NCBI GenBank assembly: GCA_019637395.1
Contig: JAHBVR010000021.1
Span: 1-64,000 of the forward strand
Direction of reading: 5' to 3'
Source of the DNA: Vulcanimicrobiota bacterium
GTDB taxonomy: Bacteria; Vulcanimicrobiota; Xenobia; Xenobiales; JADMJV01
Length of the DNA stretch: 64,000 bases
Part shown: positions 1-64,000 of the stretch, piece by piece
Layout: each line of letters begins with the position of its first letter
Position numbering within the stretch: the stretch's first letter is position 1
Position numbers and translations under genes: made by a program
The notes under the pieces: model-generated
The model's input: only the letters and a program-made list of their open reading frames with translations
Told to the model about the DNA's origin: nothing
The model's database searches: none

Positions 1-209
1 GGATCAACCGAAGCAGGCACTCCGAACTTGCGCTTCTTGGGTTTCACCAGCTCCAGATCGGTGCCGGTCTGCTCTTTGAGGTTCTGATTATTGCTGTTCA
101 CCCGGGCTTTCTGTTTGGATTTGATCTTGTTCGCGTTGAGGTCGATCTTGGGTGCGGCGCAGCCCGCCAGAGCGGTCAGGACTAGAAGCATTCCCCATTT
201 GTTTTTCAT
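1..209 (-). CDS. Small lipoprotein, incomplete at the left edge
   Basis: The first 69 codons of a leftward gene are visible; its end lies outside the window. The protein starts MKNKWGMLLVLTALAGC, a short basic start, a hydrophobic stretch and a lipobox (LAGC), so it should be lipidated on the cysteine and anchored in a membrane after export. The visible mature part is rich in Lys, Asn and Gln (KIKSKQKARVNSNNQ) and has no recognisable domain. It is divergent from the TPR-like exported protein that starts 57 bases away, so both probably share a promoter region. Function unknown; the lipoprotein call rests on the clear lipobox. Confidence 0.7.
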   Translation of the reverse strand, partial: MKNKWGMLLVLTALAGCAAPKIDLNANKIKSKQKARVNSNNQNLKEQTGTDLELVKPKKRKFGVPASVD

Positions 210-265
210 GTTTGCTTCCTTCGACCGCCAGGGCTGGATCACTGCTCTTGCGAACCAGGCTTTCC

Positions 266-1912
266 ATGAAAACCGCCCTCATTTTGCTGTTACTGGCCCA
301 TCCGCTCTGGGCTCAGAGCTTCGAAAGTCGGGCCGCTCAGGCCACCACGCTGCTACAGCAGCATAAACTGGACAAAGCCAACGGCGTGAAGACCCCCTGG
401 AGTGAGCGAGACAAGGCTTCGCTGGCCGGCGATGCCTGGCTGGCGGCCGCCCAGGTGGCCGCCACCGACGCCCAACGTTTCCAGGCCTATGAATCGGCCG
501 GACTGGCCTATGCCGACAGCCAGACTCTCGGTGATGAGGCTCTCAAGGCCTTCCGGCTGGCTCGCGAGGTGACCGGAGTCAGCGGCGAGCAGCGCGCTCG
601 CGCGGGCATTCTGGCTGCCCGCCGTGCTCGTACTCGGGCGGAATGGGAATTGATCACGGCTCTGGCCGGAGCCACCCCCGAGCAACTGGCCACCGCCTAC
701 CACGAGATCGGCACTTCTTATCTCGTGGCCGCCAAGAGCGACGTCGCGCTCAACTTGAAGGTCATCGAGGGCTACGAAAAGGCCGCCCAGCAGATGGCCA
801 GCTACAACCCGCAGGCGGCCGACACCGAATTGGGCATGGCCTCGGTGACCGCTCACTCGCTGCCGCCTTCCCCGGCCACCACCGCGGTGGTGGACCGTAT
901 CTACAAGAGCTTGCTGGCTCTGCCGCTGAGCCCTGAGCAAAAGCCGCTGCGCAACGCTCGCCTGGAACTCAACTGGGGCTCCAGTTTGCAGAAGGTGAAG
1001 GCTTTGGAACGAGCTATTTCCCTCTGGGAAAAAGTCGGGAAGAACACCGCCTACCCGGCGGAGCAACGCGAGGAAGGTTGGCTCAAGGCGGCCGAGGCCC
1101 TCAAAGGGGAGGGTAAGATCGATAAAGCGCTGGCCGCGCTCCAGGCGGCCACTCCCCTGCGGGCCGACAACTTTGTTTTCAGCACCAAACTGGCCGAGAA
1201 GAAACTCGATTTGCTCATCGGTCCCAAGCGCTACGGGGAGGCTTTACAGGTGGTCCAGGCGTTGGCCAAACATCCCAAGCTCCCCGCCGATCACAGGGAA
1301 AGGCTGGTGATCGAGCAAGCTAAATATCTCTATAAGCTGGCCAGAGCCAGGGAAGCGGAGGCGTTGCTGGCTCCGTTGTGGCGAAACCCACCCCGAGGCG
1401 GCGACACCATTTACCAGATTACCGTCCTTAAAGCCCAGGATGCCTTAGACCGCAAAGAGCAGGCCCGCGCTCGCCGCGAAGTCGATGCCGGCCTGGCGCG
1501 AGTGCGAGAGTTGAGCTCTCCCACCAACCAGTTGGAATACATCAGCGCCAGGCTCTCCGTAGCCGAAAAGAATTATACGAAAGCTCTCGAGTCCTACACC
1601 AACTGCGCCAGGACCGCCGGCGTGGTCGCTCCCTCGGAGACGGTGCTCACGGAAGTGCGTCAAATGTTCAACCAGGCGCTGGCGGAGAAGAAGCTGGCCG
1701 AGGCCCAGGCCATTTCCGAGGCCGTTGCCAACTGGCGAGTCGACCCCATTCTACCGCCTTTGCTGCAGGCCCAACTGGCGGCTGCTGCCGGCGATGCCGC
1801 TACGGCCCGCGCCGCCGTCGCGCGCTGCCGCCAGGAACTGAATCGCTTCTACGGGGCCAGCAAAGAGGCTTGGGAAAAAGAACTCGCCGCCATCGAAGCC
1901 GGCCTGCGCTAG
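266..1912 (+). CDS. Exported TPR-like repeat protein
   Basis: A 548-residue protein that starts MKTALILLLLAHPLWAQS, a clear signal peptide. The longer reading frame begins at 152 and reads through non-signal-like sequence, so I place the start at the ATG at 266. The mature part is almost wholly helical and Ala/Leu/Lys-rich, with repeated helix pairs such as ALERAISLWEKVGK and KIDKALAALQAA. That is typical of tetratricopeptide-like scaffolds that hold protein partners outside the cytoplasm. No catalytic motif is seen. It converges with the TIGR04552-like gene, overlapping it by four bases. Exported and TPR-like are seen in the sequence; the role as an envelope scaffold is inferred. Confidence 0.65.
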   Translation: MKTALILLLLAHPLWAQSFESRAAQATTLLQQHKLDKANGVKTPWSERDKASLAGDAWLAAAQVAATDAQRFQAYESAGLAYADSQTLGDEALKAFRLAREVTGVSGEQRARAGILAARRARTRAEWELITALAGATPEQLATAYHEIGTSYLVAAKSDVALNLKVIEGYEKAAQQMASYNPQAADTELGMASVTAHSLPPSPATTAVVDRIYKSLLALPLSPEQKPLRNARLELNWGSSLQKVKALERAISLWEKVGKNTAYPAEQREEGWLKAAEALKGEGKIDKALAALQAATPLRADNFVFSTKLAEKKLDLLIGPKRYGEALQVVQALAKHPKLPADHRERLVIEQAKYLYKLARAREAEALLAPLWRNPPRGGDTIYQITVLKAQDALDRKEQARARREVDAGLARVRELSSPTNQLEYISARLSVAEKNYTKALESYTNCARTAGVVAPSETVLTEVRQMFNQALAEKKLAEAQAISEAVANWRVDPILPPLLQAQLAAAAGDAATARAAVARCRQELNRFYGASKEAWEKELAAIEAGLR

Positions 1913-3090
1913 TGTGCTAAAAGGCCGGCCGGGAAGACCCGGTGGCGCACCGCCCGCAACTGGCGCTGGCGGTAATTGGAATGTGAGGATTCCCCTATCT
2001 GGCTCTTGAGATCGTTTTCCTGGTCGAGAATCTGAATCTCGTAGGGAAATAGAAAGCGAATGTAAGGCTGGGCGGCGTGGCCTTCCAGTTCGCTCAGGGC
2101 CACCTCTAAATCCCGGCAGGGACTCTCCTGCAACGCCTTACGTATTTTTCGAGTGGCCGCGTACATGGGATTGTCCAGACGGATCAACTGCCGGCAGGTA
2201 AATTGCAGAGAACGAAAATCCGGGCTCGAATGCGGATTGCCGGCCCCGGCGGATTTCTCCCAATCTTCCGTCAGCAGCGTATTACGCGACCTTCCCGGCG
2301 TCAAATGGGCCACGTTGGCCAGGTGATGGCGGGCGATGTATTGCAGGACCTGCAGCGCCTCTCGTTTGCCGGGAGTCACCATGCGCACGCCCACCCGGTC
2401 GTGCACGCTTTGCGGCAAATTGTCCGGCTTGTGCAGCAGCTTGAGAATGACGCTGTCGCGGGCTTTTTCTTCGCGATATTGAATCGAACACAAGGGGACC
2501 CGGTCGGACTCACGACCCAACCACAGCTGGCCGTTTTCATCCGTGTGCACGCGACTGCGAAAACGATCGAGGATCTGGCGCCGAATCTCGGCGGAGTGGG
2601 GTCCGACGGAAAGCTGATTGGCATAGGTAATGGCGTGCATCACCCGCAGCACGGCGCAGGCCCAGGCCTGCAAGGGCTGGTGCTGGGACATGGTGGAGGC
2701 TCCGATGAGGAAGCGTGTGATATTGCTCGGGTCCTCGACCTCGGGAGGCATGGTCAAAGTAGCGTCGCAGGCTCGGGGCGCCGGACACAACAGCCTGCGC
2801 AGGAAGTCGACGGCTTCCCGGTGGATTTCCTCCATCTTCAGGCGTTCGATCGGGCACTCTGGATCAATGCCGTAGCTGCGCAGAAATTCATTGGCTTCTT
2901 CGACCGTGCGCAGAGTCAGATGGCCCAGGCTGACGGGAGAGGTGCCCTCCAAAAAGACGCGCTCCACCGGCTCGAGGCCGGCCATCGCCGAGGCGCTTCG
3001 AGCAGCCTGGACGCCCGGCCGGATCGGTGCCGACTCGTGACCTCTCACCTTGCGGCGATGAATTTCCAAATACTTTTCAATCATCGTCAC
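1909..3090 (-). CDS. TIGR04552-like protein with a RelA/SpoT-like core
   Basis: A 393-residue soluble protein with no signal peptide or membrane segment. The middle (about residues 190-260) contains SVILKLLHKPDNLPQ followed by VHDRVGVRMVT, a pattern like the RelA/SpoT nucleotidyltransferase fold. It is followed by TPGRSRNTL and a C-terminal FPYEIQILDQ, which I remember from the TIGR04552 family of myxobacteria and Bdellovibrio. That family has no firm function. It lies 21 bases downstream of the hybrid histidine kinase on the same strand, so the two are probably co-transcribed and this may act in the same signalling pathway. The family call is from memory of motifs; (p)ppGpp-like chemistry is not established. 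Confidence 0.5.
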   Translation of the reverse strand: MTMIEKYLEIHRRKVRGHESAPIRPGVQAARSASAMAGLEPVERVFLEGTSPVSLGHLTLRTVEEANEFLRSYGIDPECPIERLKMEEIHREAVDFLRRLLCPAPRACDATLTMPPEVEDPSNITRFLIGASTMSQHQPLQAWACAVLRVMHAITYANQLSVGPHSAEIRRQILDRFRSRVHTDENGQLWLGRESDRVPLCSIQYREEKARDSVILKLLHKPDNLPQSVHDRVGVRMVTPGKREALQVLQYIARHHLANVAHLTPGRSRNTLLTEDWEKSAGAGNPHSSPDFRSLQFTCRQLIRLDNPMYAATRKIRKALQESPCRDLEVALSELEGHAAQPYIRFLFPYEIQILDQENDLKSQIGESSHSNYRQRQLRAVRHRVFPAGLLAH

Positions 3091-3111
3091 AGGATGCCTT
3101 TGGCATATTTT

Positions 3112-5661
3112 TCAATCCGCCTGCCCCGACATCTCGTTCTTGGAGGCGGTCACTTCCTCGCGAAAGGCTTCGAGCATCTGGCTCATGGTGTTGAGCGCCC
3201 CGGATTCCGCCTCACGCTCCAGGGCTTCGGCCATGCGGGAAAGGCGCACCGCGCCGACATAGAGGGCGGCGGATTTGATTCCGTGGGCTAGATGGCGCAC
3301 CTTCAAGCGATCCTGCTCCTCCGGCGCGGTGGGCAATTCGCGTACGGCCCGATCCAATTCACCCGCGAATGTATCCAGGAGTTCCTTTTGGAAATCAGCC
3401 GAGCCATCGCTCACCTGTTGAAGGCGTGTTTGGGAAAATCGCTCGGCATCCAGCACGCTGCGCGGCCAGAGAGCGCATTCCGTGCCCGGGAAGGTCTCCT
3501 GGAGCAGGCGCAGCAGGGCCTCGGCCTGAATCGGTTTGGCCACAAACCGGTCCATGCCTGCTTCCGCGCACTTCTTGCGTTCCTCCACGGTCACGCCGGC
3601 GGTAGCCGCGAAGATCGGCATGGTGGCTCGTTCGCCGCCCAGTTGGCGAATGCGCCGCGTGGCCTCGTAGCCGTCCATGACCGGCATCTGGCAATCCATC
3701 AAAATCGCGTCGTAGCGGATGGTTTCCAGAGCCGTTACCGCCTCCTGGCCATTGCTCACCACATCGCACGAGTAGCCGGCTTTTTCCAGAATCCTGACCA
3801 CCACCCGCTGGTTGACCACGTTGTCTTCGGCTACCAGCAAACGCAGACGAGAGCGCACGCGACCCTCGTTAAGGGTATGCACGGTCACGATCGGGGCAGC
3901 GGTGGCCGTTTCGGGATTCTGGCGCAGGCCGGCCACCGTCTCCAGAGTGGAGCGCAAGGCGGCCTGGCGCACCGGCTTGGATAGATAGGCGGCGAAGCCG
4001 CTCTGCTGCAGTTCGCGAGCGTCGCCCCGGTTGGGCATGGAGGTCACCAGCACCAGGGAGATGCCGGCGATTTCCGGATCGGCCTTGATTTGAGCGGCCA
4101 GTTGGGCGCCATCCAGGTAGGGCATCTGAAAATCCAACAGGGCGACCTGGACCGGCTTGCCTTCATGAAGCAGCGACTTGAGCCGGGCCACTACCTGGCG
4201 GGGATCCTCTTCGCCGGACACCTCGCAGCCCCAGGCCCGCAACTGCTCTTGAAAGACCTTGAGATTGGTGCGGTTATCGTCGACCACGAGCACGCGCAAG
4301 CCTTCCACATCGGAAGTCGGCAAAGGTTGGACTGCGCCGGCCGGCTGGAACCGGCTGGTAAAAGCAAAGGTAGAGCCTTCGCCGGGTTGGGAGGTGACGG
4401 TGATGTCGCCGCCCATGGCCGTCACCAGCTTCTTGGAAATAACCAATCCCAGGCCGGTGCCGCCAAAGCGCCGGGTGGTGGAAGAGTCGGCCTGCGAAAA
4501 GGGCTGAAAGAGGCGGCCCAGGCTTTCCGGCGGTATGCCCAGACCGGTGTCGTGCACGGAGCAACGCACCAGCAGTCCCTCCGCATCCTGGCTGACCATC
4601 TCCACCTCCACGGTTACCTCTCCGCTGGCCGTAAACTTGATGGCGTTGCCCACCAGATTCAATAGGACCTGGCGAAAACGGCCCGGATCGCCAATCACGC
4701 GGCTATGCAAGTCCGGGCGCATGAGCAGGGCCATTTCCAGGCCTTTCTCGGCGGCCTTGAAAGAGAGTAACTCGAGCACGTCTTCCACGGCCGCCCGCAG
4801 GTCGAAGGGCACTAATTCCAGTTCGACCTTGTCCGCTTCCAATTTGGAGAAATCCAGAATATCGTTGAGCAGGCTTAAGAGCGCCTCGCCGGAAGTGCGG
4901 ATGGTCCGGGCATAGTCGGCCTGTTCACTATTCAAGGAGGTGTCGAGCAACAGCCCGGTCATCCCAATCACGCCGTTCATGGGAGTGCGAATTTCATGGC
5001 TCATGGTGGCCAGGAAAGCGCTTTTGGCTTGATTGGCCGCTTCCGCCTGGTCCCGGTTGCTTTCCGCCTCCAGCGTCTTGGCCTGCAGTTCGAGATTGGT
5101 CCGTTCCAGCTCTTGAATAGAGCGCAGGTAGGCTTGGAGCCATTCGCATTGCCTTTTGCTCTGCTGCATCAGGAATGCCATGTAGGTCAACACGACGAAG
5201 GTCACGCCGTAGTAGTGCAGCAGGCCGCAGGCCAGGGCCGGAGGCAGCATCAGGCAGAGCAGAAAGATTTGGGCCGTACCTTGATCGGGAGCCAGGGAAA
5301 CGCTCCCGCCCGAGGCGATGCCCGCCGTCATCAAGAGCATAAAAAGGGGCGTCCACTGCAAGCCGTAAATGGAAAAAGCGTAAGCCGAAAGACCGCCCCA
5401 GAGAATTCCACCGGTCCAAACGCCGATTTGGAACATACGTTTCCACTCCGAGGCGGTACTGTGGGACGACCGGCGTATATGGGCAAGGCGCAGAGCGGTG
5501 ACCAGGGTCAAAGCCACCAGGGCCGGGACCGCCGCCGGCATTTGCAGAAAATCCGTGGTGGCAACCATGGCTGTGAGCAACAACAGGTAGGCCAGCGCAC
5601 CGGGGGGAGCACGCCGGCGAAGCTCCTCATCTAACTTGGACTGTAGCTCTACTTTGACCAT
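3112..5661 (-). CDS. Hybrid sensor histidine kinase with two receiver domains and Hpt
   Basis: An 849-residue membrane-bound phosphorelay protein. Residues 1-160 hold about five to six hydrophobic segments (membrane sensor region without a clear periplasmic loop), then a coiled coil. The HisKA box [10 protein letters not shown] carries His at about residue 222. The HATPase part shows the N box LVGNAIKF and the G boxes DTGLGIP and GGTGLGL. Receiver 1 has VVDDNRTN and [11 protein letters not shown] (Asp near 510). Receiver 2 has VAEDNVVNQ and [11 protein letters not shown] (Asp near 655). The C-terminal Hpt has LAHGIKSAA (His near 792). This BarA/LuxQ-like order implies a His-Asp-Asp-His relay to a separate response regulator, which is not in the window. 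It probably forms an operon with the downstream TIGR04552-like gene. Confidence 0.93.
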
Positions 5662-5701
5662 CTTTCGATCCGGTTCGGGGAACAGTTTCCCATCACCCTG
5701 C

Positions 5702-5707
5702 TATACT
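5702..5707 (+). promoter_or_regulatory. Possible -10 box of the cupin gene
   Basis: TATACT sits six bases before the ATG of the cupin gene, which would put the transcript start at or next to the start codon (a leaderless message). There is no good -35 box; the hexamer 17 bases upstream, GGAACA, matches only half of the consensus. Just upstream, GGGAA and TTCCC form a short inverted repeat that could be an operator. Both are weak signals read by eye. Confidence 0.25.
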
Positions 5708-5713
5708 CTAACC

Positions 5714-6193
5714 ATGTCCCCCGAGTTTCTGCATTTCGCTGACGACGGCCAGTTTCCCAACAGCCGGCTCCCGGCAATTCTCTACCGCGCCGCCCTGGAC
5801 CCCGATCCGCAGTCCATGGAACAGCACTTTCGGCAACGCGATTGGTCCCATTCCTGGCGTAACGGCGTCTATGCCTTTGACCACTACCACAGCACCAGTC
5901 ATGAAGTCCTGGGCATCTATCAGGGCCGAGCGGAACTTTGTCTGGGCGGCTCCCGGGTGGGCCGGAGCCTGACTGTGGAGGCGGGGGACGTGCTGGTCAT
6001 TCCGGCCGGGGTAGCTCATCGCTGTGTGCAAGCCAGCCAGGATTTCCAGGTGGTAGGGGCTTACGCCGAAGGCCGCGATGGGGACCTCTTGCGCGGGCGG
6101 CCCGAGGAACGCCCCGCCGCCAACCAGCGTATCGCTGCGCTACCGCTGCCCCGACAAGACCCTGTGCGCGGCCCCCAGGGTCTTTGGAGCTAA
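5714..6193 (+). CDS. Cupin-domain protein
   Basis: A 159-residue protein made of a single small beta-barrel cupin. The core runs from the first cupin motif region (HYHSTSHEVLGIYQGRAEL) to the second (GDVLVIPAGVAHRCVQ), with His and Glu residues placed to bind a metal ion. The second motif, with PAGVAHR, is diagnostic. The ATG at 5714 is chosen because upstream codons run over the divergent kinase start and read as non-coding. Substrate cannot be told; single cupins include sugar isomerases, dioxygenases and sensor domains. The stop overlaps the convergent DJ-1/PfpI gene by four bases. Confidence 0.75.
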   Translation: MSPEFLHFADDGQFPNSRLPAILYRAALDPDPQSMEQHFRQRDWSHSWRNGVYAFDHYHSTSHEVLGIYQGRAELCLGGSRVGRSLTVEAGDVLVIPAGVAHRCVQASQDFQVVGAYAEGRDGDLLRGRPEERPAANQRIAALPLPRQDPVRGPQGLWS

Positions 6194-6984
6194 CGGCTCG
6201 GGCGGGCGCCAGCCGTTTGGCGGGAGCCGAGCATTTCCAAGAACTGTCCGGCCAGCTCCGCATCCGAGGCGGGATTCTGCCCGGTAATCAGCTCGCGGTC
6301 GCGTACCACTTTGGACTGCATGGGAATCCAGGCCACTTCGATTTTGGCGCCGGCCAACTTCAAGGCGCTCTCGATGTGAAATTGCATCCTGGCCGGCATC
6401 TTCAATTCGGCCAGACGCTCTTCGATGTTGGAGAACACCGTCATCGAGTAGTTCGCGTAAATCCAGTCCTGCGCCGGCACTTCTCGCCCCTCCTTGAGAG
6501 CGGCCACGAATCCAATAGGATCGAACTGGGCCGATAGAGCCGCCGCCGGCCCGTGACAGATCATGGCGGTGGGCTTAGCGTGCTGGTGGAAGTGGCGCAA
6601 AATTTGACCCAGCTGTGCATCCATCAGCAAATCGGCCATCGGGGCGTGGCCGCCCGGCACGAACACCCCGGCATAGTCTTGCAGACCTTCGGTCAGAATC
6701 TGGGCAAAGGACTTGGGCTGGTCCAGGTCCGGAAGCTCGTGAACGAAAGCCCGTGTGCGTTGATAGCGCTCCTCGTCATGACCGAAGAAGGAGGCGTCGT
6801 CGGAATTGGCGTCCATGGCCGGCCGATTGCCTCGGGGATTGGCCAGCACCAACTGAAAGCCGGCGCTGACCAGTTGCTGGGCCGGCACCCCCAATTCGTT
6901 CAGGAAGAAACCGGTCTCCAGGCGCTGGCCGTCGGCCAGCTCCAGATGGTTCGCGCTGCTAAGAATGACTAAAATCTTGTCCAT
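6190..6984 (-). CDS. DJ-1/PfpI family protein (Hsp31/glyoxalase III-like)
   Basis: A 264-residue cytosolic protein starting MDKILVILSSANHLEL, the first beta strand of the family. The nucleophile elbow MICHGPAAA places the conserved Cys near residue 141, and GVFVPGGHAPMADLL precedes it, as in Hsp31/HchA-like type 1 amidotransferase-fold proteins. These act as glyoxalase III, deglycases or holding chaperones under carbonyl stress. The ATG at 6984 is preferred; the upstream 35 codons of the open frame do not look coding. The length and long C-terminal segment fit the larger HchA-like branch better than the 165-190-residue PfpI proteases. The exact substrate is not visible. Confidence 0.85.
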   Translation of the reverse strand: MDKILVILSSANHLELADGQRLETGFFLNELGVPAQQLVSAGFQLVLANPRGNRPAMDANSDDASFFGHDEERYQRTRAFVHELPDLDQPKSFAQILTEGLQDYAGVFVPGGHAPMADLLMDAQLGQILRHFHQHAKPTAMICHGPAAALSAQFDPIGFVAALKEGREVPAQDWIYANYSMTVFSNIEERLAELKMPARMQFHIESALKLAGAKIEVAWIPMQSKVVRDRELITGQNPASDAELAGQFLEMLGSRQTAGARPSR

Positions 6985-7306
6985 GGAGGTCACCAACCGA
7001 TCGAAAAGATTGACCTCTAGATTAAAGCCTTTTCCGCTCTCCGGACCAGGATCTAAATACCCGAAGCCCCGGGATCCGCCGCCCCGCAAAGCCTGCCTTT
7101 GTCTCCGATGCGCTAGACATCAAGCAGGCATTTTGCTAATGTCAAGATGTCGTTGGCGCGCATTTGTTGACCTCCGATAGGGACTTTACACGAATCTCGG
7201 GGCTACAATACACCGTACTGAGTTCTTAGCCGCCGACCGGAAAGATTCTTTGGGATTTTAACTTCCAGTCAACCCACCGCTCTCCGTCAGATGGCAAGCT
7301 GGTGGT
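6985..7306. other. Intergenic region between divergent genes
   Basis: Holds the start regions of two divergent genes. TACAAT at 7204-7209 is a plausible rightward -10 box, but no -35 hexamer lies 16-18 bases upstream; the nearest TTGACC is about 31 bases away. No open frame, strong hairpin or repeat is seen. Confidence 0.35.
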
Positions 7307-8038
7307 ATGAGAGTTCTTGCCCATAACCAGCCGCTACCCGCCAAATTCCCACAGAATCCTACTCCGCCCCCGCCCGCTCCCCAGGAGCCGAAGGATGGAA
7401 CGGTTCTGGGCCGGGCGGTGGAGCGCTTACCGCGCTTTGCCCAGGGCGCGGTCGTCGGTGCAGGTTCGCTGGCCCCGGCCCTGGTGGGTGGAGCGGTGGC
7501 GGGAGTGCCGGGCGCCCTGGTGGGCGGTTTGGCCAGCCTGGGGTTTCGCTACGCTCTGGATGGCGACCTCAAGGGCGGAGTGGTAGCAGCCGGCTGGGCG
7601 ACCGCGCTGGGAATGCTGGCCGCTGGTGGCCACACCAGCCCGCTCGGCCTGGGACTGCTGGTGGGCGTGAGCGCGGCCATGGGCGCTCTGGCGATGGTGG
7701 GCAAAGACGAAGGCCCGGTGCGCCACATCAACAAGCCGGGCGAATCGGTCGATTTACACGACAAGCTGGTCCCGGGCAAGACCAACATCGTGGTTTTTTC
7801 GGCACCCTGGTGCCCGGCCTGCCGCAAGGTGGAGCCGCAACTCGAGCAGTTGATGAAAGAAAAGCCCGACTACGTGACTTTGAAGGTCGACATCCAGGAC
7901 GGCGATTCGCCAGTGGCCAAACAGTATGGAGTGGTGACCATCCCCTGCTACAAGATTTTCGATGACAAAGGCGCGCTGGTGTGCGAAGGCGATGAGGCCC
8001 GCACCCGGGTCAAATCAATGCTCGGTCAGCCGGGGTAG
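7307..8038 (+). CDS. Thioredoxin-fold protein with a Gly/Ala-rich hydrophobic region
   Basis: A 243-residue protein with three parts. A Pro-rich start (PTPPPPAPQEP) is followed by a long Gly/Ala/Val-rich hydrophobic region (about residues 45-130, likely membrane-inserting or packing as helices). A thioredoxin domain follows, with the redox motif WCPAC at about residues 168-172 and the cis-proline segment GVVTIPCYKIF. No classic signal peptide is seen. A thiol-disulfide exchange role follows from the CPAC motif; target unknown. Its Pro-rich then Gly-rich design resembles the protein at 9125-9838, suggesting a lineage-specific style. An extra Cys follows the cis-Pro, which is unusual. Confidence 0.75.
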   Translation: MRVLAHNQPLPAKFPQNPTPPPPAPQEPKDGTVLGRAVERLPRFAQGAVVGAGSLAPALVGGAVAGVPGALVGGLASLGFRYALDGDLKGGVVAAGWATALGMLAAGGHTSPLGLGLLVGVSAAMGALAMVGKDEGPVRHINKPGESVDLHDKLVPGKTNIVVFSAPWCPACRKVEPQLEQLMKEKPDYVTLKVDIQDGDSPVAKQYGVVTIPCYKIFDDKGALVCEGDEARTRVKSMLGQPG

Positions 8039-8147
8039 GAAAACTGACCAGGCTGTTAACACAGTTCACGGATTGGTAATAGGTTCCGGCTGGGAGCGGG
8101 GGGCGGCGGGGAGCAGAATAGGATCATCCTCTGCTCAGGAGACCTTT

Positions 8148-9128
8148 ATGGCCACCATCACAGCCAACTCTAAAAAAATCGAACGGCCCTCCCCGCCGCC
8201 TCGGACGGCTCAGGCTCCAACCTCGCGTCCAGCCGAGAGCAGGCCGGCCAAACCGGACCAGGTCAAGCTCTCTCAAGAGGGAGGCGCGACCCATCAGAAA
8301 GCGGTGCCGAATTTTCAGTCCTGGGCGGGCAGTCAGCCGCGCCAGCTACCTCCCGGCAGCTACAGCGCGGGTAGCATTACCAAAGAGCAGCTCGACGGCC
8401 TGAAGAATTCCAAAGATCCGAAAGACAAGGCTTTGGCGGCGACCATTCAGCGAGCCCAGAAAAACTATGCGGAGTTGATCAAGAATGGCAGTGAAATCAT
8501 CGCCAACCGCAACGACGGCAACGGGGGCCATCCGGTGCTGACGGTGCTCCCGCCCGGCTTTGATCCCCAGAAGGAAACTCGCGTGCACACGCACTACCAC
8601 GGCTTCAACTCCACGGTGGCCGACCCCAAAGGCCATGCCGCCCAGACCACCGAGCGCATCGAGGCACTGCAGAAAAAGACGCCCCAAACGGTAGTGGTTC
8701 TGCCCGAAACCTCCAATGCTCAGGACGGGAATTACCCGACCAGTTGGACCAACGTCAAGAGTCAGGCCGACACCACCAACCAGGCCCTGCGCGATGCCGG
8801 CGTCACCAATCCGGGCTATCGGGTCGTGTCGGCTCATTCGGCCGGTGGTGAGGCCCTGCGCCGGTCCATTCAAAACTCGCCCGACGGCAAGGGGTTGCAG
8901 GCCGACCGGCTGGAGCTACTGGACAGTCTTTACGGCTCGCAAAACGCCATTGCCAATTGGGCCAATACCGACAACGGACGCGACCTCAAGTCTCTGACCT
9001 ACGTGCACGGCACCAACAACACCAACAACGACATTCCCTTGAAGAGCGCCTTCGGGAATCGTTACCGCCGGGTCAACGTGAAGGGGCACTATGAAGCCAA
9101 CCACCTGATGGACACTTTCGCGGATTAA
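8148..9128 (+). CDS. Alpha/beta-hydrolase-like protein with a disordered N-terminus
   Basis: A 326-residue protein. The first 75 residues are Pro/Ser/Arg-rich and probably disordered. The rest looks like an alpha/beta hydrolase: HTHYHGFNS near residue 150, the nucleophile-elbow-like AHSAGGEA with Ser near 231, LDSLYGS as a possible acid strand, and a late HYEANH as a possible catalytic His. The ATG at 8148 follows an AGGAG-like stretch (CAGGAGACCTTT), which decides against the much longer open frame from 7962. No signal peptide. Substrate unknown (lipase, esterase or peptidoglycan-type amidase-like folds are possible). The Ser-Asp-His assignment is by eye. Confidence 0.6.
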   Translation: MATITANSKKIERPSPPPRTAQAPTSRPAESRPAKPDQVKLSQEGGATHQKAVPNFQSWAGSQPRQLPPGSYSAGSITKEQLDGLKNSKDPKDKALAATIQRAQKNYAELIKNGSEIIANRNDGNGGHPVLTVLPPGFDPQKETRVHTHYHGFNSTVADPKGHAAQTTERIEALQKKTPQTVVVLPETSNAQDGNYPTSWTNVKSQADTTNQALRDAGVTNPGYRVVSAHSAGGEALRRSIQNSPDGKGLQADRLELLDSLYGSQNAIANWANTDNGRDLKSLTYVHGTNNTNNDIPLKSAFGNRYRRVNVKGHYEANHLMDTFAD

Positions 9129-9838
9129 TTTTTGACGTCGAGCCAGACCTTGCCGGCCAGGAACAGGCCGGCCGAGGCCAGGGCGGGGATTCCAGCGCCC
9201 GCCGCGGCCGCCATTAGAGAGGCGCCCATTCCGATTCCCAGCGCCCCTTTGGTGATCAGCTTGCGGTCTTCGCCGCGAATGCCCTGGACGATCTGATTGA
9301 CTCCCAAACCGGTGTCGATGGCTCCGTGCACCAGCCCCAGAGGACCCACCAGTTTGCCCGCCAGCCCGGCCGTTTCGGTGATCAGCAGACTGTGGGGCAG
9401 GAGATGGCCGACGGTTGCCGCCCCGGCCGCCAGGCTGCGCGTCCCGACGATGAGAGAACCCACGCCTTCCACGGTGTGTGCCCAGTCACGGTGTTCGATG
9501 CCCTCTTTGACATCGCGAGCGCCCAGGTTGAACAACACCAGGCCCAGCGCGCCCGAAGCGGCGCCCAGGGCGGAGGCGGCGATGGTGGAGGCAGTGGACA
9601 TGCCCGTATGAGCGACGTGCCCGAGAGCGGTGTCGACGGCGTCGGCTTTCAGTCCGACCACTTCGCTCTTGGCGTGCAGCCAGTGCTCGAAGCTCTCCAG
9701 GCTGAGGTGCCCGCCCAGCCAGTGGTGTCCGGGCTTGGGTCCTTCCGGCGGCGGATCATTGGGCTGGACGTGTTGGCGAGGCGCGGCCTGGGCCGGCTTC
9801 CATCCTCTCCCCCCGACGGGTTGAGTTGGAATGATCAT
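9125..9838 (-). CDS. Gly/Ala-rich hydrophobic protein of unknown function
   Basis: A 237-residue protein with a Pro/Gly/His-rich start (residues 1-45) and then three or four long Gly/Ala/Leu stretches that could form membrane helices, for example ASTIAASALGAASGALGLVL and the C-terminal GAGIPALASAGLFLAGK. No catalytic motif is visible. It converges with the hydrolase-like gene, overlapping its stop by four bases. Its Gly-rich helices recall glycine-zipper proteins and the N-terminal half of the protein at 7307. A link to the hydrolase or KAP NTPase genes next to it is possible, but only by position. Confidence 0.5.
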   Translation of the reverse strand: MIIPTQPVGGRGWKPAQAAPRQHVQPNDPPPEGPKPGHHWLGGHLSLESFEHWLHAKSEVVGLKADAVDTALGHVAHTGMSTASTIAASALGAASGALGLVLFNLGARDVKEGIEHRDWAHTVEGVGSLIVGTRSLAAGAATVGHLLPHSLLITETAGLAGKLVGPLGLVHGAIDTGLGVNQIVQGIRGEDRKLITKGALGIGMGASLMAAAAGAGIPALASAGLFLAGKVWLDVKN

Positions 9839-9901
9839 GTTCAGAATTTATCGAGAACTCTTGAACGGATTTTGGCCGGAATGTTACCGAACCGGCAGGC
9901 T

Positions 9902-11215
9902 TCATAGTCCGGCTCGATGCAGAACGTTCTCACACAGTTGGAATTCGTTGGATAAAATGTCCACGAAGGACTTTAAGCCGGCTCCACCCTCACCTCGAAA
10001 GCGGCGCTTTCCTCCGCTATTCAAGCGCGCCAGCACCTGAACGAAAATATTGCCGGCATTGACGGCGGAGTCGTGAGTGACCTGGAACAGCCTGGCTAAA
10101 AAGAGATTTCGGTCCGTCTTTTCGCCCCCGTGGGCGATAATGGTGTGGGCGTCGCTCAGCAGGCGCACCAGGGGAGAGTCGGCCGAGGTCTTTTCCCGGG
10201 CCAGACTCTGATACTGGCGGCGCAGATCCGGCCAGGTCTCGATGAGGACCAGCCAGACCAGCAGGCAGAAGCGGTCTGGACTGGCGTCGGCCTCGGGGTC
10301 GATGGTACGGCAGACGAAGCGGTATTTAGAAAAAGCCCTGACCAGCATGCGAGGGTTGCGCGTATCCAGAGCCTCTTCAAAAAAGGCCGAGAACATTCGA
10401 CTCTCGTTAGCCAGCCCGGCTTCTCGGCACAGCTCCAAAAACTTGTTCTCCTGGCGCGAACTGGTAATCGGCGGCAGGCTGACGCGCAGGTCGAAAATTT
10501 TGTCCAGGTAATTCTCTGCATCGACGCTGCCATAATGCGAGCGGATCGAGGCCGAGAGGACTTCCAGATCGTAAGCGAGCACGAAAATAGGGCCACGATT
10601 CTCGCCGGTCAAGAAGAAATAGGATTCGAGCAGCGGGATTTGCTGACTGGGAAGGCAGCGGTCCAGATCGTCGACGCAGATCAGAAATCGGGCCTCGCCG
10701 GCCAGTTTGCCGGTGAGCCTGTGAAACCTGGCCAGGCAGTCCTGGCTATCGAAGACGCCTTCCTTGCGGGACTCCGCTCCGAAGCACCGTTTCACCAACT
10801 CCAGGCGGATATAGGCGGGCAGACCGGCGGCCGAGCCCACCAGCCACTGGCAGACTTCCAAAGCCTCGGGTGCGTCTTCGGAATTCTGAAAGTTTTGGGC
10901 AAAGACCTTGACCAGGGGTTGCAGCGAATCGGTGGGGGAGCGCCAGGGGTTCAACCAGGCCTGCTGGGTAAAGGCGGAAGAATCTTTGGCCCTGGCCCAC
11001 AAACGAGTCAGAACATCCGTCTTGCCCCGGCCCCAGGCTCCCTGGATGCCGACGACGGAGCCGGCCGGCATGCCCTCGAGGTTGTGGAGCAGTGCGCCGG
11101 CGAATAGATCATGTTCGAAACAGTCTTGGCTAATGATGGCGAGCCTTCGTCTAAAGTAATTTTTGAATGGCCACGGCGGCTCGGAAGAGCTGGGCCCAAC
11201 CGGCGTTAAGCTCAC
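9902..11215 (-). CDS. KAP-family P-loop NTPase
   Basis: An NTPase of about 437 residues. The Walker A motif is GAWGRGKT (about residues 61-68 from the start used here). Walker B is the KAP-typical FLICVDDLDRC, near residue 180. KAP NTPases couple ATP hydrolysis to membrane-associated assemblies and are common in phage-defence and mobile loci. No obvious membrane helix is inserted here, which is unusual for the family. The open frame extends to 11476, but its first part overlaps the zinc-ribbon gene and is low-complexity shadow. I chose the in-frame GTG at 11215, which leaves a 65-base overlap with the upstream gene. A later ATG directly before Walker A (MPAGSVVG) is the alternative. It is last in a leftward run with the zinc-ribbon and Lys/His/Gly genes. 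Confidence 0.75.
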   Translation of the reverse strand: MSLTPVGPSSSEPPWPFKNYFRRRLAIISQDCFEHDLFAGALLHNLEGMPAGSVVGIQGAWGRGKTDVLTRLWARAKDSSAFTQQAWLNPWRSPTDSLQPLVKVFAQNFQNSEDAPEALEVCQWLVGSAAGLPAYIRLELVKRCFGAESRKEGVFDSQDCLARFHRLTGKLAGEARFLICVDDLDRCLPSQQIPLLESYFFLTGENRGPIFVLAYDLEVLSASIRSHYGSVDAENYLDKIFDLRVSLPPITSSRQENKFLELCREAGLANESRMFSAFFEEALDTRNPRMLVRAFSKYRFVCRTIDPEADASPDRFCLLVWLVLIETWPDLRRQYQSLAREKTSADSPLVRLLSDAHTIIAHGGEKTDRNLFLARLFQVTHDSAVNAGNIFVQVLARLNSGGKRRFRGEGGAGLKSFVDILSNEFQLCENVLHRAGL

Positions 11216-11921
11216 GGGCCTGACGGTTTTGTTCCACCGCCAGCAGCCGATCGATGGCTTCCAGAGCGGTGGCGAGCTGCTCCTGCAGAGGCTCGCGATC
11301 GGGATCGGCTTCGGCCACCGTCCGGGCTTCGAGAAAAGTGAACTCGACGTCCTGCAGCGTCTGGACCAGCGTCGCCAGATCGGCCTGGCCGGAGATGACT
11401 CCGGTGTAGGCCTGATGCACGGCGGCCACCTCGGGGCTGACCTGGCCCTGTTCAAATTCCAGAGCGGTGGGTTCAAGGTCGGGGATCAGACGCTCCACCC
11501 GGCACTCCGGGCATTTGCGTTCGGGGCCGGCGGAACCGCAGCCCGGGCACATCGGCGTGCTCCACTCGGCCAGCCTTCGGCTGGTTTCCAGAAACTCGGC
11601 CGCGGCCGCCTGGTAGTCGTCGTAGTGAGGCGGGGACAGATCGGCCAGCAGCTCAATCAGATCCTGGCAGGACTGCAAATTGCGCTCGATGATGCCGTTC
11701 AGACCCGGGTGGAGCTGGTCGCGCAGGGGAGCCGCCGAGGCCTCCCGCTCAGCGAGGGCCCGGCGCAGGCGAGCCCGCATGCTTTTGGTCCTGGCCTGAA
11801 GTTCGTCCGGGGCCATGCCGGAGCGCGCACACTCCAACAGGCCCTCCAGGCGATTCGGGTCGGGACCTTCTTTGGCACCCCCCAGAGAAGTGACCAGGTT
11901 ATCGAGAAAACCAGCGGCCAC
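11151..11921 (-). CDS. Zinc-ribbon protein, probable KAP partner
   Basis: A 256-residue mainly helical, acidic protein with one zinc ribbon in the middle: MCPGCGS and, ten residues on, KCPEC (about residues 123-140). It starts with a GTG that shares a base with the stop of the upstream gene (TAGTG), and its end overlaps the start region of the KAP NTPase. That points to translational coupling of three genes. The helices on both sides (EVAAVHQAYTGVISGQ, QATALEAIDR-like patterns) suggest a scaffold that binds partners. Function unknown; the tight coupling suggests it works with the NTPase. Confidence 0.6.
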   Translation of the reverse strand: MAAGFLDNLVTSLGGAKEGPDPNRLEGLLECARSGMAPDELQARTKSMRARLRRALAEREASAAPLRDQLHPGLNGIIERNLQSCQDLIELLADLSPPHYDDYQAAAAEFLETSRRLAEWSTPMCPGCGSAGPERKCPECRVERLIPDLEPTALEFEQGQVSPEVAAVHQAYTGVISGQADLATLVQTLQDVEFTFLEARTVAEADPDREPLQEQLATALEAIDRLLAVEQNRQARELNAGWAQLFRAAVAIQKLL

Positions 11922-12259
11922 TAGAAGCCGACGGAGCTGAAGCTTCTGAGCATGCCGCCCAGTCCGGGGTTCATGCCGGCGTTGGCCTGGTTCTGGCCGC
12001 CACCGAGCAGGCTGGAGAGAAGTTGGCTGACCTGGGCGCTGTTGCCCGAGACGGCCAGGGCCATGCTGCTGCCGGCGGCCGCGGGGCTGTGGAGGGCGCT
12101 GGCGAAGTTGGGCTGGCCGATTCCGGCGTGCTTGCCGGCCTTACCGGCTTTGCCGTGCTTGCCATGTTTGCCGTGTCTGCAATGCTTGCCATGTTTGCCG
12201 GCGATACCACTTTGAGCTTGAGCTTGATTGTTGCCTGATACAGCGATGGCCATTGACAT
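11921..12259 (-). CDS. Small protein with Gly-Lys-His tandem repeats
   Basis: A 112-residue protein (longer if the GTG at 12274 is used) starting MSMAIAVSG. Residues about 17-45 are a tandem repeat of Gly-Lys-His/Ala triplets such as GKHGKHCRHGKHGKHG, coded by a 9-base repeat. It is strongly basic and His-rich, with one Cys, so metal, RNA or polyanion binding is possible. The rest is Ser/Gly/Asn-rich with a short LLSSLLGGG helix. ATG 12259 has a GGAG nine bases upstream, hence the choice. Not similar to a known family that I recognise. It leads the unit ahead of the zinc-ribbon and KAP genes and follows the Hsp90-like gene by about 130 bases. Confidence 0.5.
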   Translation of the reverse strand: MSMAIAVSGNNQAQAQSGIAGKHGKHCRHGKHGKHGKAGKAGKHAGIGQPNFASALHSPAAAGSSMALAVSGNSAQVSQLLSSLLGGGQNQANAGMNPGLGGMLRSFSSVGF

Positions 12260-12405
12260 TTTCTGGTTCTCCACTTCGTTTCTTCTGGATTCATAGTAAG
12301 CTGCCGGGCACGCCGGTGGAGGGGGGCGCTTGTTGCCAAAACAGAGTTGTTTGTAAACATCTTGTGGCCGACTGTTAATGGTTTTTCAGGATTCTTTCAG
12401 GATCG

Positions 12406-14391
12406 TTAGCTGGTAGGCAAAGCGACCGGCAGCTCAGGCGAGCTGAAGGGCTCGACGGAGAACTTCTCGGGCACCAGCAGGTAACGCAACAGGTAGCGCA
12501 AGAAGACCCGATGAGCTTCGGGATTGTTGTCGCTGCGCAGCAGCCAGACCGTCTGAGTCCAGTCCAGAATCCCCTGGTCCTCGTTGTGCTCGATCCGGTC
12601 TCTTTCTTTGCCGGAAGTCAGGTAGCGGCGGATCCCCTGGCGGGCTTGCCAGCGAATCTGCGCGGCCAGAGGAATTTTGCCCGAGAGTTGGCGCCACATG
12701 CGCGGATACCAAAGTTTATAGAGGGCCGGACTGACCCTGGCCAGCACCTGAAACCAGAGTTGCTCGGCCGCCCGGTAGTCCTGGCGGTGCAGGGCATACC
12801 AGCCCAGCCACAGGCCCAGGAAAGGGGTCAAGGTCGCCTGCTCCAGCTGAGCCGCCAGCGACTCGGCCCGCGCGTCCTGGCCATCGTGGAAAGCTCGTTC
12901 CATCTCGAAGAAACGGCTCAGGGCTGATTGGGACGGAGGCTTATCGCTCCAACCCCAAATGTAGCGCAAGAGCAGGCGGGTGGGGGAGGGCTCCTGGCTG
13001 TCGGCCTGGTCCAGTAAGCGGGCGGCTTCCAGGTCCTCGGCAAAAAAGCAAATCAACATGCGAAATTCGACCCGCGCGGGTTTTCCCACCCGTCCCATTT
13101 GCTCCAGGAAGAGATGGGCCGGCGCCCAGCGCTTGTGGTCGACGCTTTGCAGCACGCGCGTCTTTAACATCGTCTGCATCTGCTCGCGAAAGGTGGTGGC
13201 CGCGGTCCGCTCCTGGGCGCTCAAAGCCAGATAGAAGTCGACTTGCTCCTGGGCGTGCACCGGAGTAGCGAAGTTCTGGTTGAGCTGTTGCATGCGGAAA
13301 AACATTTCGACGGCGGGGGGACGCTGGTCGGGCGGATAGCGATTTTGGAAAAGCTGCTGCAGAGCTTGGGCCTGTTCGGCGCTCCACAGCGGTGGGTTGA
13401 CGCAGACTTCCTCCAGGAGCGCCTCTACTTGTCGGCGTACGGCGGCCACCAGGTCCTGAAACTCCTCATTTTCGACCAGATCGGTCTGGGACAGGTTTTT
13501 CTCGAGGTGGTCGGCGCTGACCACCGCACAGGCCAGTGAATTTCCCAGCAGCCTGGCGGGACGGCGGAAGGCCACGCCCCGGGAGATGAAGAGCAGGCCT
13601 TCGCGCTCGGCTACTTCAGGTAGGGCCAGGCCCACCAGAATGGAGCTGGCCACCGGCGAGGCGCGATCGGGGGCGAAGAAGACATCCTGGCGCCGACTTC
13701 CCGGGCGGCTGATGCGCAGGCTCTGGCTGCCGCGAGCAAAGAGCCGGGCGAAGGGACCTTCGTTCTGATGCAGACCCATGGGCACGGCGCTGCCTTTGGG
13801 CCGGCCGTTGACGCGCAGGTCCAAAGGCGCGTAGCGGCAGAAATGGAAGAGCTGCTCGAGAATTTTTTGGCCGGCGCCGGCCTGGCCGAATCCCAGCAGG
13901 CGCGCCCAGGGGGAACTGGAAGAATGCTGGACGGTGACCTTGATGCCGAGGCGCTCCGTGGGAGCAGGCTGAACATCCAACCGGGAGCCGGTCACCTGCG
14001 CCTGCCAGCCGCCCGTCCTGGTCCCCACCAGCAGACTGATTTTCGGGTCGTTGGGCAGACTGCGGGCGCCGTGCAGGGCCAGCGCCAGTTCGCGCAGGGC
14101 CGGATGAGGCGCGGGCTTGAGAAGGAAGGTGAACAACTCCGGCAGACGCTCCGGATCCGGCAGTGTGCCGTTGAAAAATACACGAGTTTCCGCCCGTTCG
14201 GTCTCGACTACGAACTCGTGGGCGCCACTGAGCACGGCCGAAGCCACCAGGTTGAGAATGAACAGGGCCGGATCGGGCAGGCGATAGTCATCCAGCTTGC
14301 GCTCGGCATAGGCGAAATCCATGGTAAAAACGCCGGAAGAATCCACCGTTCCCTCGGAAGCCATACTGGAGAGTAGATTGTTCAGTTCCAT
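12406..14391 (-). CDS. Hsp90-like (degenerate GHKL) protein, paralogue A
   Basis: A 661-residue cytosolic protein, one of three paralogues in the window. The N-terminus carries DSSGVFTMD and then PALFILNLVASAVLSGA, which lines up with the helix of Hsp90 that normally ends in the ATP-binding Asn and Asp, but those residues are absent. The middle has CRYAPLDLRVNGRP and then VVSADHLEKNLSQ, resembling the Hsp90 middle-domain segment DSEDLPLNVSRE. The C-terminal 250 residues are helical and TPR-like. The ATG at 14391 has GGAG eight bases upstream. I infer a chaperone-like scaffold without normal ATPase activity. The paralogue relation is seen directly; the Hsp90 link is by eye and uncertain. It is divergent from the pilin genes. 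Confidence 0.55.
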   Translation of the reverse strand: MELNNLLSSMASEGTVDSSGVFTMDFAYAERKLDDYRLPDPALFILNLVASAVLSGAHEFVVETERAETRVFFNGTLPDPERLPELFTFLLKPAPHPALRELALALHGARSLPNDPKISLLVGTRTGGWQAQVTGSRLDVQPAPTERLGIKVTVQHSSSSPWARLLGFGQAGAGQKILEQLFHFCRYAPLDLRVNGRPKGSAVPMGLHQNEGPFARLFARGSQSLRISRPGSRRQDVFFAPDRASPVASSILVGLALPEVAEREGLLFISRGVAFRRPARLLGNSLACAVVSADHLEKNLSQTDLVENEEFQDLVAAVRRQVEALLEEVCVNPPLWSAEQAQALQQLFQNRYPPDQRPPAVEMFFRMQQLNQNFATPVHAQEQVDFYLALSAQERTAATTFREQMQTMLKTRVLQSVDHKRWAPAHLFLEQMGRVGKPARVEFRMLICFFAEDLEAARLLDQADSQEPSPTRLLLRYIWGWSDKPPSQSALSRFFEMERAFHDGQDARAESLAAQLEQATLTPFLGLWLGWYALHRQDYRAAEQLWFQVLARVSPALYKLWYPRMWRQLSGKIPLAAQIRWQARQGIRRYLTSGKERDRIEHNEDQGILDWTQTVWLLRSDNNPEAHRVFLRYLLRYLLVPEKFSVEPFSSPELPVALPTS

Positions 14392-14490
14392 CGTGCGGGC
14401 TCCGGTTCGTTCGGCTGCCAACGAAGCCTGCCTCCCGGAGGGCACCTGACAGAAGGGGGGATTCCTGGTAAACTAAAAAGAAAGCCTTGA

Positions 14491-16335
14491 ATGAGTTGGT
14501 GGGGTAGGGTGGCGAGTCAACATCACAGGCGGGCAATGGCCCTGATCACGACTTTGTTGATGTCGGTGGTCTTATTAATGATGCTCATCACGCTGGTCAA
14601 GGCGGTCACGACTCAGGATTACTTGACGCGGGGCCAGCATGACAGTGTGGCCGCTCTCTACGTGGCCGAGTCCGGACTGGCCGACGTGATGTCCCACCTG
14701 GAGATCGACGGAAACTGGCGCGACGGCTTCAACGGCGAATCCATGCAGAATCGCCCGGGTAAATACTGGGTCAAATTCTTCGAAGGCTCGGGTAGTGTCC
14801 CGGACGATGCCTCGATCAATAACATCTCCGGCAGCAGCGCTCGTCCCGGCCCGCGCGGCCGAGTTGTGCCGCGGGGCGCGGCTTTGATCGTCGTGACCGC
14901 CCGGGTGGGAGCCGCTCAAAGACAGCTCGAGGCCATCGTCAACAGCGCGGGGGTCATCAATGTCGAGTATCCCTTGATGACTTCGGGCAGCATTGAATTG
15001 AGGGGCGCGGTGACCATCGACGGGATTCATAGCCTGCGGGGCTACGAACGAGTGGCCGCCGGCATTCACTCCAATGCGCGCAGCCTGTCCGGTCCCACCA
15101 TCCGTTGGGTGCCCGAGGATTCCAGCGACAAGGCCACCATCACCGGCAAGGTCAGCGCCGTGGACCCCCGCACGATCGGCGTCGGCATCGACTTTGGGCC
15201 CGATTCCAGCCGCTACGACGTGGGGGCGTTTGAGCGCAGCGCCGCCCAACGCGCCTTTCCCGGCATGGGCGACATAGAGCGCCAGGTCAATCTCCACGCC
15301 AGCGCGCCGCCACCGACGATCCAGCCGGCCGGCACCACTACTCTGCCGACCGGAGACTACCATCAATCGGGAGACCTCACCGTCAGCGGCGATCTGGTTC
15401 TGGACGGCGGCGAACTTTTTGTCGACGGCGATCTGACCATCAACGGAGGGATTTCCGGCCAGGGGGCCATCTGGGCCAGCGGCAAAGTCACCTTCCGGGG
15501 CGACTCCACCTTGCAGTCCACCGAGAAAGCGGCCGTCATGTCGAAAAAGGGCGTCAATCTGCTCGGTTTTGATGGCGAGGATTACATGGAGAACTTCGCC
15601 GAGAGCGATCCCGAAGTCCGGGTCCTTTGGGACGCTACCAAGCAGACCCTGGCTGAGACCGAGGAGTTACTGCAAAGCACGGAGCCGGCCAGTGTGGTGG
15701 GAAGCGGTGGACCGCTGGATTTACAAATCCGAAAGTTAGGCTACCATCCTGATAATCCCGAAGCCCCGATTCCGGTGGTCAACCCGGAGGATGCCCTGGT
15801 CGGCGGAAACTATCTGGGGAAACTCGAGGCCAAGCTGGCGGCCCAGTCCGAAGGCGAGTCGCGTGACTTCATGATGCGCAAGCTGGCCGGCTACCGGGAC
15901 TTCTTCAGCGCCAATACGGACCAGCCCGATGAGACGGCGGCCAATCAGTTCATCCATCGCCCCCGCGTCTCACCGGGCGCTTTCGACGCGGTCGTCAATG
16001 CGGGCCGCACCGACGCCTTGAGCAAGCTGATGGTCCAGGTTTCCAACCTCAGCTACGCTAAAGCCGGCAGCTCCTACTTTCAAGGCATCATTTACACCAA
16101 CGGCCACTTCTTTGCGGCCAACAGCGTGACTACTCTGGGCGCCATTATGGTGGACGGTCGCGGGCGAGAAGGCTCGGAACCGAACCCTCTGAATCCAGCG
16201 GAGTCTTTCCGGCCCGGACAGTTGGTGATGAGGCAGGGAGCCAATATGACCTTCGTTGAAGAGTTCTTCGAAGACGGCGACAACGCGTTGCGCATTCGCG
16301 GTCCGGTCCAGGTGCGCACATGGGCCTCCCGTTGA
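14491..16335 (+). CDS. PilX-like pilus-assembly protein
   Basis: A 614-residue protein with one N-terminal hydrophobic helix (ALITTLLMSVVLLMMLITLV) followed by a charged segment that ends LYVAESGLADVMSHL. This is the layout of PilX-type minor pilins (the AAEAAL-like region). The rest is a large beta-rich domain with many Gly/Ser/Asp turns and a stretch like ADGDLTISGD-type repeats (DLTVSGDLVLDGGELFVDGD), suggesting a beta-helix. It should be inserted in the inner membrane and join the type IV pilus or type II secretion pseudopilus. The ATG at 14491 is the longest start; MALITTLL at 14536 is an alternative. It overlaps the next pilin gene by 16 bases, so the three form an operon. Confidence 0.7.
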   Translation: MSWWGRVASQHHRRAMALITTLLMSVVLLMMLITLVKAVTTQDYLTRGQHDSVAALYVAESGLADVMSHLEIDGNWRDGFNGESMQNRPGKYWVKFFEGSGSVPDDASINNISGSSARPGPRGRVVPRGAALIVVTARVGAAQRQLEAIVNSAGVINVEYPLMTSGSIELRGAVTIDGIHSLRGYERVAAGIHSNARSLSGPTIRWVPEDSSDKATITGKVSAVDPRTIGVGIDFGPDSSRYDVGAFERSAAQRAFPGMGDIERQVNLHASAPPPTIQPAGTTTLPTGDYHQSGDLTVSGDLVLDGGELFVDGDLTINGGISGQGAIWASGKVTFRGDSTLQSTEKAAVMSKKGVNLLGFDGEDYMENFAESDPEVRVLWDATKQTLAETEELLQSTEPASVVGSGGPLDLQIRKLGYHPDNPEAPIPVVNPEDALVGGNYLGKLEAKLAAQSEGESRDFMMRKLAGYRDFFSANTDQPDETAANQFIHRPRVSPGAFDAVVNAGRTDALSKLMVQVSNLSYAKAGSSYFQGIIYTNGHFFAANSVTTLGAIMVDGRGREGSEPNPLNPAESFRPGQLVMRQGANMTFVEEFFEDGDNALRIRGPVQVRTWASR

Positions 16336-16760
16336 GGAGGAGAACCAGAGCGGTCACCGTCGCTGAGGTCATGATGGCGTTGGGCATCGTGGCCATGGCC
16401 ATTCTGGCTCTGGTAACCGGCTTCATCGGCGCCATCGAGATGAACGCGCGCTCGGTGGAGACGGCGGTTGCCTCCCAGGTGGGACGGGATTTCCTGGAGC
16501 GAGTCAACGAGTTCGGTTATGAAAATGTCCCGGAAGGAAGCTACGTCTTCAACGGTGCGGCCAACGACCCTCAGACCGCCGAGGGTTTTCCTCCGGCCCC
16601 CTACCCGCGGGTGGAAGCTAATGGCCAGACCCATAGCCTGACGGTCAAGGTCAGCACCAAAGGGGCCACTCTCAAAGTGATCGTGGTGGAAGTGACGTGT
16701 GGCAAACGCGGGCGGGCTTCTTTCGAGACTTATCTCTACCCCGGGTTCTCCGTCTCTTGA
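16320..16760 (+). CDS. Minor pilin, PilV/PulI-like
   Basis: A 146-residue prepilin-like protein. After a short basic leader (MGLPLRRRTRA) comes VTVAEVMMALGIVAMAILAL, the N-methylated helix with Glu at the conserved fifth position, though the residue before it is not the usual Gly (RAVTVAE). The rest (ERVNEFGYENVP, YVFNG) matches PilV/GspI-type minor pilins with a short beta domain. It overlaps the genes on both sides, so it is made together with the PilX-like and PulJ-like proteins. It is exported through the inner membrane and assembled at the pilus tip. Processing by the prepilin peptidase is uncertain because of the missing Gly. Confidence 0.7.
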   Translation: MGLPLRRRTRAVTVAEVMMALGIVAMAILALVTGFIGAIEMNARSVETAVASQVGRDFLERVNEFGYENVPEGSYVFNGAANDPQTAEGFPPAPYPRVEANGQTHSLTVKVSTKGATLKVIVVEVTCGKRGRASFETYLYPGFSVS

Positions 16761-17383
16761 GGCTCCACGTCGGTTTTCGCCGAGCCGGCCTGAGCGTGGT
16801 GGACCTGGTAGTGGCTCTGGGACTCCTGCTGATGCTGCTCTCTATTCTGTTTGAGATTTTCTTCCTGGGAGGCAAAGCCTGGCGTAAGACCGATGATCGC
16901 TTCGAACTGCTGCGCAATACCCAGACCGTGGTTTCGCAAATTGCCCGCGAGGCGGAGCGGGCAAGTGTTTTCAGCGTGAGCATCCTGCCGGGCCGGGCGG
17001 TGAGTTTTCTGAGTCCCATGGACGACAACGGCCGGTTTGTCACCGACACGCTCGGCGACGTTCGCTGGGAACGCTACCTGGTGTTCTACCACGATCCGGC
17101 CAGTCAGGAAGTCCGACTGGTCGACGTCCCCCTGCTGCCAGCCTCCTTCGAACGCCGGACCCCGCAGCCGATCGAACGGTTCGTCTCGGCTACCGGAATG
17201 CACCCGCTGGCTTACTACCTGGTAGATGGGCGCGTCTTGGGTCGGCGCATCACCAGGTTCGAGCCCGAACTACCTGCTTTCAGCAAACACTTGAAACTGA
17301 CGATTCGCACCGTCCAACCCAGCACTACCCGAACCCGCGATCTGACGCTGGATATCGCTTCTAACGCTTTCATGAGAAATTAG
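16757..17383 (+). CDS. Minor pilin, PulJ/PilW-like
   Basis: About 208 residues. The start used is TTG at 16757, which overlaps the stop of the previous gene (TTGA); a GTG at 16697 would add 20 residues. The leader GFRRAGLSVVDLVVALGLLL has the prepilin Gly and a hydrophobic helix, but Asp replaces the Glu at position 5 of the mature protein, which is rare. The following QIAREAERASVFSV and SFLSPMDDNGRFV fit GspJ/PilW-type minor pilins. It should be the third subunit of the tip complex. The last bases overlap the convergent XylR-like gene by four. Replacement of Glu5 by Asp may affect pilus assembly. Confidence 0.65.
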   Translation: MRLHVGFRRAGLSVVDLVVALGLLLMLLSILFEIFFLGGKAWRKTDDRFELLRNTQTVVSQIAREAERASVFSVSILPGRAVSFLSPMDDNGRFVTDTLGDVRWERYLVFYHDPASQEVRLVDVPLLPASFERRTPQPIERFVSATGMHPLAYYLVDGRVLGRRITRFEPELPAFSKHLKLTIRTVQPSTTRTRDLTLDIASNAFMRN

Positions 17384-18516
17384 TGATGCGGATGTTGGGA
17401 AAGCATGGTGCGATAGGAACCTGGAGTCAGGCCGGTATACTGGCGGAAGAGTACGCATAGATGCTCGGCGGTGCCCAGGCCGGACATTTTGGCGATGCGA
17501 TCCAGGTTCAGGTCGGTTTCGCGCAACAAATCCCCCGCCCGGCGCAGGCGAATCCGGCGCAACTGTTCGGCTGGCCCGTGGCCCAGAGTGTTACGGAAGC
17601 GTTGCTCGAGCAGGCGGCGCGAGACCGAAAGGTGCTCGGCCAGAGCGGGCACGCGCAGGGACTCCCCCGAATGCTCGTTGAGCCACTCCAGGGCGGCGCA
17701 AATTAAGGGGTCGGCCCAAGCGAGAGAGTCGGTGGAACGCCGGGCTGCTATGGAGGCGATAGGCAGGCGAACCTGGCGAGGTCCGTCCCCGTTGAGCATG
17801 ACGTTCAGGCAGTCGGCGGCCTGGAAGCCGATTTCTCGGGCCGGCACGATCACGCTGGACAAAGGCGGATCAGTGATGACCGTGACCATTTCGTAGTCAC
17901 CCACGCCGAGCACGGCCATTTGCTGAGGAACGGGCCGCTCGAGGCGGCGGCAGGCGTGCAGGACCCGCCGGGCGGTTACATCATCGGCGGCCAGAATTCC
18001 GCAGGGGACGGGTAAGCTGGCGAGCCAGCCGGTCAGCTCCTCGAGATGGCGTGAATTTTGCCCGCTCCAACGACGGAGAGTTTTATGACGCTCGATTTTT
18101 TGCGCAAATTCGGCGGCGTTTTGCAGGAAGCCGGCGGCAATCTGTTGGGAAGCCGCCCAGCGTTTCAAACCCAGGTAGGCCAGGTTGGTAAAGCCGCGGT
18201 CCTTCAGATGTTCGGCGGCCACGCGGCCGACCTGGGCGTAGTCGACGGTGACTCGCGAGCAGCCGCTTTGTTCGAGCGCGCCGCTCAAGTCCACGATGGG
18301 ACGCTGGCTGGCGCGCACCAGCTTGACCAGCTCCGGTTCCTCGTGGTCGACCAGAATGCCGTCGACCTGGTTCAGATCCTCCCAACCCACGTCACCCCAG
18401 GATTCAGCCAGCAACATCCAGTTGTGGCGGGCTGGATGGGAGTGGACGCCTTCTAAGATTTTTCTGCCAAAAGAATTGGATAAATCCACTAGAAAAGCTA
18501 CGCGTTTGAGAGGCAT
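17380..18516 (-). CDS. XylR-type regulator with LacI-like and AraC DNA-binding domains
   Basis: A 378-residue transcription factor. Residues 1-270 form a periplasmic-binding-protein-like sugar sensor (VAFLVDLSNSFGRKILEGV, and GILAADDVTARRVLHAC). The C-terminal 100 residues hold the two AraC helix-turn-helix motifs (SLRVPALAEHLSVSRRLLEQ and LDRIAKMSGLGTAEHLCVL). This is the plan of xylose-type regulators XylR. The ATG at 18516 shares its A with the stop of the preceding gene (TGATG). It is the last gene of a sugar operon, so it probably senses a sugar made or used by that pathway and controls it. Ligand unknown. Confidence in class is high; in ligand, low. Confidence 0.85.
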   Translation of the reverse strand: MPLKRVAFLVDLSNSFGRKILEGVHSHPARHNWMLLAESWGDVGWEDLNQVDGILVDHEEPELVKLVRASQRPIVDLSGALEQSGCSRVTVDYAQVGRVAAEHLKDRGFTNLAYLGLKRWAASQQIAAGFLQNAAEFAQKIERHKTLRRWSGQNSRHLEELTGWLASLPVPCGILAADDVTARRVLHACRRLERPVPQQMAVLGVGDYEMVTVITDPPLSSVIVPAREIGFQAADCLNVMLNGDGPRQVRLPIASIAARRSTDSLAWADPLICAALEWLNEHSGESLRVPALAEHLSVSRRLLEQRFRNTLGHGPAEQLRRIRLRRAGDLLRETDLNLDRIAKMSGLGTAEHLCVLFRQYTGLTPGSYRTMLSQHPHH

Positions 18517-20570
18517 CAAGCCAGCTCCTCGTAGTCCTGAGCCATGCCCAGTTCCTGGCAGGCCCGGATGTAGCTGGCCGCCGACCAGGCCTGGTAGCGC
18601 TTGCCCATGGGTTTGCCGGTGCGGGCGTGGGCCCACTCATTGAATTCCCAGTTGCTCTGTGTGCCTTGCTGGTTCAACTGAGCCAGCCGGTAGAGTTCAC
18701 GGCAGGCCAACTGGTGCAGTCCCAGGCGGTGCAGGTAGCGCACCCAAAAACCACCGACCATGGGCCAGATGCCGCCGTTGTGATAGTGGCCAGGCAGATT
18801 GAGCAGATTGGTGGCGTAGTAGGGTTTCCAGTCGGGATCGCCGGCGTTGACGGCCGGGTAGAGGCAGGCCACCGGGTAGGGATCGTTGACCCCCACGCCC
18901 CAGAGAAAGTGAAAGGTACGTCGGGCTTTGTCCAGGTCGACCACATGAAAGAGGTAGGCCAGCACGTTACCGAGTACGTCGCAGCGCCAGCTGAAGCCAA
19001 AGGGCGTAATCTCGGCGAGCAGGTAGCTGACGTCGCCCAGGCTGAACTGGATGGCAGCAAAGGGTTGATTGGTGCGCGACGAGTCCGGCCAAAAGCGGTC
19101 CACGATTTGCGCCCGGATGAAATTCGCCTGGTGAAAATAGTCGACGGCGCGATGGGAATCTCCCAGCCACTCGAGCAGGCGCCCGTAACAGAGATTGCAA
19201 CGATACCACAGGACTTCATCATACAGGACGTTGTAGCTGCGTGCGAACAGGTCGGTCCAGTCGCCCGCCTCGGGGATTTCCAGCAGGCCGTCGTTGTTAC
19301 TGTCGTGAGCCGAGAGCCAGCGCATGGCATCCTCCACGCGGCGGGAATGGCGCTGGAGAAATTTCATATCGCCGGTGACCCGAACATAGTTGAAAAAACC
19401 GATGATAAACCACAGTCCGCTATCTACCGAGCAAATGCCCCCGACTCCCGAATAGTCGGGTTCGCCCGAGTTAATGCGCACGTTGCTGGGTACCTGGCCG
19501 ACCGGCGAGATGTGCTGCAGCAATGTTTCCAGCGTTGTCTTTTGAGCCTGGCGAATGTCTTCATCTTCGAGCAGAGCCGTGCCCGTAATTGTCATGCAAC
19601 TGTCGCGGGCCCAGACGCTGCGATAGTTCTCATCTGTGCCCAGCACTTCGTTATCGCTCAGGGAGCAGGCCGAGAAGCCCAAAGGTGTGATATTGCGGCG
19701 CAGGGCGGCGATGGCTTCGTCGTAGCCTTTTGCGATCAAGTGCCTTTCTGATTTTTTCAATCCCGAGGGATTTTCTACTTCCAGCAGGCGTTGCAAGGCG
19801 GTGGCGCGGTTGAGGCCAGCCAACCCGGCCCGGTGCTTGGGCAATTGAGGCAGCAGGCCGTAATGGTCCAGTCCTTCCACGACGCCGTCGGCCAGGCTGG
19901 AAGGCGAGACAAAAACTTCTCGCTCTACCACTGCTTCCAACAGTTCGGGATGGGCGTTGTCGACAACAATTCCACGTATTCCGGCAATCTGGAACATCGA
20001 GCTGTCGTTGCCCGAATCGCCGGCTACCAGACATTCCTCCGGGACAATTCTCAGGCGTTTTAAGAGCCATTGCAAGGCTGCCCCCTTACTGGCGGCGGCC
20101 GGCAGGATATCCAGGTCGCGCAGGCTGGAGTAAACGATTTGCACTTCCAACCCCTGGTCGGCGAAGACTTCGCGCAAGCGGCTCAGTGTCTGCTTGGAGG
20201 CCTTGGGAAGGTACCAACTGGATTTAAATTGGTGCTGGTATTCGTGGGGCTGAGGTTTCATGCCGGGAAAGTCCCGAGCCAATGCCTCCACCTCGCCCAG
20301 CCGCCAGCCTTGTTCAAGTAAATCAGAAAAATCGTCCAGGCACCGGCCGTGCTGGAAATCGTAGAGCTGGGTACCTACGCCGGCAATCAAGAAGTCGGCC
20401 TGGGGCAGTGGCTCTTGCTGGAGCAGGTTGAGAATGTCGGACAGCAGGCGGCCCGAGCTGTAGACCAGCAGGGGGGGAGAGCTGAGAGATTTCCAGGCGC
20501 GTCGGAATCTTTCGGTGCCTTCCGGATTTCCAATCAGGGTACCGTCCAGGTCGGAGCAAAACAGCTTCAT
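18516..20570 (-). CDS. HAD sugar-phosphatase fused to an amylo-1,6-glucosidase-like glycosidase
   Basis: A 684-residue fusion. Residues 1-250 are a HAD-IIB phosphatase of the sucrose-6-phosphate-phosphatase type: the nucleophile motif CSDLDGTLIG with Asp7 and Asp9, and GDSGNDSSMF near 186. The C-terminal 400 residues are an alpha/alpha-barrel glycosidase related to glycogen-debranching (amylo-alpha-1,6-glucosidase) or neutral-invertase-like enzymes, with VWARDSCMTI, SVDSGLWF and PEAGDWTDLF as acidic-site candidates. Coupled to the sugar-phosphate synthase just upstream (five bases), it would dephosphorylate the disaccharide phosphate and also hydrolyse a glucoside. The fusion in one chain is unusual: synthesis and breakdown enzymes are joined. 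Exact sugar unknown; compare mannosylfructose and sucrose pathways. Confidence 0.8.
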   Translation of the reverse strand: MKLFCSDLDGTLIGNPEGTERFRRAWKSLSSPPLLVYSSGRLLSDILNLLQQEPLPQADFLIAGVGTQLYDFQHGRCLDDFSDLLEQGWRLGEVEALARDFPGMKPQPHEYQHQFKSSWYLPKASKQTLSRLREVFADQGLEVQIVYSSLRDLDILPAAASKGAALQWLLKRLRIVPEECLVAGDSGNDSSMFQIAGIRGIVVDNAHPELLEAVVEREVFVSPSSLADGVVEGLDHYGLLPQLPKHRAGLAGLNRATALQRLLEVENPSGLKKSERHLIAKGYDEAIAALRRNITPLGFSACSLSDNEVLGTDENYRSVWARDSCMTITGTALLEDEDIRQAQKTTLETLLQHISPVGQVPSNVRINSGEPDYSGVGGICSVDSGLWFIIGFFNYVRVTGDMKFLQRHSRRVEDAMRWLSAHDSNNDGLLEIPEAGDWTDLFARSYNVLYDEVLWYRCNLCYGRLLEWLGDSHRAVDYFHQANFIRAQIVDRFWPDSSRTNQPFAAIQFSLGDVSYLLAEITPFGFSWRCDVLGNVLAYLFHVVDLDKARRTFHFLWGVGVNDPYPVACLYPAVNAGDPDWKPYYATNLLNLPGHYHNGGIWPMVGGFWVRYLHRLGLHQLACRELYRLAQLNQQGTQSNWEFNEWAHARTGKPMGKRYQAWSAASYIRACQELGMAQDYEELA

Positions 20571-20575
20571 GGTTT

Positions 20576-21910
20576 CTAGCCTTCGTCCCGCCAGGGTTCA
20601 TCCCAGTCATCGCCCAGGTCCAGGTGAGAAGGCTGAGGCTGTTCCACCAGTCGGACCAACATCTGGGTGATGCCGGTCCAGGTGAACAGGCTGCGGGCCC
20701 GATAGGCACCCATGCGCGAAAGTCTGCGGGCCAAGAGGTTGTGGCGCAACACTTTGGCCATGGTGATGCCGAGGTCTTCGCGGTCGAAGGGATCGGCGAA
20801 GAGAGCGTGACGGCCGTAGGTGAGAACACGGAATAAGCCGCCGTGAGTGGTCACCACCGTGGGGGTACCGCAGGCCATGGCCTCAATGGCGGTCATTCCG
20901 AAAGGCTCGTAGCGGCTCGAGAGTACAAACAGATCGGCGGCTCGGTAGTGATCGGCCATTTCTTCTTCCTCGACGAAGCCGGTAAATTTGACGCGGTCCT
21001 GCAGACCGAGCTGGCGGACCTGCTCCCAGAGCTCGGCCATGATGGTTGCTTCGCCAGGATTCATATTTTCGCCGCCGACGGCCAGGCGTAGCCGAGCATC
21101 GGGAAAGCGCTCGGCCACCAGGGCGAAAGCCTCGATAAGCAGGTCGTAACCTTTATTGCGGGCCAGCCGGCCGATGGCCATGACCACCCGGCCGCTGAAA
21201 CCGAGGCGCCGGCGAATGGCCTGACGGGAAGCTTCTCCCACCGGAAAGTAGCGATTGTCATCGTAGCCGGGCGGAACTAGAGCGAGCCGGCTGCTATCCA
21301 CGCCGTAGCCAGAACGCAGAAGATCGGTCTGGACCGGAGTGGTGGCCAGGACCTTATGGGCTCGGGCGTACATCTCGGTTTCGCAGCGGATGCGCTCGCC
21401 GAAGTTGTATTGCTTCTCCAGTTGTTGGTCGGAGTCGGGGTAATCCTGAGTCATCTGCTTCAGTTTCCACAGTCCCAGCGAGTGTGGAGTGTGCAGGTGG
21501 GGGGCGGCCGTGCCCTGAGCCAGCTTTTCCCCGGCTAAACCGCCATCCCAGTAATGGGAATTGACGAACAGGTACTTGAGGTTCTGGCGTTCCACCAGGC
21601 GGAGCGCTCCTTCCGCCCATTCGTTCAGGTGGCGATAAAGGTACTCTTTGGGAAGGAAATCGTCGCCGCCGCAGGGTACGCGCAAGATACGCGCATGGGG
21701 ACAGAGGGCTTCGCTTTCGGGTTGGTCTTCGAACTGGCGGGTCCAGACGTCCACGGCGTAGCCCATCTGAGCCATTTTACGGGCCGTTTCCAGGACGTAA
21801 ACGACCTGTCCTCCAGTGTCTTGAGCTCCGAGGGGTGGGCGCGCGGCCACATAGCCGTGCGTGGAGACCAGGGCCACGCGCGGCCGGTCATCGGTTTCGC
21901 AATTTGACAT
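20576..21910 (-). CDS. GT4 sugar-phosphate synthase (sucrose/mannosylfructose-phosphate synthase-like)
   Basis: A 444-residue retaining glycosyltransferase, GT-B fold. The N-terminus has LGAQDTGGQVVYVLETARKM, the acceptor-binding signature of sucrose-phosphate, sucrose and mannosylfructose-phosphate synthases. The C-terminal donor site has RYEPFGMTAIEAMACGTP (the E-x7-E motif, near residue 335). The context, a HAD phosphatase fused to a glycosidase just downstream, fits a two-step route: synthase then phosphatase. Sucrose or mannosylfructose as osmolyte, or glucosylglycerate, are plausible products. The donor and acceptor cannot be settled from this reading. It starts the leftward operon that ends with the XylR-type regulator. 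Confidence 0.85.
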   Translation of the reverse strand: MSNCETDDRPRVALVSTHGYVAARPPLGAQDTGGQVVYVLETARKMAQMGYAVDVWTRQFEDQPESEALCPHARILRVPCGGDDFLPKEYLYRHLNEWAEGALRLVERQNLKYLFVNSHYWDGGLAGEKLAQGTAAPHLHTPHSLGLWKLKQMTQDYPDSDQQLEKQYNFGERIRCETEMYARAHKVLATTPVQTDLLRSGYGVDSSRLALVPPGYDDNRYFPVGEASRQAIRRRLGFSGRVVMAIGRLARNKGYDLLIEAFALVAERFPDARLRLAVGGENMNPGEATIMAELWEQVRQLGLQDRVKFTGFVEEEEMADHYRAADLFVLSSRYEPFGMTAIEAMACGTPTVVTTHGGLFRVLTYGRHALFADPFDREDLGITMAKVLRHNLLARRLSRMGAYRARSLFTWTGITQMLVRLVEQPQPSHLDLGDDWDEPWRDEG

Positions 21911-22028
21911 ACCTGTTTATTATTCGCGTCAGGCTACCCCCTTTTGTTGAATCCCGTAAGCGTATAGCTTGATTGCGCAGATAAGCTCGCGCAAAATAGT
22001 AAAAGGATTGCGTGATTCGGCAAAAGAG

Positions 22029-22046
22029 TACCCGCTTGCTCGGGTA
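22029..22046 (+). promoter_or_regulatory. Hairpin in the leader of the aminopropyltransferase gene
   Basis: TACCCG and CGGGTA form a perfect 6-base stem with a 6-base loop, 19 bases before the ATG at 22066. There is no poly-U run, so it is not a standard terminator. It could affect translation or be chance. Confidence 0.3.
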
Positions 22047-22065
22047 ACTTGTATTCATCGGAGTT

Positions 22066-22941
22066 ATGAAAATCGAGAGTCCGCGCTGGTTGCGCGAAAA
22101 AGATTCTGGCCCTATTCGAATCGAACATCTGGCAGACCGGATCCTTTGGCAGGGACGTAGCCCCTATCAGGAGATCCTGCTGGCGGAGAACGCTCGCTTG
22201 GGTAAATATCTACTGCTGGACGGAGACATGCAGTCGTGCACTGGCGATGCTCCGTTTTATCATGAGCTGCTGGTGCATCCGGGCTTGTTGGCGCACCCCC
22301 AGCCTCGCCGTGTGCTGGTGTTGGGTGGTGGCGAGGGCGCTACCTTAAAAGAGGTGCTGCGTCACCGATGTGTCCAGGAAGTCGTCATGGTGGAGCGCGA
22401 CCCTACGGTCGTCAAAGTGTGCCGAGATTTTGCGCCGGAATATCACGGCGGGGCTTTTCAAGATTCGCGTTGCCGCTTGATCGTGGGGGATGCCTATCAC
22501 TATTTGCAGGAAGCTCAGGGTTATTTCGACGTGATTGTGGGGGACCTGACGGCCGAGCCGCATGGACTCGACTTTAAGGAACTCTATCGCTTGATTTCCA
22601 GTCGGTTGGGTCTGGATGGACTCTACTGCGCCCAATTGGGCAGCGGTAACCTCCACGAAGAAGACCGCTTTCTGAGACACTTCCGGATGCTCCGGAAGCA
22701 CTGGTCGGTTCTTTGCCCGATGGTCCAGTTTGTGCCCAGCTATCATAGCCTGTGGTGCTTTTTGACGGCCAGTCACGGCCCTGATCCCGCCCGTCTGACC
22801 GGCCCGGAGGTCGATCAGCGACTGATCGAACGGACCATTACGAGTCTTCATGCCTATGATGGGGAAGCGCACAGGCGCGCCTGCCACCTGCCCAAGCACC
22901 TGCGCCGTGCGCTGGAGCATGTGCGCGAGGGAACAGGCTAA
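22066..22941 (+). CDS. speE: Polyamine aminopropyltransferase (SpeE family, thermospermine-synthase-like)
   Basis: A 291-residue enzyme that transfers an aminopropyl group from decarboxylated S-adenosylmethionine to a polyamine. Seen: the S-adenosyl-binding motif LVLGGGEGATLKEVLRH near residue 84, DGDMQSCTGDAPFYHE, and FDVIVGDLTAEP. The last is like the ...IIGDLADP... motif of ACL5-type thermospermine synthases rather than the VDSSDP-type seen in spermidine synthases. This supports a longer-chain product but does not prove it. The ATG at 22066 follows CGGAG. It is divergent from the sugar operon and overlaps the start of the ClC gene, so the two are probably co-transcribed. Confidence 0.85.
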   Translation: MKIESPRWLREKDSGPIRIEHLADRILWQGRSPYQEILLAENARLGKYLLLDGDMQSCTGDAPFYHELLVHPGLLAHPQPRRVLVLGGGEGATLKEVLRHRCVQEVVMVERDPTVVKVCRDFAPEYHGGAFQDSRCRLIVGDAYHYLQEAQGYFDVIVGDLTAEPHGLDFKELYRLISSRLGLDGLYCAQLGSGNLHEEDRFLRHFRMLRKHWSVLCPMVQFVPSYHSLWCFLTASHGPDPARLTGPEVDQRLIERTITSLHAYDGEAHRRACHLPKHLRRALEHVREGTG

Positions 22942-24508
22942 AAAACCTTTGTCCAATCATCGCCACTCCCGCCAGGTTCTGCATCGCCTCTCCCGGCGCT
23001 ACACTTTTCTGCTTTCGGCTGTGGTGGGGGCGATGGCCGGTGGTCTGGCCGTTCTGTACAAGCTCCTGGTCACCGGTCTGGCTCAGGCGGAAATCTTTAC
23101 TTCCGGCCACGTGCCGCGTGATTGGTGGTGGCTGCCGCTGTGCCTGGCCCCGTTGGGGGGAGTGTTGGGCTGGTCGGCCTGCCGTATCTCCCGGCGCTTT
23201 TGCCCGGAAGCCGGGGGCAGTGGAATTCCCCACGTGAAGGCGGTGCTTTTGGGTTTGCGCCGGATTCGCCCGGCCGCTTTACTGGGTACCAAGCTGGTCG
23301 GCGGCTTACTGGCATTGGGAGCGGGAATGTCCCTGGGACGCGAGGGTCCGACCGTGCACATGGGAGCCGCCTGTGCCGCCTGGTTGGGAGGCCGTCTGGC
23401 CGTGCCGAACCGCACTCACAAGAACCTGGTGGCGGCCGGAGCCGGAGCCGGCCTGGCCGCCGCTTTCAACGCGCCGCTGGCCGGCTTTCTCTTCATCATG
23501 GAGGAATTACGCCGGGAGATGTCGCGGGTTACTTACGGCAGCGCTCTGGTAAGCAGCGTGATCGCGGTGGCCGTGGCCCGTTTGCTGGTGGGTCAGGCCA
23601 ACAGTTTTGGGCTGAGCGAAGTGGCTCCCATTCCCCTGCACCAGCTGCCGGTGGTCATCCTGGTCGGGCTGCTGGCCTCGGGACTGGGCCTGGTGTTCAA
23701 CCGGAGTTTGTTGAGGCTGCTCGACTTTCGCGACGTCCGGGGTTGGCCGCTGGAGAACTGGGGTCTGGGCGTCGGGGTCATGGGGATGTTGCTGTTGGGT
23801 TGGTGCACACCTTTGACGGGTGGCGGGCACCTGCTGACTCACTCGGCGCTGAGTGCGGAACTACACTATTCGCCGTGGGCTCTGGCGCTATTGTTCGTGA
23901 TCAAACTTCTATTCACGGTGTTGAGTTACGCCACCGGAGTGCCCGGAGGCCTGTTTGCACCCCTCTTGACGCTGGGGGCGCTGGTCGGGAGTTTTTGCGG
24001 CCAACTTTTGTTTCTATGGATGCCGGCCTATACGCCGCGGCCCGAAATTTTGGCTACTATCGGGATGGCCGGCCTGCTCACCAGTTCGGTGCGCGCTCCC
24101 TTGACCGGGGTGGTGCTGATTGTGGAGATGACCGGCCAATACAATTTGCTCTACGCTCTGTTGCTGGCTGCCTGGTTCGCCTATCTGGTGGCCGAATATT
24201 TTGGCGATGAGCCGATCTACGAGGCGTTGTTGCGCCGCGACCTGCACCACGAGCGACGTCTCTGGAAAGATGAGGCCCGCGCGGTAGAGGTGCTGGTGGA
24301 GCCGAATTCGGAATTTGAGCATATCCCTTTGAGCCGCTTTCCGCGCCACAAGGACATGCTGGTAGCCCTGCTGGAGCGCAACGGGCACGTGCATATTCCG
24401 CACGGAACGACCATGGTGGAGGCGGGCGACATGTTGACGCTGTTGGTTGGACCGGAAATGACGGAACACGATTTGAACCAGGTTTTGGAAATGGCCCGCG
24501 ACCATTGA
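22919..24508 (+). CDS. ClC-family chloride transporter with RCK_C-like C-terminal domain
   Basis: About 529 residues. The ClC core shows GSGIPHVKAVL (selectivity filter region), GREGPTVHMGAA (contains the gating Glu, so a proton-coupled exchanger rather than a pure channel is possible), and GVPGGLFAPLL. About ten membrane helices run to residue 430. The C-terminus (SEFEHIPLSRFPRH to GDMLTLLVG) is a TrkA-C/RCK_C-like regulatory domain that may bind a nucleotide. Start: ATG at 22919 overlaps speE by 23 bases; TTG at 22949 is an alternative and would skip the overlap. The position of Ser in the filter and His in GIPH (instead of Glu) differ slightly from the E. coli protein. Confidence 0.85.
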   Translation: MCAREQAKKPLSNHRHSRQVLHRLSRRYTFLLSAVVGAMAGGLAVLYKLLVTGLAQAEIFTSGHVPRDWWWLPLCLAPLGGVLGWSACRISRRFCPEAGGSGIPHVKAVLLGLRRIRPAALLGTKLVGGLLALGAGMSLGREGPTVHMGAACAAWLGGRLAVPNRTHKNLVAAGAGAGLAAAFNAPLAGFLFIMEELRREMSRVTYGSALVSSVIAVAVARLLVGQANSFGLSEVAPIPLHQLPVVILVGLLASGLGLVFNRSLLRLLDFRDVRGWPLENWGLGVGVMGMLLLGWCTPLTGGGHLLTHSALSAELHYSPWALALLFVIKLLFTVLSYATGVPGGLFAPLLTLGALVGSFCGQLLFLWMPAYTPRPEILATIGMAGLLTSSVRAPLTGVVLIVEMTGQYNLLYALLLAAWFAYLVAEYFGDEPIYEALLRRDLHHERRLWKDEARAVEVLVEPNSEFEHIPLSRFPRHKDMLVALLERNGHVHIPHGTTMVEAGDMLTLLVGPEMTEHDLNQVLEMARDH

Positions 24509-24912
24509 GGCGCCTTTTGCGATGGCCGCTGCTGCTGTATCGTTGGAATCTATCCTGGATTTTGGGTCAGCGCTTCTTGCGTTTGCATCATCGCGGGCGA
24601 AGAAGCGGGCGCTGGTACGAAGCGGTTTTGGAGGTAGTGCGCTACGATGCCTCGGCGCGGCGCTTGATCGTGGCTTCTGGCTGGGGCTTCCGGTCCGATT
24701 GGTATCGTAATTTGCTCAGATATCCCGAAGTGCAGGTGGATTTTGGCGGCCGGCGCTTGGACGCCTATGCCATTCCCCTGCAACTGCGGGAAGGGGAACG
24801 TGAGCTGCAGCACTATCAGCAAAACCACCCGTGGCTGAGCGCTCTATTGGAGTATTGGCTGGGACCGTTGGAGCAGGTGCGGCTTTACCGCCTGGAGATT
24901 CTATCAGAATAA
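24505..24912 (+). CDS. Nitroreductase-family deazaflavin(F420)-dependent oxidoreductase-like protein
   Basis: A 135-residue split-barrel protein. It starts with a TTG that overlaps the stop of the ClC gene (TTGA). HHRGRRSGRWYEAVLEV and SGWGFRSDWYRNLLRYPEV are the family signature of small Ddn-like proteins (normally TGRKSG..., ...WYHNLLANP). These bind the deazaflavin F420 or FMN and reduce varied substrates. F420 biosynthesis genes are not in the window, so the cofactor is uncertain. Whether it relates functionally to the chloride transporter is unknown; the overlap suggests co-translation. Confidence 0.7.
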   Translation: MRRLLRWPLLLYRWNLSWILGQRFLRLHHRGRRSGRWYEAVLEVVRYDASARRLIVASGWGFRSDWYRNLLRYPEVQVDFGGRRLDAYAIPLQLREGERELQHYQQNHPWLSALLEYWLGPLEQVRLYRLEILSE

Positions 24913-24978
24913 GCCGCCGGTGGCGTGGCGTTTGGGCCCTGGGCGTTCTTGACTGCACTCGCGCGAGGAGCAGGAAAC

Positions 24979-25013
24979 AAAAAAAGCACGCGGGTTGGGT
25001 CTGTTCCGCGTGC
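24979..25013 (-). terminator. Possible leftward intrinsic terminator
   Basis: GCACGCGG and CCGCGTGC make a perfect 8-base stem with a 12-base loop, flanked on the left by seven As, which read as a U-run on the leftward transcript. The nearest leftward gene ends at 25780, about 770 bases away, so the link is uncertain. On the rightward strand no T-run follows the stem. Confidence 0.4.
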
Positions 25014-25211
25014 GTGTCTCCGAGAGGACTTACTGGCTACCCTCTTCTGCTGTCGGGAGTCTCTCCATTTGTGCTGCTGCGCAAAGTCATTGTGCTTCTA
25101 CGCCGATTTCCGAAGGAATTCACAGGCCAGCCAGGTTTAAGAGGTCAGCGAGGCCGCCAATCTCGCGAGGCGTATGCAAGAAACCTTAGGGCGGCGCCGA
25201 AACGGCGGCGA

Positions 25212-25532
25212 ATGGACAACGAAGAACAACTCAAAATCGCCGTCGCCCGCTTCACCGGCGCTTTCGAGCTAATTTTCCACGAGGATTGGGACTATACGCT
25301 CGGGCAACTGCAGGACAGTCTGGAGCGCCACGTGGCTGGAGGCACTTTTTTGCGCCCCGGCACCGATTCGCGGATCATCAACTGGGGGGCGGTGCTGTGC
25401 CTGTATGAAGCGTACGAGGAACTGCGGGCGGCCATGCGGATGAACGCCCTGGACCCCGACGTGCCGGAACCCGACGACTGGTACAATTACGACTGGCCAC
25501 AGGATGGGAGCGGTACTGAGAGGCTGTCTTGA
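25212..25532 (+). CDS. Small acidic protein of unknown function
   Basis: A 106-residue protein starting MDNEEQLKIAVARFTGAFEL. The open frame begins at 24831, but the upstream 127 codons are poor in normal protein features, so ATG 25212 is preferred. The sequence is acidic and aromatic, with short helices (EDWDYTLGQLQDSLERHV, LCLYEAYEELRAAMR) and a Trp/Tyr/Asp-rich C-terminus (PEPDDWYNYDWPQD). No signal peptide, membrane segment or known motif. It may be a regulator or a small partner. There is no clear operon partner. Confidence 0.5.
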   Translation: MDNEEQLKIAVARFTGAFELIFHEDWDYTLGQLQDSLERHVAGGTFLRPGTDSRIINWGAVLCLYEAYEELRAAMRMNALDPDVPEPDDWYNYDWPQDGSGTERLS

Positions 25533-25779
25533 TGGCCGCCGAGAGCTCAGATTCAACTGGCGGATGACGTCTATGCCCCAGGAGCCCGCAGCCGCGAATG
25601 GCCACGCCGGTCAGGTTGGCAAGGGCTCAGCGACGCGGAAATAAAGGAATCCACTCGCTCTCATTCAGGCTCGTCGCAGGTTGCGGTCCGGAATGCCGGG
25701 TGGCAAAGTCGCCAGAAAACCCGGCCCTGCTAACCTCTCCGCAGTGAGGCCGTCAGCACGGCGAAACCTTATTCTAGAG

Positions 25780-26283
25780 CTAGCCGACCCGGTCGCCCGG
25801 CCCTTCAGCCCCTTTCAGCTTCGAAAGTAGCTTATCGTGGGCTCCGTTCAGGCAGCCACCGCAGCCCGTGCGGCAGCAACCTCCCGCCAGCGAGGTATTG
25901 CCCATGGCCGAGCCGATGATGGCCAGTTCCCCAAACTGGTTGCCCAACAAATCGGCAAAGCTGGCCTGCAGCCTCTCCTTATTGCGCTCGGCCCAGTCAT
26001 CCGCCACCTTGCCGGTTTTACGGTGGTCATCGTCATTGTTGCCCGTCGAATCCACCCAAATTTGCAGCCAGTTGGGCCACATCTCTACCTTCCAGACGAA
26101 CCCACCCATCTCTTCCAGGCGCGACTGAATGTCGCTGCGCACCACCGCCGCTTTGGCGTGAGCGGTCGCCACTTTGCGCGACCCTCCAAATTTCTGCAAG
26201 ATTTGATTCCGGGCGTTGATTCGGTCCACGACAATGACATCCTCAGGTAATGTTAAGGTGAGCGCGATTTTTGTTATGGCCAC
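25780..26283 (-). CDS. Cys-rich-tailed protein of unknown function
   Basis: A 167-residue protein. The GTG at 26283 has a good Shine-Dalgarno site (CAGGAG, six bases ahead), which decides the start over the longer open frame from 26382. Near the C-terminus lies GGCCRTGCGGC, four cysteines in nine residues, that could bind zinc or an iron-sulfur cluster. The middle has a Trp-rich stretch (WKVEMWPNWLQIWVD) and a Lys/Arg/Asp segment. No family recognised. It stands alone in the area. Confidence 0.5.
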   Translation of the reverse strand: MAITKIALTLTLPEDVIVVDRINARNQILQKFGGSRKVATAHAKAAVVRSDIQSRLEEMGGFVWKVEMWPNWLQIWVDSTGNNDDDHRKTGKVADDWAERNKERLQASFADLLGNQFGELAIIGSAMGNTSLAGGCCRTGCGGCLNGAHDKLLSKLKGAEGPGDRVG

Positions 26284-26584
26284 CCATGACTCCTGCTGAT
26301 TCAGGAGAACCTTACAGGATCCCGCTTGTCTGCTTGATGAGCGGTTGGACAGTTTGGTCATGCCTGAAGAGACATGGGGCACCTTTCGGACGAACCGAGT
26401 TGCTGACGCCGGAGACAGAGCCTCACGAGTTTAGAATTCCATGAACATCAGGAACCTGGGAGAGCGCCTGGACCTCCACTTACACCGGCGGCGGGATAGG
26501 GAGCCGAATAAGAAGACCCCCAGGCCGCAAGTGATGACCGTGGGGCATCGTAGCACGCGTTGACCCGCACATCAGGATTTTTGT
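26284..26584. other. Sparse region ahead of a gene fragment
   Basis: About 300 bases with no open frame that I trust; a 40-codon frame from ATG 26441 is Arg-rich and has no support. There are no hairpins or repeats of note. Confidence 0.3.
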
Positions 26585-26737
26585 GTGACCTGCGACGCCG
26601 GCACCCTGGGCAAGTATCAAACCGGCAAAGGCTGCATCTCCCTCAAGCGGTTGGCCGAGGCCGATCCGGACCGGCTGGCCAGGCTCATCGAAAAGGCTTA
26701 TCAGAGGGGTGGCGTCACCGGGGACTCTGCAGGATAA
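26585..26737 (+). pseudogene. C-terminal fragment of a DUF1801-like protein
   Basis: A 50-residue frame that reads GKYQTGKGCISLKRLAEADP then DRLARLIEKAYQRG. The pattern resembles the end of DUF1801 proteins (TGKG...FKRL..VD...L..L...). Those proteins are over 100 residues, so only the tail remains here. Upstream, no matching N-terminus is visible. It overlaps the leftward small gene at 26701. Most likely a relic. Confidence 0.45.
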
Positions 26738-26961
26738 GGCGCGTCGAGAAAGCGCGGATCGGTGGCCCGGAACTCTTCCAGAGTGTGGGCATAGGCGCAG
26801 ATCACCTCCACCCGGTCCGGCTCAAACCGCTCTTCCAGGGACTGGACCAGGGAGCAGACCCGCTCGAGCCGCTGATCGTCCGGCATCAGGGCGTGGTCCA
26901 GAACCAGGTGAATCTGGGAGCACCCGCTCTCGTGGTCCAAGCTGGCGACGATGCTGACCAT
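26701..26961 (-). CDS. Small protein of unknown function
   Basis: An 86-residue frame with normal-looking protein composition: MVSIVASLDHES, then amphipathic helix RLERVCSLVQSLEERF, then RVEVICAYAHTLEEF. No known motif. A very short frame of 35 codons (MLNLVSVGVPTVYVATNF) ends two bases upstream on the same strand, and could be a small gene or relic. It overlaps the DUF1801-like fragment by 37 bases. Treat as possible. Confidence 0.35.
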   Translation of the reverse strand: MVSIVASLDHESGCSQIHLVLDHALMPDDQRLERVCSLVQSLEERFEPDRVEVICAYAHTLEEFRATDPRFLDAPYPAESPVTPPL

Positions 26962-27236
26962 GCCTAGTCGACGATGCCGCTGTGAGCGGGAAGGATGGGG
27001 ATGAAAATGTCGTGGTAGAAATTGGTGGCGACGTAAACCGTGGGCACGCCCACGCTTACGAGATTTAGCATAGGGATCCTGGCGGTTTGAGAAACTGTTC
27101 GCAAAACCACAGGGGGCAGACGGAACTGGCCAAAGATGGCTCCCTGCGTGCGGAGGCTCGATGATTCGGTAATCAATGGGGAGCGTCCGGGGCGCAGTCG
27201 GGTAGATAGCGTGCGCAAATCAGCAAATGGGGAGGA

Positions 27237-28487
27237 ATGCTCCGGCCCGAAGCTCGTTTCTTGGGAAAACGGACGTGGGCCAATTTTGTCGCATTTCTGC
27301 TGGCCGGCTGCAGCCAGGCCGGCGATCCGAGCAGGCTGTGGGTGTGGGCGCACGAGGGGAGAGAAGTAGAGCGGCGGATTCTGTCACGGCAAGTAGCGCG
27401 GTTTCAGCAGCAGCACCCCGGCATGGGATTGAAGTTGACCTTTTTGCCGGAGGGTAGTTACAATTCGCAGGTGCAGGCGGCCGCGCTGGCCGGACAGTTG
27501 CCGGACATTCTGGAATTTGACGGGCCGCTGCTCTATCGCTACGTATGGCAAGGATGTTTGCGGCCACTAGGGCGGCTGTTGAATGACTCCGCGCGCACCA
27601 ATTTGTTGCCCAGTCTGGAGCGTCAGGGAACCTTTCGGGGCCGGCTTTACAGCGTGGGTGTGTTTGACTCCGGGTTAGCGCTTTATGGGCGCAAGAGCCT
27701 GCTCGAGTCGGTAGGGGCGCGGCTGCCGTCCCGGCCCGAGGAAGCCTGGACCATTGCGCAGTTCGAGCGCATTCTGAAAGATCTGGCTCGGGCGGACGAG
27801 GACGGGCAGGTTCTGGACCTGAAGTTGAACTACCAGGGGGAGTGGCTCACTTACGCCTTCAGTCCGGTGCTGGTGTCGGCCGGTGCCGATTTGAGACACC
27901 TGGATCGTCCTGAAGCGGCCCGAGCATTGACTCTGCTTCAAGAGTGGTCGGAGCACGGATTGATAGACCCCAACCTGGACGATGCGGCATTTGTGGAGGG
28001 CCGGGTGGCCCTGTCCTGGGTTGGGCACTGGGAGTATCCGCGCTATGCAGAGCGCTGGGGTGGGGACCTCTGCCTGATTCCTTTGCCTAATTTCGGCATC
28101 GGCAGTCGCAGTGGGCAGGGATCCTGGAACTGGGCGATTACCTCACGATGTGGCTCACCCCGGCGTGCGGCCGAATTCTTGAACTTTCTCCTGGAGGATG
28201 CTCAGGTTCTGGAAATGACGGCGGGAAACGGTGCCGTGCCCGGCACCCTGAGCGCCATCGCCAAATCACCTCTCTATCAGAAAGGTGGACCGTTGCGGTT
28301 GTTTTCGCAGCAGTTGCTGGAAGGGTGGTGTGCCCCCCGGCCGGCCACGCCGGCTTATCCTTTTGTAACCTCGGTCTTTCAACAGGCCGTACGGGACATC
28401 GTGCATGGGGCTCCGGTGAAGAAAGTGTTGCAGAGCGCCGCCCAGGACATTCGCCAGGATGAGCTGGACAACGAGGATTACCGGTGA
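27237..28487 (+). CDS. Sugar ABC transporter substrate-binding lipoprotein
   Basis: A 416-residue extracytoplasmic solute-binding protein of family 1. The N-terminus has FVAFLLAGCSQAG, a lipobox with the modified Cys. Then LPEGSYNSQVQAAALAGQLPDILEFDGPL is the typical binding-protein start, with GRLYSVGVFDSGLALYG and LSWVGHWEYPRYAERWG in the body. These bind oligosaccharides or glycerol-phosphate-like sugars (UgpB/MalE type). ATG 27237 follows GGGGAGGA, very close to the start. Its stop overlaps the GTG of the first permease (GTGA). The ABC ATPase is not in this cluster, so a shared MsmK/UgpC-like ATPase elsewhere is expected. Confidence 0.88.
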   Translation: MLRPEARFLGKRTWANFVAFLLAGCSQAGDPSRLWVWAHEGREVERRILSRQVARFQQQHPGMGLKLTFLPEGSYNSQVQAAALAGQLPDILEFDGPLLYRYVWQGCLRPLGRLLNDSARTNLLPSLERQGTFRGRLYSVGVFDSGLALYGRKSLLESVGARLPSRPEEAWTIAQFERILKDLARADEDGQVLDLKLNYQGEWLTYAFSPVLVSAGADLRHLDRPEAARALTLLQEWSEHGLIDPNLDDAAFVEGRVALSWVGHWEYPRYAERWGGDLCLIPLPNFGIGSRSGQGSWNWAITSRCGSPRRAAEFLNFLLEDAQVLEMTAGNGAVPGTLSAIAKSPLYQKGGPLRLFSQQLLEGWCAPRPATPAYPFVTSVFQQAVRDIVHGAPVKKVLQSAAQDIRQDELDNEDYR

Positions 28488-29353
28488 AGCCGGGCTGGGC
28501 TATGGTTTCCCCAGCGGTGCTGGGCTTGCTGCTCTTTGTATTGGCACCTTTCGCCCTTTCTTTCTTGATCTCGTTCACCGACTTGAGCCTGGGGTCGCCC
28601 CATCCGATGCATTGGGTAGGCACACTACAGTATGAGAGACTTTTTCACGATCCGGCCCTGGCTCGTGCCCTGGCTAATAACCTGCGCTTTGCCCTGGTGG
28701 TTGTGCCCCTGCAGACGGCTCTGGCCCTGGCGCTGGCAGTATTGCTACACCGGCCCGGCTGGAGACTGGCAGGTCTCTACCGCGCTATCTTTTTTGCGCC
28801 GGTGGTTTTTCCCATGTCCCTGGTCGCCGTCATTTGGCGTTACCTCTATGCTCCGGGCCTGCAGGGCCCGGCCAATCGATTGCTGAGTTGGTTGAGCCTG
28901 GGACATTGGCAGGCGCGTGACTTTCTGCACGACCCTGAGTGGGCTCTAGGGGCGCTCATGGCATTGTCGGTCTGGCAAGGGGTGGGCCTGCAGATGGTCA
29001 TCCTTCTTGGGGGCTTGCAACAGATTCCGTCGGACCTTTATGAAGCGGCCGCCCTGGACGGGGCGGGACCGCTGCAGCGCTTTCGCCGGGTTACCCTACC
29101 CATGCTGCGCAACACTCTGATCTTTACGGCACTTATGACCAGTATTCTGGCCTTCAGGGTATTTGACCAGGTGCAAATTTTGACTCATGGAGGTCCGGCG
29201 GGAGCCACCTCCACGTTGATGTTCGAGCTGGTCCGCTCGGCTTTCGAGCGGCTGCAGATGGGCCGGGCCTGCGCCTTGACGGTATTGTTCGTGTTGATTG
29301 TGCTGCTGCTGACCGGTCTGCAGCGTCTGGCGCTACGCCAGAGAGCGCTGTGA
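28484..29353 (+). CDS. Sugar ABC transporter permease 1 (UgpA/MalF-like)
   Basis: A 289-residue membrane protein with six helices (for example PAVLGLLLFVLAPFALSFLI at the start). The inner-membrane loop EAAALDGAGPLQRFRRVTLP is the EAA motif that contacts the ATPase. GTG start at 28484 overlaps the stop of the binding-protein gene, and its own stop overlaps the next permease (GTGA). All three genes thus form one translation-coupled unit. Substrate not known. Confidence 0.9.
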   Translation: MKPGWAMVSPAVLGLLLFVLAPFALSFLISFTDLSLGSPHPMHWVGTLQYERLFHDPALARALANNLRFALVVVPLQTALALALAVLLHRPGWRLAGLYRAIFFAPVVFPMSLVAVIWRYLYAPGLQGPANRLLSWLSLGHWQARDFLHDPEWALGALMALSVWQGVGLQMVILLGGLQQIPSDLYEAAALDGAGPLQRFRRVTLPMLRNTLIFTALMTSILAFRVFDQVQILTHGGPAGATSTLMFELVRSAFERLQMGRACALTVLFVLIVLLLTGLQRLALRQRAL

Positions 29354-30099
29354 GGTCGGTTGTGCCGGCTTGGCTGGCGCTGCTCTATGTGTGGCCGATC
29401 GGTATGTTGGTGGCCGGCAGCCTGCAGGCCGGCGGTCTGGGCAATTACCTGGCGGTAGGGCAGCGAGTGGATTTCTTGCGCTTGTTGTTCAACTCGCTGT
29501 GGATTTCGGGCTGGACGGTAGTCTTGGGGGCTTTGGTCAATAGTCTGGCCGGCTATGCGTTGGCTCGCCTGCAGTTTCCCGGCCGGGCTGTTTTGCTGGG
29601 CCTGGTGCTGATATGCATGGTCATTCCTTTCGAGGCGGTGGCGGCTCCGCTCTTTTATAGTGTGAGCCGGCTGGGCTTGCGCGATACGCTGGGAGTGCAG
29701 ATTCTACCCTTCGTGGCCAACGGAGTGTCCATTTATCTTTTTTATACCTTCTATTTAGAATTTCCTCGGGAGCTGGAAGAAGCGGCCTGTCTCGAGGGAG
29801 CGGGTCCCTGGCAGATCTATGGGCGCTTGGTGTTACCCAATTCCGGTCCGGTGCTGGCCACCCACTCAGTGATAACCCTGCTGTCCAGTTGGGGAGCTTA
29901 TCTGTGGCCGCTGTTGGTCACGGCCGGGCCGCAAGCACGACCGCTGCCACTGGCCCTGGCAAATTTTATGACCACGCCGCCATTGCACTGGGGTCAGATC
30001 TTCGCCTTCGGGGTGCTGATGGTGGTTCCGGTTTTGCTGGGGTTTGGCTTTCTGCAGCGCTATTTCCAGCCGGGCTCCCTGACGAGCGGTATCAAGTAA
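29350..30099 (+). CDS. Sugar ABC transporter permease 2 (UgpE/MalG-like)
   Basis: A 249-residue membrane protein, the second permease subunit. The EAA motif is ELEEAACLEGAGPWQIYGRLVLP. Six hydrophobic segments are seen, e.g. VLLGLVLICMVIPFEAVAAP. It starts with the GTG at 29350, overlapping the stop of permease 1. Slightly short compared with the usual 270-280 residues at the N-terminus, so the first helix is reduced. No ATPase follows; the next gene is leftward. Confidence 0.9.
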   Translation: MRSVVPAWLALLYVWPIGMLVAGSLQAGGLGNYLAVGQRVDFLRLLFNSLWISGWTVVLGALVNSLAGYALARLQFPGRAVLLGLVLICMVIPFEAVAAPLFYSVSRLGLRDTLGVQILPFVANGVSIYLFYTFYLEFPRELEEAACLEGAGPWQIYGRLVLPNSGPVLATHSVITLLSSWGAYLWPLLVTAGPQARPLPLALANFMTTPPLHWGQIFAFGVLMVVPVLLGFGFLQRYFQPGSLTSGIK

Positions 30100-30104
30100 A
30101 TCAA

Positions 30105-30716
30105 TTAGTTCCAACAGAAGAGCCGGGGCAAGTATTTGCGCATCAGTCTGCCGGTTTTCCAATAGCTACCGTAGCTGGCCAGCATCTGGCAGCGCCGCTG
30201 GTGGCAGGTTTCCTTGAGTAACTGTACTTTGGCGTCGAAGGGGACCGGCAGGAAGTGGCAGAGCATGTCCAGCCAGAGACCTCTTGGGAAGGGATCCGGC
30301 TCCGGACCGGGGGACCCGCGTAAGTTCCGAATGGTTTGGTAGGCTTCGTTGAGCCAGCCGGTGGGAGGCGCGTATTCCTCGGAAGGGCCACCTAAGATTT
30401 CGATTTGCACGCAACAGTAAGGTTTGCCACGGGGAACCTGGGCACGAATTGCGGCGCGGGCGATGCCGAGCAGGTCCAAAAGCAGCCCGCCGTCGGGCAG
30501 GCAGTGGACGCGGCGGATACGGGCTAAACAGACCACCCCGGCCGGCTCGTCAAGCGCGGTTGCCACCGGTTGGACCCCCAGAAACTTGCGCTCCAGGACC
30601 GCGTCAAAGACCATGTCTTGCTGAAACGGGTGAGCTACCGCGCAGTGAAAGGGAATGCCGGGGAAAAGCACCCTGCGTTTGAGAGGGAAAAGCGGAACCT
30701 GTTGGAGATAATCCAC
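30105..30716 (-). CDS. LON N-terminal substrate-binding-domain protein
   Basis: A 203-residue protein. VPLFPLKRRVLFPGIPFHCAV is the opening of the LON N-domain (LFPL..VLFPG). The following ERKFLGVQPVAT and VCLARIRRVHCLPDGGLLLDLLGIARA match the rest of the domain. It lacks the AAA+ and Ser-Lys protease parts, so it binds unfolded proteins or peptides without degrading them; such stand-alone domains are found in many bacteria. It starts with GTG 30716. It ends six bases after the sugar-permease stop (convergent). Confidence 0.8.
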   Translation of the reverse strand: MDYLQQVPLFPLKRRVLFPGIPFHCAVAHPFQQDMVFDAVLERKFLGVQPVATALDEPAGVVCLARIRRVHCLPDGGLLLDLLGIARAAIRAQVPRGKPYCCVQIEILGGPSEEYAPPTGWLNEAYQTIRNLRGSPGPEPDPFPRGLWLDMLCHFLPVPFDAKVQLLKETCHQRRCQMLASYGSYWKTGRLMRKYLPRLFCWN

Positions 30717-31015
30717 GAGCTAGGATGACTTTTGCTCCGCGGATGCTCCCTTTTCCCTTTTTGAATTGCGCATCCAGCTTGACCAGCTGCGAAGCGTGGC
30801 GTAGCGGCGCCGTTTGCCAGCGCTCGGCCGTCGATGAATGCTTCGGATGGAATAGCAGGAGCTGTACCAGTTACGTGACCGACCCACTCGAAGCAGACAT
30901 CGACTCCCCCAGAGATGGCGTGCCTCAGTTCAAGGACTTGGGTAACCCGCGTGGCCTGGCTCTCGCGCATATGATGATGGGGAACCGGATTTAGAGATTC
31001 AGCACTTCGGAGACC

Positions 31016-31258
31016 TCAGAGTAAGCCGCGGGTGGCCTGGGCGTTTTTGTTGGCTGAGGTCATTTTGTCTTTTTGGATTCCGAAGGTGATGTCGTTGATG
31101 GAGGTCAGCAGTTTGGCCACGTTAGCCCGGTCGTTTTCGTCGGCCTTGCGCAATTCCAACTGAGTCTGGCGCTGGGTCGACTGGGCCTGGCGCATGTCGG
31201 TGATGAACATTTGCTGATCCATCGCCTGCTGATTGAAGTTGGTGATATTGCCGGCCAT
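31016..31258 (-). CDS. Small helical protein following Hsp90-like paralogue B
   Basis: An 80-residue Gln/Asn/Lys-rich helical protein (MAGNITNFNQQAMDQQMF, then a charged helix with QTQLELRKADENDRANVAKL, and ANKNAQATRGLL). No signal peptide or Cys. Size and helical character are like secretion-needle or chaperone-partner proteins, but this is not a recognised family. It lies about 165 bases downstream of the Hsp90-like paralogue on the same strand, the same position as the small gene after paralogue A. Function unknown. Confidence 0.5.
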   Translation of the reverse strand: MAGNITNFNQQAMDQQMFITDMRQAQSTQRQTQLELRKADENDRANVAKLLTSINDITFGIQKDKMTSANKNAQATRGLL

Positions 31259-31422
31259 GAAATTCCTCCGTGAATTGAACTGGATTCTGAGGACTAACTT
31301 GGATAAATTTTATTTTACTCTTTTGGCCGCTTGCGCAGGCGTGATGCAAAAATGCGACGGGTTTGGCGGCCTGAAAACCACCTGCTGTCAGGAAGGAGGG
31401 AAGGCCCAGTTTGCGGCGGCAG

Positions 31423-32715
31423 TCAGGCCGGCGCTTGGCGCTTCAGGTAACGTCTGACGCGGCTGGCTCGCTCTCGGTATTCCGCCTGTTGGGCTGAACC
31501 CAGTCCCCACAGGGTCAGCGTCCGTTCCAGCGAATCGACGGCCGCGCTCAGGTGTTCCCGCAGGGTCCGCCACATCTCTTGATAAACCTCGTCCTCCACC
31601 ACCTGCAACTGGCTCAGATCGGTGCTCAGCTCCGGCGCGCTCCAGATGATCAGCACGCCCCAGAGTGCTTCGTTAAGCATTTTCGGCTTCATCAAGAGCC
31701 CGTCCTTGACCAGGTAGAGGCGCCCTGAGCGCCCCCGGTTAATGTCCAGGGACAGGTAGCCCTTGACCAGAATTGCCTTCAATCCCCGATTGTAGTCCGA
31801 CCAGATCTCGAAAAGTCCGTCATTGCGCTCGATGCGCGAGTCAAAATGGCGGAAGCCGGGAGTGCGGCCGCGCAGCCTTTCCCGCCAGTTCTCGTCCTGC
31901 AACCATTCCGGGCCGCTCCACTGTTGCAGGAACAGGTGATTGCCAAAGGTGCGGTCGGTTTTCTGATTGAGCTCGAGCGATTTGGGAATGCGGGAGGAGT
32001 GATCCATCAGTCCCAGCAGTCGGCGGGTGGGTTCGGAGCTGATCACCAGTCGCTCCAGCGAGGTATAAGGAATGGCCGGCTTGGGTCTGGGCAAAAGAGG
32101 AGGGACGTAGACGCCCAGCCGTAGTCCGGGTGGTTTGTTGATGACCGGGTCGTTGAGCAGACGCCCGTCCAGCCAGATGGGGAGGGGGGCGTAGCGGCCC
32201 AGTTCCTGGAGCAACAGTGCTTCATCCACCAGCAAGCGCGAGCGCCGCACCGTGGCCACCAGGGAGAGCTGGAAGTCCCAGCGCCGCACCACTTCGACTG
32301 GTCCGGGCCCTGCTCCCCAGGGAACGCGCGAGGCTCCTCGTTCCACCTGCCAGGTCCGGGTGGCCACTTTTAAGGATAGCCTGGCTCCCGGCATGGTGCT
32401 GGCCGCCTGCAAGGCCAGTTGGAGGTGGCGCGTGCCCGGTTGGTTGGAGGCGCTCGCCTGGCTCCAGCTCTCCCAATCCAGCGCCAGATTTGGCTCAAAA
32501 GTCACCCGGGTGTCGTGCACGAACTGGCGCACGCGAAATTCTGAAGAGCCGGAAGCGACCGCGGCCTGCAAAAGCTTGACCAGCCACAGGCCGGGCCGCT
32601 CCGCCTGGAACTCGGCCAGCTTTTCCAGCGACCGCTGCTCATCCAGGGTGAAACTTCCACTCGAATCGAATTGGGCTTCGCGAGCCAAGAATTCTTCGAT
32701 GTCCTGCAGCGCCAT
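31423..32715 (-). CDS. Hsp90-like (degenerate GHKL) protein, paralogue B
   Basis: A 430-residue member of the same family as 12406-14391 and 54695-56422. It shares FDSSGSFTLDEQ, then PGLWLVKLLQAAVASGSS, a mid-region GRYAPLPIWLDGRL and SAPELSTDLSQLQVV. The order is that of Hsp90 N and middle domains, but the ATP-binding Asn is missing. The ATG at 32715 is used; the open frame extends upstream through doubtful codons. It is followed by a small helical gene. It is divergent from the TrkA-USP regulator (32878). The paralogue relation is visible; the Hsp90 connection is inferred. Confidence 0.5.
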   Translation of the reverse strand: MALQDIEEFLAREAQFDSSGSFTLDEQRSLEKLAEFQAERPGLWLVKLLQAAVASGSSEFRVRQFVHDTRVTFEPNLALDWESWSQASASNQPGTRHLQLALQAASTMPGARLSLKVATRTWQVERGASRVPWGAGPGPVEVVRRWDFQLSLVATVRRSRLLVDEALLLQELGRYAPLPIWLDGRLLNDPVINKPPGLRLGVYVPPLLPRPKPAIPYTSLERLVISSEPTRRLLGLMDHSSRIPKSLELNQKTDRTFGNHLFLQQWSGPEWLQDENWRERLRGRTPGFRHFDSRIERNDGLFEIWSDYNRGLKAILVKGYLSLDINRGRSGRLYLVKDGLLMKPKMLNEALWGVLIIWSAPELSTDLSQLQVVEDEVYQEMWRTLREHLSAAVDSLERTLTLWGLGSAQQAEYRERASRVRRYLKRQAPA

Positions 32716-32877
32716 CACAAACTCTTCGCCTGTCGGACCCTCGCCCCCCTGGCTCCTTGAAGGTATGTTTTCAGGAGGCCCGGTGATAGCCAAAAGAACT
32801 GCGCAAACCAGGAGTCGGACCGGCTACTCTGCCTGGTTGGACCAGGGACACGGCAGGCGAGTGTTTAAGGCCTTTCA

Positions 32878-34164
32878 GTGTCCAGCAAACCTAGAGTCAT
32901 TATCGCCGGTGCCGGGCAGACCGGCCGCGCTTTGTGCGCCCGCCTGTATAGCTTGTGGGACGTGGTGGTGATCGACCTGGAGGCGAAAGAAGGCCTGATG
33001 CCTGAGGTAACCTTCGTGGGCGGAGACGCCACCAGTTCTTTGGTGCTTAAGCGGGCGGGAATGGAGGGAGCGGCGGCGGCTATCGCCCTCACAGGCCGCG
33101 ACGAGGTCAATTTGGAATTTTGCCGGTTGGCGCGGCAGATTTATCAGGTGCCTCAGGTGCTTTCCAGCGCACGCCAGAGTGAGCAACTGAAGACCTTCGA
33201 AGAATTGGGTGTTTTGGCCATTAGCCGGCCTGACTCGGTCGCCTCGACTCTACACTCGCGAATTGGGCGAGGCAAACGCACGACCGCCGATGTCGGATTG
33301 GGACAGGGCGAGATTCTGGAGGTCACGGTGCTGGCAAACTCTCCTGTGATCGGGAAATCTATGCTGGATTTGAGCCCACAGGCCTGGCTGGTAGCGGCCA
33401 TCTTCCGAAAGGGCCGGCTGGTGGTGCCCCACGGTCAGACCCGAGTGGAAGAAGGGGACCGCGTCCTGCTTGTAGGAGAACCGGCGATCTTGCCGGCGAT
33501 CGCCGACTTTTTCCGGGCCGGGGAATCGGAATTTCCCTTGCAATTCGGGAACAAGGTCGTCGTCACAGACCCCAGAGTTCGAGAGGAAGCCGAATACCTG
33601 GCTGATCATACCAAGGCTCTGGGGATCAGTGAATCTTTGGAAGAAGCCGGCTGCATCGCCCAGTTCCCACCCGCTCCCCAGTGGTTGGACAATGTGGGCT
33701 GGGGGCGCAAGGCCTTCTTTCAACAGGTGGAAAGTCAACGAGCGCCGGTGCTGCTGGCCCGCGGCACTTTTCCTTATGAAAGCATTCTGGTGGCGGTCAG
33801 TTCAGGCAAAGGAGGCGAGATCGAGCTGGCGATCGACGTCGCTCGCATGCTCGGCGTCCCAAAAATTACCGCCGCCGTGGTCCTACCGCCGACGTTGGTG
33901 AGCGGCGCGGAGCGTTTGGAAGAGCTGAAGAAAGCTTTGCAACGGGCGGTTCGGCTGGGCCAGGCTTTCCGTCTGGAGGTCATCCCGATAACCCTTTCGG
34001 GCAATCCGATTCATCAACTGCTTGAGTATTCTCGGGAGTTTCATCTTCTGGTCATGGGCCATCGCGCCGGGCGTGGAATCAAATTGACCCGTCCCGACGT
34101 TTCTCGGCTGCTCATGTTGAGGAGCAAGATTTCGACCCTGGTACTGTGCAATCGTGGCCGGTGA
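32878..34164 (+). CDS. TrkA-N/TrkA-C and USP-type regulator of an antiporter
   Basis: A 428-residue cytosolic protein with three parts. Residues 1-130 are an NAD-binding TrkA_N domain (IIAGAGQTGRALC). Residues 140-210 are a TrkA_C/RCK_C domain (VIGKSMLDLSPQAWLVAAIF, EEGDRVLLVG). Residues about 300-428 are universal-stress-protein-like (YESILVAVSSGKGGEIELAI, LLVMGHRAGRGIK). It begins with GTG 32878 and overlaps the CPA2 antiporter gene by 11 bases, so it probably senses NAD(H), nucleotide or stress and gates that transporter. Confidence 0.85.
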   Translation: MSSKPRVIIAGAGQTGRALCARLYSLWDVVVIDLEAKEGLMPEVTFVGGDATSSLVLKRAGMEGAAAAIALTGRDEVNLEFCRLARQIYQVPQVLSSARQSEQLKTFEELGVLAISRPDSVASTLHSRIGRGKRTTADVGLGQGEILEVTVLANSPVIGKSMLDLSPQAWLVAAIFRKGRLVVPHGQTRVEEGDRVLLVGEPAILPAIADFFRAGESEFPLQFGNKVVVTDPRVREEAEYLADHTKALGISESLEEAGCIAQFPPAPQWLDNVGWGRKAFFQQVESQRAPVLLARGTFPYESILVAVSSGKGGEIELAIDVARMLGVPKITAAVVLPPTLVSGAERLEELKKALQRAVRLGQAFRLEVIPITLSGNPIHQLLEYSREFHLLVMGHRAGRGIKLTRPDVSRLLMLRSKISTLVLCNRGR

Positions 34165-35344
34165 CCTTTCACTGGCTACCGCCACCTCGTTGGTCTTCAC
34201 CTCGCTAGGGGCCTTCGCCATTCCTCTGCTGTGCCGCCCGCTGCGGGTTCCTCCAGCGGTGGGGGAAATTCTCTACGGCATTTTAGTGGGTCCTTACCTG
34301 CTGCATCTCGTTTCGGTCTCAAGATTGATCTCTCAGTTGGCCGAGCTGGGAATGCTGCTGCTGATGTTTACAGCCGGCCTGGAGATCGACTTCCGTAGCT
34401 TGGAAGAGGCGGGGAAAGGGCCGGTCGTTCAAGCAGCCGTACGTTCCGTGGTGGTTATCGTAACTGCCCAAGTGCTGGCCTGGGTCATGGGCTGGCCTCC
34501 CTTCCTGGGTCTGGTGCTGGGGGTCATTTCCATTGGGGTTTTGCTGGGCGTCCTGCAGGAATTGAAGATGATGAAATCCAGCCTGGGCCAAGAATTGCTG
34601 TTGATGGGCTCGCTGGGAGAGTTTTTCTCCATTGTGATCGCTACCGGCGTCAACGCCCACGAAGAGGCTAACGGTTTAAATTGGGCTTTTCTGCTGCAGT
34701 TCAGCCAGTTGGGGCTGGTTTTTGCGCTGGCCTGGGTGGTGCTGGTGGTTTTGCGGCTGTCGGTATGGTGGAAGGCTGAGGCGTTTAGCCGCCTGGTAGA
34801 AACTCACGATTCCTCGGAAGTGGGAGTGCGGGCCGGAATGGCGCTGATGTTTATCTTTGTGGCGGTCGCCTCGGCTCTGCATATCGAGCCGATTCTGGGA
34901 GCGTTTATGGCCGGGGCTCTGTTTGCCTTCGTCTTTCGCGACCGGGGCGCCTTGGAGCTGAAATTTCTCAGTTTGGGAAACGGCTTTTTCGTGCCCGTCT
35001 TTTTCATTGCCGTCGGATTGCGGTTTGAGTTGCCCGCACTCTGGACCAGTGACTTCCTGCTTTTCTTCCAGATGCTGGGGGCGGTGCTCATCACTCGCCT
35101 GGTACCGGTCTTTCTGTTCGGAGGAAGTGGTCCGCAAGGCTGGGCGGGCGCCTTATTGCTGAGTTGTCCTTTGACACTCATGGTGGTGTTTGCTGACCTC
35201 GGGGTCAGGCTAGAATTGATTGCTTCGGATTTCCGTTCCACTCTCGTGTTGTTGGCGGTGAGCACTTCGGTTCTTTTCCCCTTCATCGCCCGCGCCTTGC
35301 TGTCAAAGTCCATGACTTCTACGGGAACGCCCTTTACAAATTGA
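34154..35344 (+). CDS. CPA2-family cation:proton antiporter
   Basis: A 396-residue membrane protein with about twelve to thirteen helices. Seen: VGEILYGILVGPYLL, LGMLLLMFTAGLEIDFRS (the GLE-type motif of CPA2/Kef-type exchangers), and VFIAVGLRFELPALW. These swap K+ or Na+ for H+ and use a regulatory RCK partner, here encoded upstream and overlapping. It starts with GTG 34154. KefB-like but without the fused TrkA domain; the separate gene fulfils that role. Confidence 0.88.
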   Translation: MAGDLSLATATSLVFTSLGAFAIPLLCRPLRVPPAVGEILYGILVGPYLLHLVSVSRLISQLAELGMLLLMFTAGLEIDFRSLEEAGKGPVVQAAVRSVVVIVTAQVLAWVMGWPPFLGLVLGVISIGVLLGVLQELKMMKSSLGQELLLMGSLGEFFSIVIATGVNAHEEANGLNWAFLLQFSQLGLVFALAWVVLVVLRLSVWWKAEAFSRLVETHDSSEVGVRAGMALMFIFVAVASALHIEPILGAFMAGALFAFVFRDRGALELKFLSLGNGFFVPVFFIAVGLRFELPALWTSDFLLFFQMLGAVLITRLVPVFLFGGSGPQGWAGALLLSCPLTLMVVFADLGVRLELIASDFRSTLVLLAVSTSVLFPFIARALLSKSMTSTGTPFTN

Positions 35345-35368
35345 CAGTGATCAGTGACACTATTTGTA

Positions 35369-37225
35369 ATGAGAGTCGATTCAGGACACCAACCCCATGA
35401 CATCGCCCGGCTGCAGCGATTGCAGCAGGCCCGGCTCAGTCCGGCTTCCGTGCTGGAGCCCCAACAGGGACTCCAGCAGATTCGCTTCTACAACGACGCC
35501 CTGGCTCATATCGAGCGGCTGAAGCAGGTTTCGGAGCTGACTCCGCAACAACTGGGCAAGCTCTTTCTCGACTCCGAGTTCGAAGCGCGGCTGGCGTCCG
35601 CCACCGCGCCCAACCTGCTCGACAACCCGGCCGCCGAAGCCACCCGGGAAGGGCTGGCCGGCGCCTTTCGCGAGGCGCGCCGCGAGCGCGCGCGGGCGGC
35701 CCACAGTCCCCATCAAGAGGTTTCCGGCGGACTGCATACCGTCCAGCTGCCCGACCGTACCATCCGTTTTCGACCGGAAGATAGCCATTGGGTCCAGGTC
35801 GAACGAGATGGTGACAGTTTGCACTGGAGCCAGGATCAGGTGGAGCGCCGCCATGGCCAGGGCTTCGAGCGCTTTACGCTGGCCGGTGACGAGCCCGTGC
35901 GGCAAACTCGGACTGAGCGGGTCCGGGCCCGTCCTGATGGCAGCAGTCTGTTCAATGGCCAGCATTTGGGCGCGGGCTATGCCATGCCCCCCGAACTGGA
36001 TTCGCCGCGCCTGCGGGCGCCCTGGTGGCGAACTCAAGAGCCCGGCCAGGAAGTCCATCGCGATGGCCTCCGGGCCCTGCCGGAGCGGCATTTGGAGGGC
36101 CTCTCCCCCGAGCAGCAGTTTGCCCCGCTGGCCGAGCTGCAGTCCCAAATGGCCCACGACCACGGCAAGGTGGGTTTGCTGGCGCTGGAGCAGCGATTCC
36201 ACCAGCGCGCTGAGGCCACCCTCAACCAGCATGCCAACAGCAGTCTCGGCGGCGAAGATTTTGGCAAGCTTTTCAAGGGGGAACGCCCCCCCGGATGGCA
36301 ATTCTTCGGTAGCCTGGACGACATGCTCAAAGGTTTGAAGATGTCGCCTGACAGTGCCGACGGAAAGAGTTTGAAGGAAGCCGCCCAGAAGCTGGAGCCG
36401 CATCTTCCCGCCATGGATATGCTGGTCTCCTTGTTCGAAGTGGTGAAACGGATTGGCGTCCGCAAGGCGGTCACGATTTTGAACAAGATGAACGAGTTTG
36501 CCGCCGAGGCCAAAAAGAGCGGGCGCGATCCCCAGCAGCTCTACCAGTTCCTATCGGCTCTGCTCACCGACGTGGCCCGGCCCAGCGAGGTCAACCAGCA
36601 GCAATCTCCCACCTGCGGAACTGCCGCCATTCAGGTGCATCTGGTCGGCCAGGATCCGGTCAAGTATGTGGAGATGATGACCACCCTGGCCGGAGGCAAG
36701 AACTACAAAGCCGGGGACCTCACTTTCAAGCCGCCCGGCGACTGGAGCCAGCGCCCCCAGGATGGTCGCAACCTGACCGCCTGGATTTTTCAAGAATCTC
36801 TCTCCAACGAGCGCCGCGATTTCAAGGGTAAGAGCGGCACCAGCGACCGCGACGAAGCGCGCTTCACGCAGGCCCTGTTGGGTGAGTTCTGGAATCCCAT
36901 CGCGATCACCAATACAGGCGATGGAACCAAAGAAATGCTGGAACAGATCGAAGACGACGTCTCGCGCGGTCGTTCGGTGAGCATCGGTGTCACCACCGGC
37001 AAGGATAAGGATGGCAAGCAGACCTATCACGCCGTGCTGGTGGTGGGCATCGACAAAACCTCAAAGCCGATGCGTTACGAGATCATCAGTTGGGGCCAGC
37101 GCGGCTGGCTGACCAAGGAACAACTATCAAGCTGTCTGACCAGCGTGCTGGCGGCCGATGACTGGGGCTTCGATGAAAACCAGGTCAAGGACGGCACCAA
37201 GAAGGAGACCATTCCAGCGGCCTGA
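35369..37225 (+). CDS. Large protein with a papain-like (C39-type) cysteine-peptidase domain
   Basis: A 618-residue soluble protein (ATG 35369; a GTG at 35354 is in frame). Residues 1-390 are Gln/Arg/Leu-rich, with no recognised domain (HDIARLQRLQQARLSPAS; later VKRIGVRKAVTILNKMNEF). The last 220 residues look like a papain-fold peptidase: catalytic Cys in QSPTCGTAAIQV (near 416), His in TYHAVLVVGID (near 554), and a Trp-Gly segment ISWGQRGWLTKE. The residues SPTCG and YHAVLVVGI are those of C39-like or transglutaminase-like folds. No signal peptide, so it acts inside or is exported another way. A self-processing enzyme, toxin or peptidoglycan-targeting effector is possible; not determined. 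Confidence 0.6.
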   Translation: MRVDSGHQPHDIARLQRLQQARLSPASVLEPQQGLQQIRFYNDALAHIERLKQVSELTPQQLGKLFLDSEFEARLASATAPNLLDNPAAEATREGLAGAFREARRERARAAHSPHQEVSGGLHTVQLPDRTIRFRPEDSHWVQVERDGDSLHWSQDQVERRHGQGFERFTLAGDEPVRQTRTERVRARPDGSSLFNGQHLGAGYAMPPELDSPRLRAPWWRTQEPGQEVHRDGLRALPERHLEGLSPEQQFAPLAELQSQMAHDHGKVGLLALEQRFHQRAEATLNQHANSSLGGEDFGKLFKGERPPGWQFFGSLDDMLKGLKMSPDSADGKSLKEAAQKLEPHLPAMDMLVSLFEVVKRIGVRKAVTILNKMNEFAAEAKKSGRDPQQLYQFLSALLTDVARPSEVNQQQSPTCGTAAIQVHLVGQDPVKYVEMMTTLAGGKNYKAGDLTFKPPGDWSQRPQDGRNLTAWIFQESLSNERRDFKGKSGTSDRDEARFTQALLGEFWNPIAITNTGDGTKEMLEQIEDDVSRGRSVSIGVTTGKDKDGKQTYHAVLVVGIDKTSKPMRYEIISWGQRGWLTKEQLSSCLTSVLAADDWGFDENQVKDGTKKETIPAA

Positions 37226-37234
37226 GCCCACAGC

Positions 37235-38071
37235 TCAGCGTCTCTTGAGATAGGTCGAAGCGTTCTTCGTCCACACCGCAGGTCCGCCTTCATCGTAGCC
37301 GTATTGCCCGAGCACTTGACCCGAGTGGGTCGCGAAGATGATGGTAGGATAGCCACGAACCCCAAATTTTTGAGCTAATTCCTGATTCTGCTGTTTCATG
37401 GCGGGGCTTTGCGAAGTGCGGCGAGGGAAGTCCAATTCCAGCAAGACCACGTTGCTGGCGGCCCACTGCTTGAATTCGTTGGTCTCGAAAACTTCGGCTT
37501 TGAGTTTCTTGCACCAACCGCACCAGTCACTGCCGGTGAAGTCCATCAGAATCGGTTTACCACTTGCTTTCGATTGAGCCACTGCTTCCTTGTACGAGGT
37601 CAGCCAACCACCCCCGTAACCGTAACTTGGGGCAGCCGGTCGGGCGATTTTTTCGCCGGAGGCCGGGTCTGCGGCGGTTTGCGCGACGGGTACAAAATTG
37701 ACATCGACCGTCCCCAACGAACGGTTCCGGGTGATTTTTAGACCCAGCAGGGGCGAGACTTCTTCTAAGGCAATCATCGGCTGGCCGTTGACCTCGCGAG
37801 CTTCCAGGAGCTTGTCGCCAATGGCCACCTTTCCGGCCGCCACCGGGGCAGCCTCGACGGCCTCCCGTGAAAGTTGGAAGCCGCCGCCCTCGGCGGGCAC
37901 GAGTTTGACTTCAAGCACGGCGGCCAGAGATTGCAATTCGACCCAGGTCACTTTTCCTTCGCGAACCACAGCGCCTTTAAAGGGACGATTGCGCACATAG
38001 ATTTGCTCGGACGCGGCCGGTAAAATCAAAGCCAGGAATAAACCAAGAGGCACAAATCGGCGACGAAACAT
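37235..38071 (-). CDS. Exported stalk-domain thioredoxin
   Basis: A 278-residue exported protein starting with basic residues MFRRRFVPLGLFLALILPAASEQ (a signal peptide). Residues 22-130 resemble the copper amine oxidase N-terminal-like stalk domain (IYVRNRPFKGAVV, ALEEVSPLLGLKI). The rest is a thioredoxin-like domain with GSDWCGWCKKL (Cys-Gly-Trp-Cys) and GVRGYPTIIFATHSG. It probably reduces or isomerises disulfides in the periplasm or at the cell surface. The stalk domain is shared with 45809-46777. The stop converges with the peptidase gene nine bases away. Confidence 0.8.
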   Translation of the reverse strand: MFRRRFVPLGLFLALILPAASEQIYVRNRPFKGAVVREGKVTWVELQSLAAVLEVKLVPAEGGGFQLSREAVEAAPVAAGKVAIGDKLLEAREVNGQPMIALEEVSPLLGLKITRNRSLGTVDVNFVPVAQTAADPASGEKIARPAAPSYGYGGGWLTSYKEAVAQSKASGKPILMDFTGSDWCGWCKKLKAEVFETNEFKQWAASNVVLLELDFPRRTSQSPAMKQQNQELAQKFGVRGYPTIIFATHSGQVLGQYGYDEGGPAVWTKNASTYLKRR

Positions 38072-38168
38072 GAGAGCAATCCTCCTTGAAAGCCTGGCTT
38101 TTCTATTTGGCCGGGGCCTGACCTTCTTGCCGGGGGATTCCCGGCGATTTCCCGAAGCTCCAGAGGCT

Positions 38169-39039
38169 GTGAAGAAGGTGTTGCGCTTTGTGGGCCGGTT
38201 GGCTCTGGTGTTCGGGGCCTGGGTGGGAGTGCGGGCGGCCGCCAGCCCGCTCAATTTCTCTCAGGAACTGGTCTATGCCGAGCCAGCCGGGCAACCCTTG
38301 CGTCTCGATTTCTATCCCGCTTTGGACCAGACGGCTCCGGCTCCTCTGATAATTTTCGCGCACGGTGGGGGCTGGGCCAGCGGCTCCAAGAGCATGCTGG
38401 GACTGGGCGCTTACGAATTGCACCAGGCCGGTTTTGCACTGGCTTCCGTGGAATATCGGTTGGTTCCGCGGGCGGGTGTGGCCGGCTCAACTCGAGGATA
38501 TTCAGGCGTCCCTCGGTTACCTGCGGGAACACGCCCAGGAATTGAACGTGGATCCCGGACGGATCGGGGCCTGGGGGGAAAGCCCCGGGGGGCATCTGGT
38601 TTCGCTGGCGGCTTTGAAGGAGCCGGGTGCCCTGCAGGCGGTGGCTGAACTTTACGGACCGACGGACTTTCTGAGCAAAGACACCACCACCGCCCAGGGT
38701 CTACAATACGTGCACAACCTGGTGGGCGGACAGCAGGCCTGGCTGGGGCCGGCCAGCCCGGTAACCTACGCCAATCCCCAGGCCCCGCCGTTTCTCATCA
38801 TGCACGGGCAGGACGATTCTTTCGTCCCCTTTACGCAGGCCCGGCGCCTCGAACAAGCGCTCAAAGCGGTGAACGCGCCCGTCGAGTTGGTGGCCGTGCA
38901 ACATGCCAATCATGGCTTCCGGGGTCATCCTGAACCGACGCGGCAGGCGCTGGCTCAGGTTCTGGTCGATTTCTTCGAGCGCAGGCTTAAGACCCGAGTG
39001 AAGCGGCCAGGCTCTCCTAACGTATCACGATGGAGGTAA
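38169..39039 (+). pseudogene. Alpha/beta-hydrolase (esterase), broken by a frameshift
   Basis: Two adjoining frames together make one esterase. The first gives a signal-like start (VKKVLRFVGRLALVFGAWVG, GTG at 38169) and FAHGGGWASGS, the oxyanion HGGG motif. Near 38470-38485, in the G-rich stretch GCGGGCGGGTGTGG, the frame shifts by one base. The second frame gives PAQLEDIQASLGYLREHA, GESPGGH (Ser nucleophile), QDDSFVPF (Asp) and QHANHGF (His). The whole makes a complete family IV/acetyl-esterase-like enzyme of about 290 residues. One extra G would explain the break; a sequencing or assembly error is equally possible. Confidence 0.75.
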
Positions 39040-40626
39040 GGGTGCTTTGAGCATCCGGGCTGTCGCCGCGCTGCAGCACGCCGCCCAGCGCGCCACGCCA
39101 CTCTCCCGTGGCGTTCACGGCATGGCGGCCGACTTCGCGGCCGTCTCGCGAGAGAATCAGTTGATTCTTCTTACTGCTCAGCAGCAGCGAGGACGGGGAG
39201 GACAGGTTGGCCTTGGGCCCGAGGGCCCGGTAGGTGGGCAGTTCCAGGTCGCGCGCGGGGGTCAGTTGAACCAGTTCGGCCTGATACCCCTTGCCGTTAG
39301 GAAGGATACGCAGGCCGTAGGAGCCGGCGAAGACCAGCAGGTCGGTTTTTCCGCGCCCGCCCCGGAATTGGAAGCTCAATTCCCGCACCGGCAGATTTTC
39401 CGGCCGCTCAAAAAGTGCGCCGCCATTGCGGGAGATGCCGGCCGGAGAGAGTCCGCGCGCTTCCAGGCATTTCCAGCCCGAGCCGGGGGCCAGAGCGGCC
39501 GCCTGCTCCTTTTGCAATTTGTTTTGATAGACCGACCAGGCTGCTCCGGCCACCAGCATGATCAGCAATAGCGTAAGGAACAGGCGAATTCGCCGCATTT
39601 CGGGGCTGCTGTAGAGGAGCCGGCGGCGAGCGCGGTCGACGGCTTTCTTGACTTCCGGGGTTCCTCCCCAGGGAATCACACCGGAGCCGCGCGCCGGCGG
39701 CGGAGGCGGTTGCGGAGCTCGACCTTGCCCCCAGTAACGGACCAGTTGAGCGATGGTATCTTCGCGGCTGACCGGGCTGGCCTGGGACTCGACCGTGGGA
39801 TTGCTCAAGGCGGCCAGGGCGGTTTCCAGATCCTGACGCAGCAGACAGGCCTCCGGATAGCGTTGGGTGACTTCGGCCCGGGTGCAGCGATCGATCACCT
39901 CGGCCAGTTTTTCGCACAGATCGGGCACGATTTTTCGAGCCGGCGGGATGGCCAGAGCGGCCGGGACTTCGCCGCTGAGCAGCTCCAACATGGTGACGCC
40001 CAGCGAATAGAAATCCGAGCGGGGCTCGACCTGGCCGCGAATTTGCTCGATGGGAGCGTAGCTCCAGGTGCCCACCTGGGTTTTGGCCGAACTCTTGCTG
40101 TGAATTTCCCGGGCCAGGCCGAAGTCCACCAGGAAGATACGCTGATCGCTTTCGCGGATAATCAAGTTCGATGGCTTGATGTCGCGGTGGACCAGGGGAG
40201 GAGATTGGGAGTGGAGATATTCGAGCACCCGGCTGACGTGCAGCGCCACCGTGGCCACCTGCTCGGCGTTGAGTCCCTGATTTTGCAGGCGGCTGACGCG
40301 CAGGAGCCGGTCCAGCCCGTAGCCCTGGATGAATTCCATGACCAGAAAAGAGTGGCCGTCCTCGGAGAAAGCGTCTACGAAGGCGGGAATGCCGGGGCAG
40401 TGGAGGCGCGCCGTAGAATACTGACTTCTTCGCGAAAGCGCCGGTCGAACAGTTCCTTGTCCAGTTGATCTTGCTCGATCAGCATACGCTTGATGGCGAC
40501 CTTTTGCGGTTGCTCCAGGTCTTCGCCCAGGTAGACTTCGCCCATGCCGCCGGCGCCAAGGTGTTTGAGCACCTTGAAACGGCCGTGCAGAATCAGGCCC
40601 GCATCAATCATGGGCCTGATTTGCAC
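39017..40626 (-). pseudogene. Membrane Ser/Thr protein kinase, broken by a frameshift
   Basis: A Hanks-type kinase in two frames. The start (GTG 40626 or ATG 40611) has GAGGMGEVYLGED (Gly loop) and VAIKRML. After ILRRA near 40400 it shifts. The second frame continues with HCPGIPAFVDAF..., VMEFIQG, LVHRDIKPSNLII (HRD) and LVDFGLARE (DFG). The kinase domain is followed by a membrane helix (RLFLTLLLIMLVAGAAW) and an outside domain of about 150 residues. Removing two bases in GGCGCGCC restores ILRRLHCPGIP, so a CG-dinucleotide insertion is the likely break. This could be a real lesion or a base-calling error. The stop overlaps the esterase end by 23 bases. Confidence 0.8.
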
Positions 40627-40715
40627 GTTCCCGGGCTTTCCCCTGGTCGGCCTAAAGGAAAGGAAGGTTGCACCCGCTTCTCGACTCCTTCCTTGGGGCC
40701 GGTGAGGAGATTGTT

Positions 40716-41804
40716 GTGTCAGATTTAGTTTTACCTGGTTTTGATAAGTGGTGCCGCATTTCCGGTGGACTTTCGAACGCCCAGATCGCTCGGGCGCTGG
40801 GTGTCAGTGAAGCCAGGGTGGCCGGTTGGCGCGCCGGAGAAGGATTGGCCGACCCTTCGGCCAGCCTGGCCGGCTTGCGCACGGCGCTGATCGCTATCTG
40901 GCCCCCGGCCACCGCCGAGCAGGCCTGGCAGGAATTGCTGGCCGTCATCGCGGGCGCCCGCCCCGCCGGAGAAGTGGCGCCTCGGGCGCAGGTAGAGGTT
41001 CTGCCCACCCGGGCCACTCCCGTTCGCCCCAAGGCGGCTGCCAAAGCTGCTCCTAACCCGGAATTGGCGGCGTTGTTGGAAAGGATGGAGCGGCATCTGG
41101 AGGAGGCCCAGCGGGCCGCCACTCAGGCCGAGCAGGTCCAGATCGGCTGGTTTACGCGCACTTTGGAACGCCAGAAGAAGTACGCCTCGGGCCGGGACCG
41201 CAAGCATATCAAGGCTTTTCTGGAGTTTTGCGGCCAGCGCGGCCAGGCCACTCTGTCCAAGAACGTGGCCCGCCGCGACGCCCTGGTGGCGGCCATGGAG
41301 GCGCTGCTCCAGGATGTCACCGCTTTCGAGAGGATGGACGATCAATGCACCGAGCGGATGCAGCGCAACCGCGATGAGAATGTGCCGCTCTGGCGCGAAC
41401 TGAAAGCGGCGCGGCCCAATGTGGCCCTGGCTCGTCAGGCCTGGACGCGTTTCCAGAGCAAAAGCCTGGCCGGGATCGAAGAAGTCGTGGCCCGGGGTGC
41501 TTCCTTGTTGGCCGATTGGCAGGCAAAGTTTGAGGCGATCAGCGAGCCTCAGGGAGTCAGCCTCTCGTGGTTGCATCGCGATTCCAAAGTGGGTCAGCGT
41601 CTGCTGGCCCAGGGTGCCCTCAGCCAGGACGCGGACCCTTTCGAGGGACTGGTCGTGTGCAAGGATAAATTGGCGGACTCTTACAAAGTGAGCACGGGTG
41701 GCAGCAAAGGCGTGGAGATCGATTTGTGCGCCGAAATCGATCTCACTATCATCGGCCCGGAGGGCCGCCGGCAGGCCGCTTCAGCCCTCCTGGCCCGGCC
41801 CTAA
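40716..41804 (+). CDS. HTH-containing protein with a long helical domain
   Basis: A 362-residue soluble protein. GTG at 40716 has GAGGAG six bases ahead, which is decisive against a TTG start at 40668. Residues about 15-55 are an XRE-like helix-turn-helix (LSNAQIARALGVSEARVAGW), though the rest is unlike phage repressors. The middle, from about residue 110, is Ala/Glu/Arg-rich helical coiled coil (ALLERMERHLEEAQRAATQAE). The C-terminal 70 residues hold a possible GrpE-type structure (LADSYKVSTGG, VEIDLCAEIDLTIIGPEG). GrpE homology is possible but not convincing, so I leave the function open. Confidence 0.55.
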   Translation: MSDLVLPGFDKWCRISGGLSNAQIARALGVSEARVAGWRAGEGLADPSASLAGLRTALIAIWPPATAEQAWQELLAVIAGARPAGEVAPRAQVEVLPTRATPVRPKAAAKAAPNPELAALLERMERHLEEAQRAATQAEQVQIGWFTRTLERQKKYASGRDRKHIKAFLEFCGQRGQATLSKNVARRDALVAAMEALLQDVTAFERMDDQCTERMQRNRDENVPLWRELKAARPNVALARQAWTRFQSKSLAGIEEVVARGASLLADWQAKFEAISEPQGVSLSWLHRDSKVGQRLLAQGALSQDADPFEGLVVCKDKLADSYKVSTGGSKGVEIDLCAEIDLTIIGPEGRRQAASALLARP

Positions 41805-41863
41805 ATTGACCCTAGTCTCCACGAACCGTTAGTGGGGCAATTCAGGGCACGACCAGATGAGCG

Positions 41864-43267
41864 CTATTCCGCTTCGCGGGCTAGCTTTCTAAGATACTTG
41901 GCGGCGGCTTTGGCTTCATGGAGCTTGGCGTAATCCAGAGCGCGTTTGCCCTCCAGATCGCGGGCGGCCGGGTCGGCCCCCAGCCGGATCAGCAATTCCA
42001 GGTTCTCCACCAGGTCGGATTCCGCCGCCACCATCAGGGGGGTGGCCTCGGTAAATTCGTTGCGCACGTCCACCTCTAAAACCGTGACCAGCAATTCGAT
42101 CATTTCCGGGACCGGCTCGCCGGCGGCCAGGTGCAGGGGGCTGTTGCCGTCGGAGTCACAATAGTGGACGTCAATGCCCAGTTCCAGCAGCAGGCGGGCG
42201 GTCTCCAGGTGATTTTGCCAGGCGGCCACGTGCAGGCTGTTTTGATCCAGGTCATTGGTGGCGCCCAGATCGGCTTTCCAACGCGCCAGCAACGCCACCA
42301 TATCGGCGTGGTCGTGATCCGCCGCCAGCAGAAGGGGATTCCAGCCGTCGCTGGCGATGAGATTGGGATGGGCGTTCCGCTCCAGCAGCCACTCGGCCAG
42401 TTCCAAGTCGTTGGTGACGGCCGCTCCCATCAAGGCGTTGCGCCCGCTCCGACCCAACTGGTTGACCTTGCCCAGACGAATCAGGCCGCGCCGATCGCCC
42501 CGGCGCGCCAAATGATACGGGTCGATTGCATCGGCGCGCAGATTTTCGATGCGTTCCTTCCATTCGGCCATACCCTCCTCGTCGCCCTGGCGGCGGGCCC
42601 AGACGAAAGCCCCCTCGGCTTCTTCGACGGCTTCCTCGAACTCCAGCAAGTCGCTCAGGCCTTCCACCAGCAGCAGACGAACAAAGGGAAGCAAGCCGCG
42701 TTTTTCCCAGGGCAGGCGAATCTCGTCCAGCCAATCCACCGCTTCGTCCAGGTCGTGGCCAGCCATGGCTTGATAGGCCTCGCCGGTGAGTTCTTCAAAG
42801 CGCCCGCCCAATTCCCAATCGGGGTAGTCGGCCGAGAGTTCAAACCAGAGATTCAGCAAGGCCCCCGCAGCCGGACCCTGGTTGCAATGGGCGGCCACTA
42901 CCACCGCGGTCTGAAGCCAGTTGAGGAACACCGGCAACGGAGCCAGCCAGGTTCGGCCGGGGGCGAACAGAGTGGTCAATCCAGTCCAGGCTTCTTCATA
43001 GCGTTCCAGTTGTTGCAGGGCCTGGGACCGGCCCCAACAGGCCAACTGGGCTAACAGAAATTCGTCCGGCTCCAGGTTGGACAGTATTTCCTCATATAGA
43101 CTCAGGGCGGATTCCCAGTCGCCCTCGCCGCCCAGATCGACGGCCTGTCGATAGGTCTCGAGACGGGGAGTCTCGTGCAGGCTCTGGTCGTGGCGGACAA
43201 ACTCGAAGTGGATGCGCTCGTCGGCCCAGTGGAGTTGGATGCCTGAAGGTTCTTGTTCTTGAGACAC
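41864..43267 (-). CDS. Ankyrin-repeat protein
   Basis: A 467-residue soluble protein. The first 270 residues are acidic helical repeats that look like TPR (VDLGGEGDWESALSLYEEIL, EFEEAVEEAEGAFVWARR). The last 190 residues hold about five to six ankyrin repeats, such as GRNALMGAAVTNDLELAEWL, NSLHVAAWQNHLETARLLLE and NSPLHLAAG. Both repeats bind protein partners. It starts with GTG 43267 and is the last gene of a leftward operon with an M13 peptidase and two small coiled-coil proteins, so it may be their cytosolic adaptor. Function not known. Confidence 0.8.
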   Translation of the reverse strand: MSQEQEPSGIQLHWADERIHFEFVRHDQSLHETPRLETYRQAVDLGGEGDWESALSLYEEILSNLEPDEFLLAQLACWGRSQALQQLERYEEAWTGLTTLFAPGRTWLAPLPVFLNWLQTAVVVAAHCNQGPAAGALLNLWFELSADYPDWELGGRFEELTGEAYQAMAGHDLDEAVDWLDEIRLPWEKRGLLPFVRLLLVEGLSDLLEFEEAVEEAEGAFVWARRQGDEEGMAEWKERIENLRADAIDPYHLARRGDRRGLIRLGKVNQLGRSGRNALMGAAVTNDLELAEWLLERNAHPNLIASDGWNPLLLAADHDHADMVALLARWKADLGATNDLDQNSLHVAAWQNHLETARLLLELGIDVHYCDSDGNSPLHLAAGEPVPEMIELLVTVLEVDVRNEFTEATPLMVAAESDLVENLELLIRLGADPAARDLEGKRALDYAKLHEAKAAAKYLRKLAREAE

Positions 43268-43272
43268 GAGCT

Positions 43273-43506
43273 TTACTTATGCCTGGTTTTCAGGAGCGCC
43301 TGGAGACGCTTGTTGTCGGCTTTGAGCCCGGCCAGGCGGTGCCTGTCACGGCGGATGGCCCGCTCGGCCTCTCGGCATTGCCTGATCTCCTCCTCCACGT
43401 CCTGGCGTTGCTGGCGGAACTTCTTTAACTGCAGCTCGTTGTTCCGTTGATAAAGGTAAACCGAACCCAGAGTGCTCAAGAGCGCAAGGACGAAAAACAG
43501 TCTCAC
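43273..43506 (-). CDS. Small single-span coiled-coil membrane protein
   Basis: A 77-residue protein with one N-terminal membrane helix (LFFVLALLSTLGSVYLY) and a coiled coil of charged residues (KKFRQQRQDVEEEIRQCREAE). The plan resembles FtsB/FtsL-type division proteins, but the size and coil alone cannot show it. It starts with a GTG that overlaps the stop of the upstream lipoprotein gene by four bases (GTGA) and ends just before the ankyrin gene. Likely inner-membrane partner of that operon. Confidence 0.6.
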   Translation of the reverse strand: MRLFFVLALLSTLGSVYLYQRNNELQLKKFRQQRQDVEEEIRQCREAERAIRRDRHRLAGLKADNKRLQALLKTRHK

Positions 43507-43730
43507 CGGTGCCTCGTTTTCAGCTGCGATCGCAGCTTCTGATTCTGTCTTTCCAGTTCGCGCACCTCAGCCTGAAGACGGGGCAGATCTTTGATCGATT
43601 CTTTGAGTTCTTCCAGTCGATTGTTGGCTTCTTCCAGGCGTTGTTCTTCGGCCAGCACCTCGGCCGAGCGCACGCAACCAGAGCTGCCGAGCAGCATCAA
43701 GAAAAGCAGCAGGCGAGCAATCATGGCCAT
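43503..43730 (-). CDS. Small coiled-coil lipoprotein
   Basis: A 75-residue protein: signal peptide MAMIARLLLFLMLLGSSGC with a lipobox ending in SSGC, followed by a coiled coil (LEEANNRLEELKESIKDL, ERQNQKLRSQLKTRH). It should be lipid-anchored in a membrane and form dimers or oligomers through the coil, as Lpp-type or spacer lipoproteins do. It lies between the M13 peptidase (3-base gap) and the small coiled-coil membrane protein (overlap), so the three are translation-coupled and probably act together at the envelope. Confidence 0.65.
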   Translation of the reverse strand: MAMIARLLLFLMLLGSSGCVRSAEVLAEEQRLEEANNRLEELKESIKDLPRLQAEVRELERQNQKLRSQLKTRHR

Positions 43731-43733
43731 AGT

Positions 43734-45755
43734 TTACCAGATTTGAATCGATTGGGTGCGGATCATGGGGCTACCGGCCGGGCAATTGAAAGCCTTGGAG
43801 AATTCGGGCATATTGGAAGCAGGCCCGTTGACGCGATAGCGTCCCGGGGGGTGTTTGCTGAGGTTGACCTGGGTGCGCTCGTAGTCGGAACGGGTATTGG
43901 TGGCCCAAATGCGGGCGTTGCCCAGGAAGAAACGCTGTTCGGGGGAGAAACCATCGAGCACTTTGCCGGGCTTTTTTTTGAGCAGCTTTTCGTAGGCGCG
44001 GTAAGCCAGACGCAGGCCGCCCAGGTCGGCGATGCTCTCGCCCAGGACCAGCTTGCCGTTCAGCGAGAGTTTGCCGTCCAGCACAGTGTAACCGCTGAAC
44101 TGCTGCTCCACCTGGGCGGCCAGTTGGTCGAAATTCTCCCGATCCACCGGAGTCCACCAGTCGCGCAGGTTGCCCTGCCCGTCAAATTTACAGCCTTCGT
44201 CGTCGAATCCATGGGTGATTTCGTGGCCGATCACGGTGCCCAGGCCGCCGAAGTTGAGGGCGTCATCCTGGGCCGAGAAAAAGGGCGGTTTGATAATACC
44301 GGCCGGAATGACCACTTCGTTCATGCGAGGATTGTAGTAGGCGTTGACTTCGGCCGCCGACATATACCACTCACCCCGGTCCTGGGGCTTGCCGATTTTG
44401 GCCCAGTCTCGCTGGTTCTCGTAAAGGGTGACCCGCCAGACGTTCTCCAAATAGGCATCCTTGCTGATGCTCAGAGCCGAGTAGTCCTGCCAACTGTCCG
44501 GATAGCCGATTTTGAAAGTGAGCGCGGCCAGCTTGGCATGCGCTTCTTTCTGGGTGGCCGGCGTCATCCAGCTCAAATTGCTGATGTCTTCGTCCATGGC
44601 GGCCACCAACAAATCGCACATTTCTTTGACCTGGCCTTTTAACTTTGGATTGAAGTGCTTCTCGATGTATTTCTGCGCTAAAGCTGGCGAGAGCATTCGG
44701 TTGATGGTGCCCAGAACGCGGGCGTTGCGCGGAGTTTGGACGGGCGCTCCGGTAAGCGTTTTTCCATAGAAATCCCAGCGGAACTTGGACAGGTCTTCGC
44801 TGAGATAAGCGTAGCTTTCGCGCAACAATTGCCATTCCATGTAGCTGCGCAGGTCGTTGATTTCGCTGCTCTCCCAAATCTGATAGAGCGCGTCGAAGTA
44901 TTTTGGGGAGTCCACGGTCATGGCCATGTCGGGCTGGTTCACTCCCAACCCCTCAAAGTAACGCGGCCAGGACCAGCTGGTGACGCCGGCGGCAAATTCG
45001 CTCAGGCGGGTCGGATGATAGGTGGCCTTGGGGTCGCGCATTTCCACCTGGGAGAGGCTGACTTTGGCCAGACGTTTTTCGAGTTCTAAAACCCTCTGGC
45101 CCCGGTCGCGGGCTTCCGTTTCATTGTAACCGAGTTTTCGGAAAGCGGCGATGAGATGGGCCTGATAGGCGGCCAGTTGTTTTTGCGAGCGCTCGTCGGC
45201 GCGGAAGTAATAGTCCTGTTCCGGCAATCCCAGTCCGGCCTGCGTCAGGCGGCCCAACACCAGCTGGCTGTTTTTGGCGTCCTGGCCCGAGCAGAAATTG
45301 AAGAACGGCTGGATACCGCGGCGATGCAAGCTGATCACCGCTTCCTCCAGGCCCTTGAGGTCTTTGATAGCGCGAATTTGCTCGAGATCGCGCTTGATCG
45401 GCTGGATTCCCTGGCGGTCGAGTCGTTCCACTTCGGTGCCGGAAAGATAGAAGTCGCCTAGTTTTTGCTCCAGGCTACCCTTAGGGGCGCCGCTGACCGA
45501 AGCCTTGACCACGATGGCATAAAGCGCTCCCGCATTTTCCTGGGACAGTTCGGAAATACGGCCCCATTCCGGTGTTTCCGGTGGAGGAGGATTCTTTTTG
45601 AGCCAGCCTCCGTTGGCATATTGATAAAAATCTTTGGCCGGATCGGCCGATTTGTCCAGGGCGTTCAGCTCCAGACCACTGGCCGAGGGGGGCTCGGCCC
45701 GGAGGCCGGTGGAGGTGGCCAGAGCGAGAAACGCAGCTAGAATGCCAATACGCAT
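43734..45755 (-). CDS. M13 (neprilysin/PepO) family metallopeptidase
   Basis: A 673-residue exported zinc peptidase. It starts MRIGILAAFLALATSTGLRA, a signal peptide. Zinc-ligand motif: GHEITHGFDDEG (HExxH), followed by GESIADLGGLRLA with the third ligand Glu (ExxxD). The conserved N-A-Y region VNAYYNPRMNEVVIPAGIIKPP is also present. Members cleave small peptides outside the cell. In bacteria they aid peptide use or signalling. Length is usual for the family. It is the first gene of the leftward operon with the coiled-coil and ankyrin proteins. The C-terminal Trp, common in the family, is present as the last residue. Confidence 0.92.
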   Translation of the reverse strand: MRIGILAAFLALATSTGLRAEPPSASGLELNALDKSADPAKDFYQYANGGWLKKNPPPPETPEWGRISELSQENAGALYAIVVKASVSGAPKGSLEQKLGDFYLSGTEVERLDRQGIQPIKRDLEQIRAIKDLKGLEEAVISLHRRGIQPFFNFCSGQDAKNSQLVLGRLTQAGLGLPEQDYYFRADERSQKQLAAYQAHLIAAFRKLGYNETEARDRGQRVLELEKRLAKVSLSQVEMRDPKATYHPTRLSEFAAGVTSWSWPRYFEGLGVNQPDMAMTVDSPKYFDALYQIWESSEINDLRSYMEWQLLRESYAYLSEDLSKFRWDFYGKTLTGAPVQTPRNARVLGTINRMLSPALAQKYIEKHFNPKLKGQVKEMCDLLVAAMDEDISNLSWMTPATQKEAHAKLAALTFKIGYPDSWQDYSALSISKDAYLENVWRVTLYENQRDWAKIGKPQDRGEWYMSAAEVNAYYNPRMNEVVIPAGIIKPPFFSAQDDALNFGGLGTVIGHEITHGFDDEGCKFDGQGNLRDWWTPVDRENFDQLAAQVEQQFSGYTVLDGKLSLNGKLVLGESIADLGGLRLAYRAYEKLLKKKPGKVLDGFSPEQRFFLGNARIWATNTRSDYERTQVNLSKHPPGRYRVNGPASNMPEFSKAFNCPAGSPMIRTQSIQIW

Positions 45756-45808
45756 GGGCGCCGAATTCCCCGCGGGAAATTTAGTCCCTGCCCAGAATCT
45801 CGGGAGCT

Positions 45809-46777
45809 ATGAAGTGGATACCAACTTTTTTTCTGATGGGTTTGTTGTGCTCGCCCGTGCTGGCCGACAAGCTTTTCATTCGCAATAAACCGTTTCAGGG
45901 TGCCAGCATGGGCGTGGGGGCGAGCCGGATGGTCGAATTGGAGCCGCTGGCCAGGGCGCTGGGCTTCACCGTCAAGCCATGGAATGGTGGTTTTCTGGTG
46001 ACCACGGACCCCAATTCCGAGCAGGGTAGTGAAATTTGCGAGGCCGGCTCGGCCATTGTGGATGGGAACAAGCTTGCCCTGGTGACCGGAACCAGCGGCC
46101 AGACTTTGGTTTCTCTGAGCGATTTCTGCAGTAGCGTCGGCGCCAGGCTGGTGGTCAATGGGGAAATGGGCAGCACCGACGTCTATTTAGAGGCGAATGC
46201 CAGATCCCGCGGTCCTTCTCTGAAGGACAAATGGGGAGTTAGCGGCCAGGCGGAAAAGGGGAAGGGAAGCCGCGGCTTGCCCGAGGGGCCGGGCAAAGTT
46301 TCGGTGCAGTTTTACGAGGCCTTTGCGCTGCTGCCGGCCATTCGCGATTTGAAGGAATACCGTACTCTCAACCTGCGAACCGCCGAGGTGGCTCGTTTTA
46401 AAAACACCATTCAGAATTTGTGCACGCCCAGAATGTTTCAGAGCTTCTACCCTCGTTTCGAGAAGGCCCTGGATCAGGCGATGCAGGGGAGCCTGGCGCT
46501 GAGCAAGATCCCTGCCGAGGAATTCGACCAGTACGTGGCCAGCAAGCCCGAACTGGCCAAGAAATTCACCGAGAACATCGCCCTTTGGGAAGAGCTACGC
46601 TCGTCCTCGGCCACTTTTCTGGAGCAGGAAATGGCCGGCAACGAAGCCCTGGTCGTGTTGGAAGTGTTGCGCACCGATCCGATCACCAATCAGACGGCCA
46701 AGAACAAGGCCATGATGCATCTGGTCAAGGTGGGCATCAACAAGTGGAAAGTAGCCGAACGGCAAATCGTCGAGTAA
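45809..46777 (+). CDS. Exported stalk-domain protein
   Basis: A 322-residue protein with a signal peptide (MKWIPTFFLMGLLCSPVLAD). Residues 20-130 match the stalk domain of 37235-38071 (LFIRNKPFQGAS, VELEPLARALGFTV, GSTDVYLEAN). This resembles the copper amine oxidase N-domain, which forms short beta-rich modules often found on cell surfaces. The rest is helical, Lys-rich, with no known motif. It is divergent from the M13 peptidase with a 53-base gap, and ends before a bidirectional terminator. Role at the envelope is likely. Confidence 0.65.
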   Translation: MKWIPTFFLMGLLCSPVLADKLFIRNKPFQGASMGVGASRMVELEPLARALGFTVKPWNGGFLVTTDPNSEQGSEICEAGSAIVDGNKLALVTGTSGQTLVSLSDFCSSVGARLVVNGEMGSTDVYLEANARSRGPSLKDKWGVSGQAEKGKGSRGLPEGPGKVSVQFYEAFALLPAIRDLKEYRTLNLRTAEVARFKNTIQNLCTPRMFQSFYPRFEKALDQAMQGSLALSKIPAEEFDQYVASKPELAKKFTENIALWEELRSSSATFLEQEMAGNEALVVLEVLRTDPITNQTAKNKAMMHLVKVGINKWKVAERQIVE

Positions 46778-46782
46778 AAAGC

Positions 46783-46819
46783 AAAAGGGCCAGGGAGCTC
46801 GTAGCTCCTCGACCCTTTT
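46783..46819. terminator. Bidirectional intrinsic terminator
   Basis: AAAAGGG and CCCTTTT form the outer stem and GGAGCT and AGCTCC the inner one, with a T-run on the rightward strand and an A-run to the left. It lies six bases after the stalk-domain gene stop and before the convergent Gly-rich gene, so it can stop both. Confidence 0.75.
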
Positions 46820-46836
46820 TGGCTTTGAGTTCGGAT

Positions 46837-47382
46837 TCAGGCTTTACCGGCCAGCTTCGTCTTGGCGGGGGCCTTCTTGGCCGCGGGCTTTTTGGCCGCG
46901 GATTTCTTGGCGCCGCTGTTCTTCTTGGAGGTGCTCCCTTTGGCTCCGGAGGGCTTGCCGACGCTGGAGGGCTGAGCGCCACCAGCTTTGTTGTCACCAC
47001 CGCCGGCCTGTTCGCCGGCGCCGCCGCCCTTGCCCAGGTTTTCGGCCAGGCCTTTGACCATGTCCATGATCTGGCTGGGGTCGAATCCACCGCCGCCGCC
47101 ACCGCCGCCTTCAGCGCCACCGGCTTCTTGAGCCTGCTGCTGGGCTTCCGGGCTGGTCTGGGCCGCATCCTGAGGGTTCTGCTGCTGGAGAAGGGCCTGC
47201 AGCATCTGCATAATCTGTTCGGGGGTCATCTGGCCGGCGCCACCGCCCTGCATACCGGGGGCTCCACCAGGCATGACGCCGCCGCCACCCTGCAACCCGG
47301 GAATTCCTCCACCGGGGATTCCGCCGCCCAGGGGGCCGCCCATCATAGGATTCTGTCCGAAAGATCCGATGCCCATCGCCAT
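46837..47382 (-). CDS. Gly-rich protein with a Lys/Ala histone-like tail
   Basis: A 181-residue low-complexity protein. Residues 1-50 are Gly/Pro/Met-rich, residues 50-100 Gln/Ala/Gly-rich, and the last 45 residues Lys/Ala/Ser-rich (KKSAAKKPAAKKAPAKT), like histone H1 or bacterial Hc1-type tails. That tail should bind DNA, RNA or acidic surfaces. The Gly/Gln part could promote condensates or filaments. It has no signal peptide or catalytic motif. Of the same general type as the Gly-Lys-His protein at 11921, but not homologous. Confidence 0.55.
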   Translation of the reverse strand: MAMGIGSFGQNPMMGGPLGGGIPGGGIPGLQGGGGVMPGGAPGMQGGGAGQMTPEQIMQMLQALLQQQNPQDAAQTSPEAQQQAQEAGGAEGGGGGGGGFDPSQIMDMVKGLAENLGKGGGAGEQAGGGDNKAGGAQPSSVGKPSGAKGSTSKKNSGAKKSAAKKPAAKKAPAKTKLAGKA

Positions 47383-48431
47383 TTGCTTGTTCCTCCAAGT
47401 TCTTCGTTGGATTTATCCTAACGGCCGGAGGCGGGTTTCAGTAGACGGGAAAAACAGACAGTGAGTGAACTGGGTTAACAAGATGTAACAAGACGTTGCG
47501 AGAGTGTAAACAGGCGGACAGTCCGCGCCCTCAAGACTTATTTCCCACTTATCCAGCTAAAGTAAAGGGGGAGAAAAAAACTTTTTCGATTTCGGCGGCT
47601 GCTTGGAGTTTGTTCCACCGTCCTTTCAGGCCTAGCCCAGGTGCTCCTTATCGTAGGCTTCCGCCAGGCGGCCATTTTCATGAGGATCAGGTCTTCCAGT
47701 GTCGCGACCGGTATTCCACTCTGCCCAAACGTTCGCGCGTGGCTCTGAGCCCAACCTGGGCGTCCAGCGAAAGCGAGAACTCGGAGCCTTCTACCAGAAA
47801 CCAAAACGATAAAGGGTAACGATGGCGATCGGCCCTTTCCCATGTGCGAGAATCCGGCCCTCACTGGAGATGAGACCAAGAGATCACAATCTCTGGTAGA
47901 ACGGAGTCGGCCGCGGACCGTGGCTGAGGGCGTAAGGGTCCCCGATCCTCGCAGACAGCCACGGTCCGCCCAGGCAGTCCAGCAGGGAACTATCCAGCCC
48001 GACTGACCACCTCGGCGTAGTCAAAGATTCGAGCTTCTCTCGATCCAGGCGTTCGTTGCTCCGAGCCAGCCTCCGGGCGCGAGCAGCTATCATGCTTCAT
48101 GAGCCCGGCCACGGCGGTCTCATAGTGGACGTCCAGCATTTCCAACAGGAAGTCCCAACGCTGTTTGGGGGGTGCCATGGGCAGCTTTTTCGCGGGGCTT
48201 CGGCGCGCGCAGGCTCTCCTTTTGAGGCGCCAGGGCCCTTGGGTGGACAAGTCAGGCAGGGACTACAAGAAAAGCCGGGAATTTTGCCCGAGCTTGATGA
48301 ATTTTCAGCAAGTTTTCGATAGACTGTTTGGAAGGAAACAGTGTAAGACAGGTCATATCTCGTTCGATGCGCCGGACCGGTGCACTCTTCTAGAAAAAGA
48401 AAAATTTGCAAGAAAGTAGGGGACGCGTCCT
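47383..48431. other. Long intergenic region with decayed coding sequence
   Basis: About 1 kb ahead of ftsZ with no intact gene. Two relics are suspected: the nucleotidyltransferase-like stretch at 47632-47879 (listed), and a leftward frame at 47990-48250 with protein-like text (QRWDFLLEMLDVHYETAVAG) of no known family. No strong repeat or RNA signal is seen. The last part should carry the ftsZ promoter, but I cannot point to a clear one. Confidence 0.4.
47632..47879 (-). pseudogene. Relic of a nucleotidyltransferase-like protein
   Basis: The leftward frame reads SGIPVATLEDLILMKMAAWRK, which resembles the ...V.SLEDLI.LK.AA.R..D... stretch of small MNT-type or AbiEii-like nucleotidyltransferases. 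The frame then breaks; shifting it gives AYDKEHLG and a stop at 47632. Upstream text is not clearly a fold. This is a worn fragment rather than an active gene. Confidence 0.4.
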
Positions 48432-49868
48432 ATGGACCCCACCAGAAACTTCAAACCCGAGGGCAATTCGTTGGAACCCTCGCTCGAGCCCAGTTTAGAG
48501 CCCATGGCTCCTTCGGCTTCGGGTCAGCGTCCGGCCGTGCCCCCGCCGCCGCCGCCCGCGCCCGCCGCTTCGCCGCTGGCAGCGCCTCTGGCGGCTCCCC
48601 CGGCCGCGCCTCCGTCGCGCCCGGCGGCTTCCCAGGCCAGCGGTTCGGGTGTGCGTCCGGCTCTCTCGGCCACTCCCTCGGCACCGGCCGCTTCGAAGCT
48701 GGGTCCGCCGCCCGCCGCTGGCGTGCCGGGCCTGGCCTCGCTGCCGGCCACGCCCAAGAATCCACAACGCGCGGACGGCCGCGGCCAGTTGGAGCACTTT
48801 GCCGGCATCAAGGTGGTGGGGGTCGGCGGTGCCGGTTGTAACGCCGTCAGCCGCATGATTCAAGAAGGCCTGGGCGGGGTGGAGTTCATCGCCATCAACA
48901 CCGACGCGCAAGCTCTCTTCCTGTGCGATGCCGACCAGCGTATCCACATCGGCTCGGCCGCCACGCGCGGTCTGGGCGCCGGCAGCAATCCGGAGATCGG
49001 ACGCCGCGCCGTCGAGGAGAATCAGGAAGAAGTGCTGCGCGCTATCGAAGGCGCCGACATGGTCTTCATCACCGCCGGTATGGGCGGTGGCACCGGCACC
49101 GGCGCCTCGCCGGTGGTGGCGGAGCTGGCCCGTAAGGCCGGCGCTCTGACCGTGGCCGTCGTCACCAAGCCGTTCGGCTTTGAAGGTCGCCGCCGTATGC
49201 AGATCGCCGAGGAGGGCATCGCCCAGCTCAAGTCCAAGGTTGATACGATCATTACGATTCCCAACGATCGCCTGCTCAAGATCGTGTCGGATAAGGAGTT
49301 CATCGCCGACGCTTTCCGCTTGGCCGACGACGTGCTGCGTAACGGCGTGCAGGGCATCTCGGAGATCATCACCGTGCCCGGCCGCATCAACGTGGACTTC
49401 GCCGATGTGCAGGCCATCATGGCCGAGGCTGGCTCGGCGCTGCTCGGTATCGGTATCGCTTCCGGTGAAAACCGGGCGGTGGAGGCGGCGCGCGCGGCCA
49501 TCTCCAGTCCGCTGCTGGAAGCCTCTATCGACGGAGCCACCGGTGTGCTCTTCAACATCACCGGCGGACCCGACCTGACCTTGCTCGAGCTCAACGAAGC
49601 CGCCAAGATCATCTACGAGGCAGTCGACCCCGACGCGCAGATTATCTTCGGTTCGGTGATCGACGAGCGGATGGAAGGGGAAGTGCGCATCACGGTGGTG
49701 GCCACCGGCTTCACCTCCACTCCTTCGTCCTCGTTGGAATCGGAAGAAGGTGGATTCTCGCTGGGCGCCCTCAAAGAAGAGATTTCCTTCGGCAGCCCGT
49801 TGCGCGATATGGATCTGGAACCGGCCATCTTCCGCCGCAAGCACTCCTCCAGCGAACGCAACTTCTAG
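48432..49868 (+). CDS. ftsZ: Cell-division protein FtsZ with a long N-terminal extension
   Basis: A 478-residue tubulin-like GTPase that forms the division ring. The core starts near residue 120 ([17 protein letters not shown]), with the tubulin signature GGGTGTG near 217 and [11 protein letters not shown] in the T7 loop region. The C-terminus ends EPAIFRRKH, the short peptide that binds FtsA, ZipA or similar partners. The first 115 residues are Pro/Ala/Ser-rich ([12 protein letters not shown]) and probably disordered, which is far longer than the usual 10-15 residues. Start ATG 48432 is well placed. Neighbours are not ftsA/ftsQ or mur genes, so this copy is outside a dcw cluster. A terminator follows. 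Confidence 0.97.
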
Positions 49869-49887
49869 TCTTCTTTTTCGGGGAAAG

Positions 49888-49923
49888 GAGCCCGCTCTTT
49901 CGAGAGCGGGCTCTCTGTGTTTT
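49888..49923 (+). terminator. Intrinsic terminator of ftsZ
   Basis: GAGCCCGCTCT and AGAGCGGGCTC form an 11-base perfect stem closed by a TTCG tetraloop, followed by TCTGTGTTTT. It lies 20 bases after the stop codon. Confidence 0.8.
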
Positions 49924-49927
49924 CGGG

Positions 49928-50215
49928 CGTCCCGGTGGGGGCTGACATTTGTTATGCTGGCTCGGGACCTTCGCTGCGTCCCGGTGGAGGCTGACATTTG
50001 TTAAGCTGGCTCGGGACCTTCGCTGCGTCCCGGTAGGGGCTAGCACTTGTTAAGCTGGCTCGGGACCTTCGCTGCGTCCCGGTGGAGGCTAGCACTTGTT
50101 AAGCTGGCTCGGGACCTTCGCTGCGTCCCGGTAGGGGCTAACACTTGTTAAGCTGGCTCGGGACCTTCGCGGCGTCCCGGTGGAGGCTAACATTTGTTAA
50201 GCTGGCTCGGGACCT
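49928..50215. repeat. Six tandem copies of a 49-base unit
   Basis: Units begin at 49928, 49977, 50026, 50075, 50124 and 50173, exactly 49 bases apart. Each has GTCCCG near its left and CGGGAC near its right end (a perfect 6-base inverted repeat), with core TTGTTAAGCTGG (first copy TTATGCTGG). Variation is confined to a few bases: GGTGGAGG or GGTAGGGG, and CTGACATTT or CTAGCACTT. The array lies between ftsZ and the leftward Crp/Fnr gene, with no spacers. Function unknown; a set of protein-binding sites, hairpins in a transcript or slippage-prone repeats are possible. Confidence 0.92.
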
Positions 50216-50245
50216 CTGGGGCTGCCTGACCGCGCCTAGCAAAGC

Positions 50246-50830
50246 TTAGCTGCCCAGATCGGCGACCAGTTGTTCCAGGGCCTGGCGATCGAGTACGGCC
50301 AGCTTTCCGCGACCGGTTTTTACCCAACCGCTCCTGCCGAAGGCACTCAGAGCTTTAGATACGCTTTCGCGGGTGGCGGCCAGGTACTCCGCCAGTTGCT
50401 GCTGAGTGATGGTCCATTCGGCGCTGTTCTGGGTCAACAGGAAGCGGGCCAGACGTAATTGCACCGGGTCGAAGCTGACTTCGGCCAGGCGGGCGCTCAG
50501 GCCGCGGATGCGCTGCGACTGGCGGTGAAAGAGCTTTTCGATGCGCTCGGGATGCTCGCGCAGCCATTCCAGGAAGGCCTGGCGGTCCATGACCCGCACC
50601 ACTACCGGTCCGGCCGCCCGCAGCGTGGCTGAGTGAGGGTTGCCATCCAGACAGGACATTTCGCCGGCCAGTTCGCCCACGCCCAACCGGTTCAGAACAG
50701 CATCCTCGCCTTGCAGGGAGTGCTGCACCACTTCGAGGATGCCCTCTTCCACCCAGACCACGAAGGTACTGGCTTCGCCGGCCTCCCAAAGGATGTCGCC
50801 GGCGTTTAACTTGCGCATCGTCCCTGTCAT
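50246..50830 (-). CDS. Crp/Fnr-family transcription regulator
   Basis: A 194-residue regulator. Residues 5-120 form the cyclic-nucleotide-binding beta barrel (GDILWEAGEASTFVVWVEEG, GELAGEMSCLDGNPHSAT). Residues 130-190 are the winged helix-turn-helix (WTITQQQLAEYLAATRESVSKAL). The glycine pattern and the E-x-S/C region (GEMSCLDG) are those of cAMP-type effector domains, but key Arg is not clearly present (NPHSATLRA), so the ligand is uncertain. No Fe-S Cys cluster. ATG 50830, or MRKLNAG at 50818. It lies just left of the 49-base repeats, which could be its operators. Confidence 0.88.
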   Translation of the reverse strand: MTGTMRKLNAGDILWEAGEASTFVVWVEEGILEVVQHSLQGEDAVLNRLGVGELAGEMSCLDGNPHSATLRAAGPVVVRVMDRQAFLEWLREHPERIEKLFHRQSQRIRGLSARLAEVSFDPVQLRLARFLLTQNSAEWTITQQQLAEYLAATRESVSKALSAFGRSGWVKTGRGKLAVLDRQALEQLVADLGS

Positions 50831-50869
50831 GTCCCAGAAGTTCCCTAGAGGCGGAGTTGTTCCTCGGGT

Positions 50870-51889
50870 TCAGTGGCTCTTCATCTGCAGGATCAGCCAG
50901 ACCAGCAAGCTTACCATCAAGAGCGTCAGCCCGCCGAGCAAAACTCCCTGCGTGCTGGCATGGGGCTTTTTGGCCCGAGCCGAAGAGGTTGGCTTTTCAC
51001 TGACCTCGGCCGGCGCAGGCTTGGGCCGGTCATAGGCTGACTCGACCTTGAAGAGGGCCCCGCGCACCTGGGCCACGTTGGCGTAGCGGTCCTCTTTGCG
51101 CAAGGCCAGCAGGCGGGTGACCAGATCTTCCAATGGAGAAAGAATCAACGGGTTGAGCCGGCGTGGACTGGGCACGGGCCGGCCCGACAGGGCCACTTCG
51201 CTGGCCACCGGAGGGGGTTTTAGAGTCAGCAAATGGTAAAGGGTGGCACCGAGCCCGTAGAGGTCACTGCGCTGGTCGGTGCCGCCGCCCTGGTATTGCT
51301 CGAGGGGACAGTAATCCGGACTGCCCACGCCTTGCAGGATAGTGGCTGTGCGTGAACCGTCTTCCAGGCAACGGGCGATTCCGAAGTCGATCAGGTGAAG
51401 TTTTCCTTCGGGGTCGACCATCACATTGCCCGGTTTGAGATCGCGGAAGAGGATGGGTGGGGTCTGCGCGTGTAGATAATCCAGAACGTCCAATAACTGG
51501 CGAGTCCAACCGAGCACTTCGCGAATCTCAAAAGGCTGCTTCTGGTGGCGCAGCATTTCCGCCAGGGTTTTGCCCCGCACATAGTTCATCGTCAGATAGT
51601 AGCGGCCGTTGTCCAGGAAGAAGTCCCTGACTTTGACCAGCGACGGGTGTTCCAGATGGTAAAGGAAGCTGGCTTCCTGATGAAACTGCTTGACCGCCGC
51701 CTCCTGCAAAGCGGGATTGCAATTCATGCGCAGCTCTTTGACAGCCAGTGGTTCGGCCATGTGAGCCTGGTCCCGCGCGAAGTAGACTGCCCCCATGCCC
51801 CCTCGTCCCAGCACGAACTCGACGAGATACCGACCGGCTAACAGTGTGCCGGCTTCCAGGCACTCGTCAGCGGAGCTTATTTCGGACAT
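50870..51889 (-). CDS. Membrane Ser/Thr protein kinase
   Basis: A 339-residue Hanks-type kinase. GRGGMGAVYFARD (Gly loop), AVKELRMN (catalytic Lys), LFRDLKPGNVMV near 145 (HRD motif with Phe in place of His) and LIDFGIARC (DFG). A C-terminal hydrophobic segment (GGLTLLMVSLLVWLILQM) anchors it in the membrane, with nothing after it. ATG 51889 is chosen; GTG 51916 is possible. The kinase is 83 bases away from the divergent ubiquitin-like cassette. An FRD in place of HRD is seen in active kinases of some bacteria. Confidence 0.9.
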   Translation of the reverse strand: MSEISSADECLEAGTLLAGRYLVEFVLGRGGMGAVYFARDQAHMAEPLAVKELRMNCNPALQEAAVKQFHQEASFLYHLEHPSLVKVRDFFLDNGRYYLTMNYVRGKTLAEMLRHQKQPFEIREVLGWTRQLLDVLDYLHAQTPPILFRDLKPGNVMVDPEGKLHLIDFGIARCLEDGSRTATILQGVGSPDYCPLEQYQGGGTDQRSDLYGLGATLYHLLTLKPPPVASEVALSGRPVPSPRRLNPLILSPLEDLVTRLLALRKEDRYANVAQVRGALFKVESAYDRPKPAPAEVSEKPTSSARAKKPHASTQGVLLGGLTLLMVSLLVWLILQMKSH

Positions 51890-51972
51890 CCGGCTGTCTT
51901 CGGGGATCAGGCTCACTCCCCTTGAGAGAAAAGTTCACGGATGGATCCGCGCGCCTGTTCTAATTTGGGAGT

Positions 51973-52152
51973 ATGAACATTCATTTGCGCTACGCTGGTA
52001 AATCCACCACCTTACAGTCTCCCTACGACCGCGACGAAGACATCATCCGCTTTCTGCAGGATAAGGGCTATTTGCCCCCGGTCAAACCGGAAGTCATGTT
52101 AGACCGCCATCCGGACGGGGTGGTCATTCGGCCGCCGGCGGTGTTCGGCTAA
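51973..52152 (+). CDS. Possible ubiquitin-like (beta-grasp) small protein
   Basis: A 59-residue protein: MNIHLRYAGKSTTL (strand-turn-strand), RDEDIIRFLQDKGY (helix), VMLDRHPDGVVIRP (strands) and an end in AVFG. This order, beta-beta-alpha-beta-beta, and the terminal Gly fit ubiquitin/ThiS-type proteins, which are activated by E1 enzymes at a C-terminal Gly. The end is a single Gly, not GG. Its stop TAA shares a base with the ATG of the TROVE/VWA gene (TAATG), so the two are made together. An E1-like gene lies 2 kb downstream. It has GGGAG three bases before the ATG, which is close. The fold call is inference; it may also be a PRTRC-C-like Ubl. Confidence 0.5.
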   Translation: MNIHLRYAGKSTTLQSPYDRDEDIIRFLQDKGYLPPVKPEVMLDRHPDGVVIRPPAVFG

Positions 52153-53603
52153 TGGAACTCTCGGCTCGCCAAACCTTGATCAACTCGTTTCTGGAGGCAA
52201 GCCACGGCAGGCTTCAGGCGCAAGGCGAGAAGCACGCTCGCGCTCTGGAACTCGACCCGGCCCTCTACGGCCACCTCAGCCGCTGGTATCAACAGAACGG
52301 CACCTTGCGCGACCATCACGAGCTCTTCGGGGCTCACCTGTTGAATGCTCGCGATCCTGAATTTCGCAGCCACGCCAAAGTGTTGGTGCAGACTCTGCGT
52401 CCTTACCAACTGGCTCGCCTCGTGCGTTACAGCAAAGAAGTGCTGAAAAATCGCAACCGTAGCTTGAAATCAGCGGTTCTTTACTACTTACAGCGCCGCG
52501 AGGCCGATCCGCTCTGGTTTGATGAATGCGTGCTGCGCGATCGCCGCTCCATGCGCTATCTTTACGCAACTTTGCACATACGCCCGGGCTTACGGGCCCA
52601 GCAGGTGCTCTTTCAAGAGAAACCTCCGGCCGATAGCCGGCTGCGAGTGTTGCGCCAGTTGCACGGCTTGCGCAGCAATCCGCGCCTGCAGGCACAACTG
52701 ATCCGCGACTACCGCATTCAATTTACCACCGCTCTGGGTGTGGCCGGACCGCTGGTTCCCGAACTGCTGGAATCCCTGGTCTACGTGATGACTCCGCAGC
52801 AGTTGATCAACAATCTGGGTTTTCTGCAGCGGCGCGGCGCTCTGGAGGTACCCGCCCTGCGCGCCCGGGTGATGGAGAAGATCCAACTGGCCAAAACCGA
52901 GAGTCGGGTCCACGATGCCAAAAGTCTGACCGCCCTCAAGCATCTGGCTCCGGACCCGGGTTTGCGCAGAGAGTTGCTGGAGATGAGCCAGACCCGCCTG
53001 CGCTCGCGGGGCACCATCAGCAAGCCCACCGCTCTGCTGGTGGACAAGTCGGGGTCCATGGAAGTGTGCGTGGAAATCGGTAAGATGTTGGCCTGCCTTT
53101 GTTCCACCATTGCCGAGGCGCCGCTCTTTGTCGAGGCTTTCGACGGTGACAGTTTCACGGTTTCCTGTCAGGAGCCGACCTTCGAGGCCTGGGAAAAGGC
53201 TTTCCGGCACATTCGAGCGGACGGTTGGACCAGTCTGGGAGCTCCCTTGCGGAAATTGCGCGATAAGCGCTTTGAGCAGATTCTGCTGATTTCCGATGGA
53301 GAGGAGAATACCCAGCCTTTCTTCTGTGAGGAGTTACGCAAAACCGGGCGAGACATCGAAGTGATCTGGCTGAAAGTGGGAGGGTCCAGTCAGACCAGCC
53401 TGGAGCACAGTGCTCAACGCCTGGGAGTGAATCTGCGCACCATTCCCTTTCAGGGAGACTACTACAACCTGCCCAACCTGGTGCCTTTGCTGTGCACCAA
53501 GGATACGCTGGTCAGCGAGATTCTCGAGGTTCCCTTATATGTGGATGGCGATCTGCAACATCTGCCGCCCGGTTTCTGCGCCGAGACCTATGAAATCTTG
53601 TGA
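52152..53603 (+). CDS. TROVE/VWA protein, Ro60/Rsr-like
   Basis: A 483-residue protein. The first 290 residues are helical repeats. MTPQQLINNLGFLQRRGALE lines up with a TROVE/Ro60 stretch (LPLTALLRNLGKM...), and RVHDAKSLTALKHL with ...RIHPFHILIALETY. The C-terminal 190 residues are a von Willebrand A domain with the whole MIDAS site: VDKSGSM (DxSxS, near 298), DGWTSLG (Thr) and ISDGEEN (Asp). This is the layout of Ro60 and bacterial Rsr, which form a ring that binds misfolded or Y RNA. TROVE identity is by eye only. It overlaps the next gene by 14 bases. In this cassette the VWA could also recognise the E1/Ubl partner. Confidence 0.6.
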   Translation: MELSARQTLINSFLEASHGRLQAQGEKHARALELDPALYGHLSRWYQQNGTLRDHHELFGAHLLNARDPEFRSHAKVLVQTLRPYQLARLVRYSKEVLKNRNRSLKSAVLYYLQRREADPLWFDECVLRDRRSMRYLYATLHIRPGLRAQQVLFQEKPPADSRLRVLRQLHGLRSNPRLQAQLIRDYRIQFTTALGVAGPLVPELLESLVYVMTPQQLINNLGFLQRRGALEVPALRARVMEKIQLAKTESRVHDAKSLTALKHLAPDPGLRRELLEMSQTRLRSRGTISKPTALLVDKSGSMEVCVEIGKMLACLCSTIAEAPLFVEAFDGDSFTVSCQEPTFEAWEKAFRHIRADGWTSLGAPLRKLRDKRFEQILLISDGEENTQPFFCEELRKTGRDIEVIWLKVGGSSQTSLEHSAQRLGVNLRTIPFQGDYYNLPNLVPLLCTKDTLVSEILEVPLYVDGDLQHLPPGFCAETYEIL

Positions 53604-54177
53604 GAGACTGGCGCCCTGCGCGAATGGCAGAGTGCAAATGCGTTCCGCCGAGGGTATCACCTGGTGGCAGCCGGGCCGTGCTCCCCGGGACGGCTGGTAC
53701 TGGTGGGACGAGCACGGTCTGTGCCGGCGCCCGGCCGAGTTTTGGGAACTTCTCGACTTACCTTTGCGCACGCTGCAGAAGGGGCGGCAGCCTTTGATGC
53801 TGGCCGAGAGTTTCCGGGACGGAGATTGGCTCAAGGCCTGGTGGGACGGCACCCGGGGTTGGACCGTGGGTCCCTGTGCCGGTCCCAGCGCCCCCACCAG
53901 AGTTTATCCAGGCCGGGATCTGCGCCGGGCAGTGGAGCGCGGGGGAGGGGAGTTGCTCTCAGCCACTCCCACCCAGCAAGGCTGGAGCGTCACCTGGAGG
54001 CGCGGCCGGGAGACGCATACCAGCCAGATAGACGGCCAACTCAATGTTCTCTCGGCCGGGTTCTGCTTGAGTGGCCAGGATCGGATTCAGGATTTGACCA
54101 GCCTGGTCTCTTTGATCGGGGAAAGGGAAAGTCACTATGAAAATGCTCATCTGTGGGGTGGGGACGTTGGGTGGTAA
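53590..54177 (+). CDS. Trp-rich protein of the Ubl/E1 cassette
   Basis: A 195-residue protein starting MKSCERLAPCANG. It has many Trp residues (ITWWQPGRAPRDGWYWWDEH, WLKAWWDGTRGWTV) and a C-terminal strand-helix run (WSVTWRRGRE, SAGFCLSGQDRIQDLTSLV). I do not recognise a family. The ATG at 53590 overlaps the TROVE/VWA gene by 14 bases, and its last 41 bases overlap the E1-like gene, so translation of the cassette is tightly linked. Trp-rich motifs can bind peptides or sugars. An E2-like or JAB-peptidase identity was considered, but no Cys-His-Asp or JAMM (HxH) pattern is present. Confidence 0.55.
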   Translation: MKSCERLAPCANGRVQMRSAEGITWWQPGRAPRDGWYWWDEHGLCRRPAEFWELLDLPLRTLQKGRQPLMLAESFRDGDWLKAWWDGTRGWTVGPCAGPSAPTRVYPGRDLRRAVERGGGELLSATPTQQGWSVTWRRGRETHTSQIDGQLNVLSAGFCLSGQDRIQDLTSLVSLIGERESHYENAHLWGGDVGW

Positions 54178-54688
54178 TCTGGTGGAACATCTGGCCCGCA
54201 CCGGGCTGGACGCTCTGACCGTGCTCGATCACGATAAAGTCCAGCCACGCAATCTGGCCAATCAGCCCTATTTTCAGCACCAGCTGGCTAAATCCAAAGT
54301 GGCTGCCCTGGCGGAAACCGTTTTCCGTATTCGCGGTCAGCAAATCGAGACAGTGCACAAACGCTTGCATGAGGGCAACGCCCGGGGCCTGGTCAAGGGC
54401 TATGAACTGGTGGTGGACTGCTTCGATAATCATCAGGCCCGCCACGATCTGCAACAGGCCTGCCGCCAGGCGCGGGTGGATCTGGTGCATATGGGTTTGT
54501 CTCTCGACTATGGGGAAGTGATTTGGGATGAGCATTATCGCGTGCCGCCCGATGTGGCCCGCGATCCTTGCGCTGAGCCCCTGGCCCGCCGTCTGGCGCT
54601 GCAGGCGGTGCTGCTCTTCGAGAAGGCGCGAGCGGGTCGGGAAAATCTCTGCTTCACAGCGGGAGATCTGGTCGTAACGCGAATTTGA
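54137..54688 (+). CDS. ThiF/E1-like adenylating enzyme, short form
   Basis: A 183-residue Rossmann-fold protein. ICGVGTLGGNLVEHLARTGL is the E1 nucleotide-binding loop, LDHDKVQPRNLANQPYF the acidic ribose-binding segment, and VVDCFDNHQARHDL (Asp near 94) the Mg/adenylate Asp. The usual Arg in NLxRQ is Asn here. There are no CxxC zinc-binding pairs and no second half, so it is shorter than ThiF (about 250) or MoeB. The Cys near residue 150 (ARDPCAEP) might be the thioester Cys. Such short forms occur in PRTRC and other ubiquitin-like systems. It overlaps the Trp-rich gene, and an Hsp90-like gene follows after six bases. Confidence 0.78.
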   Translation: MKMLICGVGTLGGNLVEHLARTGLDALTVLDHDKVQPRNLANQPYFQHQLAKSKVAALAETVFRIRGQQIETVHKRLHEGNARGLVKGYELVVDCFDNHQARHDLQQACRQARVDLVHMGLSLDYGEVIWDEHYRVPPDVARDPCAEPLARRLALQAVLLFEKARAGRENLCFTAGDLVVTRI

Positions 54689-54694
54689 TGCTGA

Positions 54695-56422
54695 GTGATT
54701 GAAGAGCGTCTCAGCCAGGAAGCCCGGCATCATTCTTCGGGCCAGTTTACGCTGGACTCGGCGGTGGCCTGGAAAAAACTGCGGGCCCATCAGGTACATC
54801 AACCCGGCCGCTATGCTTGCGAACTGGTAGCGGCCGGCGTGGCCCTGGGCGCCAAATGGTTGGACATTCATTTTCAGCCGAAGTTGGCCCGGGTGCATTT
54901 GCGTGGCTGTGAACTCGACCGCCGCGGGCTGGAGGGCTTGCTTTCCCATCCCGTCGGGCATCCGCTCATGCTCGGTTTGCTCGGCGCCCAGCGCTACTAT
55001 CAAAAGAGCTGCCGCATTCGAGTCGTCTGTCAGGGAGGCATTTGCCGGATCGAGGGCGAGCGGCTGGAGCTCGGCGAGGGTGGCGAAGGCACCGGGATTC
55101 TGGTGGAGATCCAGGCGCTGGGAGGCAGCTTTTTTTCGCCGGCCCGCCTCGACCACGCGCTGGCTCTGGACTACCTGGAGGAAGAATGCCAGGACGGGGT
55201 ACTACACATCGAGGTCAATGGCCGCGCACTGACCAGGCCGGTTTCGCTGGGAGATAGTCTGACGACGGTGCGTCTGGTGCACCCGGATTTCGGAATGCCG
55301 GAGTTTGTGGGGCGCGCTTTTGAAGTTCGGGAAATGGAGTCACCGGGACCGTTCTGTGCGCTGGTCGGATGCCTGAGCCATAAGCAAGAGACGGTGATCA
55401 GCAACGGTCGGGTTTTGTTGCGCCGCCAGACGCCCGGATACTCCGCTTTTGTGTTCTTGCGCGAAGCCGAATTGGATTTGTCCGGCGAACTGGTCGGCGG
55501 CGGGCGGGCGTTGCTGGAGCTGGTGCACGGCCTGGTACGCCAGACTTTGTTGGAGTGGGCCGGACGTCCCAACCTGCCCGAAGCCTACAAAGAACGTTTG
55601 CACCAGTTCTGGGCCGACTGGCTGGTCCAGGAGCCGGAGGGCCCCCTGGCCGACCGGCTACATTTTTCCTTGTGTTGTGGTGATACCGTGCCTCTGCGGG
55701 ACTTGCTGGGAAAACCGGTCTACTTTTCCGAAGGGCCTCTTCAAGGGCCTGTTTTGCGTCCCGATCCGTTGCTGCTGCGTCTTTTCCCCGAGGCCGTCAA
55801 ACTGCCCACACCCCCCGAAGAAGTACGGGTGTCGATCGAGGCCGGTCCGGAAGGACTGTGCTACGATCCTCAAGGCGAGTACGTGGACTTGATTCTGTCC
55901 GACCCCGCTCAGGTTCAGGCCGCCTTGACGGCCGCCCAACTGCTGCCACCAGGAAGCCGTTGGAGTACCTGGAACCCGGGTAAGGGAGTGTCTCAACCGT
56001 TGCTCGAGCTATTGGAGGCAGCTGCCCGGGAGCCTGCGCGTCTGCCCGAAGTTCTGGGTTACCTGGGTTGGGCCGGCCAGCGTTTCCAGGTGGTGGCGCA
56101 GAAATTGTTGGGTCTGCGCATGCGCATGGGAGGCAAAATCAGCCTGCCCAACTCGGCGCTGGACGCCATGCTGGGGCGGGCCGACGAGATGACCTTGTCC
56201 TGGCTGGTCGACGGCGGCCTGTTGGTGGGGCTGGGCGAACTGGAGAGTGTGAATTTCTTGCCTACTCGCAGCGGAAAATTGGTCTCCCTGCTGGGTTTGT
56301 TGGCGGCCCCTAAGGTCTTTATCAATCAGGATCATCCCGATTCGCTGTTGGTTCCCCCGGAATACGCGGGGCTGCTGCAGCAGTTCGTGGGCGCCATCCG
56401 GCGCGGCGTGGTTTCTGCGTAG
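54695..56422 (+). CDS. Hsp90-like (degenerate GHKL) protein, paralogue C
   Basis: A 575-residue protein, third member of the family. GTG start at 54695, six bases after the E1-like stop. It has HSSGQFTLDSAVAWKKL, PGRYACELVAAGVALGA (Hsp90 helix lacking its Asn/Asp), VLHIEVNGRAL and FLREAELDLSGELV, in the same order as in paralogues A and B. The C-terminal half is helical and ends VGAIRRGVVSA. Within the cassette it could act as a chaperone for the TROVE/VWA or the modified targets. ATPase activity is doubtful. It is followed by polX, 35 bases downstream. Confidence 0.5.
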   Translation: MIEERLSQEARHHSSGQFTLDSAVAWKKLRAHQVHQPGRYACELVAAGVALGAKWLDIHFQPKLARVHLRGCELDRRGLEGLLSHPVGHPLMLGLLGAQRYYQKSCRIRVVCQGGICRIEGERLELGEGGEGTGILVEIQALGGSFFSPARLDHALALDYLEEECQDGVLHIEVNGRALTRPVSLGDSLTTVRLVHPDFGMPEFVGRAFEVREMESPGPFCALVGCLSHKQETVISNGRVLLRRQTPGYSAFVFLREAELDLSGELVGGGRALLELVHGLVRQTLLEWAGRPNLPEAYKERLHQFWADWLVQEPEGPLADRLHFSLCCGDTVPLRDLLGKPVYFSEGPLQGPVLRPDPLLLRLFPEAVKLPTPPEEVRVSIEAGPEGLCYDPQGEYVDLILSDPAQVQAALTAAQLLPPGSRWSTWNPGKGVSQPLLELLEAAAREPARLPEVLGYLGWAGQRFQVVAQKLLGLRMRMGGKISLPNSALDAMLGRADEMTLSWLVDGGLLVGLGELESVNFLPTRSGKLVSLLGLLAAPKVFINQDHPDSLLVPPEYAGLLQQFVGAIRRGVVSA

Positions 56423-56457
56423 CAGGGGCGGGACGCGACTGTTCGGAACAGTCCGCC

Positions 56458-58173
56458 ATGGCCTTTGAAGATAACCAGCAACTGACGCGGATTTTTGAGG
56501 AAATCGCTGATTTTCTAGAGTTGCAGGGCGAGAATATCTTTAAGGTTAAGGCCTATCAGAAAGCGGCTCGTGGCCTGGAGGGCCTGGAGAGGTCGGTGAG
56601 CGAGCTCTACCGTAGCGGCGCGCTGGCCTCCATGCCCGGTTTCGGCAAGGCGCTGGTGGAAAAAGTCGGGCAGTTCGTCGATCGCGGTGAAGTGGAGTTG
56701 CACCAGCAACTGAAGTCCTCGTTTCCTCCCGAGATTTTGCATCTGATGGACGTGCCCGGCCTGGGAGCCAAGAAGGCGGCCCTGCTTTATAAGGAATTGG
56801 GCATCGGCAGCGTGGATGCGCTGGAGAAGGCGCTGCGCGAGGGGCTGGTCACTGACATCAAGGGTTTCGGCACGAAAACCGTGGACAAACTGCTGGAAGG
56901 CATCGGCCTGCTGCGCCAGGGGGAACAGCGCTGGTTGCTGGGTCGGGTCTCCGTGCTGGCCGAGGAGTTGCTGGCCAGGCTGCGGGCGCTGCCGGTGGTG
57001 CAGCGGGCCGAAGCGGCTGGTTCGCTGCGGCGCGGCAAAGAGACGGTTGGGGACCTGGATCTGTTGGTCATTTCCTCGGCACCCGAGCAGGTGATGGAGT
57101 TCTTTGCAGGGTTAGGCGAGGTGATCGGGAGCGGTCCCACCAAGACCAGCATTCGCTGGGAGGGGACCTTTCAAATCGATTTGCGCTGCGTTCCGGCCGA
57201 GTCGTTCGGAGCGGCCCTCCAGTATTTCACCGGCTCGATGGACCACAATGTGGCTTTGCGCGGCCGGGCCAGACGTATGAGCTGTGAGTTGAACGAGTAT
57301 GGGCTATTTGATGCGCTGGGCCAGTGTATCGCCAGTGAAACCGAAGAAGAGATTTATGCGAAATTGGGTTTGCCCTGGATCGCGCCGGAATTGCGCGAAA
57401 GCGGGGCCGAGCTGGAGTGGGAACGGCAACCGGAGCGCCTGGAGCTGGGCAAACTACAGGGGAACCTGCATACCCATTCGTTGTGGTCGGATGGCACCGA
57501 TACCCTGGAACAGTTGGCTGAAGAAGCGCAACGGCGGGGGTATCGTTACCTGGCGGTGACCGATCACTCCCGCTCGATGGTGGTGGCCAACGGATTGACA
57601 GTGGAGCGTCTGCTCGCTCAGGGTGAGGAAATTGCCCGTTTGAACCGTAATTTTAAGAATTTTCGCTTGCTCTGGGGGAGTGAGGTCGATATTTTGGGCG
57701 ATGGCACGCTGGATTTTCCCGAGGAGATTTTGGCGCGCCTGGATTTCGTGGTGGTGGCCGTGCACAGCCAGTTCTCCATGAGCCCGGAAGCTATGACCGA
57801 GCGCATTTGCCGGGGGATTTCCCATCCCCACGTGGACGTGCTGGCTCATCCCAGCGGGCGTAAAATCAATCGCCGGGCGGGTTACCAGGCCGATTGGGAG
57901 CGAGTTTATGCGGTGGCGCGCGAGCACGGAGTGGCTTTGGAAATCAACTGCTCGCCACGGCGCCTGGATTTGAACGATAAAGCGGCCCGCCGCGCCCGCG
58001 ACTGCGGCTGTTTGATCTCGCTGGGCACGGACGCGCATTCTCTGCCCGAATTTGACTATCTGCCGCTGGGGGTTCTGCAGGCCCGGCGCGCCGGTATCGA
58101 GGCTTCCTCGCTGCTCAACAGTTTGTCCTGGGAACAGCTAAGAAAGCGGCGGCCGCATCTTGCTGACGTTTAG
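56458..58173 (+). CDS. polX: DNA polymerase/3'-5' exonuclease PolX
   Basis: A 571-residue family X polymerase with a PHP nuclease tail. Residues 1-150 are the 8-kDa lyase-like and helix-hairpin-helix regions (LASMPGFGKALVEKV, VPGLGAKKAALLYKELG). The palm has GSLRRGKETVGDLDLLV with two catalytic Asp near 197-199 and FQIDLRCV (third Asp). The PHP domain begins NLHTHSLWSDG near 336 with VTDHSRS and INCSPRRLD as metal ligands. PolX fills gaps in base-excision repair. It is the usual bacterial size. Its end overlaps the TTG start of an ABC permease by 14 bases, so it may be expressed with that pair. Confidence 0.95.
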   Translation: MAFEDNQQLTRIFEEIADFLELQGENIFKVKAYQKAARGLEGLERSVSELYRSGALASMPGFGKALVEKVGQFVDRGEVELHQQLKSSFPPEILHLMDVPGLGAKKAALLYKELGIGSVDALEKALREGLVTDIKGFGTKTVDKLLEGIGLLRQGEQRWLLGRVSVLAEELLARLRALPVVQRAEAAGSLRRGKETVGDLDLLVISSAPEQVMEFFAGLGEVIGSGPTKTSIRWEGTFQIDLRCVPAESFGAALQYFTGSMDHNVALRGRARRMSCELNEYGLFDALGQCIASETEEEIYAKLGLPWIAPELRESGAELEWERQPERLELGKLQGNLHTHSLWSDGTDTLEQLAEEAQRRGYRYLAVTDHSRSMVVANGLTVERLLAQGEEIARLNRNFKNFRLLWGSEVDILGDGTLDFPEEILARLDFVVVAVHSQFSMSPEAMTERICRGISHPHVDVLAHPSGRKINRRAGYQADWERVYAVAREHGVALEINCSPRRLDLNDKAARRARDCGCLISLGTDAHSLPEFDYLPLGVLQARRAGIEASSLLNSLSWEQLRKRRPHLADV

Positions 58174-59287
58174 TCTGGCCCTGCGCAACGTCCTTCGCAA
58201 CCGGGAGCGTTCTCTGCTCACGCTGATCGGAGTGTTGTTGGCCATCGGCTCTTTCGTGGCCCTGGTTTCGCTGGCCGAAGGATTGAGCCGGCGCATCGAG
58301 ATGGAGTTGGACAGCCGGGCCGTGGACATCTACGTCATGCCCGAGCAGGCCCTGGCCCTGCCTTCCGGTCCCATCGGAACCATCGGCTACAGCCAGGATA
58401 CAATAAGTAATGAGACACTTACCAAGATCAAAGAGCTACCCAATGTGGCCGAAGCCATCGGGGTCAATCGCGACTCCTGGAAAGGCCGCCATGCTATTTT
58501 GCCGATTCTCTACCTGGATCAAAGAGCGATTGCCGTATTTTTTCCAAATCTCTCGGGTGTACCGGAAGATTTGGCTGAAGGGCAGGTCATTCTGGGCCAG
58601 GGTCTGGCCCGTCAGGAGTTCGGTAGCGGCGGGGCCGATGCCATTCAGCACGGCCAGACCAGGTTGAGGGTGGTCGGCATCGTGCGCGGTGGTGGTTTCC
58701 AGGACTTTTTTGCTTTCGTGAAACCAGCCGAGCAGAACAATGGCTATCAGGAGATCTGGCTCAAGCTGAGCGACATCAACCTGGCCAGCGGCGATGCGGC
58801 CACGCTGCGCTCGCAGTTTCCCGGCCTGAAGGTGCTGACGCGCCGGGAATACCTGGCCAGCAGTAACGTTTTCGTGCGCTACGCCTGGTTGTTGCAAGCT
58901 TCCATCGCCTCCATCGGGGTGCTTATCGCCATCACTGCCTCCATGAACACCATGCTGATGTCCACCTATGAACGGCTTCGGGAGTTTGCCGTGCTTCGAG
59001 CCATCGGAGCCTCGCGAGCTACCGTGGGTATGATGTTGCTTTGGGAGTCGCTGATGTTGAGCGGCATGGGCGGGATTTTAGGCTGCCTGTTCGGTGTGCT
59101 GGTTTCGGGAGTTTTGGATGAAGCGGTAGTGGTTTTGCTGCAACTGCCCTTTCCGCTGGCCCAAATCACGCCGTTGTTGCTGTTGCAGGGCATGCTCTTG
59201 TCGATGCTGGTGGGTGGGGCCGGCGCCTTGATTCCCCTGATTCTGATCTGGCGCCAGCAGATTATGGACGGGTTGAGGACGGAATAG
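58160..59287 (+). CDS. ABC transporter permease, MacB/FtsX/LolC-type
   Basis: A 375-residue membrane protein: one N-terminal helix (LLTLIGVLLAIGSFVALVSLA), a large extracellular domain (MacB-PCD fold, residues about 45-240) and three C-terminal helices (ASIASIGVLIAITASMNTML onward). The pattern fits type VII ABC permeases that drive mechanical transmembrane signalling or lipoprotein/efflux transport. TTG start inside the polX end. The partner ATPase gene follows immediately (TAGTG overlap). Substrate is not known. Confidence 0.88.
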   Translation: MLTFSLALRNVLRNRERSLLTLIGVLLAIGSFVALVSLAEGLSRRIEMELDSRAVDIYVMPEQALALPSGPIGTIGYSQDTISNETLTKIKELPNVAEAIGVNRDSWKGRHAILPILYLDQRAIAVFFPNLSGVPEDLAEGQVILGQGLARQEFGSGGADAIQHGQTRLRVVGIVRGGGFQDFFAFVKPAEQNNGYQEIWLKLSDINLASGDAATLRSQFPGLKVLTRREYLASSNVFVRYAWLLQASIASIGVLIAITASMNTMLMSTYERLREFAVLRAIGASRATVGMMLLWESLMLSGMGGILGCLFGVLVSGVLDEAVVVLLQLPFPLAQITPLLLLQGMLLSMLVGGAGALIPLILIWRQQIMDGLRTE

Positions 59288-59952
59288 TGCGCGTCTCGCT
59301 GACCGGCATTCATAAGATTTACGGAAAGACCCGGCCCACCAAGGTGCTGGACGATCTCTCCATGACCATCGAGAGCGGTGACTTCGTGGCCATTACCGGC
59401 CCTTCCGGTTCGGGCAAGAGTAGTCTCTTGAATTTGCTGGGATGCCTGGACAGCCCCACCTTCGGGCAGATATTCTTCGACCAGCGCGACGTTTCGCGGG
59501 CGCCGGAAGCAGTGCGCGAGCGCATTCGCCTGCAGCACATCGGCTTTGTTTTTCAGAACTACCAGTTGCTGCCCGGTTTGACGGTCCAGGAAAACGTGTC
59601 CCTACCCATGCAGCTGGCCGGCGTGCGCCGCGGCGAGCGGCTGGCCCGGGTGCAGGGATTGCTGACCATGATCGGCCTGCAGAAGCAGGCGGACCAGCGT
59701 ATCGGCACACTTTCCGGCGGGCAGCAACAGAAAGTGGCGGTGGCGCGGGCGCTGGCCAATCTGCCCGGCCTGTTATTGGCGGATGAGCCCACCGGCAGTC
59801 TGGACGGCCAGTCCACTCTGCAGGTGATGGAGGTGATTCGCGAGGTGAACCGTAGCCGCAGCGTTACCACCATCCTGGTCACCCACGACCCGCAGGTGGC
59901 CGCTTACGCGCAGAAGGTTTATCGTTTAGAAAATGGGCAATTGCATGGGTGA
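59287..59952 (+). CDS. ABC transporter ATPase, LolD/MacB-like
   Basis: A 221-residue ATPase. Walker A GPSGSGKSSLL, Q-loop QNYQLLPGLTVQENV, signature LSGGQQQKVAVARAL, Walker B LLLADEPTGSLDG, and H-loop VTHDP are all present, so it should be active. GTG 59287 overlaps the stop of the permease gene. With the MacB/FtsX-type permease it makes a two-part complex. Likely role in lipoprotein sorting, efflux or envelope signalling; no partner periplasmic protein is next to it. Confidence 0.92.
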   Translation: MRVSLTGIHKIYGKTRPTKVLDDLSMTIESGDFVAITGPSGSGKSSLLNLLGCLDSPTFGQIFFDQRDVSRAPEAVRERIRLQHIGFVFQNYQLLPGLTVQENVSLPMQLAGVRRGERLARVQGLLTMIGLQKQADQRIGTLSGGQQQKVAVARALANLPGLLLADEPTGSLDGQSTLQVMEVIREVNRSRSVTTILVTHDPQVAAYAQKVYRLENGQLHG

Positions 59953-60010
59953 AAAGCAGGGAAGGGCTGGGTGTGAGTTTGAAGAACGCTTTCGCGAGGA
60001 GTAACCACCA

Positions 60011-60520
60011 GTGATCATTTGTCATATCTGTGGGCATAATAATAACCCGGATTTCAACCACTGTGAAAAATGTGGTGCTCGCCTCCCCAAGCTCGATCCC
60101 CGGGCCGCTCACTCGGCTGGTCAGACTCGCCAGACCGTTAAGTATGAGCGCCTGCGCACGGCCGTGATGAAGTTGAAGACCGGCGAGCAGAGCTGGATTG
60201 ATTTTCAAGACTGGTTCCAGGGGTTTTACGACGATATTATGGGCCGTATTCAGGGTCTGGTCGACTCTATTCACCAATCGCACGGCCCGGGTTGGAACTA
60301 CTACGAAGAGTTTACCGAGGAAGTAGAGACCACATTTTCCGGGGTGGAAGACTACGAGACTTCTTTGAATCAAGTCTGGCAGGCCATTGAAACCAACGAC
60401 CTGGTGCTGGCCCAGTCGGCCGTCAAGCTGTTCCTGCGCGGCGCCGAGAAGTTGAACGACGCGCTGGTGCTCAACGGAGAAACCCAGCGCAAATTAGAAG
60501 AGAACTGGGGCTATATGTAG
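60011..60520 (+). CDS. Zinc-ribbon helical protein
   Basis: A 169-residue protein: N-terminal zinc ribbon (ICHICGHNNNPDFNHCEKCGARL, two CxxC pairs, here split into ICHICG and HCEKCG) followed by an acidic helical domain (EQSWIDFQDWFQGFYDDIM, VKLFLRGAEKLNDAL). It begins with GTG 60011. Two bases separate its stop from the next ABC ATPase start. Zinc ribbons of this kind tend to mediate protein or nucleic-acid contact. Function unknown. Confidence 0.65.
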   Translation: MIICHICGHNNNPDFNHCEKCGARLPKLDPRAAHSAGQTRQTVKYERLRTAVMKLKTGEQSWIDFQDWFQGFYDDIMGRIQGLVDSIHQSHGPGWNYYEEFTEEVETTFSGVEDYETSLNQVWQAIETNDLVLAQSAVKLFLRGAEKLNDALVLNGETQRKLEENWGYM

Positions 60521-60521
60521 C

Positions 60522-61262
60522 CTGGTCGAGCTCAGCCAGGTCTCGTTCGCTTACGCCGCTCAAGATGTTCTTTCCGGGGTTTCTCTGCGGCTGGAACCGG
60601 GTCAGGTCTTCGCTCTGCTGGGCGCCAACGGAGCCGGCAAAAGCACATTGCAAAAGCTGATCCGTGGTAGCCTGAAGCCCCGCGAGGGAACGGTGCGCGT
60701 CTTCGGTTCTGATCCGTGCGAGGGGTCGGCCTGGCGGAAACGCCTGGCCTGGATTACCGACCAGCCCGCTCTGCATCCGCGTTTGACGGTGCTGGAAACG
60801 CTGCGTTTTTACGCGGGCCTGTATGGCGTTTCGGCCGACTTCGCGGGGTTGCTGCGTCAGGTCGGCTTGTCTGGATTGGAAAAACGTTATGGCTCGCAAC
60901 TTTCCCGAGGACAGCAGCAGCGCCTGGCCTGGGCCCGAGCTTTGCTGGTGCGGGCCGAGTTGTTGCTGCTGGATGAGCCCACCAACGGATTGGACGTATT
61001 GGGCCGTGAGGAGATTTATCGCCTGGTGCGCCAATTTCGCGGGACTATTTTATTGTCGACCCACGATATGCGCGAGGCTCAGGAACTGGCCGGCCGGGTG
61101 GGAATTCTGTACGAAGGCCGGTTATTGGCCGAAGGAACGCCGGCCGAGCTGTGCCTCCGGCATCTGGGTCAGGAACTGGGAGATCTGGCCCAGCAGCCCA
61201 GTTTGGAGCGGGTTTATCGAGCCCTGGCGGGCAGGAGTCTGTACCGGGCATCCGAAGAATAA
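60522..61262 (+). CDS. ABC-2-type transporter ATPase with a non-standard start
   Basis: About 246 residues of an ABC ATPase (CcmA/NatA-like). The full domain must begin near 60522, since the frame reads LVELSQVSFAYAAQDVLSG and GANGAGKSTLQKL (Walker A). Signature is LSRGQQQRLAWARALL and Walker B LLLLDEPTNGLDV. No ATG, GTG or TTG precedes the first strand in frame; CTG 60522 is the best candidate (or ATA at 60513). A TTG at 60648 would cut off Walker A, which is unlikely. The stop of the preceding gene is at 60520. It precedes the SPOR-like gene and an ABC-2 permease. Confidence 0.8.
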   Translation: MVELSQVSFAYAAQDVLSGVSLRLEPGQVFALLGANGAGKSTLQKLIRGSLKPREGTVRVFGSDPCEGSAWRKRLAWITDQPALHPRLTVLETLRFYAGLYGVSADFAGLLRQVGLSGLEKRYGSQLSRGQQQRLAWARALLVRAELLLLDEPTNGLDVLGREEIYRLVRQFRGTILLSTHDMREAQELAGRVGILYEGRLLAEGTPAELCLRHLGQELGDLAQQPSLERVYRALAGRSLYRASEE

Positions 61263-61265
61263 GCA

Positions 61266-61856
61266 ATGCGTCGTCTGCTGCTGATTGTTGTTGCTTTCTT
61301 GTGGGTTACCAATGGGGTTTTGCTGGCCTGGGTGAAAATGACTCCGCCCCCGCCGCCCCCGGCCGAGAAGAAGCTGCTGCTGGTCTATTGTGAGAAGAAA
61401 GATCAACCCAAGAAAGTCAGCAAGGTATTGGAAGGCCTCAATTTAAAGCCGGAAATTCGCTCCAATCAAGCCTGGAAACACGAAGTGCAGGAAGGCTTTA
61501 TCGTGGTCAACCGGGTCACCGATCCGGACGTGCGCAAGGGCATTTTTGCCGGCATGAAAAATCTCTTGCCGGTCAAGATCGTAGGCGATGACATTCGCCT
61601 GGGCGGCGTTTATAAAACCAAACCGGAAGCGGCCAAGGCCGCCGCCGGGGCGCGCAACAAGGGCTTCACTTTTCAGGTAGTCGACAATATCGTGACCAGG
61701 ACGACCAAGGTTCAGGTGGTTCGAGTGGCTTCGATCGAGGAAACAAAAGCCGGTGAGGCCGAGGAAGCCCTGAAGAAGCTCAATTTGAATGAGAACCAGA
61801 TTGTGGTCGAGTCGTTGGATGCACCGGCCGGGGCTTCCGCAATGCCCACGCCCTAG
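61266..61856 (+). CDS. Membrane-anchored SPOR-like protein
   Basis: A 196-residue protein with one N-terminal helix (LLLIVVAFLWVTNGVLLAW), a Pro-rich linker (PPPPPPAEKK) and a two-part periplasmic domain. The second part (VYKTKPEAAKAAAGARNKG, then FQVVDNIVTRTTKVQVVRV) resembles SPOR domains, which bind peptidoglycan stripped of peptides. The exact family is not certain. It lies between the ABC ATPase and permease, so the three could work together. No catalytic residues seen. Confidence 0.55.
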   Translation: MRRLLLIVVAFLWVTNGVLLAWVKMTPPPPPPAEKKLLLVYCEKKDQPKKVSKVLEGLNLKPEIRSNQAWKHEVQEGFIVVNRVTDPDVRKGIFAGMKNLLPVKIVGDDIRLGGVYKTKPEAAKAAAGARNKGFTFQVVDNIVTRTTKVQVVRVASIEETKAGEAEEALKKLNLNENQIVVESLDAPAGASAMPTP

Positions 61857-61858
61857 GC

Positions 61859-62890
61859 ATGTTCCGCCGGCTGAAGTGGTTGGTCTGGAAAGACCTGCTT
61901 GAGGCCATGCGCAGCCAGGTTGCGCTGCTGGTTCTGGTTTCCCCGCTTTGCCTGGCCGGGGTTCTGCGGATTACCGAGAAGCAGGGAGACCTGACTTCCA
62001 TTCCTGTGGGTGTGGTGGCTCCCGAGGATTCTGGTCTGATACGCGCGCTGAGTTCAAAATATGAGTCGTTGGTAATTATGCGTTATGCGAATTCTCAGGA
62101 GGGTTTATCTCACTTGCGTTCGGGCGGTCCGGTTCTGTTGGTGGAGGTAGGGAAGGATTTCGACAAGCAAATCCTGGCTGGAGAGGAACCCGACGTGCTG
62201 GTTTGGGAAGGCGACTCGCGGCCGACTCAGGTGGCCCTGGTCCGTGAATTTTTACGCGAGACCTTGCGCCGCCAGGCAGGTCAGAAAATGCCGGCTCGTA
62301 TCGAGACGCCGCGTAAGGGCGGCGGGACCAGGGATATGATGTTCTTGCCGCTGGTGGTGATGGCGGCGCTGTCGGCGATGGTGGTGAGTGCCTCGAATCT
62401 GGTCGAAGAGAAGGAGGCTGGCACTTTACAGCAAATGCTTCTCTCGCCGGCCGGTTCCACCGAAATGTGGACTGGAAAACTTGTCGTCAGCAGCGCCCTC
62501 GGGACTTTGGCGGCGATGTCGGTGGTCGCTCTACGAGGAACCACGCTTTCCTCACTCGGGAGCGCCCTCGGGTTGACACTGGCGGCAAGTTTCGTGTTTG
62601 CTGCTTTAGGAGGAGTCGTTGGCTTGCTGGCCAAAGGCCCCACCGCAGCCAGTTCCTGGACAGGCTTCTTGTTCTTCGGCTTGTTTGTTCCCGTAGCCCT
62701 CTCGGAAACGAGTCAAACTCTCAGTCGTTGGGCCAAATTCTCTCCAGCTTATCCTCTTTATGATGGTTTGCAACGAACTGTGCTCGCTCAGGAATCGGCG
62801 ACCACCCTGGTCGCTCATTTCGGAGCGTTTCTGGCTCTCGGAGCCTTCCTGACCCTGGTCGGGAGTCGCCTCCTGAGCCGTCTCCGCTAA
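61859..62890 (+). CDS. ABC-2-type permease
   Basis: A 343-residue membrane protein. One N-terminal helix (VALLVLVSPLCLAGVLRI), an external domain of about 120 residues, then five helices from MMFLPLVVMAALSAMVVSA on. EEKEAGTLQQMLLSPAGSTE is the conserved ABC-2 segment of export permeases. Its ATG is two bases after the SPOR-like gene. Pairs with the ATPase at 60522. Substrate unknown; likely exporter of lipids, drugs or envelope material. Confidence 0.85.
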   Translation: MFRRLKWLVWKDLLEAMRSQVALLVLVSPLCLAGVLRITEKQGDLTSIPVGVVAPEDSGLIRALSSKYESLVIMRYANSQEGLSHLRSGGPVLLVEVGKDFDKQILAGEEPDVLVWEGDSRPTQVALVREFLRETLRRQAGQKMPARIETPRKGGGTRDMMFLPLVVMAALSAMVVSASNLVEEKEAGTLQQMLLSPAGSTEMWTGKLVVSSALGTLAAMSVVALRGTTLSSLGSALGLTLAASFVFAALGGVVGLLAKGPTAASSWTGFLFFGLFVPVALSETSQTLSRWAKFSPAYPLYDGLQRTVLAQESATTLVAHFGAFLALGAFLTLVGSRLLSRLR

Positions 62891-62898
62891 CTCCGGGT

Positions 62899-62962
62899 CC
62901 CCCCCTGGACCCCCCACCCGGTGTTCCAAGGGGGGCTAACGCGCCCCCCCTGGACCCCCCAC
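62899..62962 (+). repeat. C-rich direct repeats in the rho leader
   Basis: A 19-base sequence (7 C, TGGA, 6 C, AC) occurs twice, at 62899-62917 and 62944-62962. Between them, G6 at 62930-62935 can pair with the C tract at 62944 through an 8-base loop. The block sits 21 bases ahead of the rho ATG. C-rich, G-poor RNA is what Rho binds, so it may be an autoregulatory rut site, or a dispersed repeat of the genome. Confidence 0.7.
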
Positions 62963-62983
62963 TATACCCAAGGAGTAACCTGA

Positions 62984-64000
62984 ATGTCTGATGATCACGC
63001 TGCCGAGCTGCGGCGTATGTCCCGCGTCGAGCTGTTTGAAGTAGCTCGTGAACGTGGCCTGACCGGCTACCAGAAATTGAAGAAAGACGAGATCATCTCT
63101 CGCCTTCTCGAACTGGGTGGCGCTCCCTCAGCGCCCGAGCCCGAACCCGAGGTCGTTGAGGCCCCGGCACCTTCCCGTGGACGCTCGCGCCGCGGACGAC
63201 GCAACGAACCGGAGCCGGTTGAAGAAGAAGCCGCTCCTGAACCGGTGGCTGAAGAGGAAGAAGAAGCACCACCGGCTGAAGAATCTCGCGGTGAAGACGA
63301 ATACCGCGGTGGCCGCCGCGGTCGCCAGCGCCGTGGACGTCGCGACCGCTATCGCGACGAACAGCCCCAGGACGGTGATGAAGAAGCCGTCGCCGGGGAC
63401 GATGAGGGCGAAGAGCGTGAGGAACGCGAAGAACGCGGCCACGGCCGTGGCCGCTATCGTGATCGCGATCGCGAAGATGGCTACCAGCGCCCCCAAGAGG
63501 ATCCGTTGGGCCTGCTCTATGCTTCCGGCATCCTGGAAGTCTTGCCCGAAGGCTACGGCTTCCTGCGCGGCCGCTCTTATCTGCCGGGTCCGGCCGATAT
63601 CTACGTCTCGATGTCGCAAGTGCGCCGTTTCGGCCTGCGCATGGGCGACATGGTGCTGGGTCAGGTTCGCCCTCCCAAGCCCGGCGAGAAGTATTACGGC
63701 CTGCTGCAGGTGGCTTCGGTTAATGGTATGGACCCGGATACGGCCCGCCGTCGCCCGCACTTCGAGCAGTTGACGCCCATCTTCCCCAATGAGCGCTACA
63801 CCATGGAGGGAGCCGACAACGACTTCTCCAAGCGCATCATCGACTTGTTCTGCCCCATCGGCAAGGGTCAGCGCGGTTTGCTGGTGGCCCCGCCCAAGGC
63901 CGGTAAGACCATTCTGCTCAAGAAGATCGCCAACGGCATCGCCCAGAATTACCCGGAAGTGGTGATGATGGCTCTGCTCATCGACGAGCGTCCTGAGGAA
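62984..64000 (+). CDS. rho: Transcription termination factor Rho, incomplete at the right edge
   Basis: The first 339 residues of Rho, a hexameric RNA-dependent ATPase that ends transcription. ATG 62984 has AGGAG at 62971-62975. The start (LRRMSRVELFEVARERGLTG, helix-turn-helix-like) is followed by a long, highly charged insert of about 110 residues, rich in Glu/Pro and then Arg/Gly/Asp (RGGRRGRQRRGRRDRYRDE). Then the RNA-binding cold-shock domain (ASGILEVLPEGYGFLRG, then PGPADIYVSMSQVRRFGLRMGD). The ATPase has APPKAGKT (Walker A, near 303-310). The insert is typical of high-GC and deep-branching Rho proteins. It is complete up to the window edge. Confidence 0.97.
   Translation, partial: MSDDHAAELRRMSRVELFEVARERGLTGYQKLKKDEIISRLLELGGAPSAPEPEPEVVEAPAPSRGRSRRGRRNEPEPVEEEAAPEPVAEEEEEAPPAEESRGEDEYRGGRRGRQRRGRRDRYRDEQPQDGDEEAVAGDDEGEEREEREERGHGRGRYRDRDREDGYQRPQEDPLGLLYASGILEVLPEGYGFLRGRSYLPGPADIYVSMSQVRRFGLRMGDMVLGQVRPPKPGEKYYGLLQVASVNGMDPDTARRRPHFEQLTPIFPNERYTMEGADNDFSKRIIDLFCPIGKGQRGLLVAPPKAGKTILLKKIANGIAQNYPEVVMMALLIDERPEE

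Follow-up and report, generated by a model that had tools for sequence, protein, structure and literature searches.

A sucrose-phosphatase-like domain fused to a GH100-like barrel beside a GT4 synthase: a probable bacterial cassette for making and breaking sucrose or a close analogue

What does an operon do in which the gene for a sugar-phosphate-synthase-like glycosyltransferase is followed by a single chain that carries both a phosphatase and a glycosidase? Such an operon was found in a 64,000-nucleotide stretch of DNA from a Vulcanimicrobiota bacterium (the window hereafter), where three minus-strand genes for a GT4 glycosyltransferase (GT), the phosphatase-glycosidase fusion and a regulator lie head to tail in this order (Table 1). 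The GT4 gene ends 5 bases before the fusion starts, and the TGA stop codon of the fusion overlaps the probable ATG of the regulator in a TGATG junction; judged by this position, the regulator appears to be translationally coupled to the fusion. A XylR regulator had been assigned to the same operon in the preliminary description, and this assignment holds. The regulator is a local associate of the system, with a homologue nearby in just one other locus (L012). The divergent intergenic region contains a terminator-like stem and an inverted repeat, with counts in the promoter and terminator scan that lie near the shuffle level and barely above it; no Rfam match was found in the window.

Table 1. 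Positions of the operon's genes, protein domains and upstream region in the window
Feature	Position	Strand	Remarks
GT4 gene, sucrose-phosphate-synthase-like	20576-21910	-	444 aa; DTGGQ; first gene of the operon
Fused phosphatase-glycosidase, whole chain	18516-20570	-	684 aa; single open frame; DLDGTL and GDSGND
HAD domain of the fusion (residues 1-240)	19851-20570	-	PF05116; sucrose-6-phosphate-phosphatase-like
GH100-like (alpha/alpha) barrel of the fusion (residues 274-684)	18519-19751	-	PF12899; putative catalytic D440 and E645
XylR-like regulator	17380-18516	-	periplasmic-binding-like sensor and AraC-type HTH; Peripla_BP_3 2e-24, HTH_18 7.8e-19
Divergent intergenic region, likely operon promoter	21911-22065		short palindromes at 22029-22046 and 21966-21987

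The phosphatase-glycosidase fusion is genuine and ancient. Pfam confirms the earlier reading of a HAD sugar-phosphatase and a glycosidase barrel in one chain, with an S6PP domain, a short linker and then a glycosidase stretch from about residue 275 to about 680, and the AlphaFold model is a confident two-domain structure (mean pLDDT 83.5, pTM 0.88) in which the linker and some barrel loops score low. A frameshift or assembly artefact joining two genes, which the preliminary description had named as a possible objection, is ruled out because three relatives (G002, G003 and G019; identities to the window's chain of 86%, 78% and 56%) carry both domains in one uninterrupted frame, as do 75 of 79 further loci. 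These loci (L015-L093), the best matches outside the window's own genus, come from a scan of 84,980 species, one genome each, with the barrel as query, in which the best 80 of 275 relatives were analysed and L014, lying on the same contig as G002, was left out of the count; L076 is the same locus as G019. Of the four loci that lack the phosphatase in this frame, three (L015, L025, L081) run into the end of a contig and one (L044) has a broken frame. In the same set, drawn from the best 80 of 275 relatives, a GT gene adjoins the fusion in 71 of the 79 loci; by raw count it comes first in 53 and the fusion in 15, and one single change on the tree accounts for both orders. High-scoring GT and fusion were also found in exactly the same four of 58 genomes, that of the window included. 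Pairwise distances of the HAD, GH and GT modules correlate (r = 0.77-0.83; 0 of 500 permutations as high), a correlation to which organism kinship contributes, and the GH half is the best-conserved module (mean identity 0.67). The hosts belong to about nine phyla (Verrucomicrobiota, Bacteroidota, Rhodothermota, Chloroflexota, Planctomycetota, Acidobacteriota, Myxococcota, SAR324 and, as a metagenome-assembled genome, Armatimonadetes); many of the loci are from such assembled genomes, and the isolates include Algibacter lectus, Algibacter miyuki, Polaribacter, Hyunsoonleella, Aestuariivivens, Pelagicoccus and Opitutaceae EW11. A second, stand-alone sucrose-phosphatase-like gene adjoins the fusion at L034:4020-4916 and L079:8419-9192, so that some genomes carry a free as well as a fused phosphatase.

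The phosphatase half matches PF05116 (S6PP) over residues 2-239 with 3.4e-63 and 214 bits, against a gathering score of 20.3, and its closest solved structure is Synechocystis sucrose-phosphatase (1s2o; 4.8e-33 by sequence, 8.7e-17 by Foldseek). It does not reach the NCBIfam equivalog for sucrose-6-phosphate phosphatase, TIGR01485 (165.1 against a cut-off of 183.65 bits). The HAD motifs (DxD, Lys and GDSGND) are intact in the window, with D7, D9, K162, D185 and D189, and are near-invariant across 60 sequences. A few relatives have altered catalytic Asp residues beside an intact barrel, namely L071:6137-8209 (SAR324; FNIDGTL and GYSGND) and L046:6155-8197 (Saprospirales; GNSGND), and their phosphatase halves may be dead.

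The upstream enzyme, described beforehand as of a synthase type from its DTGGQ motif, is sucrose-phosphate-synthase-like by homology: it matches Glycos_transf_1 and GT-B_Sucrose_synth in Pfam, and its best PDB match is the sucrose-phosphate synthase of T. elongatus (TeSPS; 6kih, 8.5e-50). The roles of the TeSPS residues in substrate binding and activation are taken from the literature (PMC7264703). HMMER numbers 6kih three higher than the paper does, an offset confirmed on each of the eleven residues that the paper names. The equivalents of His158, Glu331, Arg178, Arg249, Gln51 and Glu339 are invariant in 72 of 72 aligned GT sequences; in the window, the catalytic pair corresponds to H143 (His158) and E335 (Glu331), and the phosphate-binding residues to R173 (Arg178) and R248 (Arg249). 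Arg105, Arg253 and Ala48 of TeSPS are replaced by Lys, Asn and Thr, respectively. The GT does not reach the sucrose-phosphate synthase equivalog TIGR02472 (190.5 against a cut-off of 576 bits), and a GT from an alphaproteobacterium (42.6%) is a nearer relative than TeSPS. Its score for the mycothiol synthase MshA (TIGR03449) is slightly higher, at 210.1 bits, and also below the cut-off (462.5 bits); for this reason, and because neighbouring phosphatase and fructokinase genes are at odds with it, an MshA-like role was rejected.

The hydrolase had been called amylo-glucosidase-like; the glycosidase barrel is confirmed, but that label comes second to GH100 neutral/alkaline invertase, and the closest relatives are GH100 sucrose invertases rather than amylo-alpha-1,6-glucosidases. 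On the C-terminal stretch, Pfam ranks Glyco_hydro_100 (1.9e-15) ahead of GDE_C (4.4e-11) and MGH1-like (1.2e-8), PF12899 scoring 57 bits against a gathering score of 23.6 with its best stretch confined to residues 515-670. A profile of 33 barrels has the Anabaena GH100 invertase InvA (5goo, 1.9e-17) as its top match, with Anabaena InvB and Arabidopsis CINV1 ahead of all else. In Foldseek with the barrel modelled alone (pLDDT 77, a moderate value), ranks 1-28 are all GH100 invertase chains (probability 1.00, TM 0.59-0.71), followed by rhamnosidases, GH94, GH116 and GH63. Glycogen debranching was set aside, GDE_C being weaker than GH100 and the archaeal-type equivalog TIGR01561 giving 23.2 against a cut-off of 364 bits. 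The catalytic residues of InvA, Asp188 and Glu414 (PMC6995568; alignment index equal to the paper's numbers plus one), have counterparts in D440 and E645 that are invariant in 60 of 60 sequences. Identity to GH100 is 17-20%, and the position of InvB Arg430 falls in a 3-residue alignment gap, residue 658 being R in the window and A or C in most relatives. Profile and predicted fold thus point to a GH100-like barrel whose nearest solved relatives are GH100 sucrose invertases.

Further hints come from neighbouring genes. A PfkB kinase family is present in 19 loci. Downstream sequence sufficient for this check exists in 72 loci, and the gene follows the operon in about a quarter of loci; each of the 17 placeable copies comes after the cassette with the same orientation, and most touch or overlap it. 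One member has a fructokinase (2qhp) as its best PDB match (1.8e-41), and in NCBIfam it comes closest to models of other sugar kinases, none of which reaches its cut-off; downstream of the window's own operon there is no PfkB gene. GH32 is a fructofuranosidase family, and on plasmid p1 of Paracoccus sp. TOH (L094:5668-9260) a GH32-type protein (a weak match, 2.2e-5) is followed in a row by S6PP and GT4 proteins with 35% and 43% identity to those of the cassette. This arrangement fits a parallel make-and-break set in which an unrelated GH32-type hydrolase would stand in the barrel's place, in agreement with a fructofuranoside product. Genes for small mechanosensitive-type channels lie beside the cassette in about seven loci, and five loci, the window among them, have CLC channels nearby; these occasional neighbours hint at, and do not prove, an osmotic context and an osmolyte role. 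The CLC gene of the window lies with a spermidine-synthase-like gene at 22066-24508 (+), divergent from the cassette, and homologues of both are near the cassette in G003 (L012). A neighbour cluster of GAF/histidine-kinase genes was dismissed, its position and strand being scattered.

Taken together, the GT4 enzyme and the fusion probably form a make-and-break cassette for sucrose. The GT would couple fructose-6-phosphate with an NDP-sugar, for which UDP-glucose is the likeliest candidate, and the HAD half would strip the phosphate to yield sucrose. When the cell has no more use for the sugar, the GH100-like half of this chain would hydrolyse it at the glucosyl bond, releasing glucose and fructose, and the PfkB kinase, where present, would convert fructose back to fructose-6-phosphate. 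The last synthetic and the first degradative step would then sit in one chain. We infer the order of these steps from family knowledge, and the substrates and the joint activity of both halves from sequence. Several lines of evidence argue for sucrose. First, separate searches with each of the three modules lead to sucrose enzymes as the closest solved relatives. Second, the TeSPS residues for substrate binding and activation are mostly kept in the 72 GT rows, and the counterparts of the InvA catalytic pair are invariant. Third, a fructokinase-like gene follows on the same strand in some loci, and a GH32-type protein replaces the barrel in the Paracoccus relative. Fourth, GT and fusion co-occur and their module distances correlate. 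Fifth, the sps, spp, amylosucrase and fructokinase genes of Synechococcus sp. PCC 7002 form one operon (PMC9971976), which likewise brings together a synthase, a phosphatase, a sucrose-cleaving enzyme and a fructokinase (the last in some loci of the cassette), although its cleaving enzyme is an amylosucrase and that of the cassette is GH100-like and fused behind the phosphatase. Against this reading stand the sub-cut-off score and the alphaproteobacterial affinity of the GT with its changes at R253 and A48, the low identity of the barrel to GH100 together with the want of a clear counterpart to the InvB Arg430 region, the altered HAD Asp in a few relatives (L046, L071), and the futility, unless regulated, of joining a phosphatase to an enzyme that hydrolyses what the phosphatase makes. 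The earlier proposal of a synthase, a phosphatase and a hydrolase together in one operon, here read as acting on a single non-reducing disaccharide, is supported by these data, and its switch between making and breaking is plausible.

A cassette of the same build could serve mannosylfructose instead, with the GT taking GDP-mannose and fructose-6-phosphate and the barrel cutting the mannosyl-fructose bond. In Agrobacterium, mannosylfructose-phosphate synthase and phosphatase (MfpsA/MfppB) are encoded by neighbouring GT4 and HAD genes and use these two substrates; the adjoining GT4 and HAD genes are shared with the cassette, and we know of no MfpsA/MfppB with a fused hydrolase. The GT has closer kin in a HAD-GT pair of an alphaproteobacterium than in cyanobacterial SPS and falls outside the SPS equivalog, the fructokinase and GH32 neighbours are compatible with any fructofuranoside, and mannosylglycerate hydrolase is among the fold relatives of the barrel. 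Moreover, in a different Verrucomicrobiota genus a GT4 gene, possibly of another family, has been annotated as mfpsA by its authors (PMC7356697). However, by both profile and fold the barrel clearly favours GH100 over the GH63 mannosylglycerate hydrolase, and InvA, which belongs to GH100, is reported to be strictly specific for the alpha-1,2 linkage in sucrose (PMC6995568). We therefore consider mannosylfructose rather unlikely and, by judgement, favour sucrose over it.

It is less probable still that the barrel works on some other sugar (glucosylglycerate, a trisaccharide or glycogen limit chains) or acts by transfer, with synthase and phosphatase supplying its precursor. The weak GDE_C and MGH1-like matches, the glucosylglycerate hydrolase and GH94 phosphorylases lower in the Foldseek list and a GH100 identity of at most 20% are in its favour, but the top 28 fold matches are all invertases and the fructokinase-like neighbour suggests release of free fructose. 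Of the substrates named in the preliminary description, sucrose and mannosylfructose are retained. Glucosylglycerate and glycogen become less likely, given that each of the three modules has a sucrose enzyme as its nearest solved relative and that the cassette is often followed by a fructokinase-like gene. Least probable, with a slight chance at best, is that one half is non-catalytic in vivo, the barrel being for example a sucrose sensor that gates the phosphatase, or the phosphatase a scaffold like the non-functional phosphatase domain of Synechocystis SPS (PMC4390843): L071 has lost the catalytic Asp of the HAD half and L046 has it altered, but the window protein and almost all relatives keep both sets of catalytic residues, and no module is better conserved than the GH half.

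Returning to the sucrose cassette, its fusion differs from known architectures. In reviews, sucrose-phosphate synthases occur alone or joined to a phosphatase domain (PMC4390843; PMC9971976). In cyanobacteria and plants, the bidomainal SPS (GTD-PHD) likewise places a sucrose phosphatase domain within a multi-domain chain, but joins it to the synthase, whereas the fusion joins it to the hydrolase. The invertases InvA, InvB and AtCINV1 share with the barrel the fold, the catalytic Asp/Glu pair and a YHNGG-WP motif, and differ in the low identity, in having no phosphatase domain and in the Arg430 region of InvB. Deinococcus plasmid proteins annotated as glycoside hydrolase 100 (L008:5986-7278 and L009:5917-7239) have a barrel about 36% identical, with DW-D and FNEW motifs, but stand alone in sugar-uptake or catabolic gene sets that contain no synthase, and are possibly unfused cousins. 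In the open-licence literature searched, no description of a phosphatase-invertase fusion was found, and the architecture is apparently undescribed.

Sucrose synthesis has been studied chiefly in plants and cyanobacteria. If the sucrose reading is correct, many soil and marine bacteria of about nine mostly heterotrophic phyla, cultured Flavobacteriaceae and Opitutaceae included, synthesize sucrose or a near analogue and recycle it, and its synthesis and breakdown are tied in one chain, an apparently undescribed control of a protective sugar. The joining of opposing steps suggests control of the net flow between making and breaking. More tentatively, the fusion might be a single-chain valve, its halves reciprocally controlled or channelling, so that sucrose is either stored or sucrose-6-phosphate is burnt straight to glucose and fructose; it would then represent a widespread undescribed layout in non-photosynthetic bacteria and a new subfamily next to GH100. 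In any case, the fusion offers a concrete protein for asking how cells avoid a futile cycle between joined opposing enzymes.

Two further features of the window may be recorded. A small protein at 11921-12274 (-) contains HGKHGKHGKAGKAGKH repeats and has no Pfam match. About 5 kb from the cassette, at 27237-30099 (+), there is a sugar-type ABC transporter set, made up of a solute-binding lipoprotein and two ORFs that look permease-like by eye.

Follow-up and report, generated by a model that had tools for sequence, protein, structure and literature searches.

A four-gene bacterial cassette with a Ro60-like protein, a ubiquitin-like protein and an E1-like enzyme

Related systems and the gene run in the window

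The rsr-yrlBA-rtcBA operon of Salmonella has, like the cassette described here, a Ro60 relative, tRNA-like Y RNAs, RNA repair genes and a link to tRNA cleavage, and in the available part of its description no YrlA fragments were observed upon tRNA cutting (PMC7790460). A small beta-grasp protein, a ThiF-type E1 and a JAB peptidase likewise occur together in the bacterial operons of a ubiquitin-like protein (Ubl), E1 and JAB, according to the accessible text of Iyer et al. (2006, PMC1779556), and E1- and JAB-type enzymes with Ubl-like chemistry are similarly found in CBASS Cap2/Cap3 and other E1-E2-JAB defence operons (PMC10097602). The cyanobacterial trn operon, with its repressor TrcR, comprises a long array of spare tRNAs, is induced by translation stress and has an HNH gene in its regulon (PMC10272220, in the sections available). 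A ThiF protein and a small Ubl, as here, also make up part of the PRTRC system. The 2016 RNA-repair review of Burroughs and Aravind may describe part of the cassette system.

The window, that is, the whole 64-kb stretch of DNA analysed, contains five genes in close succession on the + strand, and all five frames are open with the TAATG junction, the overlaps of 14 and 41 bases and the gap of at most six bases that an earlier note had described. The Ubl gene (51973..52152) encodes 59 aa ending in RPPAVFG, with the last Gly codon at 52147-52149, and has one base in common (TAATG) with the gene of a Ro60-like TROVE-VWA protein of 483 aa (52152..53603). The latter overlaps by 14 bases with the gene of P3 (53590..54177, ATG at 53590), a Trp-rich protein of 195 aa from an unknown family, which in turn overlaps by 41 bases with the gene of an E1-like (ThiF) enzyme of 183 aa (54137..54688, ATG at 54137). 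The fifth gene (54695..56422), for a Hsp90-like protein of 575 aa, starts at a GTG at 54695, 6 bases past the E1 stop. The 59-aa frame is a genuine gene, since relatives occur in 14 fetched loci beyond the window and its differences from the Ubl gene of a sister genome (G003, locus L083) fall 10/5/20 by codon position.

We regard the first four genes as a real cassette, the architecture of which is well supported and the mechanism of which we infer. All four are present in 36 of 97 distinct loci, with six phyla represented, and many of the incomplete loci are truncated by contig ends; the order Ubl, VWA, P3, E1, all on the same strand, is kept in 35 of the 36 complete loci. The expectation that the genes stay together in relatives held for these four and failed for the fifth. 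The order tally was made on 98 loci, two of which (L028 and L089) are one contig; the duplicate loci L021-L025 and L029 were excluded from this tally and from that of the stem descriptor, and were included in the counts of P3 relatives and of repair and translation clusters; a further table of 71 rows has four contigs entered twice. A 595-kb phage also carries the four cassette genes. The data do not show that the window copy came from a phage or a plasmid; a relative of the L110 protein appeared in two plasmid records and one phage record.

The earlier note had placed the Hsp90-like protein within the set, and this did not survive comparison with the sister genomes. In both G003 and G002 the corresponding site has a polymerase-X gene directly after E1 and no fifth gene, which rules the latter out as a cassette member; in an iterated search among the loci then fetched, the fifth-gene protein (P0005) was found in the window only, and we treat the gene as a local addition outside the conserved cassette. 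Its identity, proposed by eye, comes down to one weak profile match of residues ~215-295 to the Hsp90 middle domain (hhalign 32%, E 4.8e-4); the protein has no Pfam match, be it to a GHKL ATPase or to an Hsp90 middle domain, and four relatives have no Pfam Hsp90 match. Paralogues are numerous in related genomes, and what they have in common is chiefly the first 100 residues.

The ubiquitin-like protein, P3 and the E1-like enzyme

AlphaFold predicts for the Ubl (pLDDT 90.0) strands at residues 2-7 and 10-15, a helix at 21-31 and strands at 42-46 and 49-53, and the fold matches of this model are ubiquitin-like and protein-G-like (Z up to 5.1). TtuB (Z 5.0, 2.7 A, 50 aligned) and MoaD (Z 4.9, 2.7 A, 58 aligned) are among them, level with protein G and ubiquitins. 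The residues H4, R6, G9, S11, R53, P54, A56 and G59 are invariant in 48 sequences. A beta-grasp modifier with a C-terminal Gly, as Ubl-E1 conjugation calls for, is thus present on the strength of the predicted structure and of a last Gly kept in 48/48, just as had been suspected for the 59-residue protein.

The E1 assignment was confirmed by Pfam ThiF (PF00899, 90.1 bits, cut-off 28.1, E 1.6e-25), the top-scoring models being ThiF and MoeB. Three nucleotide-loop glycines, D31, D33, D94 and one Cys (Cys145, 54569-54571) are invariant in all 22 aligned sequences, and D97 nearly so. Most E1s have an Arg in the NLxRQ motif. This Arg is found in 0 of the 22, and the window enzyme has Asn42 in its place. 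Of the 16 E1s listed, 11 have an N-terminal segment containing HE, which is absent from the window copy and from its close relatives, and no E2 was recognised, in passing, with these Ubl-E1 genes. The missing Arg (22/22), the missing segment in the window and the lack of a recognised E2 were counted against the reading proposed below.

Relatives of P3 occur in 48 searched loci, the window and duplicates counted, and its C-terminal domain (residues ~107-183) is conserved. The AlphaFold model has a pLDDT of 72.5 and a pTM of 0.42, with blocks within residues 111-150 at 90 or above; fold matches up to Z 6.0 (2.2 A, 52 residues) were judged to reflect a common arrangement, and none was accepted as confident.

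The TROVE-VWA protein, its RNAs and accessory genes

The VWA metal site begins at D298 (DKSGS at 53043) and is complete, as the earlier note had said, with DxSxS and the later T and D all kept in the columns of a family alignment (A1, 19 of 24 members used). The top two entries in a PDB profile search with the whole-length protein are the TROVE proteins 9l5y and 9kop (E 5e-5), and hhalign against a TROVE alignment gives 99.1% across the full length. The claim that the protein is Ro60-like held well for the VWA part (98.3%, E 1.2e-14) and only weakly for the helical N-terminal part (residues ~1-290), which alone is not significant (0.7%). With that part, the PDB profile search returned three sequences at E <=10, two of which are TROVE proteins (E 0.042) that align collinearly in two pieces. 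Pfam TROVE matches neither the VWA protein nor, at E values of 0.1 or below, anything else in this genome. The non-significance of the N-terminal part (hhalign 0.7%; PDB profile E 0.042) was also set against the reading proposed below. The protein looks Ro60-like, and relatives carry Y-RNA-like RNAs just upstream; we call the window protein Ro60-like, not Rsr, because the window has no Y RNA beside the gene.

These RNAs lie just upstream of the TROVE-VWA gene in relatives and were aligned in 67 copies (A5), kept from 99 pattern matches after leaving out 11 that the pattern did not close, 17 near copies more than 93% alike and 4 more. Compensatory changes occur in 22 of 36 pairs, a figure reached by 0 of 500 shuffles, and a head-independent alignment of the stem (A10, 30 hand-picked copies) has 18 of 19 pairs covarying. 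A further alignment (A9) used 28 representatives from 98 sequences, 2 more being without the cut motif. The stem pattern is present in 75 of 98 sources, and 256 of the 258 descriptor matches lie on the same strand, upstream and at most 9 kb from the TROVE-VWA gene; the head classes given by this descriptor were assigned with rough patterns, and three or more of the matches were counted twice. The closing stem has an internal loop, and many of the RNAs have a tRNA head, in canonical or in permuted (YrlA-like) form, the anticodons of which vary; short-headed copies are without the tRNA-like part, and this short form occurs in the type-A loci L027 and L085-L087. In the phage, stem starts were placed with the 5' half of the pattern only. 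Rfam YrlA matched below cut-off upstream of the TROVE-VWA gene in 3 of 4 loci in one scan and in 5 of 5 in another; since the best score for RF02553 (38.3 bits) does not reach the gathering score of 69, we name the RNAs Y-RNA-like and not YrlA. YrlA had no match at three same-genus loci (L030, L033, L035).

Neither Rfam, nor the models R1 and R2, nor the stem descriptor gave a credible Y RNA across the 64 kb of the window, and the domain ends leave a gap of 17 bases, too short to hold one. A pattern match at 55567 lies inside coding sequence and was taken as chance. Only full-model matches of R1 were used; its matches in 58/58 genomes are uninformative as a tally of Y RNAs, given that ordinary tRNAs match its tRNA part. 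The absence of a Y RNA from the window and of YrlA matches from L030, L033 and L035 was likewise counted against the reading proposed below. Elsewhere in the same genome, the C31 cassette has two Y RNAs and a JAB gene, and an orphan YrlA-like RNA on C9 is kept in 5/5 genus genomes examined.

In some versions the cassette is accompanied by a JAB peptidase, by tRNA arrays or by genes for KptA, RNA ligase, EF-Ts or L7/L12. The neighbour clusters, with one representative identified for each (KptA, 4e-55; RNA ligase, 2.7e-22; EF-Ts; L7/L12), cover 9, 6, 10 and 21 loci, respectively. At least 10 tRNA calls were made in 9 of 80 loci, the arrays lying upstream of the cassette in some and being accompanied by an HNH gene in 5 of the 9. 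JAB adjoins E1 in L030, L033 and L035 and is also present in the phage; no JAMM pattern, and thus no JAB deconjugase, was found at 44000-64000 in the window. The link to RNA handling suggested earlier is borne out; the Y-RNA-like RNAs with tRNA heads, the RNA-repair and translation genes, the tRNA arrays and the JAB peptidase all lie outside the window. The window copy is a stripped form: neither a Y RNA nor JAB accompanies it in the window, and its E1 is shortened.

Proposed role and comparison with known systems

We consider it probable, if far from assured, that the cassette supplies the proteins of a Ro60-like/Y-RNA ribonucleoprotein with its own Ubl conjugation, acting on tRNA damage. The TROVE-VWA protein would bind the Y-RNA stem; sequence and covariation show that many Y-RNA-like RNAs have heads mimicking tRNAs. 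E1 would activate the Ubl at its C-terminal Gly and pass it on, probably via the invariant Cys, to a target that may be P3, a translation protein or the TROVE-VWA protein itself; in fuller versions, judging from the neighbourhood, the JAB peptidase would take the Ubl off again, and the recovery of tRNA and translation would fall to RNA ligase, KptA, EF-Ts, L7/L12 and spare tRNA genes. The system would most likely respond to damaged tRNA or to translational stress, brought about by toxins, phage or anticodon nucleases. The window copy is a reduced form whose Y RNA would have to be supplied from elsewhere in the genome, by the C31 cassette or by the orphan YrlA-like gene on C9.

Other readings of the same genes seem improbable to us in differing degrees. 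The Ubl could be a ThiS/MoaD/TtuB-like sulfur carrier and the E1 an adenylyltransferase, leading to thiolated tRNA or mimic and no protein conjugation; TtuB (Z 5.0) and MoaD (Z 4.9) among the Ubl matches, the ThiF and MoeB models that E1 fits best and the tRNA surroundings of the cassette agree with this, but the Ubl ends in a single Gly and not in a Gly-Gly pair, the scanned neighbour families included no recognised rhodanese or cysteine desulfurase, and JAB, of the deconjugase type, accompanies fuller cassettes, such that we hold it unlikely. Just as unlikely, in our judgement, is a degenerate, non-catalytic E1, with Ubl, E1 and P3 as non-covalent parts or regulators of a Ro particle: the NLxRQ Arg is missing throughout, the enzyme is short and, in the window and in closely related copies, has no N-terminal segment, yet the loop glycines, the three aspartates and the Cys are invariant, D97 is nearly so, the terminal Gly of the Ubl never varies and some cassettes have JAB.

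We give still less weight to the view that the VWA protein is HEAT-like/VWA only, with the adjoining RNAs serving another protein. The non-significant N-terminal comparison and the silence of Pfam TROVE in this genome would fit; however, two of the three PDB sequences retrieved with the N-terminal part are TROVE proteins, collinear in two pieces, the upstream RNAs match YrlA (below cut-off), and 75 of the 98 sources contain the stem pattern.

An extension of the favoured Ro60-like reading, which we put forward as a doubtful though not idle suggestion, is that the Y RNAs form an anticodon bait set: the Ro-like ring would hold tRNA mimics, the canonical ones showing many anticodon loops and the permuted ones the acceptor side, and the cutting of a bait by an anticodon nuclease would release or reshape the particle, leading to Ubl conjugation, repair and the use of spare tRNAs. 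The anticodon loops of the 67 copies comprise 26 triplets, with U33 in 62 and a purine at 37 in 63, but the anticodon columns are merely among the more variable unpaired columns (ranks 3, 8 and 5 of 53). Differing anticodons within a locus were dropped as evidence for bait, as all-different sets (18 of 19, against 17.6 expected on shuffling) are not above chance. We lowered our estimate for the bait slightly because no YrlA fragments appeared in Salmonella when tRNAs were cut.

The Ro60-like reading, if true, would join Ro60/Y-RNA particles and prokaryotic ubiquitin-like conjugation, two fields pursued separately until now; bacterial Y RNAs would gain a signalling output and spare tRNA arrays a natural context, and a compact system with defined RNAs, Ubl, E1 and deconjugase would serve to test what Ro60 particles sense. 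The copy in a huge phage suggests use by both sides in a tRNA-directed conflict.

In the open-access articles searched, we recognised no account that pairs a Ubl or an E1 with TROVE or with a Y RNA. The window E1 scores 38.0 bits against the PRTRC ThiF model TIGR03736, short of its cut-off of 144.75, and 57.9 bits against the 6A-MBL cap2_3 model (cut-off 320); by PADLOC only E1 matches E1-E2 models, and partially (best 52.5 bits). The accessible text on the Ubl-E1-JAB operons (Iyer et al., 2006, PMC1779556) is without vWA, von Willebrand or TROVE and names no RNA partner. The tRNA arrays that some loci have ahead of the cassette on its upstream side, 5 of 9 with an HNH gene, resemble the cyanobacterial trn operon, while vWA, ubiquitin and ThiF are not mentioned in the available sections of the TrcR paper (PMC10272220). 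As far as the consulted portions of the Salmonella paper go (PMC7790460), that operon has RtcB, RtcA and RtcR, whereas the cassette has instead Ubl, E1 and, in places, JAB, an ATP-grasp RNA ligase and KptA, together with more RNAs, some of which bear a canonical tRNA head with an anticodon loop.

The conserved gene set and its Hsp90-like neighbour

The five rightward frames, their overlaps and the VWA metal site are present as the earlier note described them: Ubl (51973-52152), the Ro60-like TROVE-VWA (52152-53603), the Trp-rich P3 (53590-54177), E1 (54137-54688) and the Hsp90-like P0005 (54695-56422). A divergent Ser/Thr kinase gene lies upstream, and a polymerase-X gene follows the five-gene run. 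Pfam, NCBIfam and PADLOC recognized only E1 among the five window proteins. The VWA protein was found in 18 of 58 related genomes (own genome included), and one scan across named genomes yielded 284 candidate relatives; the loci of the top 80 (L083-L162) were retrieved. In the resulting tally of 98 loci including the window (97 distinct, L028 and L089 being one contig), 36 contain Ubl, TROVE-VWA, P3 and E1, always on one strand and in that order in 35 of them, the remaining one reading Ubl, P3, E1, TROVE-VWA; the hosts include Cyanobacteriota, Chloroflexota, Armatimonadota, Acidobacteriota, Myxococcota and Chlorobiota. Incomplete loci, many of them cut by contig ends, hold Ubl and TROVE-VWA only (32), TROVE-VWA only (24) or other parts (6). 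Tandem TROVE-VWA paralogues occur within single cassettes in L031 (2628-6431), L132 (8001-11636) and L099 (5603-9389).

The proposal that all five genes are kept together thus holds for the first four but not for the Hsp90-like gene, since among the loci searched for P0005 the window alone carries it. In the sister genomes G003 and G002, polymerase X directly follows E1 with no Hsp90-like gene between. The P0005 family is expanded in the genus (8-14 matches per genome, E up to 0.01), its members sharing mostly the N-terminal 100 residues, and appears again in the window at 13786-14364 and 32539-32700, both on the reverse strand. Pfam gave no Hsp90 match for P0005 and four relatives; possibly, the family consists of divergent Hsp90-like proteins.

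The core proteins

The beta-grasp fold proposed for the small protein was borne out by the predicted model (pLDDT 90.0; strand-strand-helix-strand-strand), which resembles ubiquitins, TtuB, MoaD and protein G, every Z being at most 5.1. Its tail reads RPxAVFG or RPxAVYG with small variants, and the terminal Gly is invariant. The E1-like call is likewise supported by matches to ThiF and to SUMO, MoeB and ThiF enzymes. Nucleotide-loop glycines and the Arg of NLxRQ have roles in E1 enzymes; here the glycines and one Cys are kept in 22 of 22 aligned sequences, in which the Arg position holds Thr, Asn, Met or Val. Of the 16 E1s compared, 11 have an N-terminal segment containing HE, and the five lacking it are all window-type (window, L083-L086).

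As for the TROVE/VWA call, the VWA part is clear and the full-length profile matches two solved TROVE proteins in the PDB (E 5e-5), but the N part alone is weak: in the comparison with TROVE the signal comes mostly from the VWA part (98.3% alone versus 0.7%), and against all PDB sequences the N part gave three matches up to E 10, two to TROVE proteins (0.042) and the best to an unrelated protein (0.03). P3 has a confidently predicted C-terminal alpha-beta stretch; structural comparison of the protein returned no clear relative.

Y-RNA-like RNAs upstream of TROVE-VWA

ARAGORN called a tRNA between Ubl and TROVE-VWA in 52 of 71 rows with an interval of at least 60 bases, a count that includes four contigs twice (51 of 67 distinct contigs), and odd calls such as 72-75-base 'Leu' tRNAs are common there. 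The calls lie within a longer frame, whose outer stem of 9 pairs is followed by an internal loop (CCTAAC versus AACTT), another 9-pair stem, the sequence TACATAC and then the tRNA body. Across 67 copies, 95.9% of cells pair and compensatory change is seen at 22 of 36 pairs, a covariation that none of 500 shuffles reached and that sliding the partners abolished. Scanning 98 sources with a pattern for this frame gave 258 hits, spread over 75 of the sources; 256 of the hits lie upstream of TROVE-VWA on its strand. Heads are canonical tRNAs, permuted tRNAs (T arm before D arm) or short hairpins, and a head-independent stem model, built from 30 hand-picked copies, has compensatory change in 18 of 19 pairs. 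The bacterial Y RNA model of Rfam, YrlA, matched the interval below cut-off in eight of nine loci (top score in each locus 28.9-38.3 bits, the cut-off being 69), and did not match L030, L033 or L035. In canonical heads the anticodon loop keeps U33 (62/67) and purine 37 (63/67) with 26 different triplets, which fits mimics of many tRNAs, a fit qualified by within-locus anticodon variation no greater than chance. A remoter family of TROVE-VWA proteins (about 23-28% identity; L036, L037, L038, L039), in whose loci neither Ubl nor E1 was found, also has Y-RNA-like matches just upstream of its genes.

The window copy groups with L083-L087, L026 and L027 (100/100 support), a clade that excludes the second cassette of its genome, on contig C31. 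Window-type loci L085, L086, L087 and L027 carry a short RNA version between Ubl and TROVE-VWA (folding z -5.64 in L086). RNA models and a stem-pattern scan revealed no Y RNA across the 64-kb window. The C31 cassette carries two, and contig C9 (74847-74981; L197 4347-4481, reverse strand) encodes an orphan that resembles YrlA (28.7 bits, E 0.0046) and has a permuted tRNA head. This orphan is conserved in each of the five genomes of the genus examined, and the flanking sequence fetched around it contains no cassette gene. Folded as single sequences, the C31 and C9 RNAs are unremarkable (z -1.37 and -0.84). As Y RNAs are thus encoded on C31 and C9 and none in the window, it is possible that the window copy uses a partner in trans.

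Neighbouring genes and relation to Ro/Y-RNA systems

Many cyanobacterial loci have, downstream of TROVE-VWA and ahead of P3-E1 where these fall within the fetched stretch, one or another of four genes: KptA/Tpt1 (4e-55; cluster in 9 loci), an RNA ligase of the ATP-grasp type (2.7e-22; cluster in 6), an EF-Ts paralogue (cluster in 10) or an AAA gene. An L7/L12 paralogue precedes TROVE-VWA in 21 loci. These clusters were each named from one identified representative; NUDIX, NADAR, GNAT and a second VWA protein are also neighbours. Of 80 loci, 9 (L088, L113, L116, L120, L122, L124, L125, L138, L158) have at least 10 tRNA calls, tRNA mimics included, on the upstream side of Ubl, and five of these nine also have an HNH gene. 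A small ribbon-helix-helix gene (cluster c36) occurs near the HNH gene at the upstream end of L115, L116, L122, L124 and L128, three of which have a tRNA array; its product could be a TrcR-like repressor, by analogy. A JAB gene follows E1 in L030, L033 and L035, and in the 595-kb uncultured phage LR756511.1 (276747-296213) the order is Ubl, TROVE-VWA, P3, JAB, E1, with about ten Y-RNA-like stem starts (5' half of the pattern only) and matches up to 79.9 bits to R1, the RNA model that includes the tRNA part.

Gene order, RNA structure, domain types and the association with repair and translation genes are what the analysis shows; in the mechanism we propose, TROVE-VWA would bind the Y-RNA-like RNAs, Ubl would be activated and then conjugated, and tRNA damage would be the signal. 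We found no description of this combination in the openly accessible literature. The nearest precedent is the Salmonella operon of Ro, YrlA and an RNA ligase, which is induced upon tRNA cutting; the authors of that study suggest that YrlA could inhibit the anticodon nuclease; fragments of YrlA itself were not seen there, which speaks against a cut bait in Salmonella (PMC7790460). We rate the cassette as a variation on the Ro/Y-RNA repair particle, from which it would be further removed if the conjugation or bait model were true.
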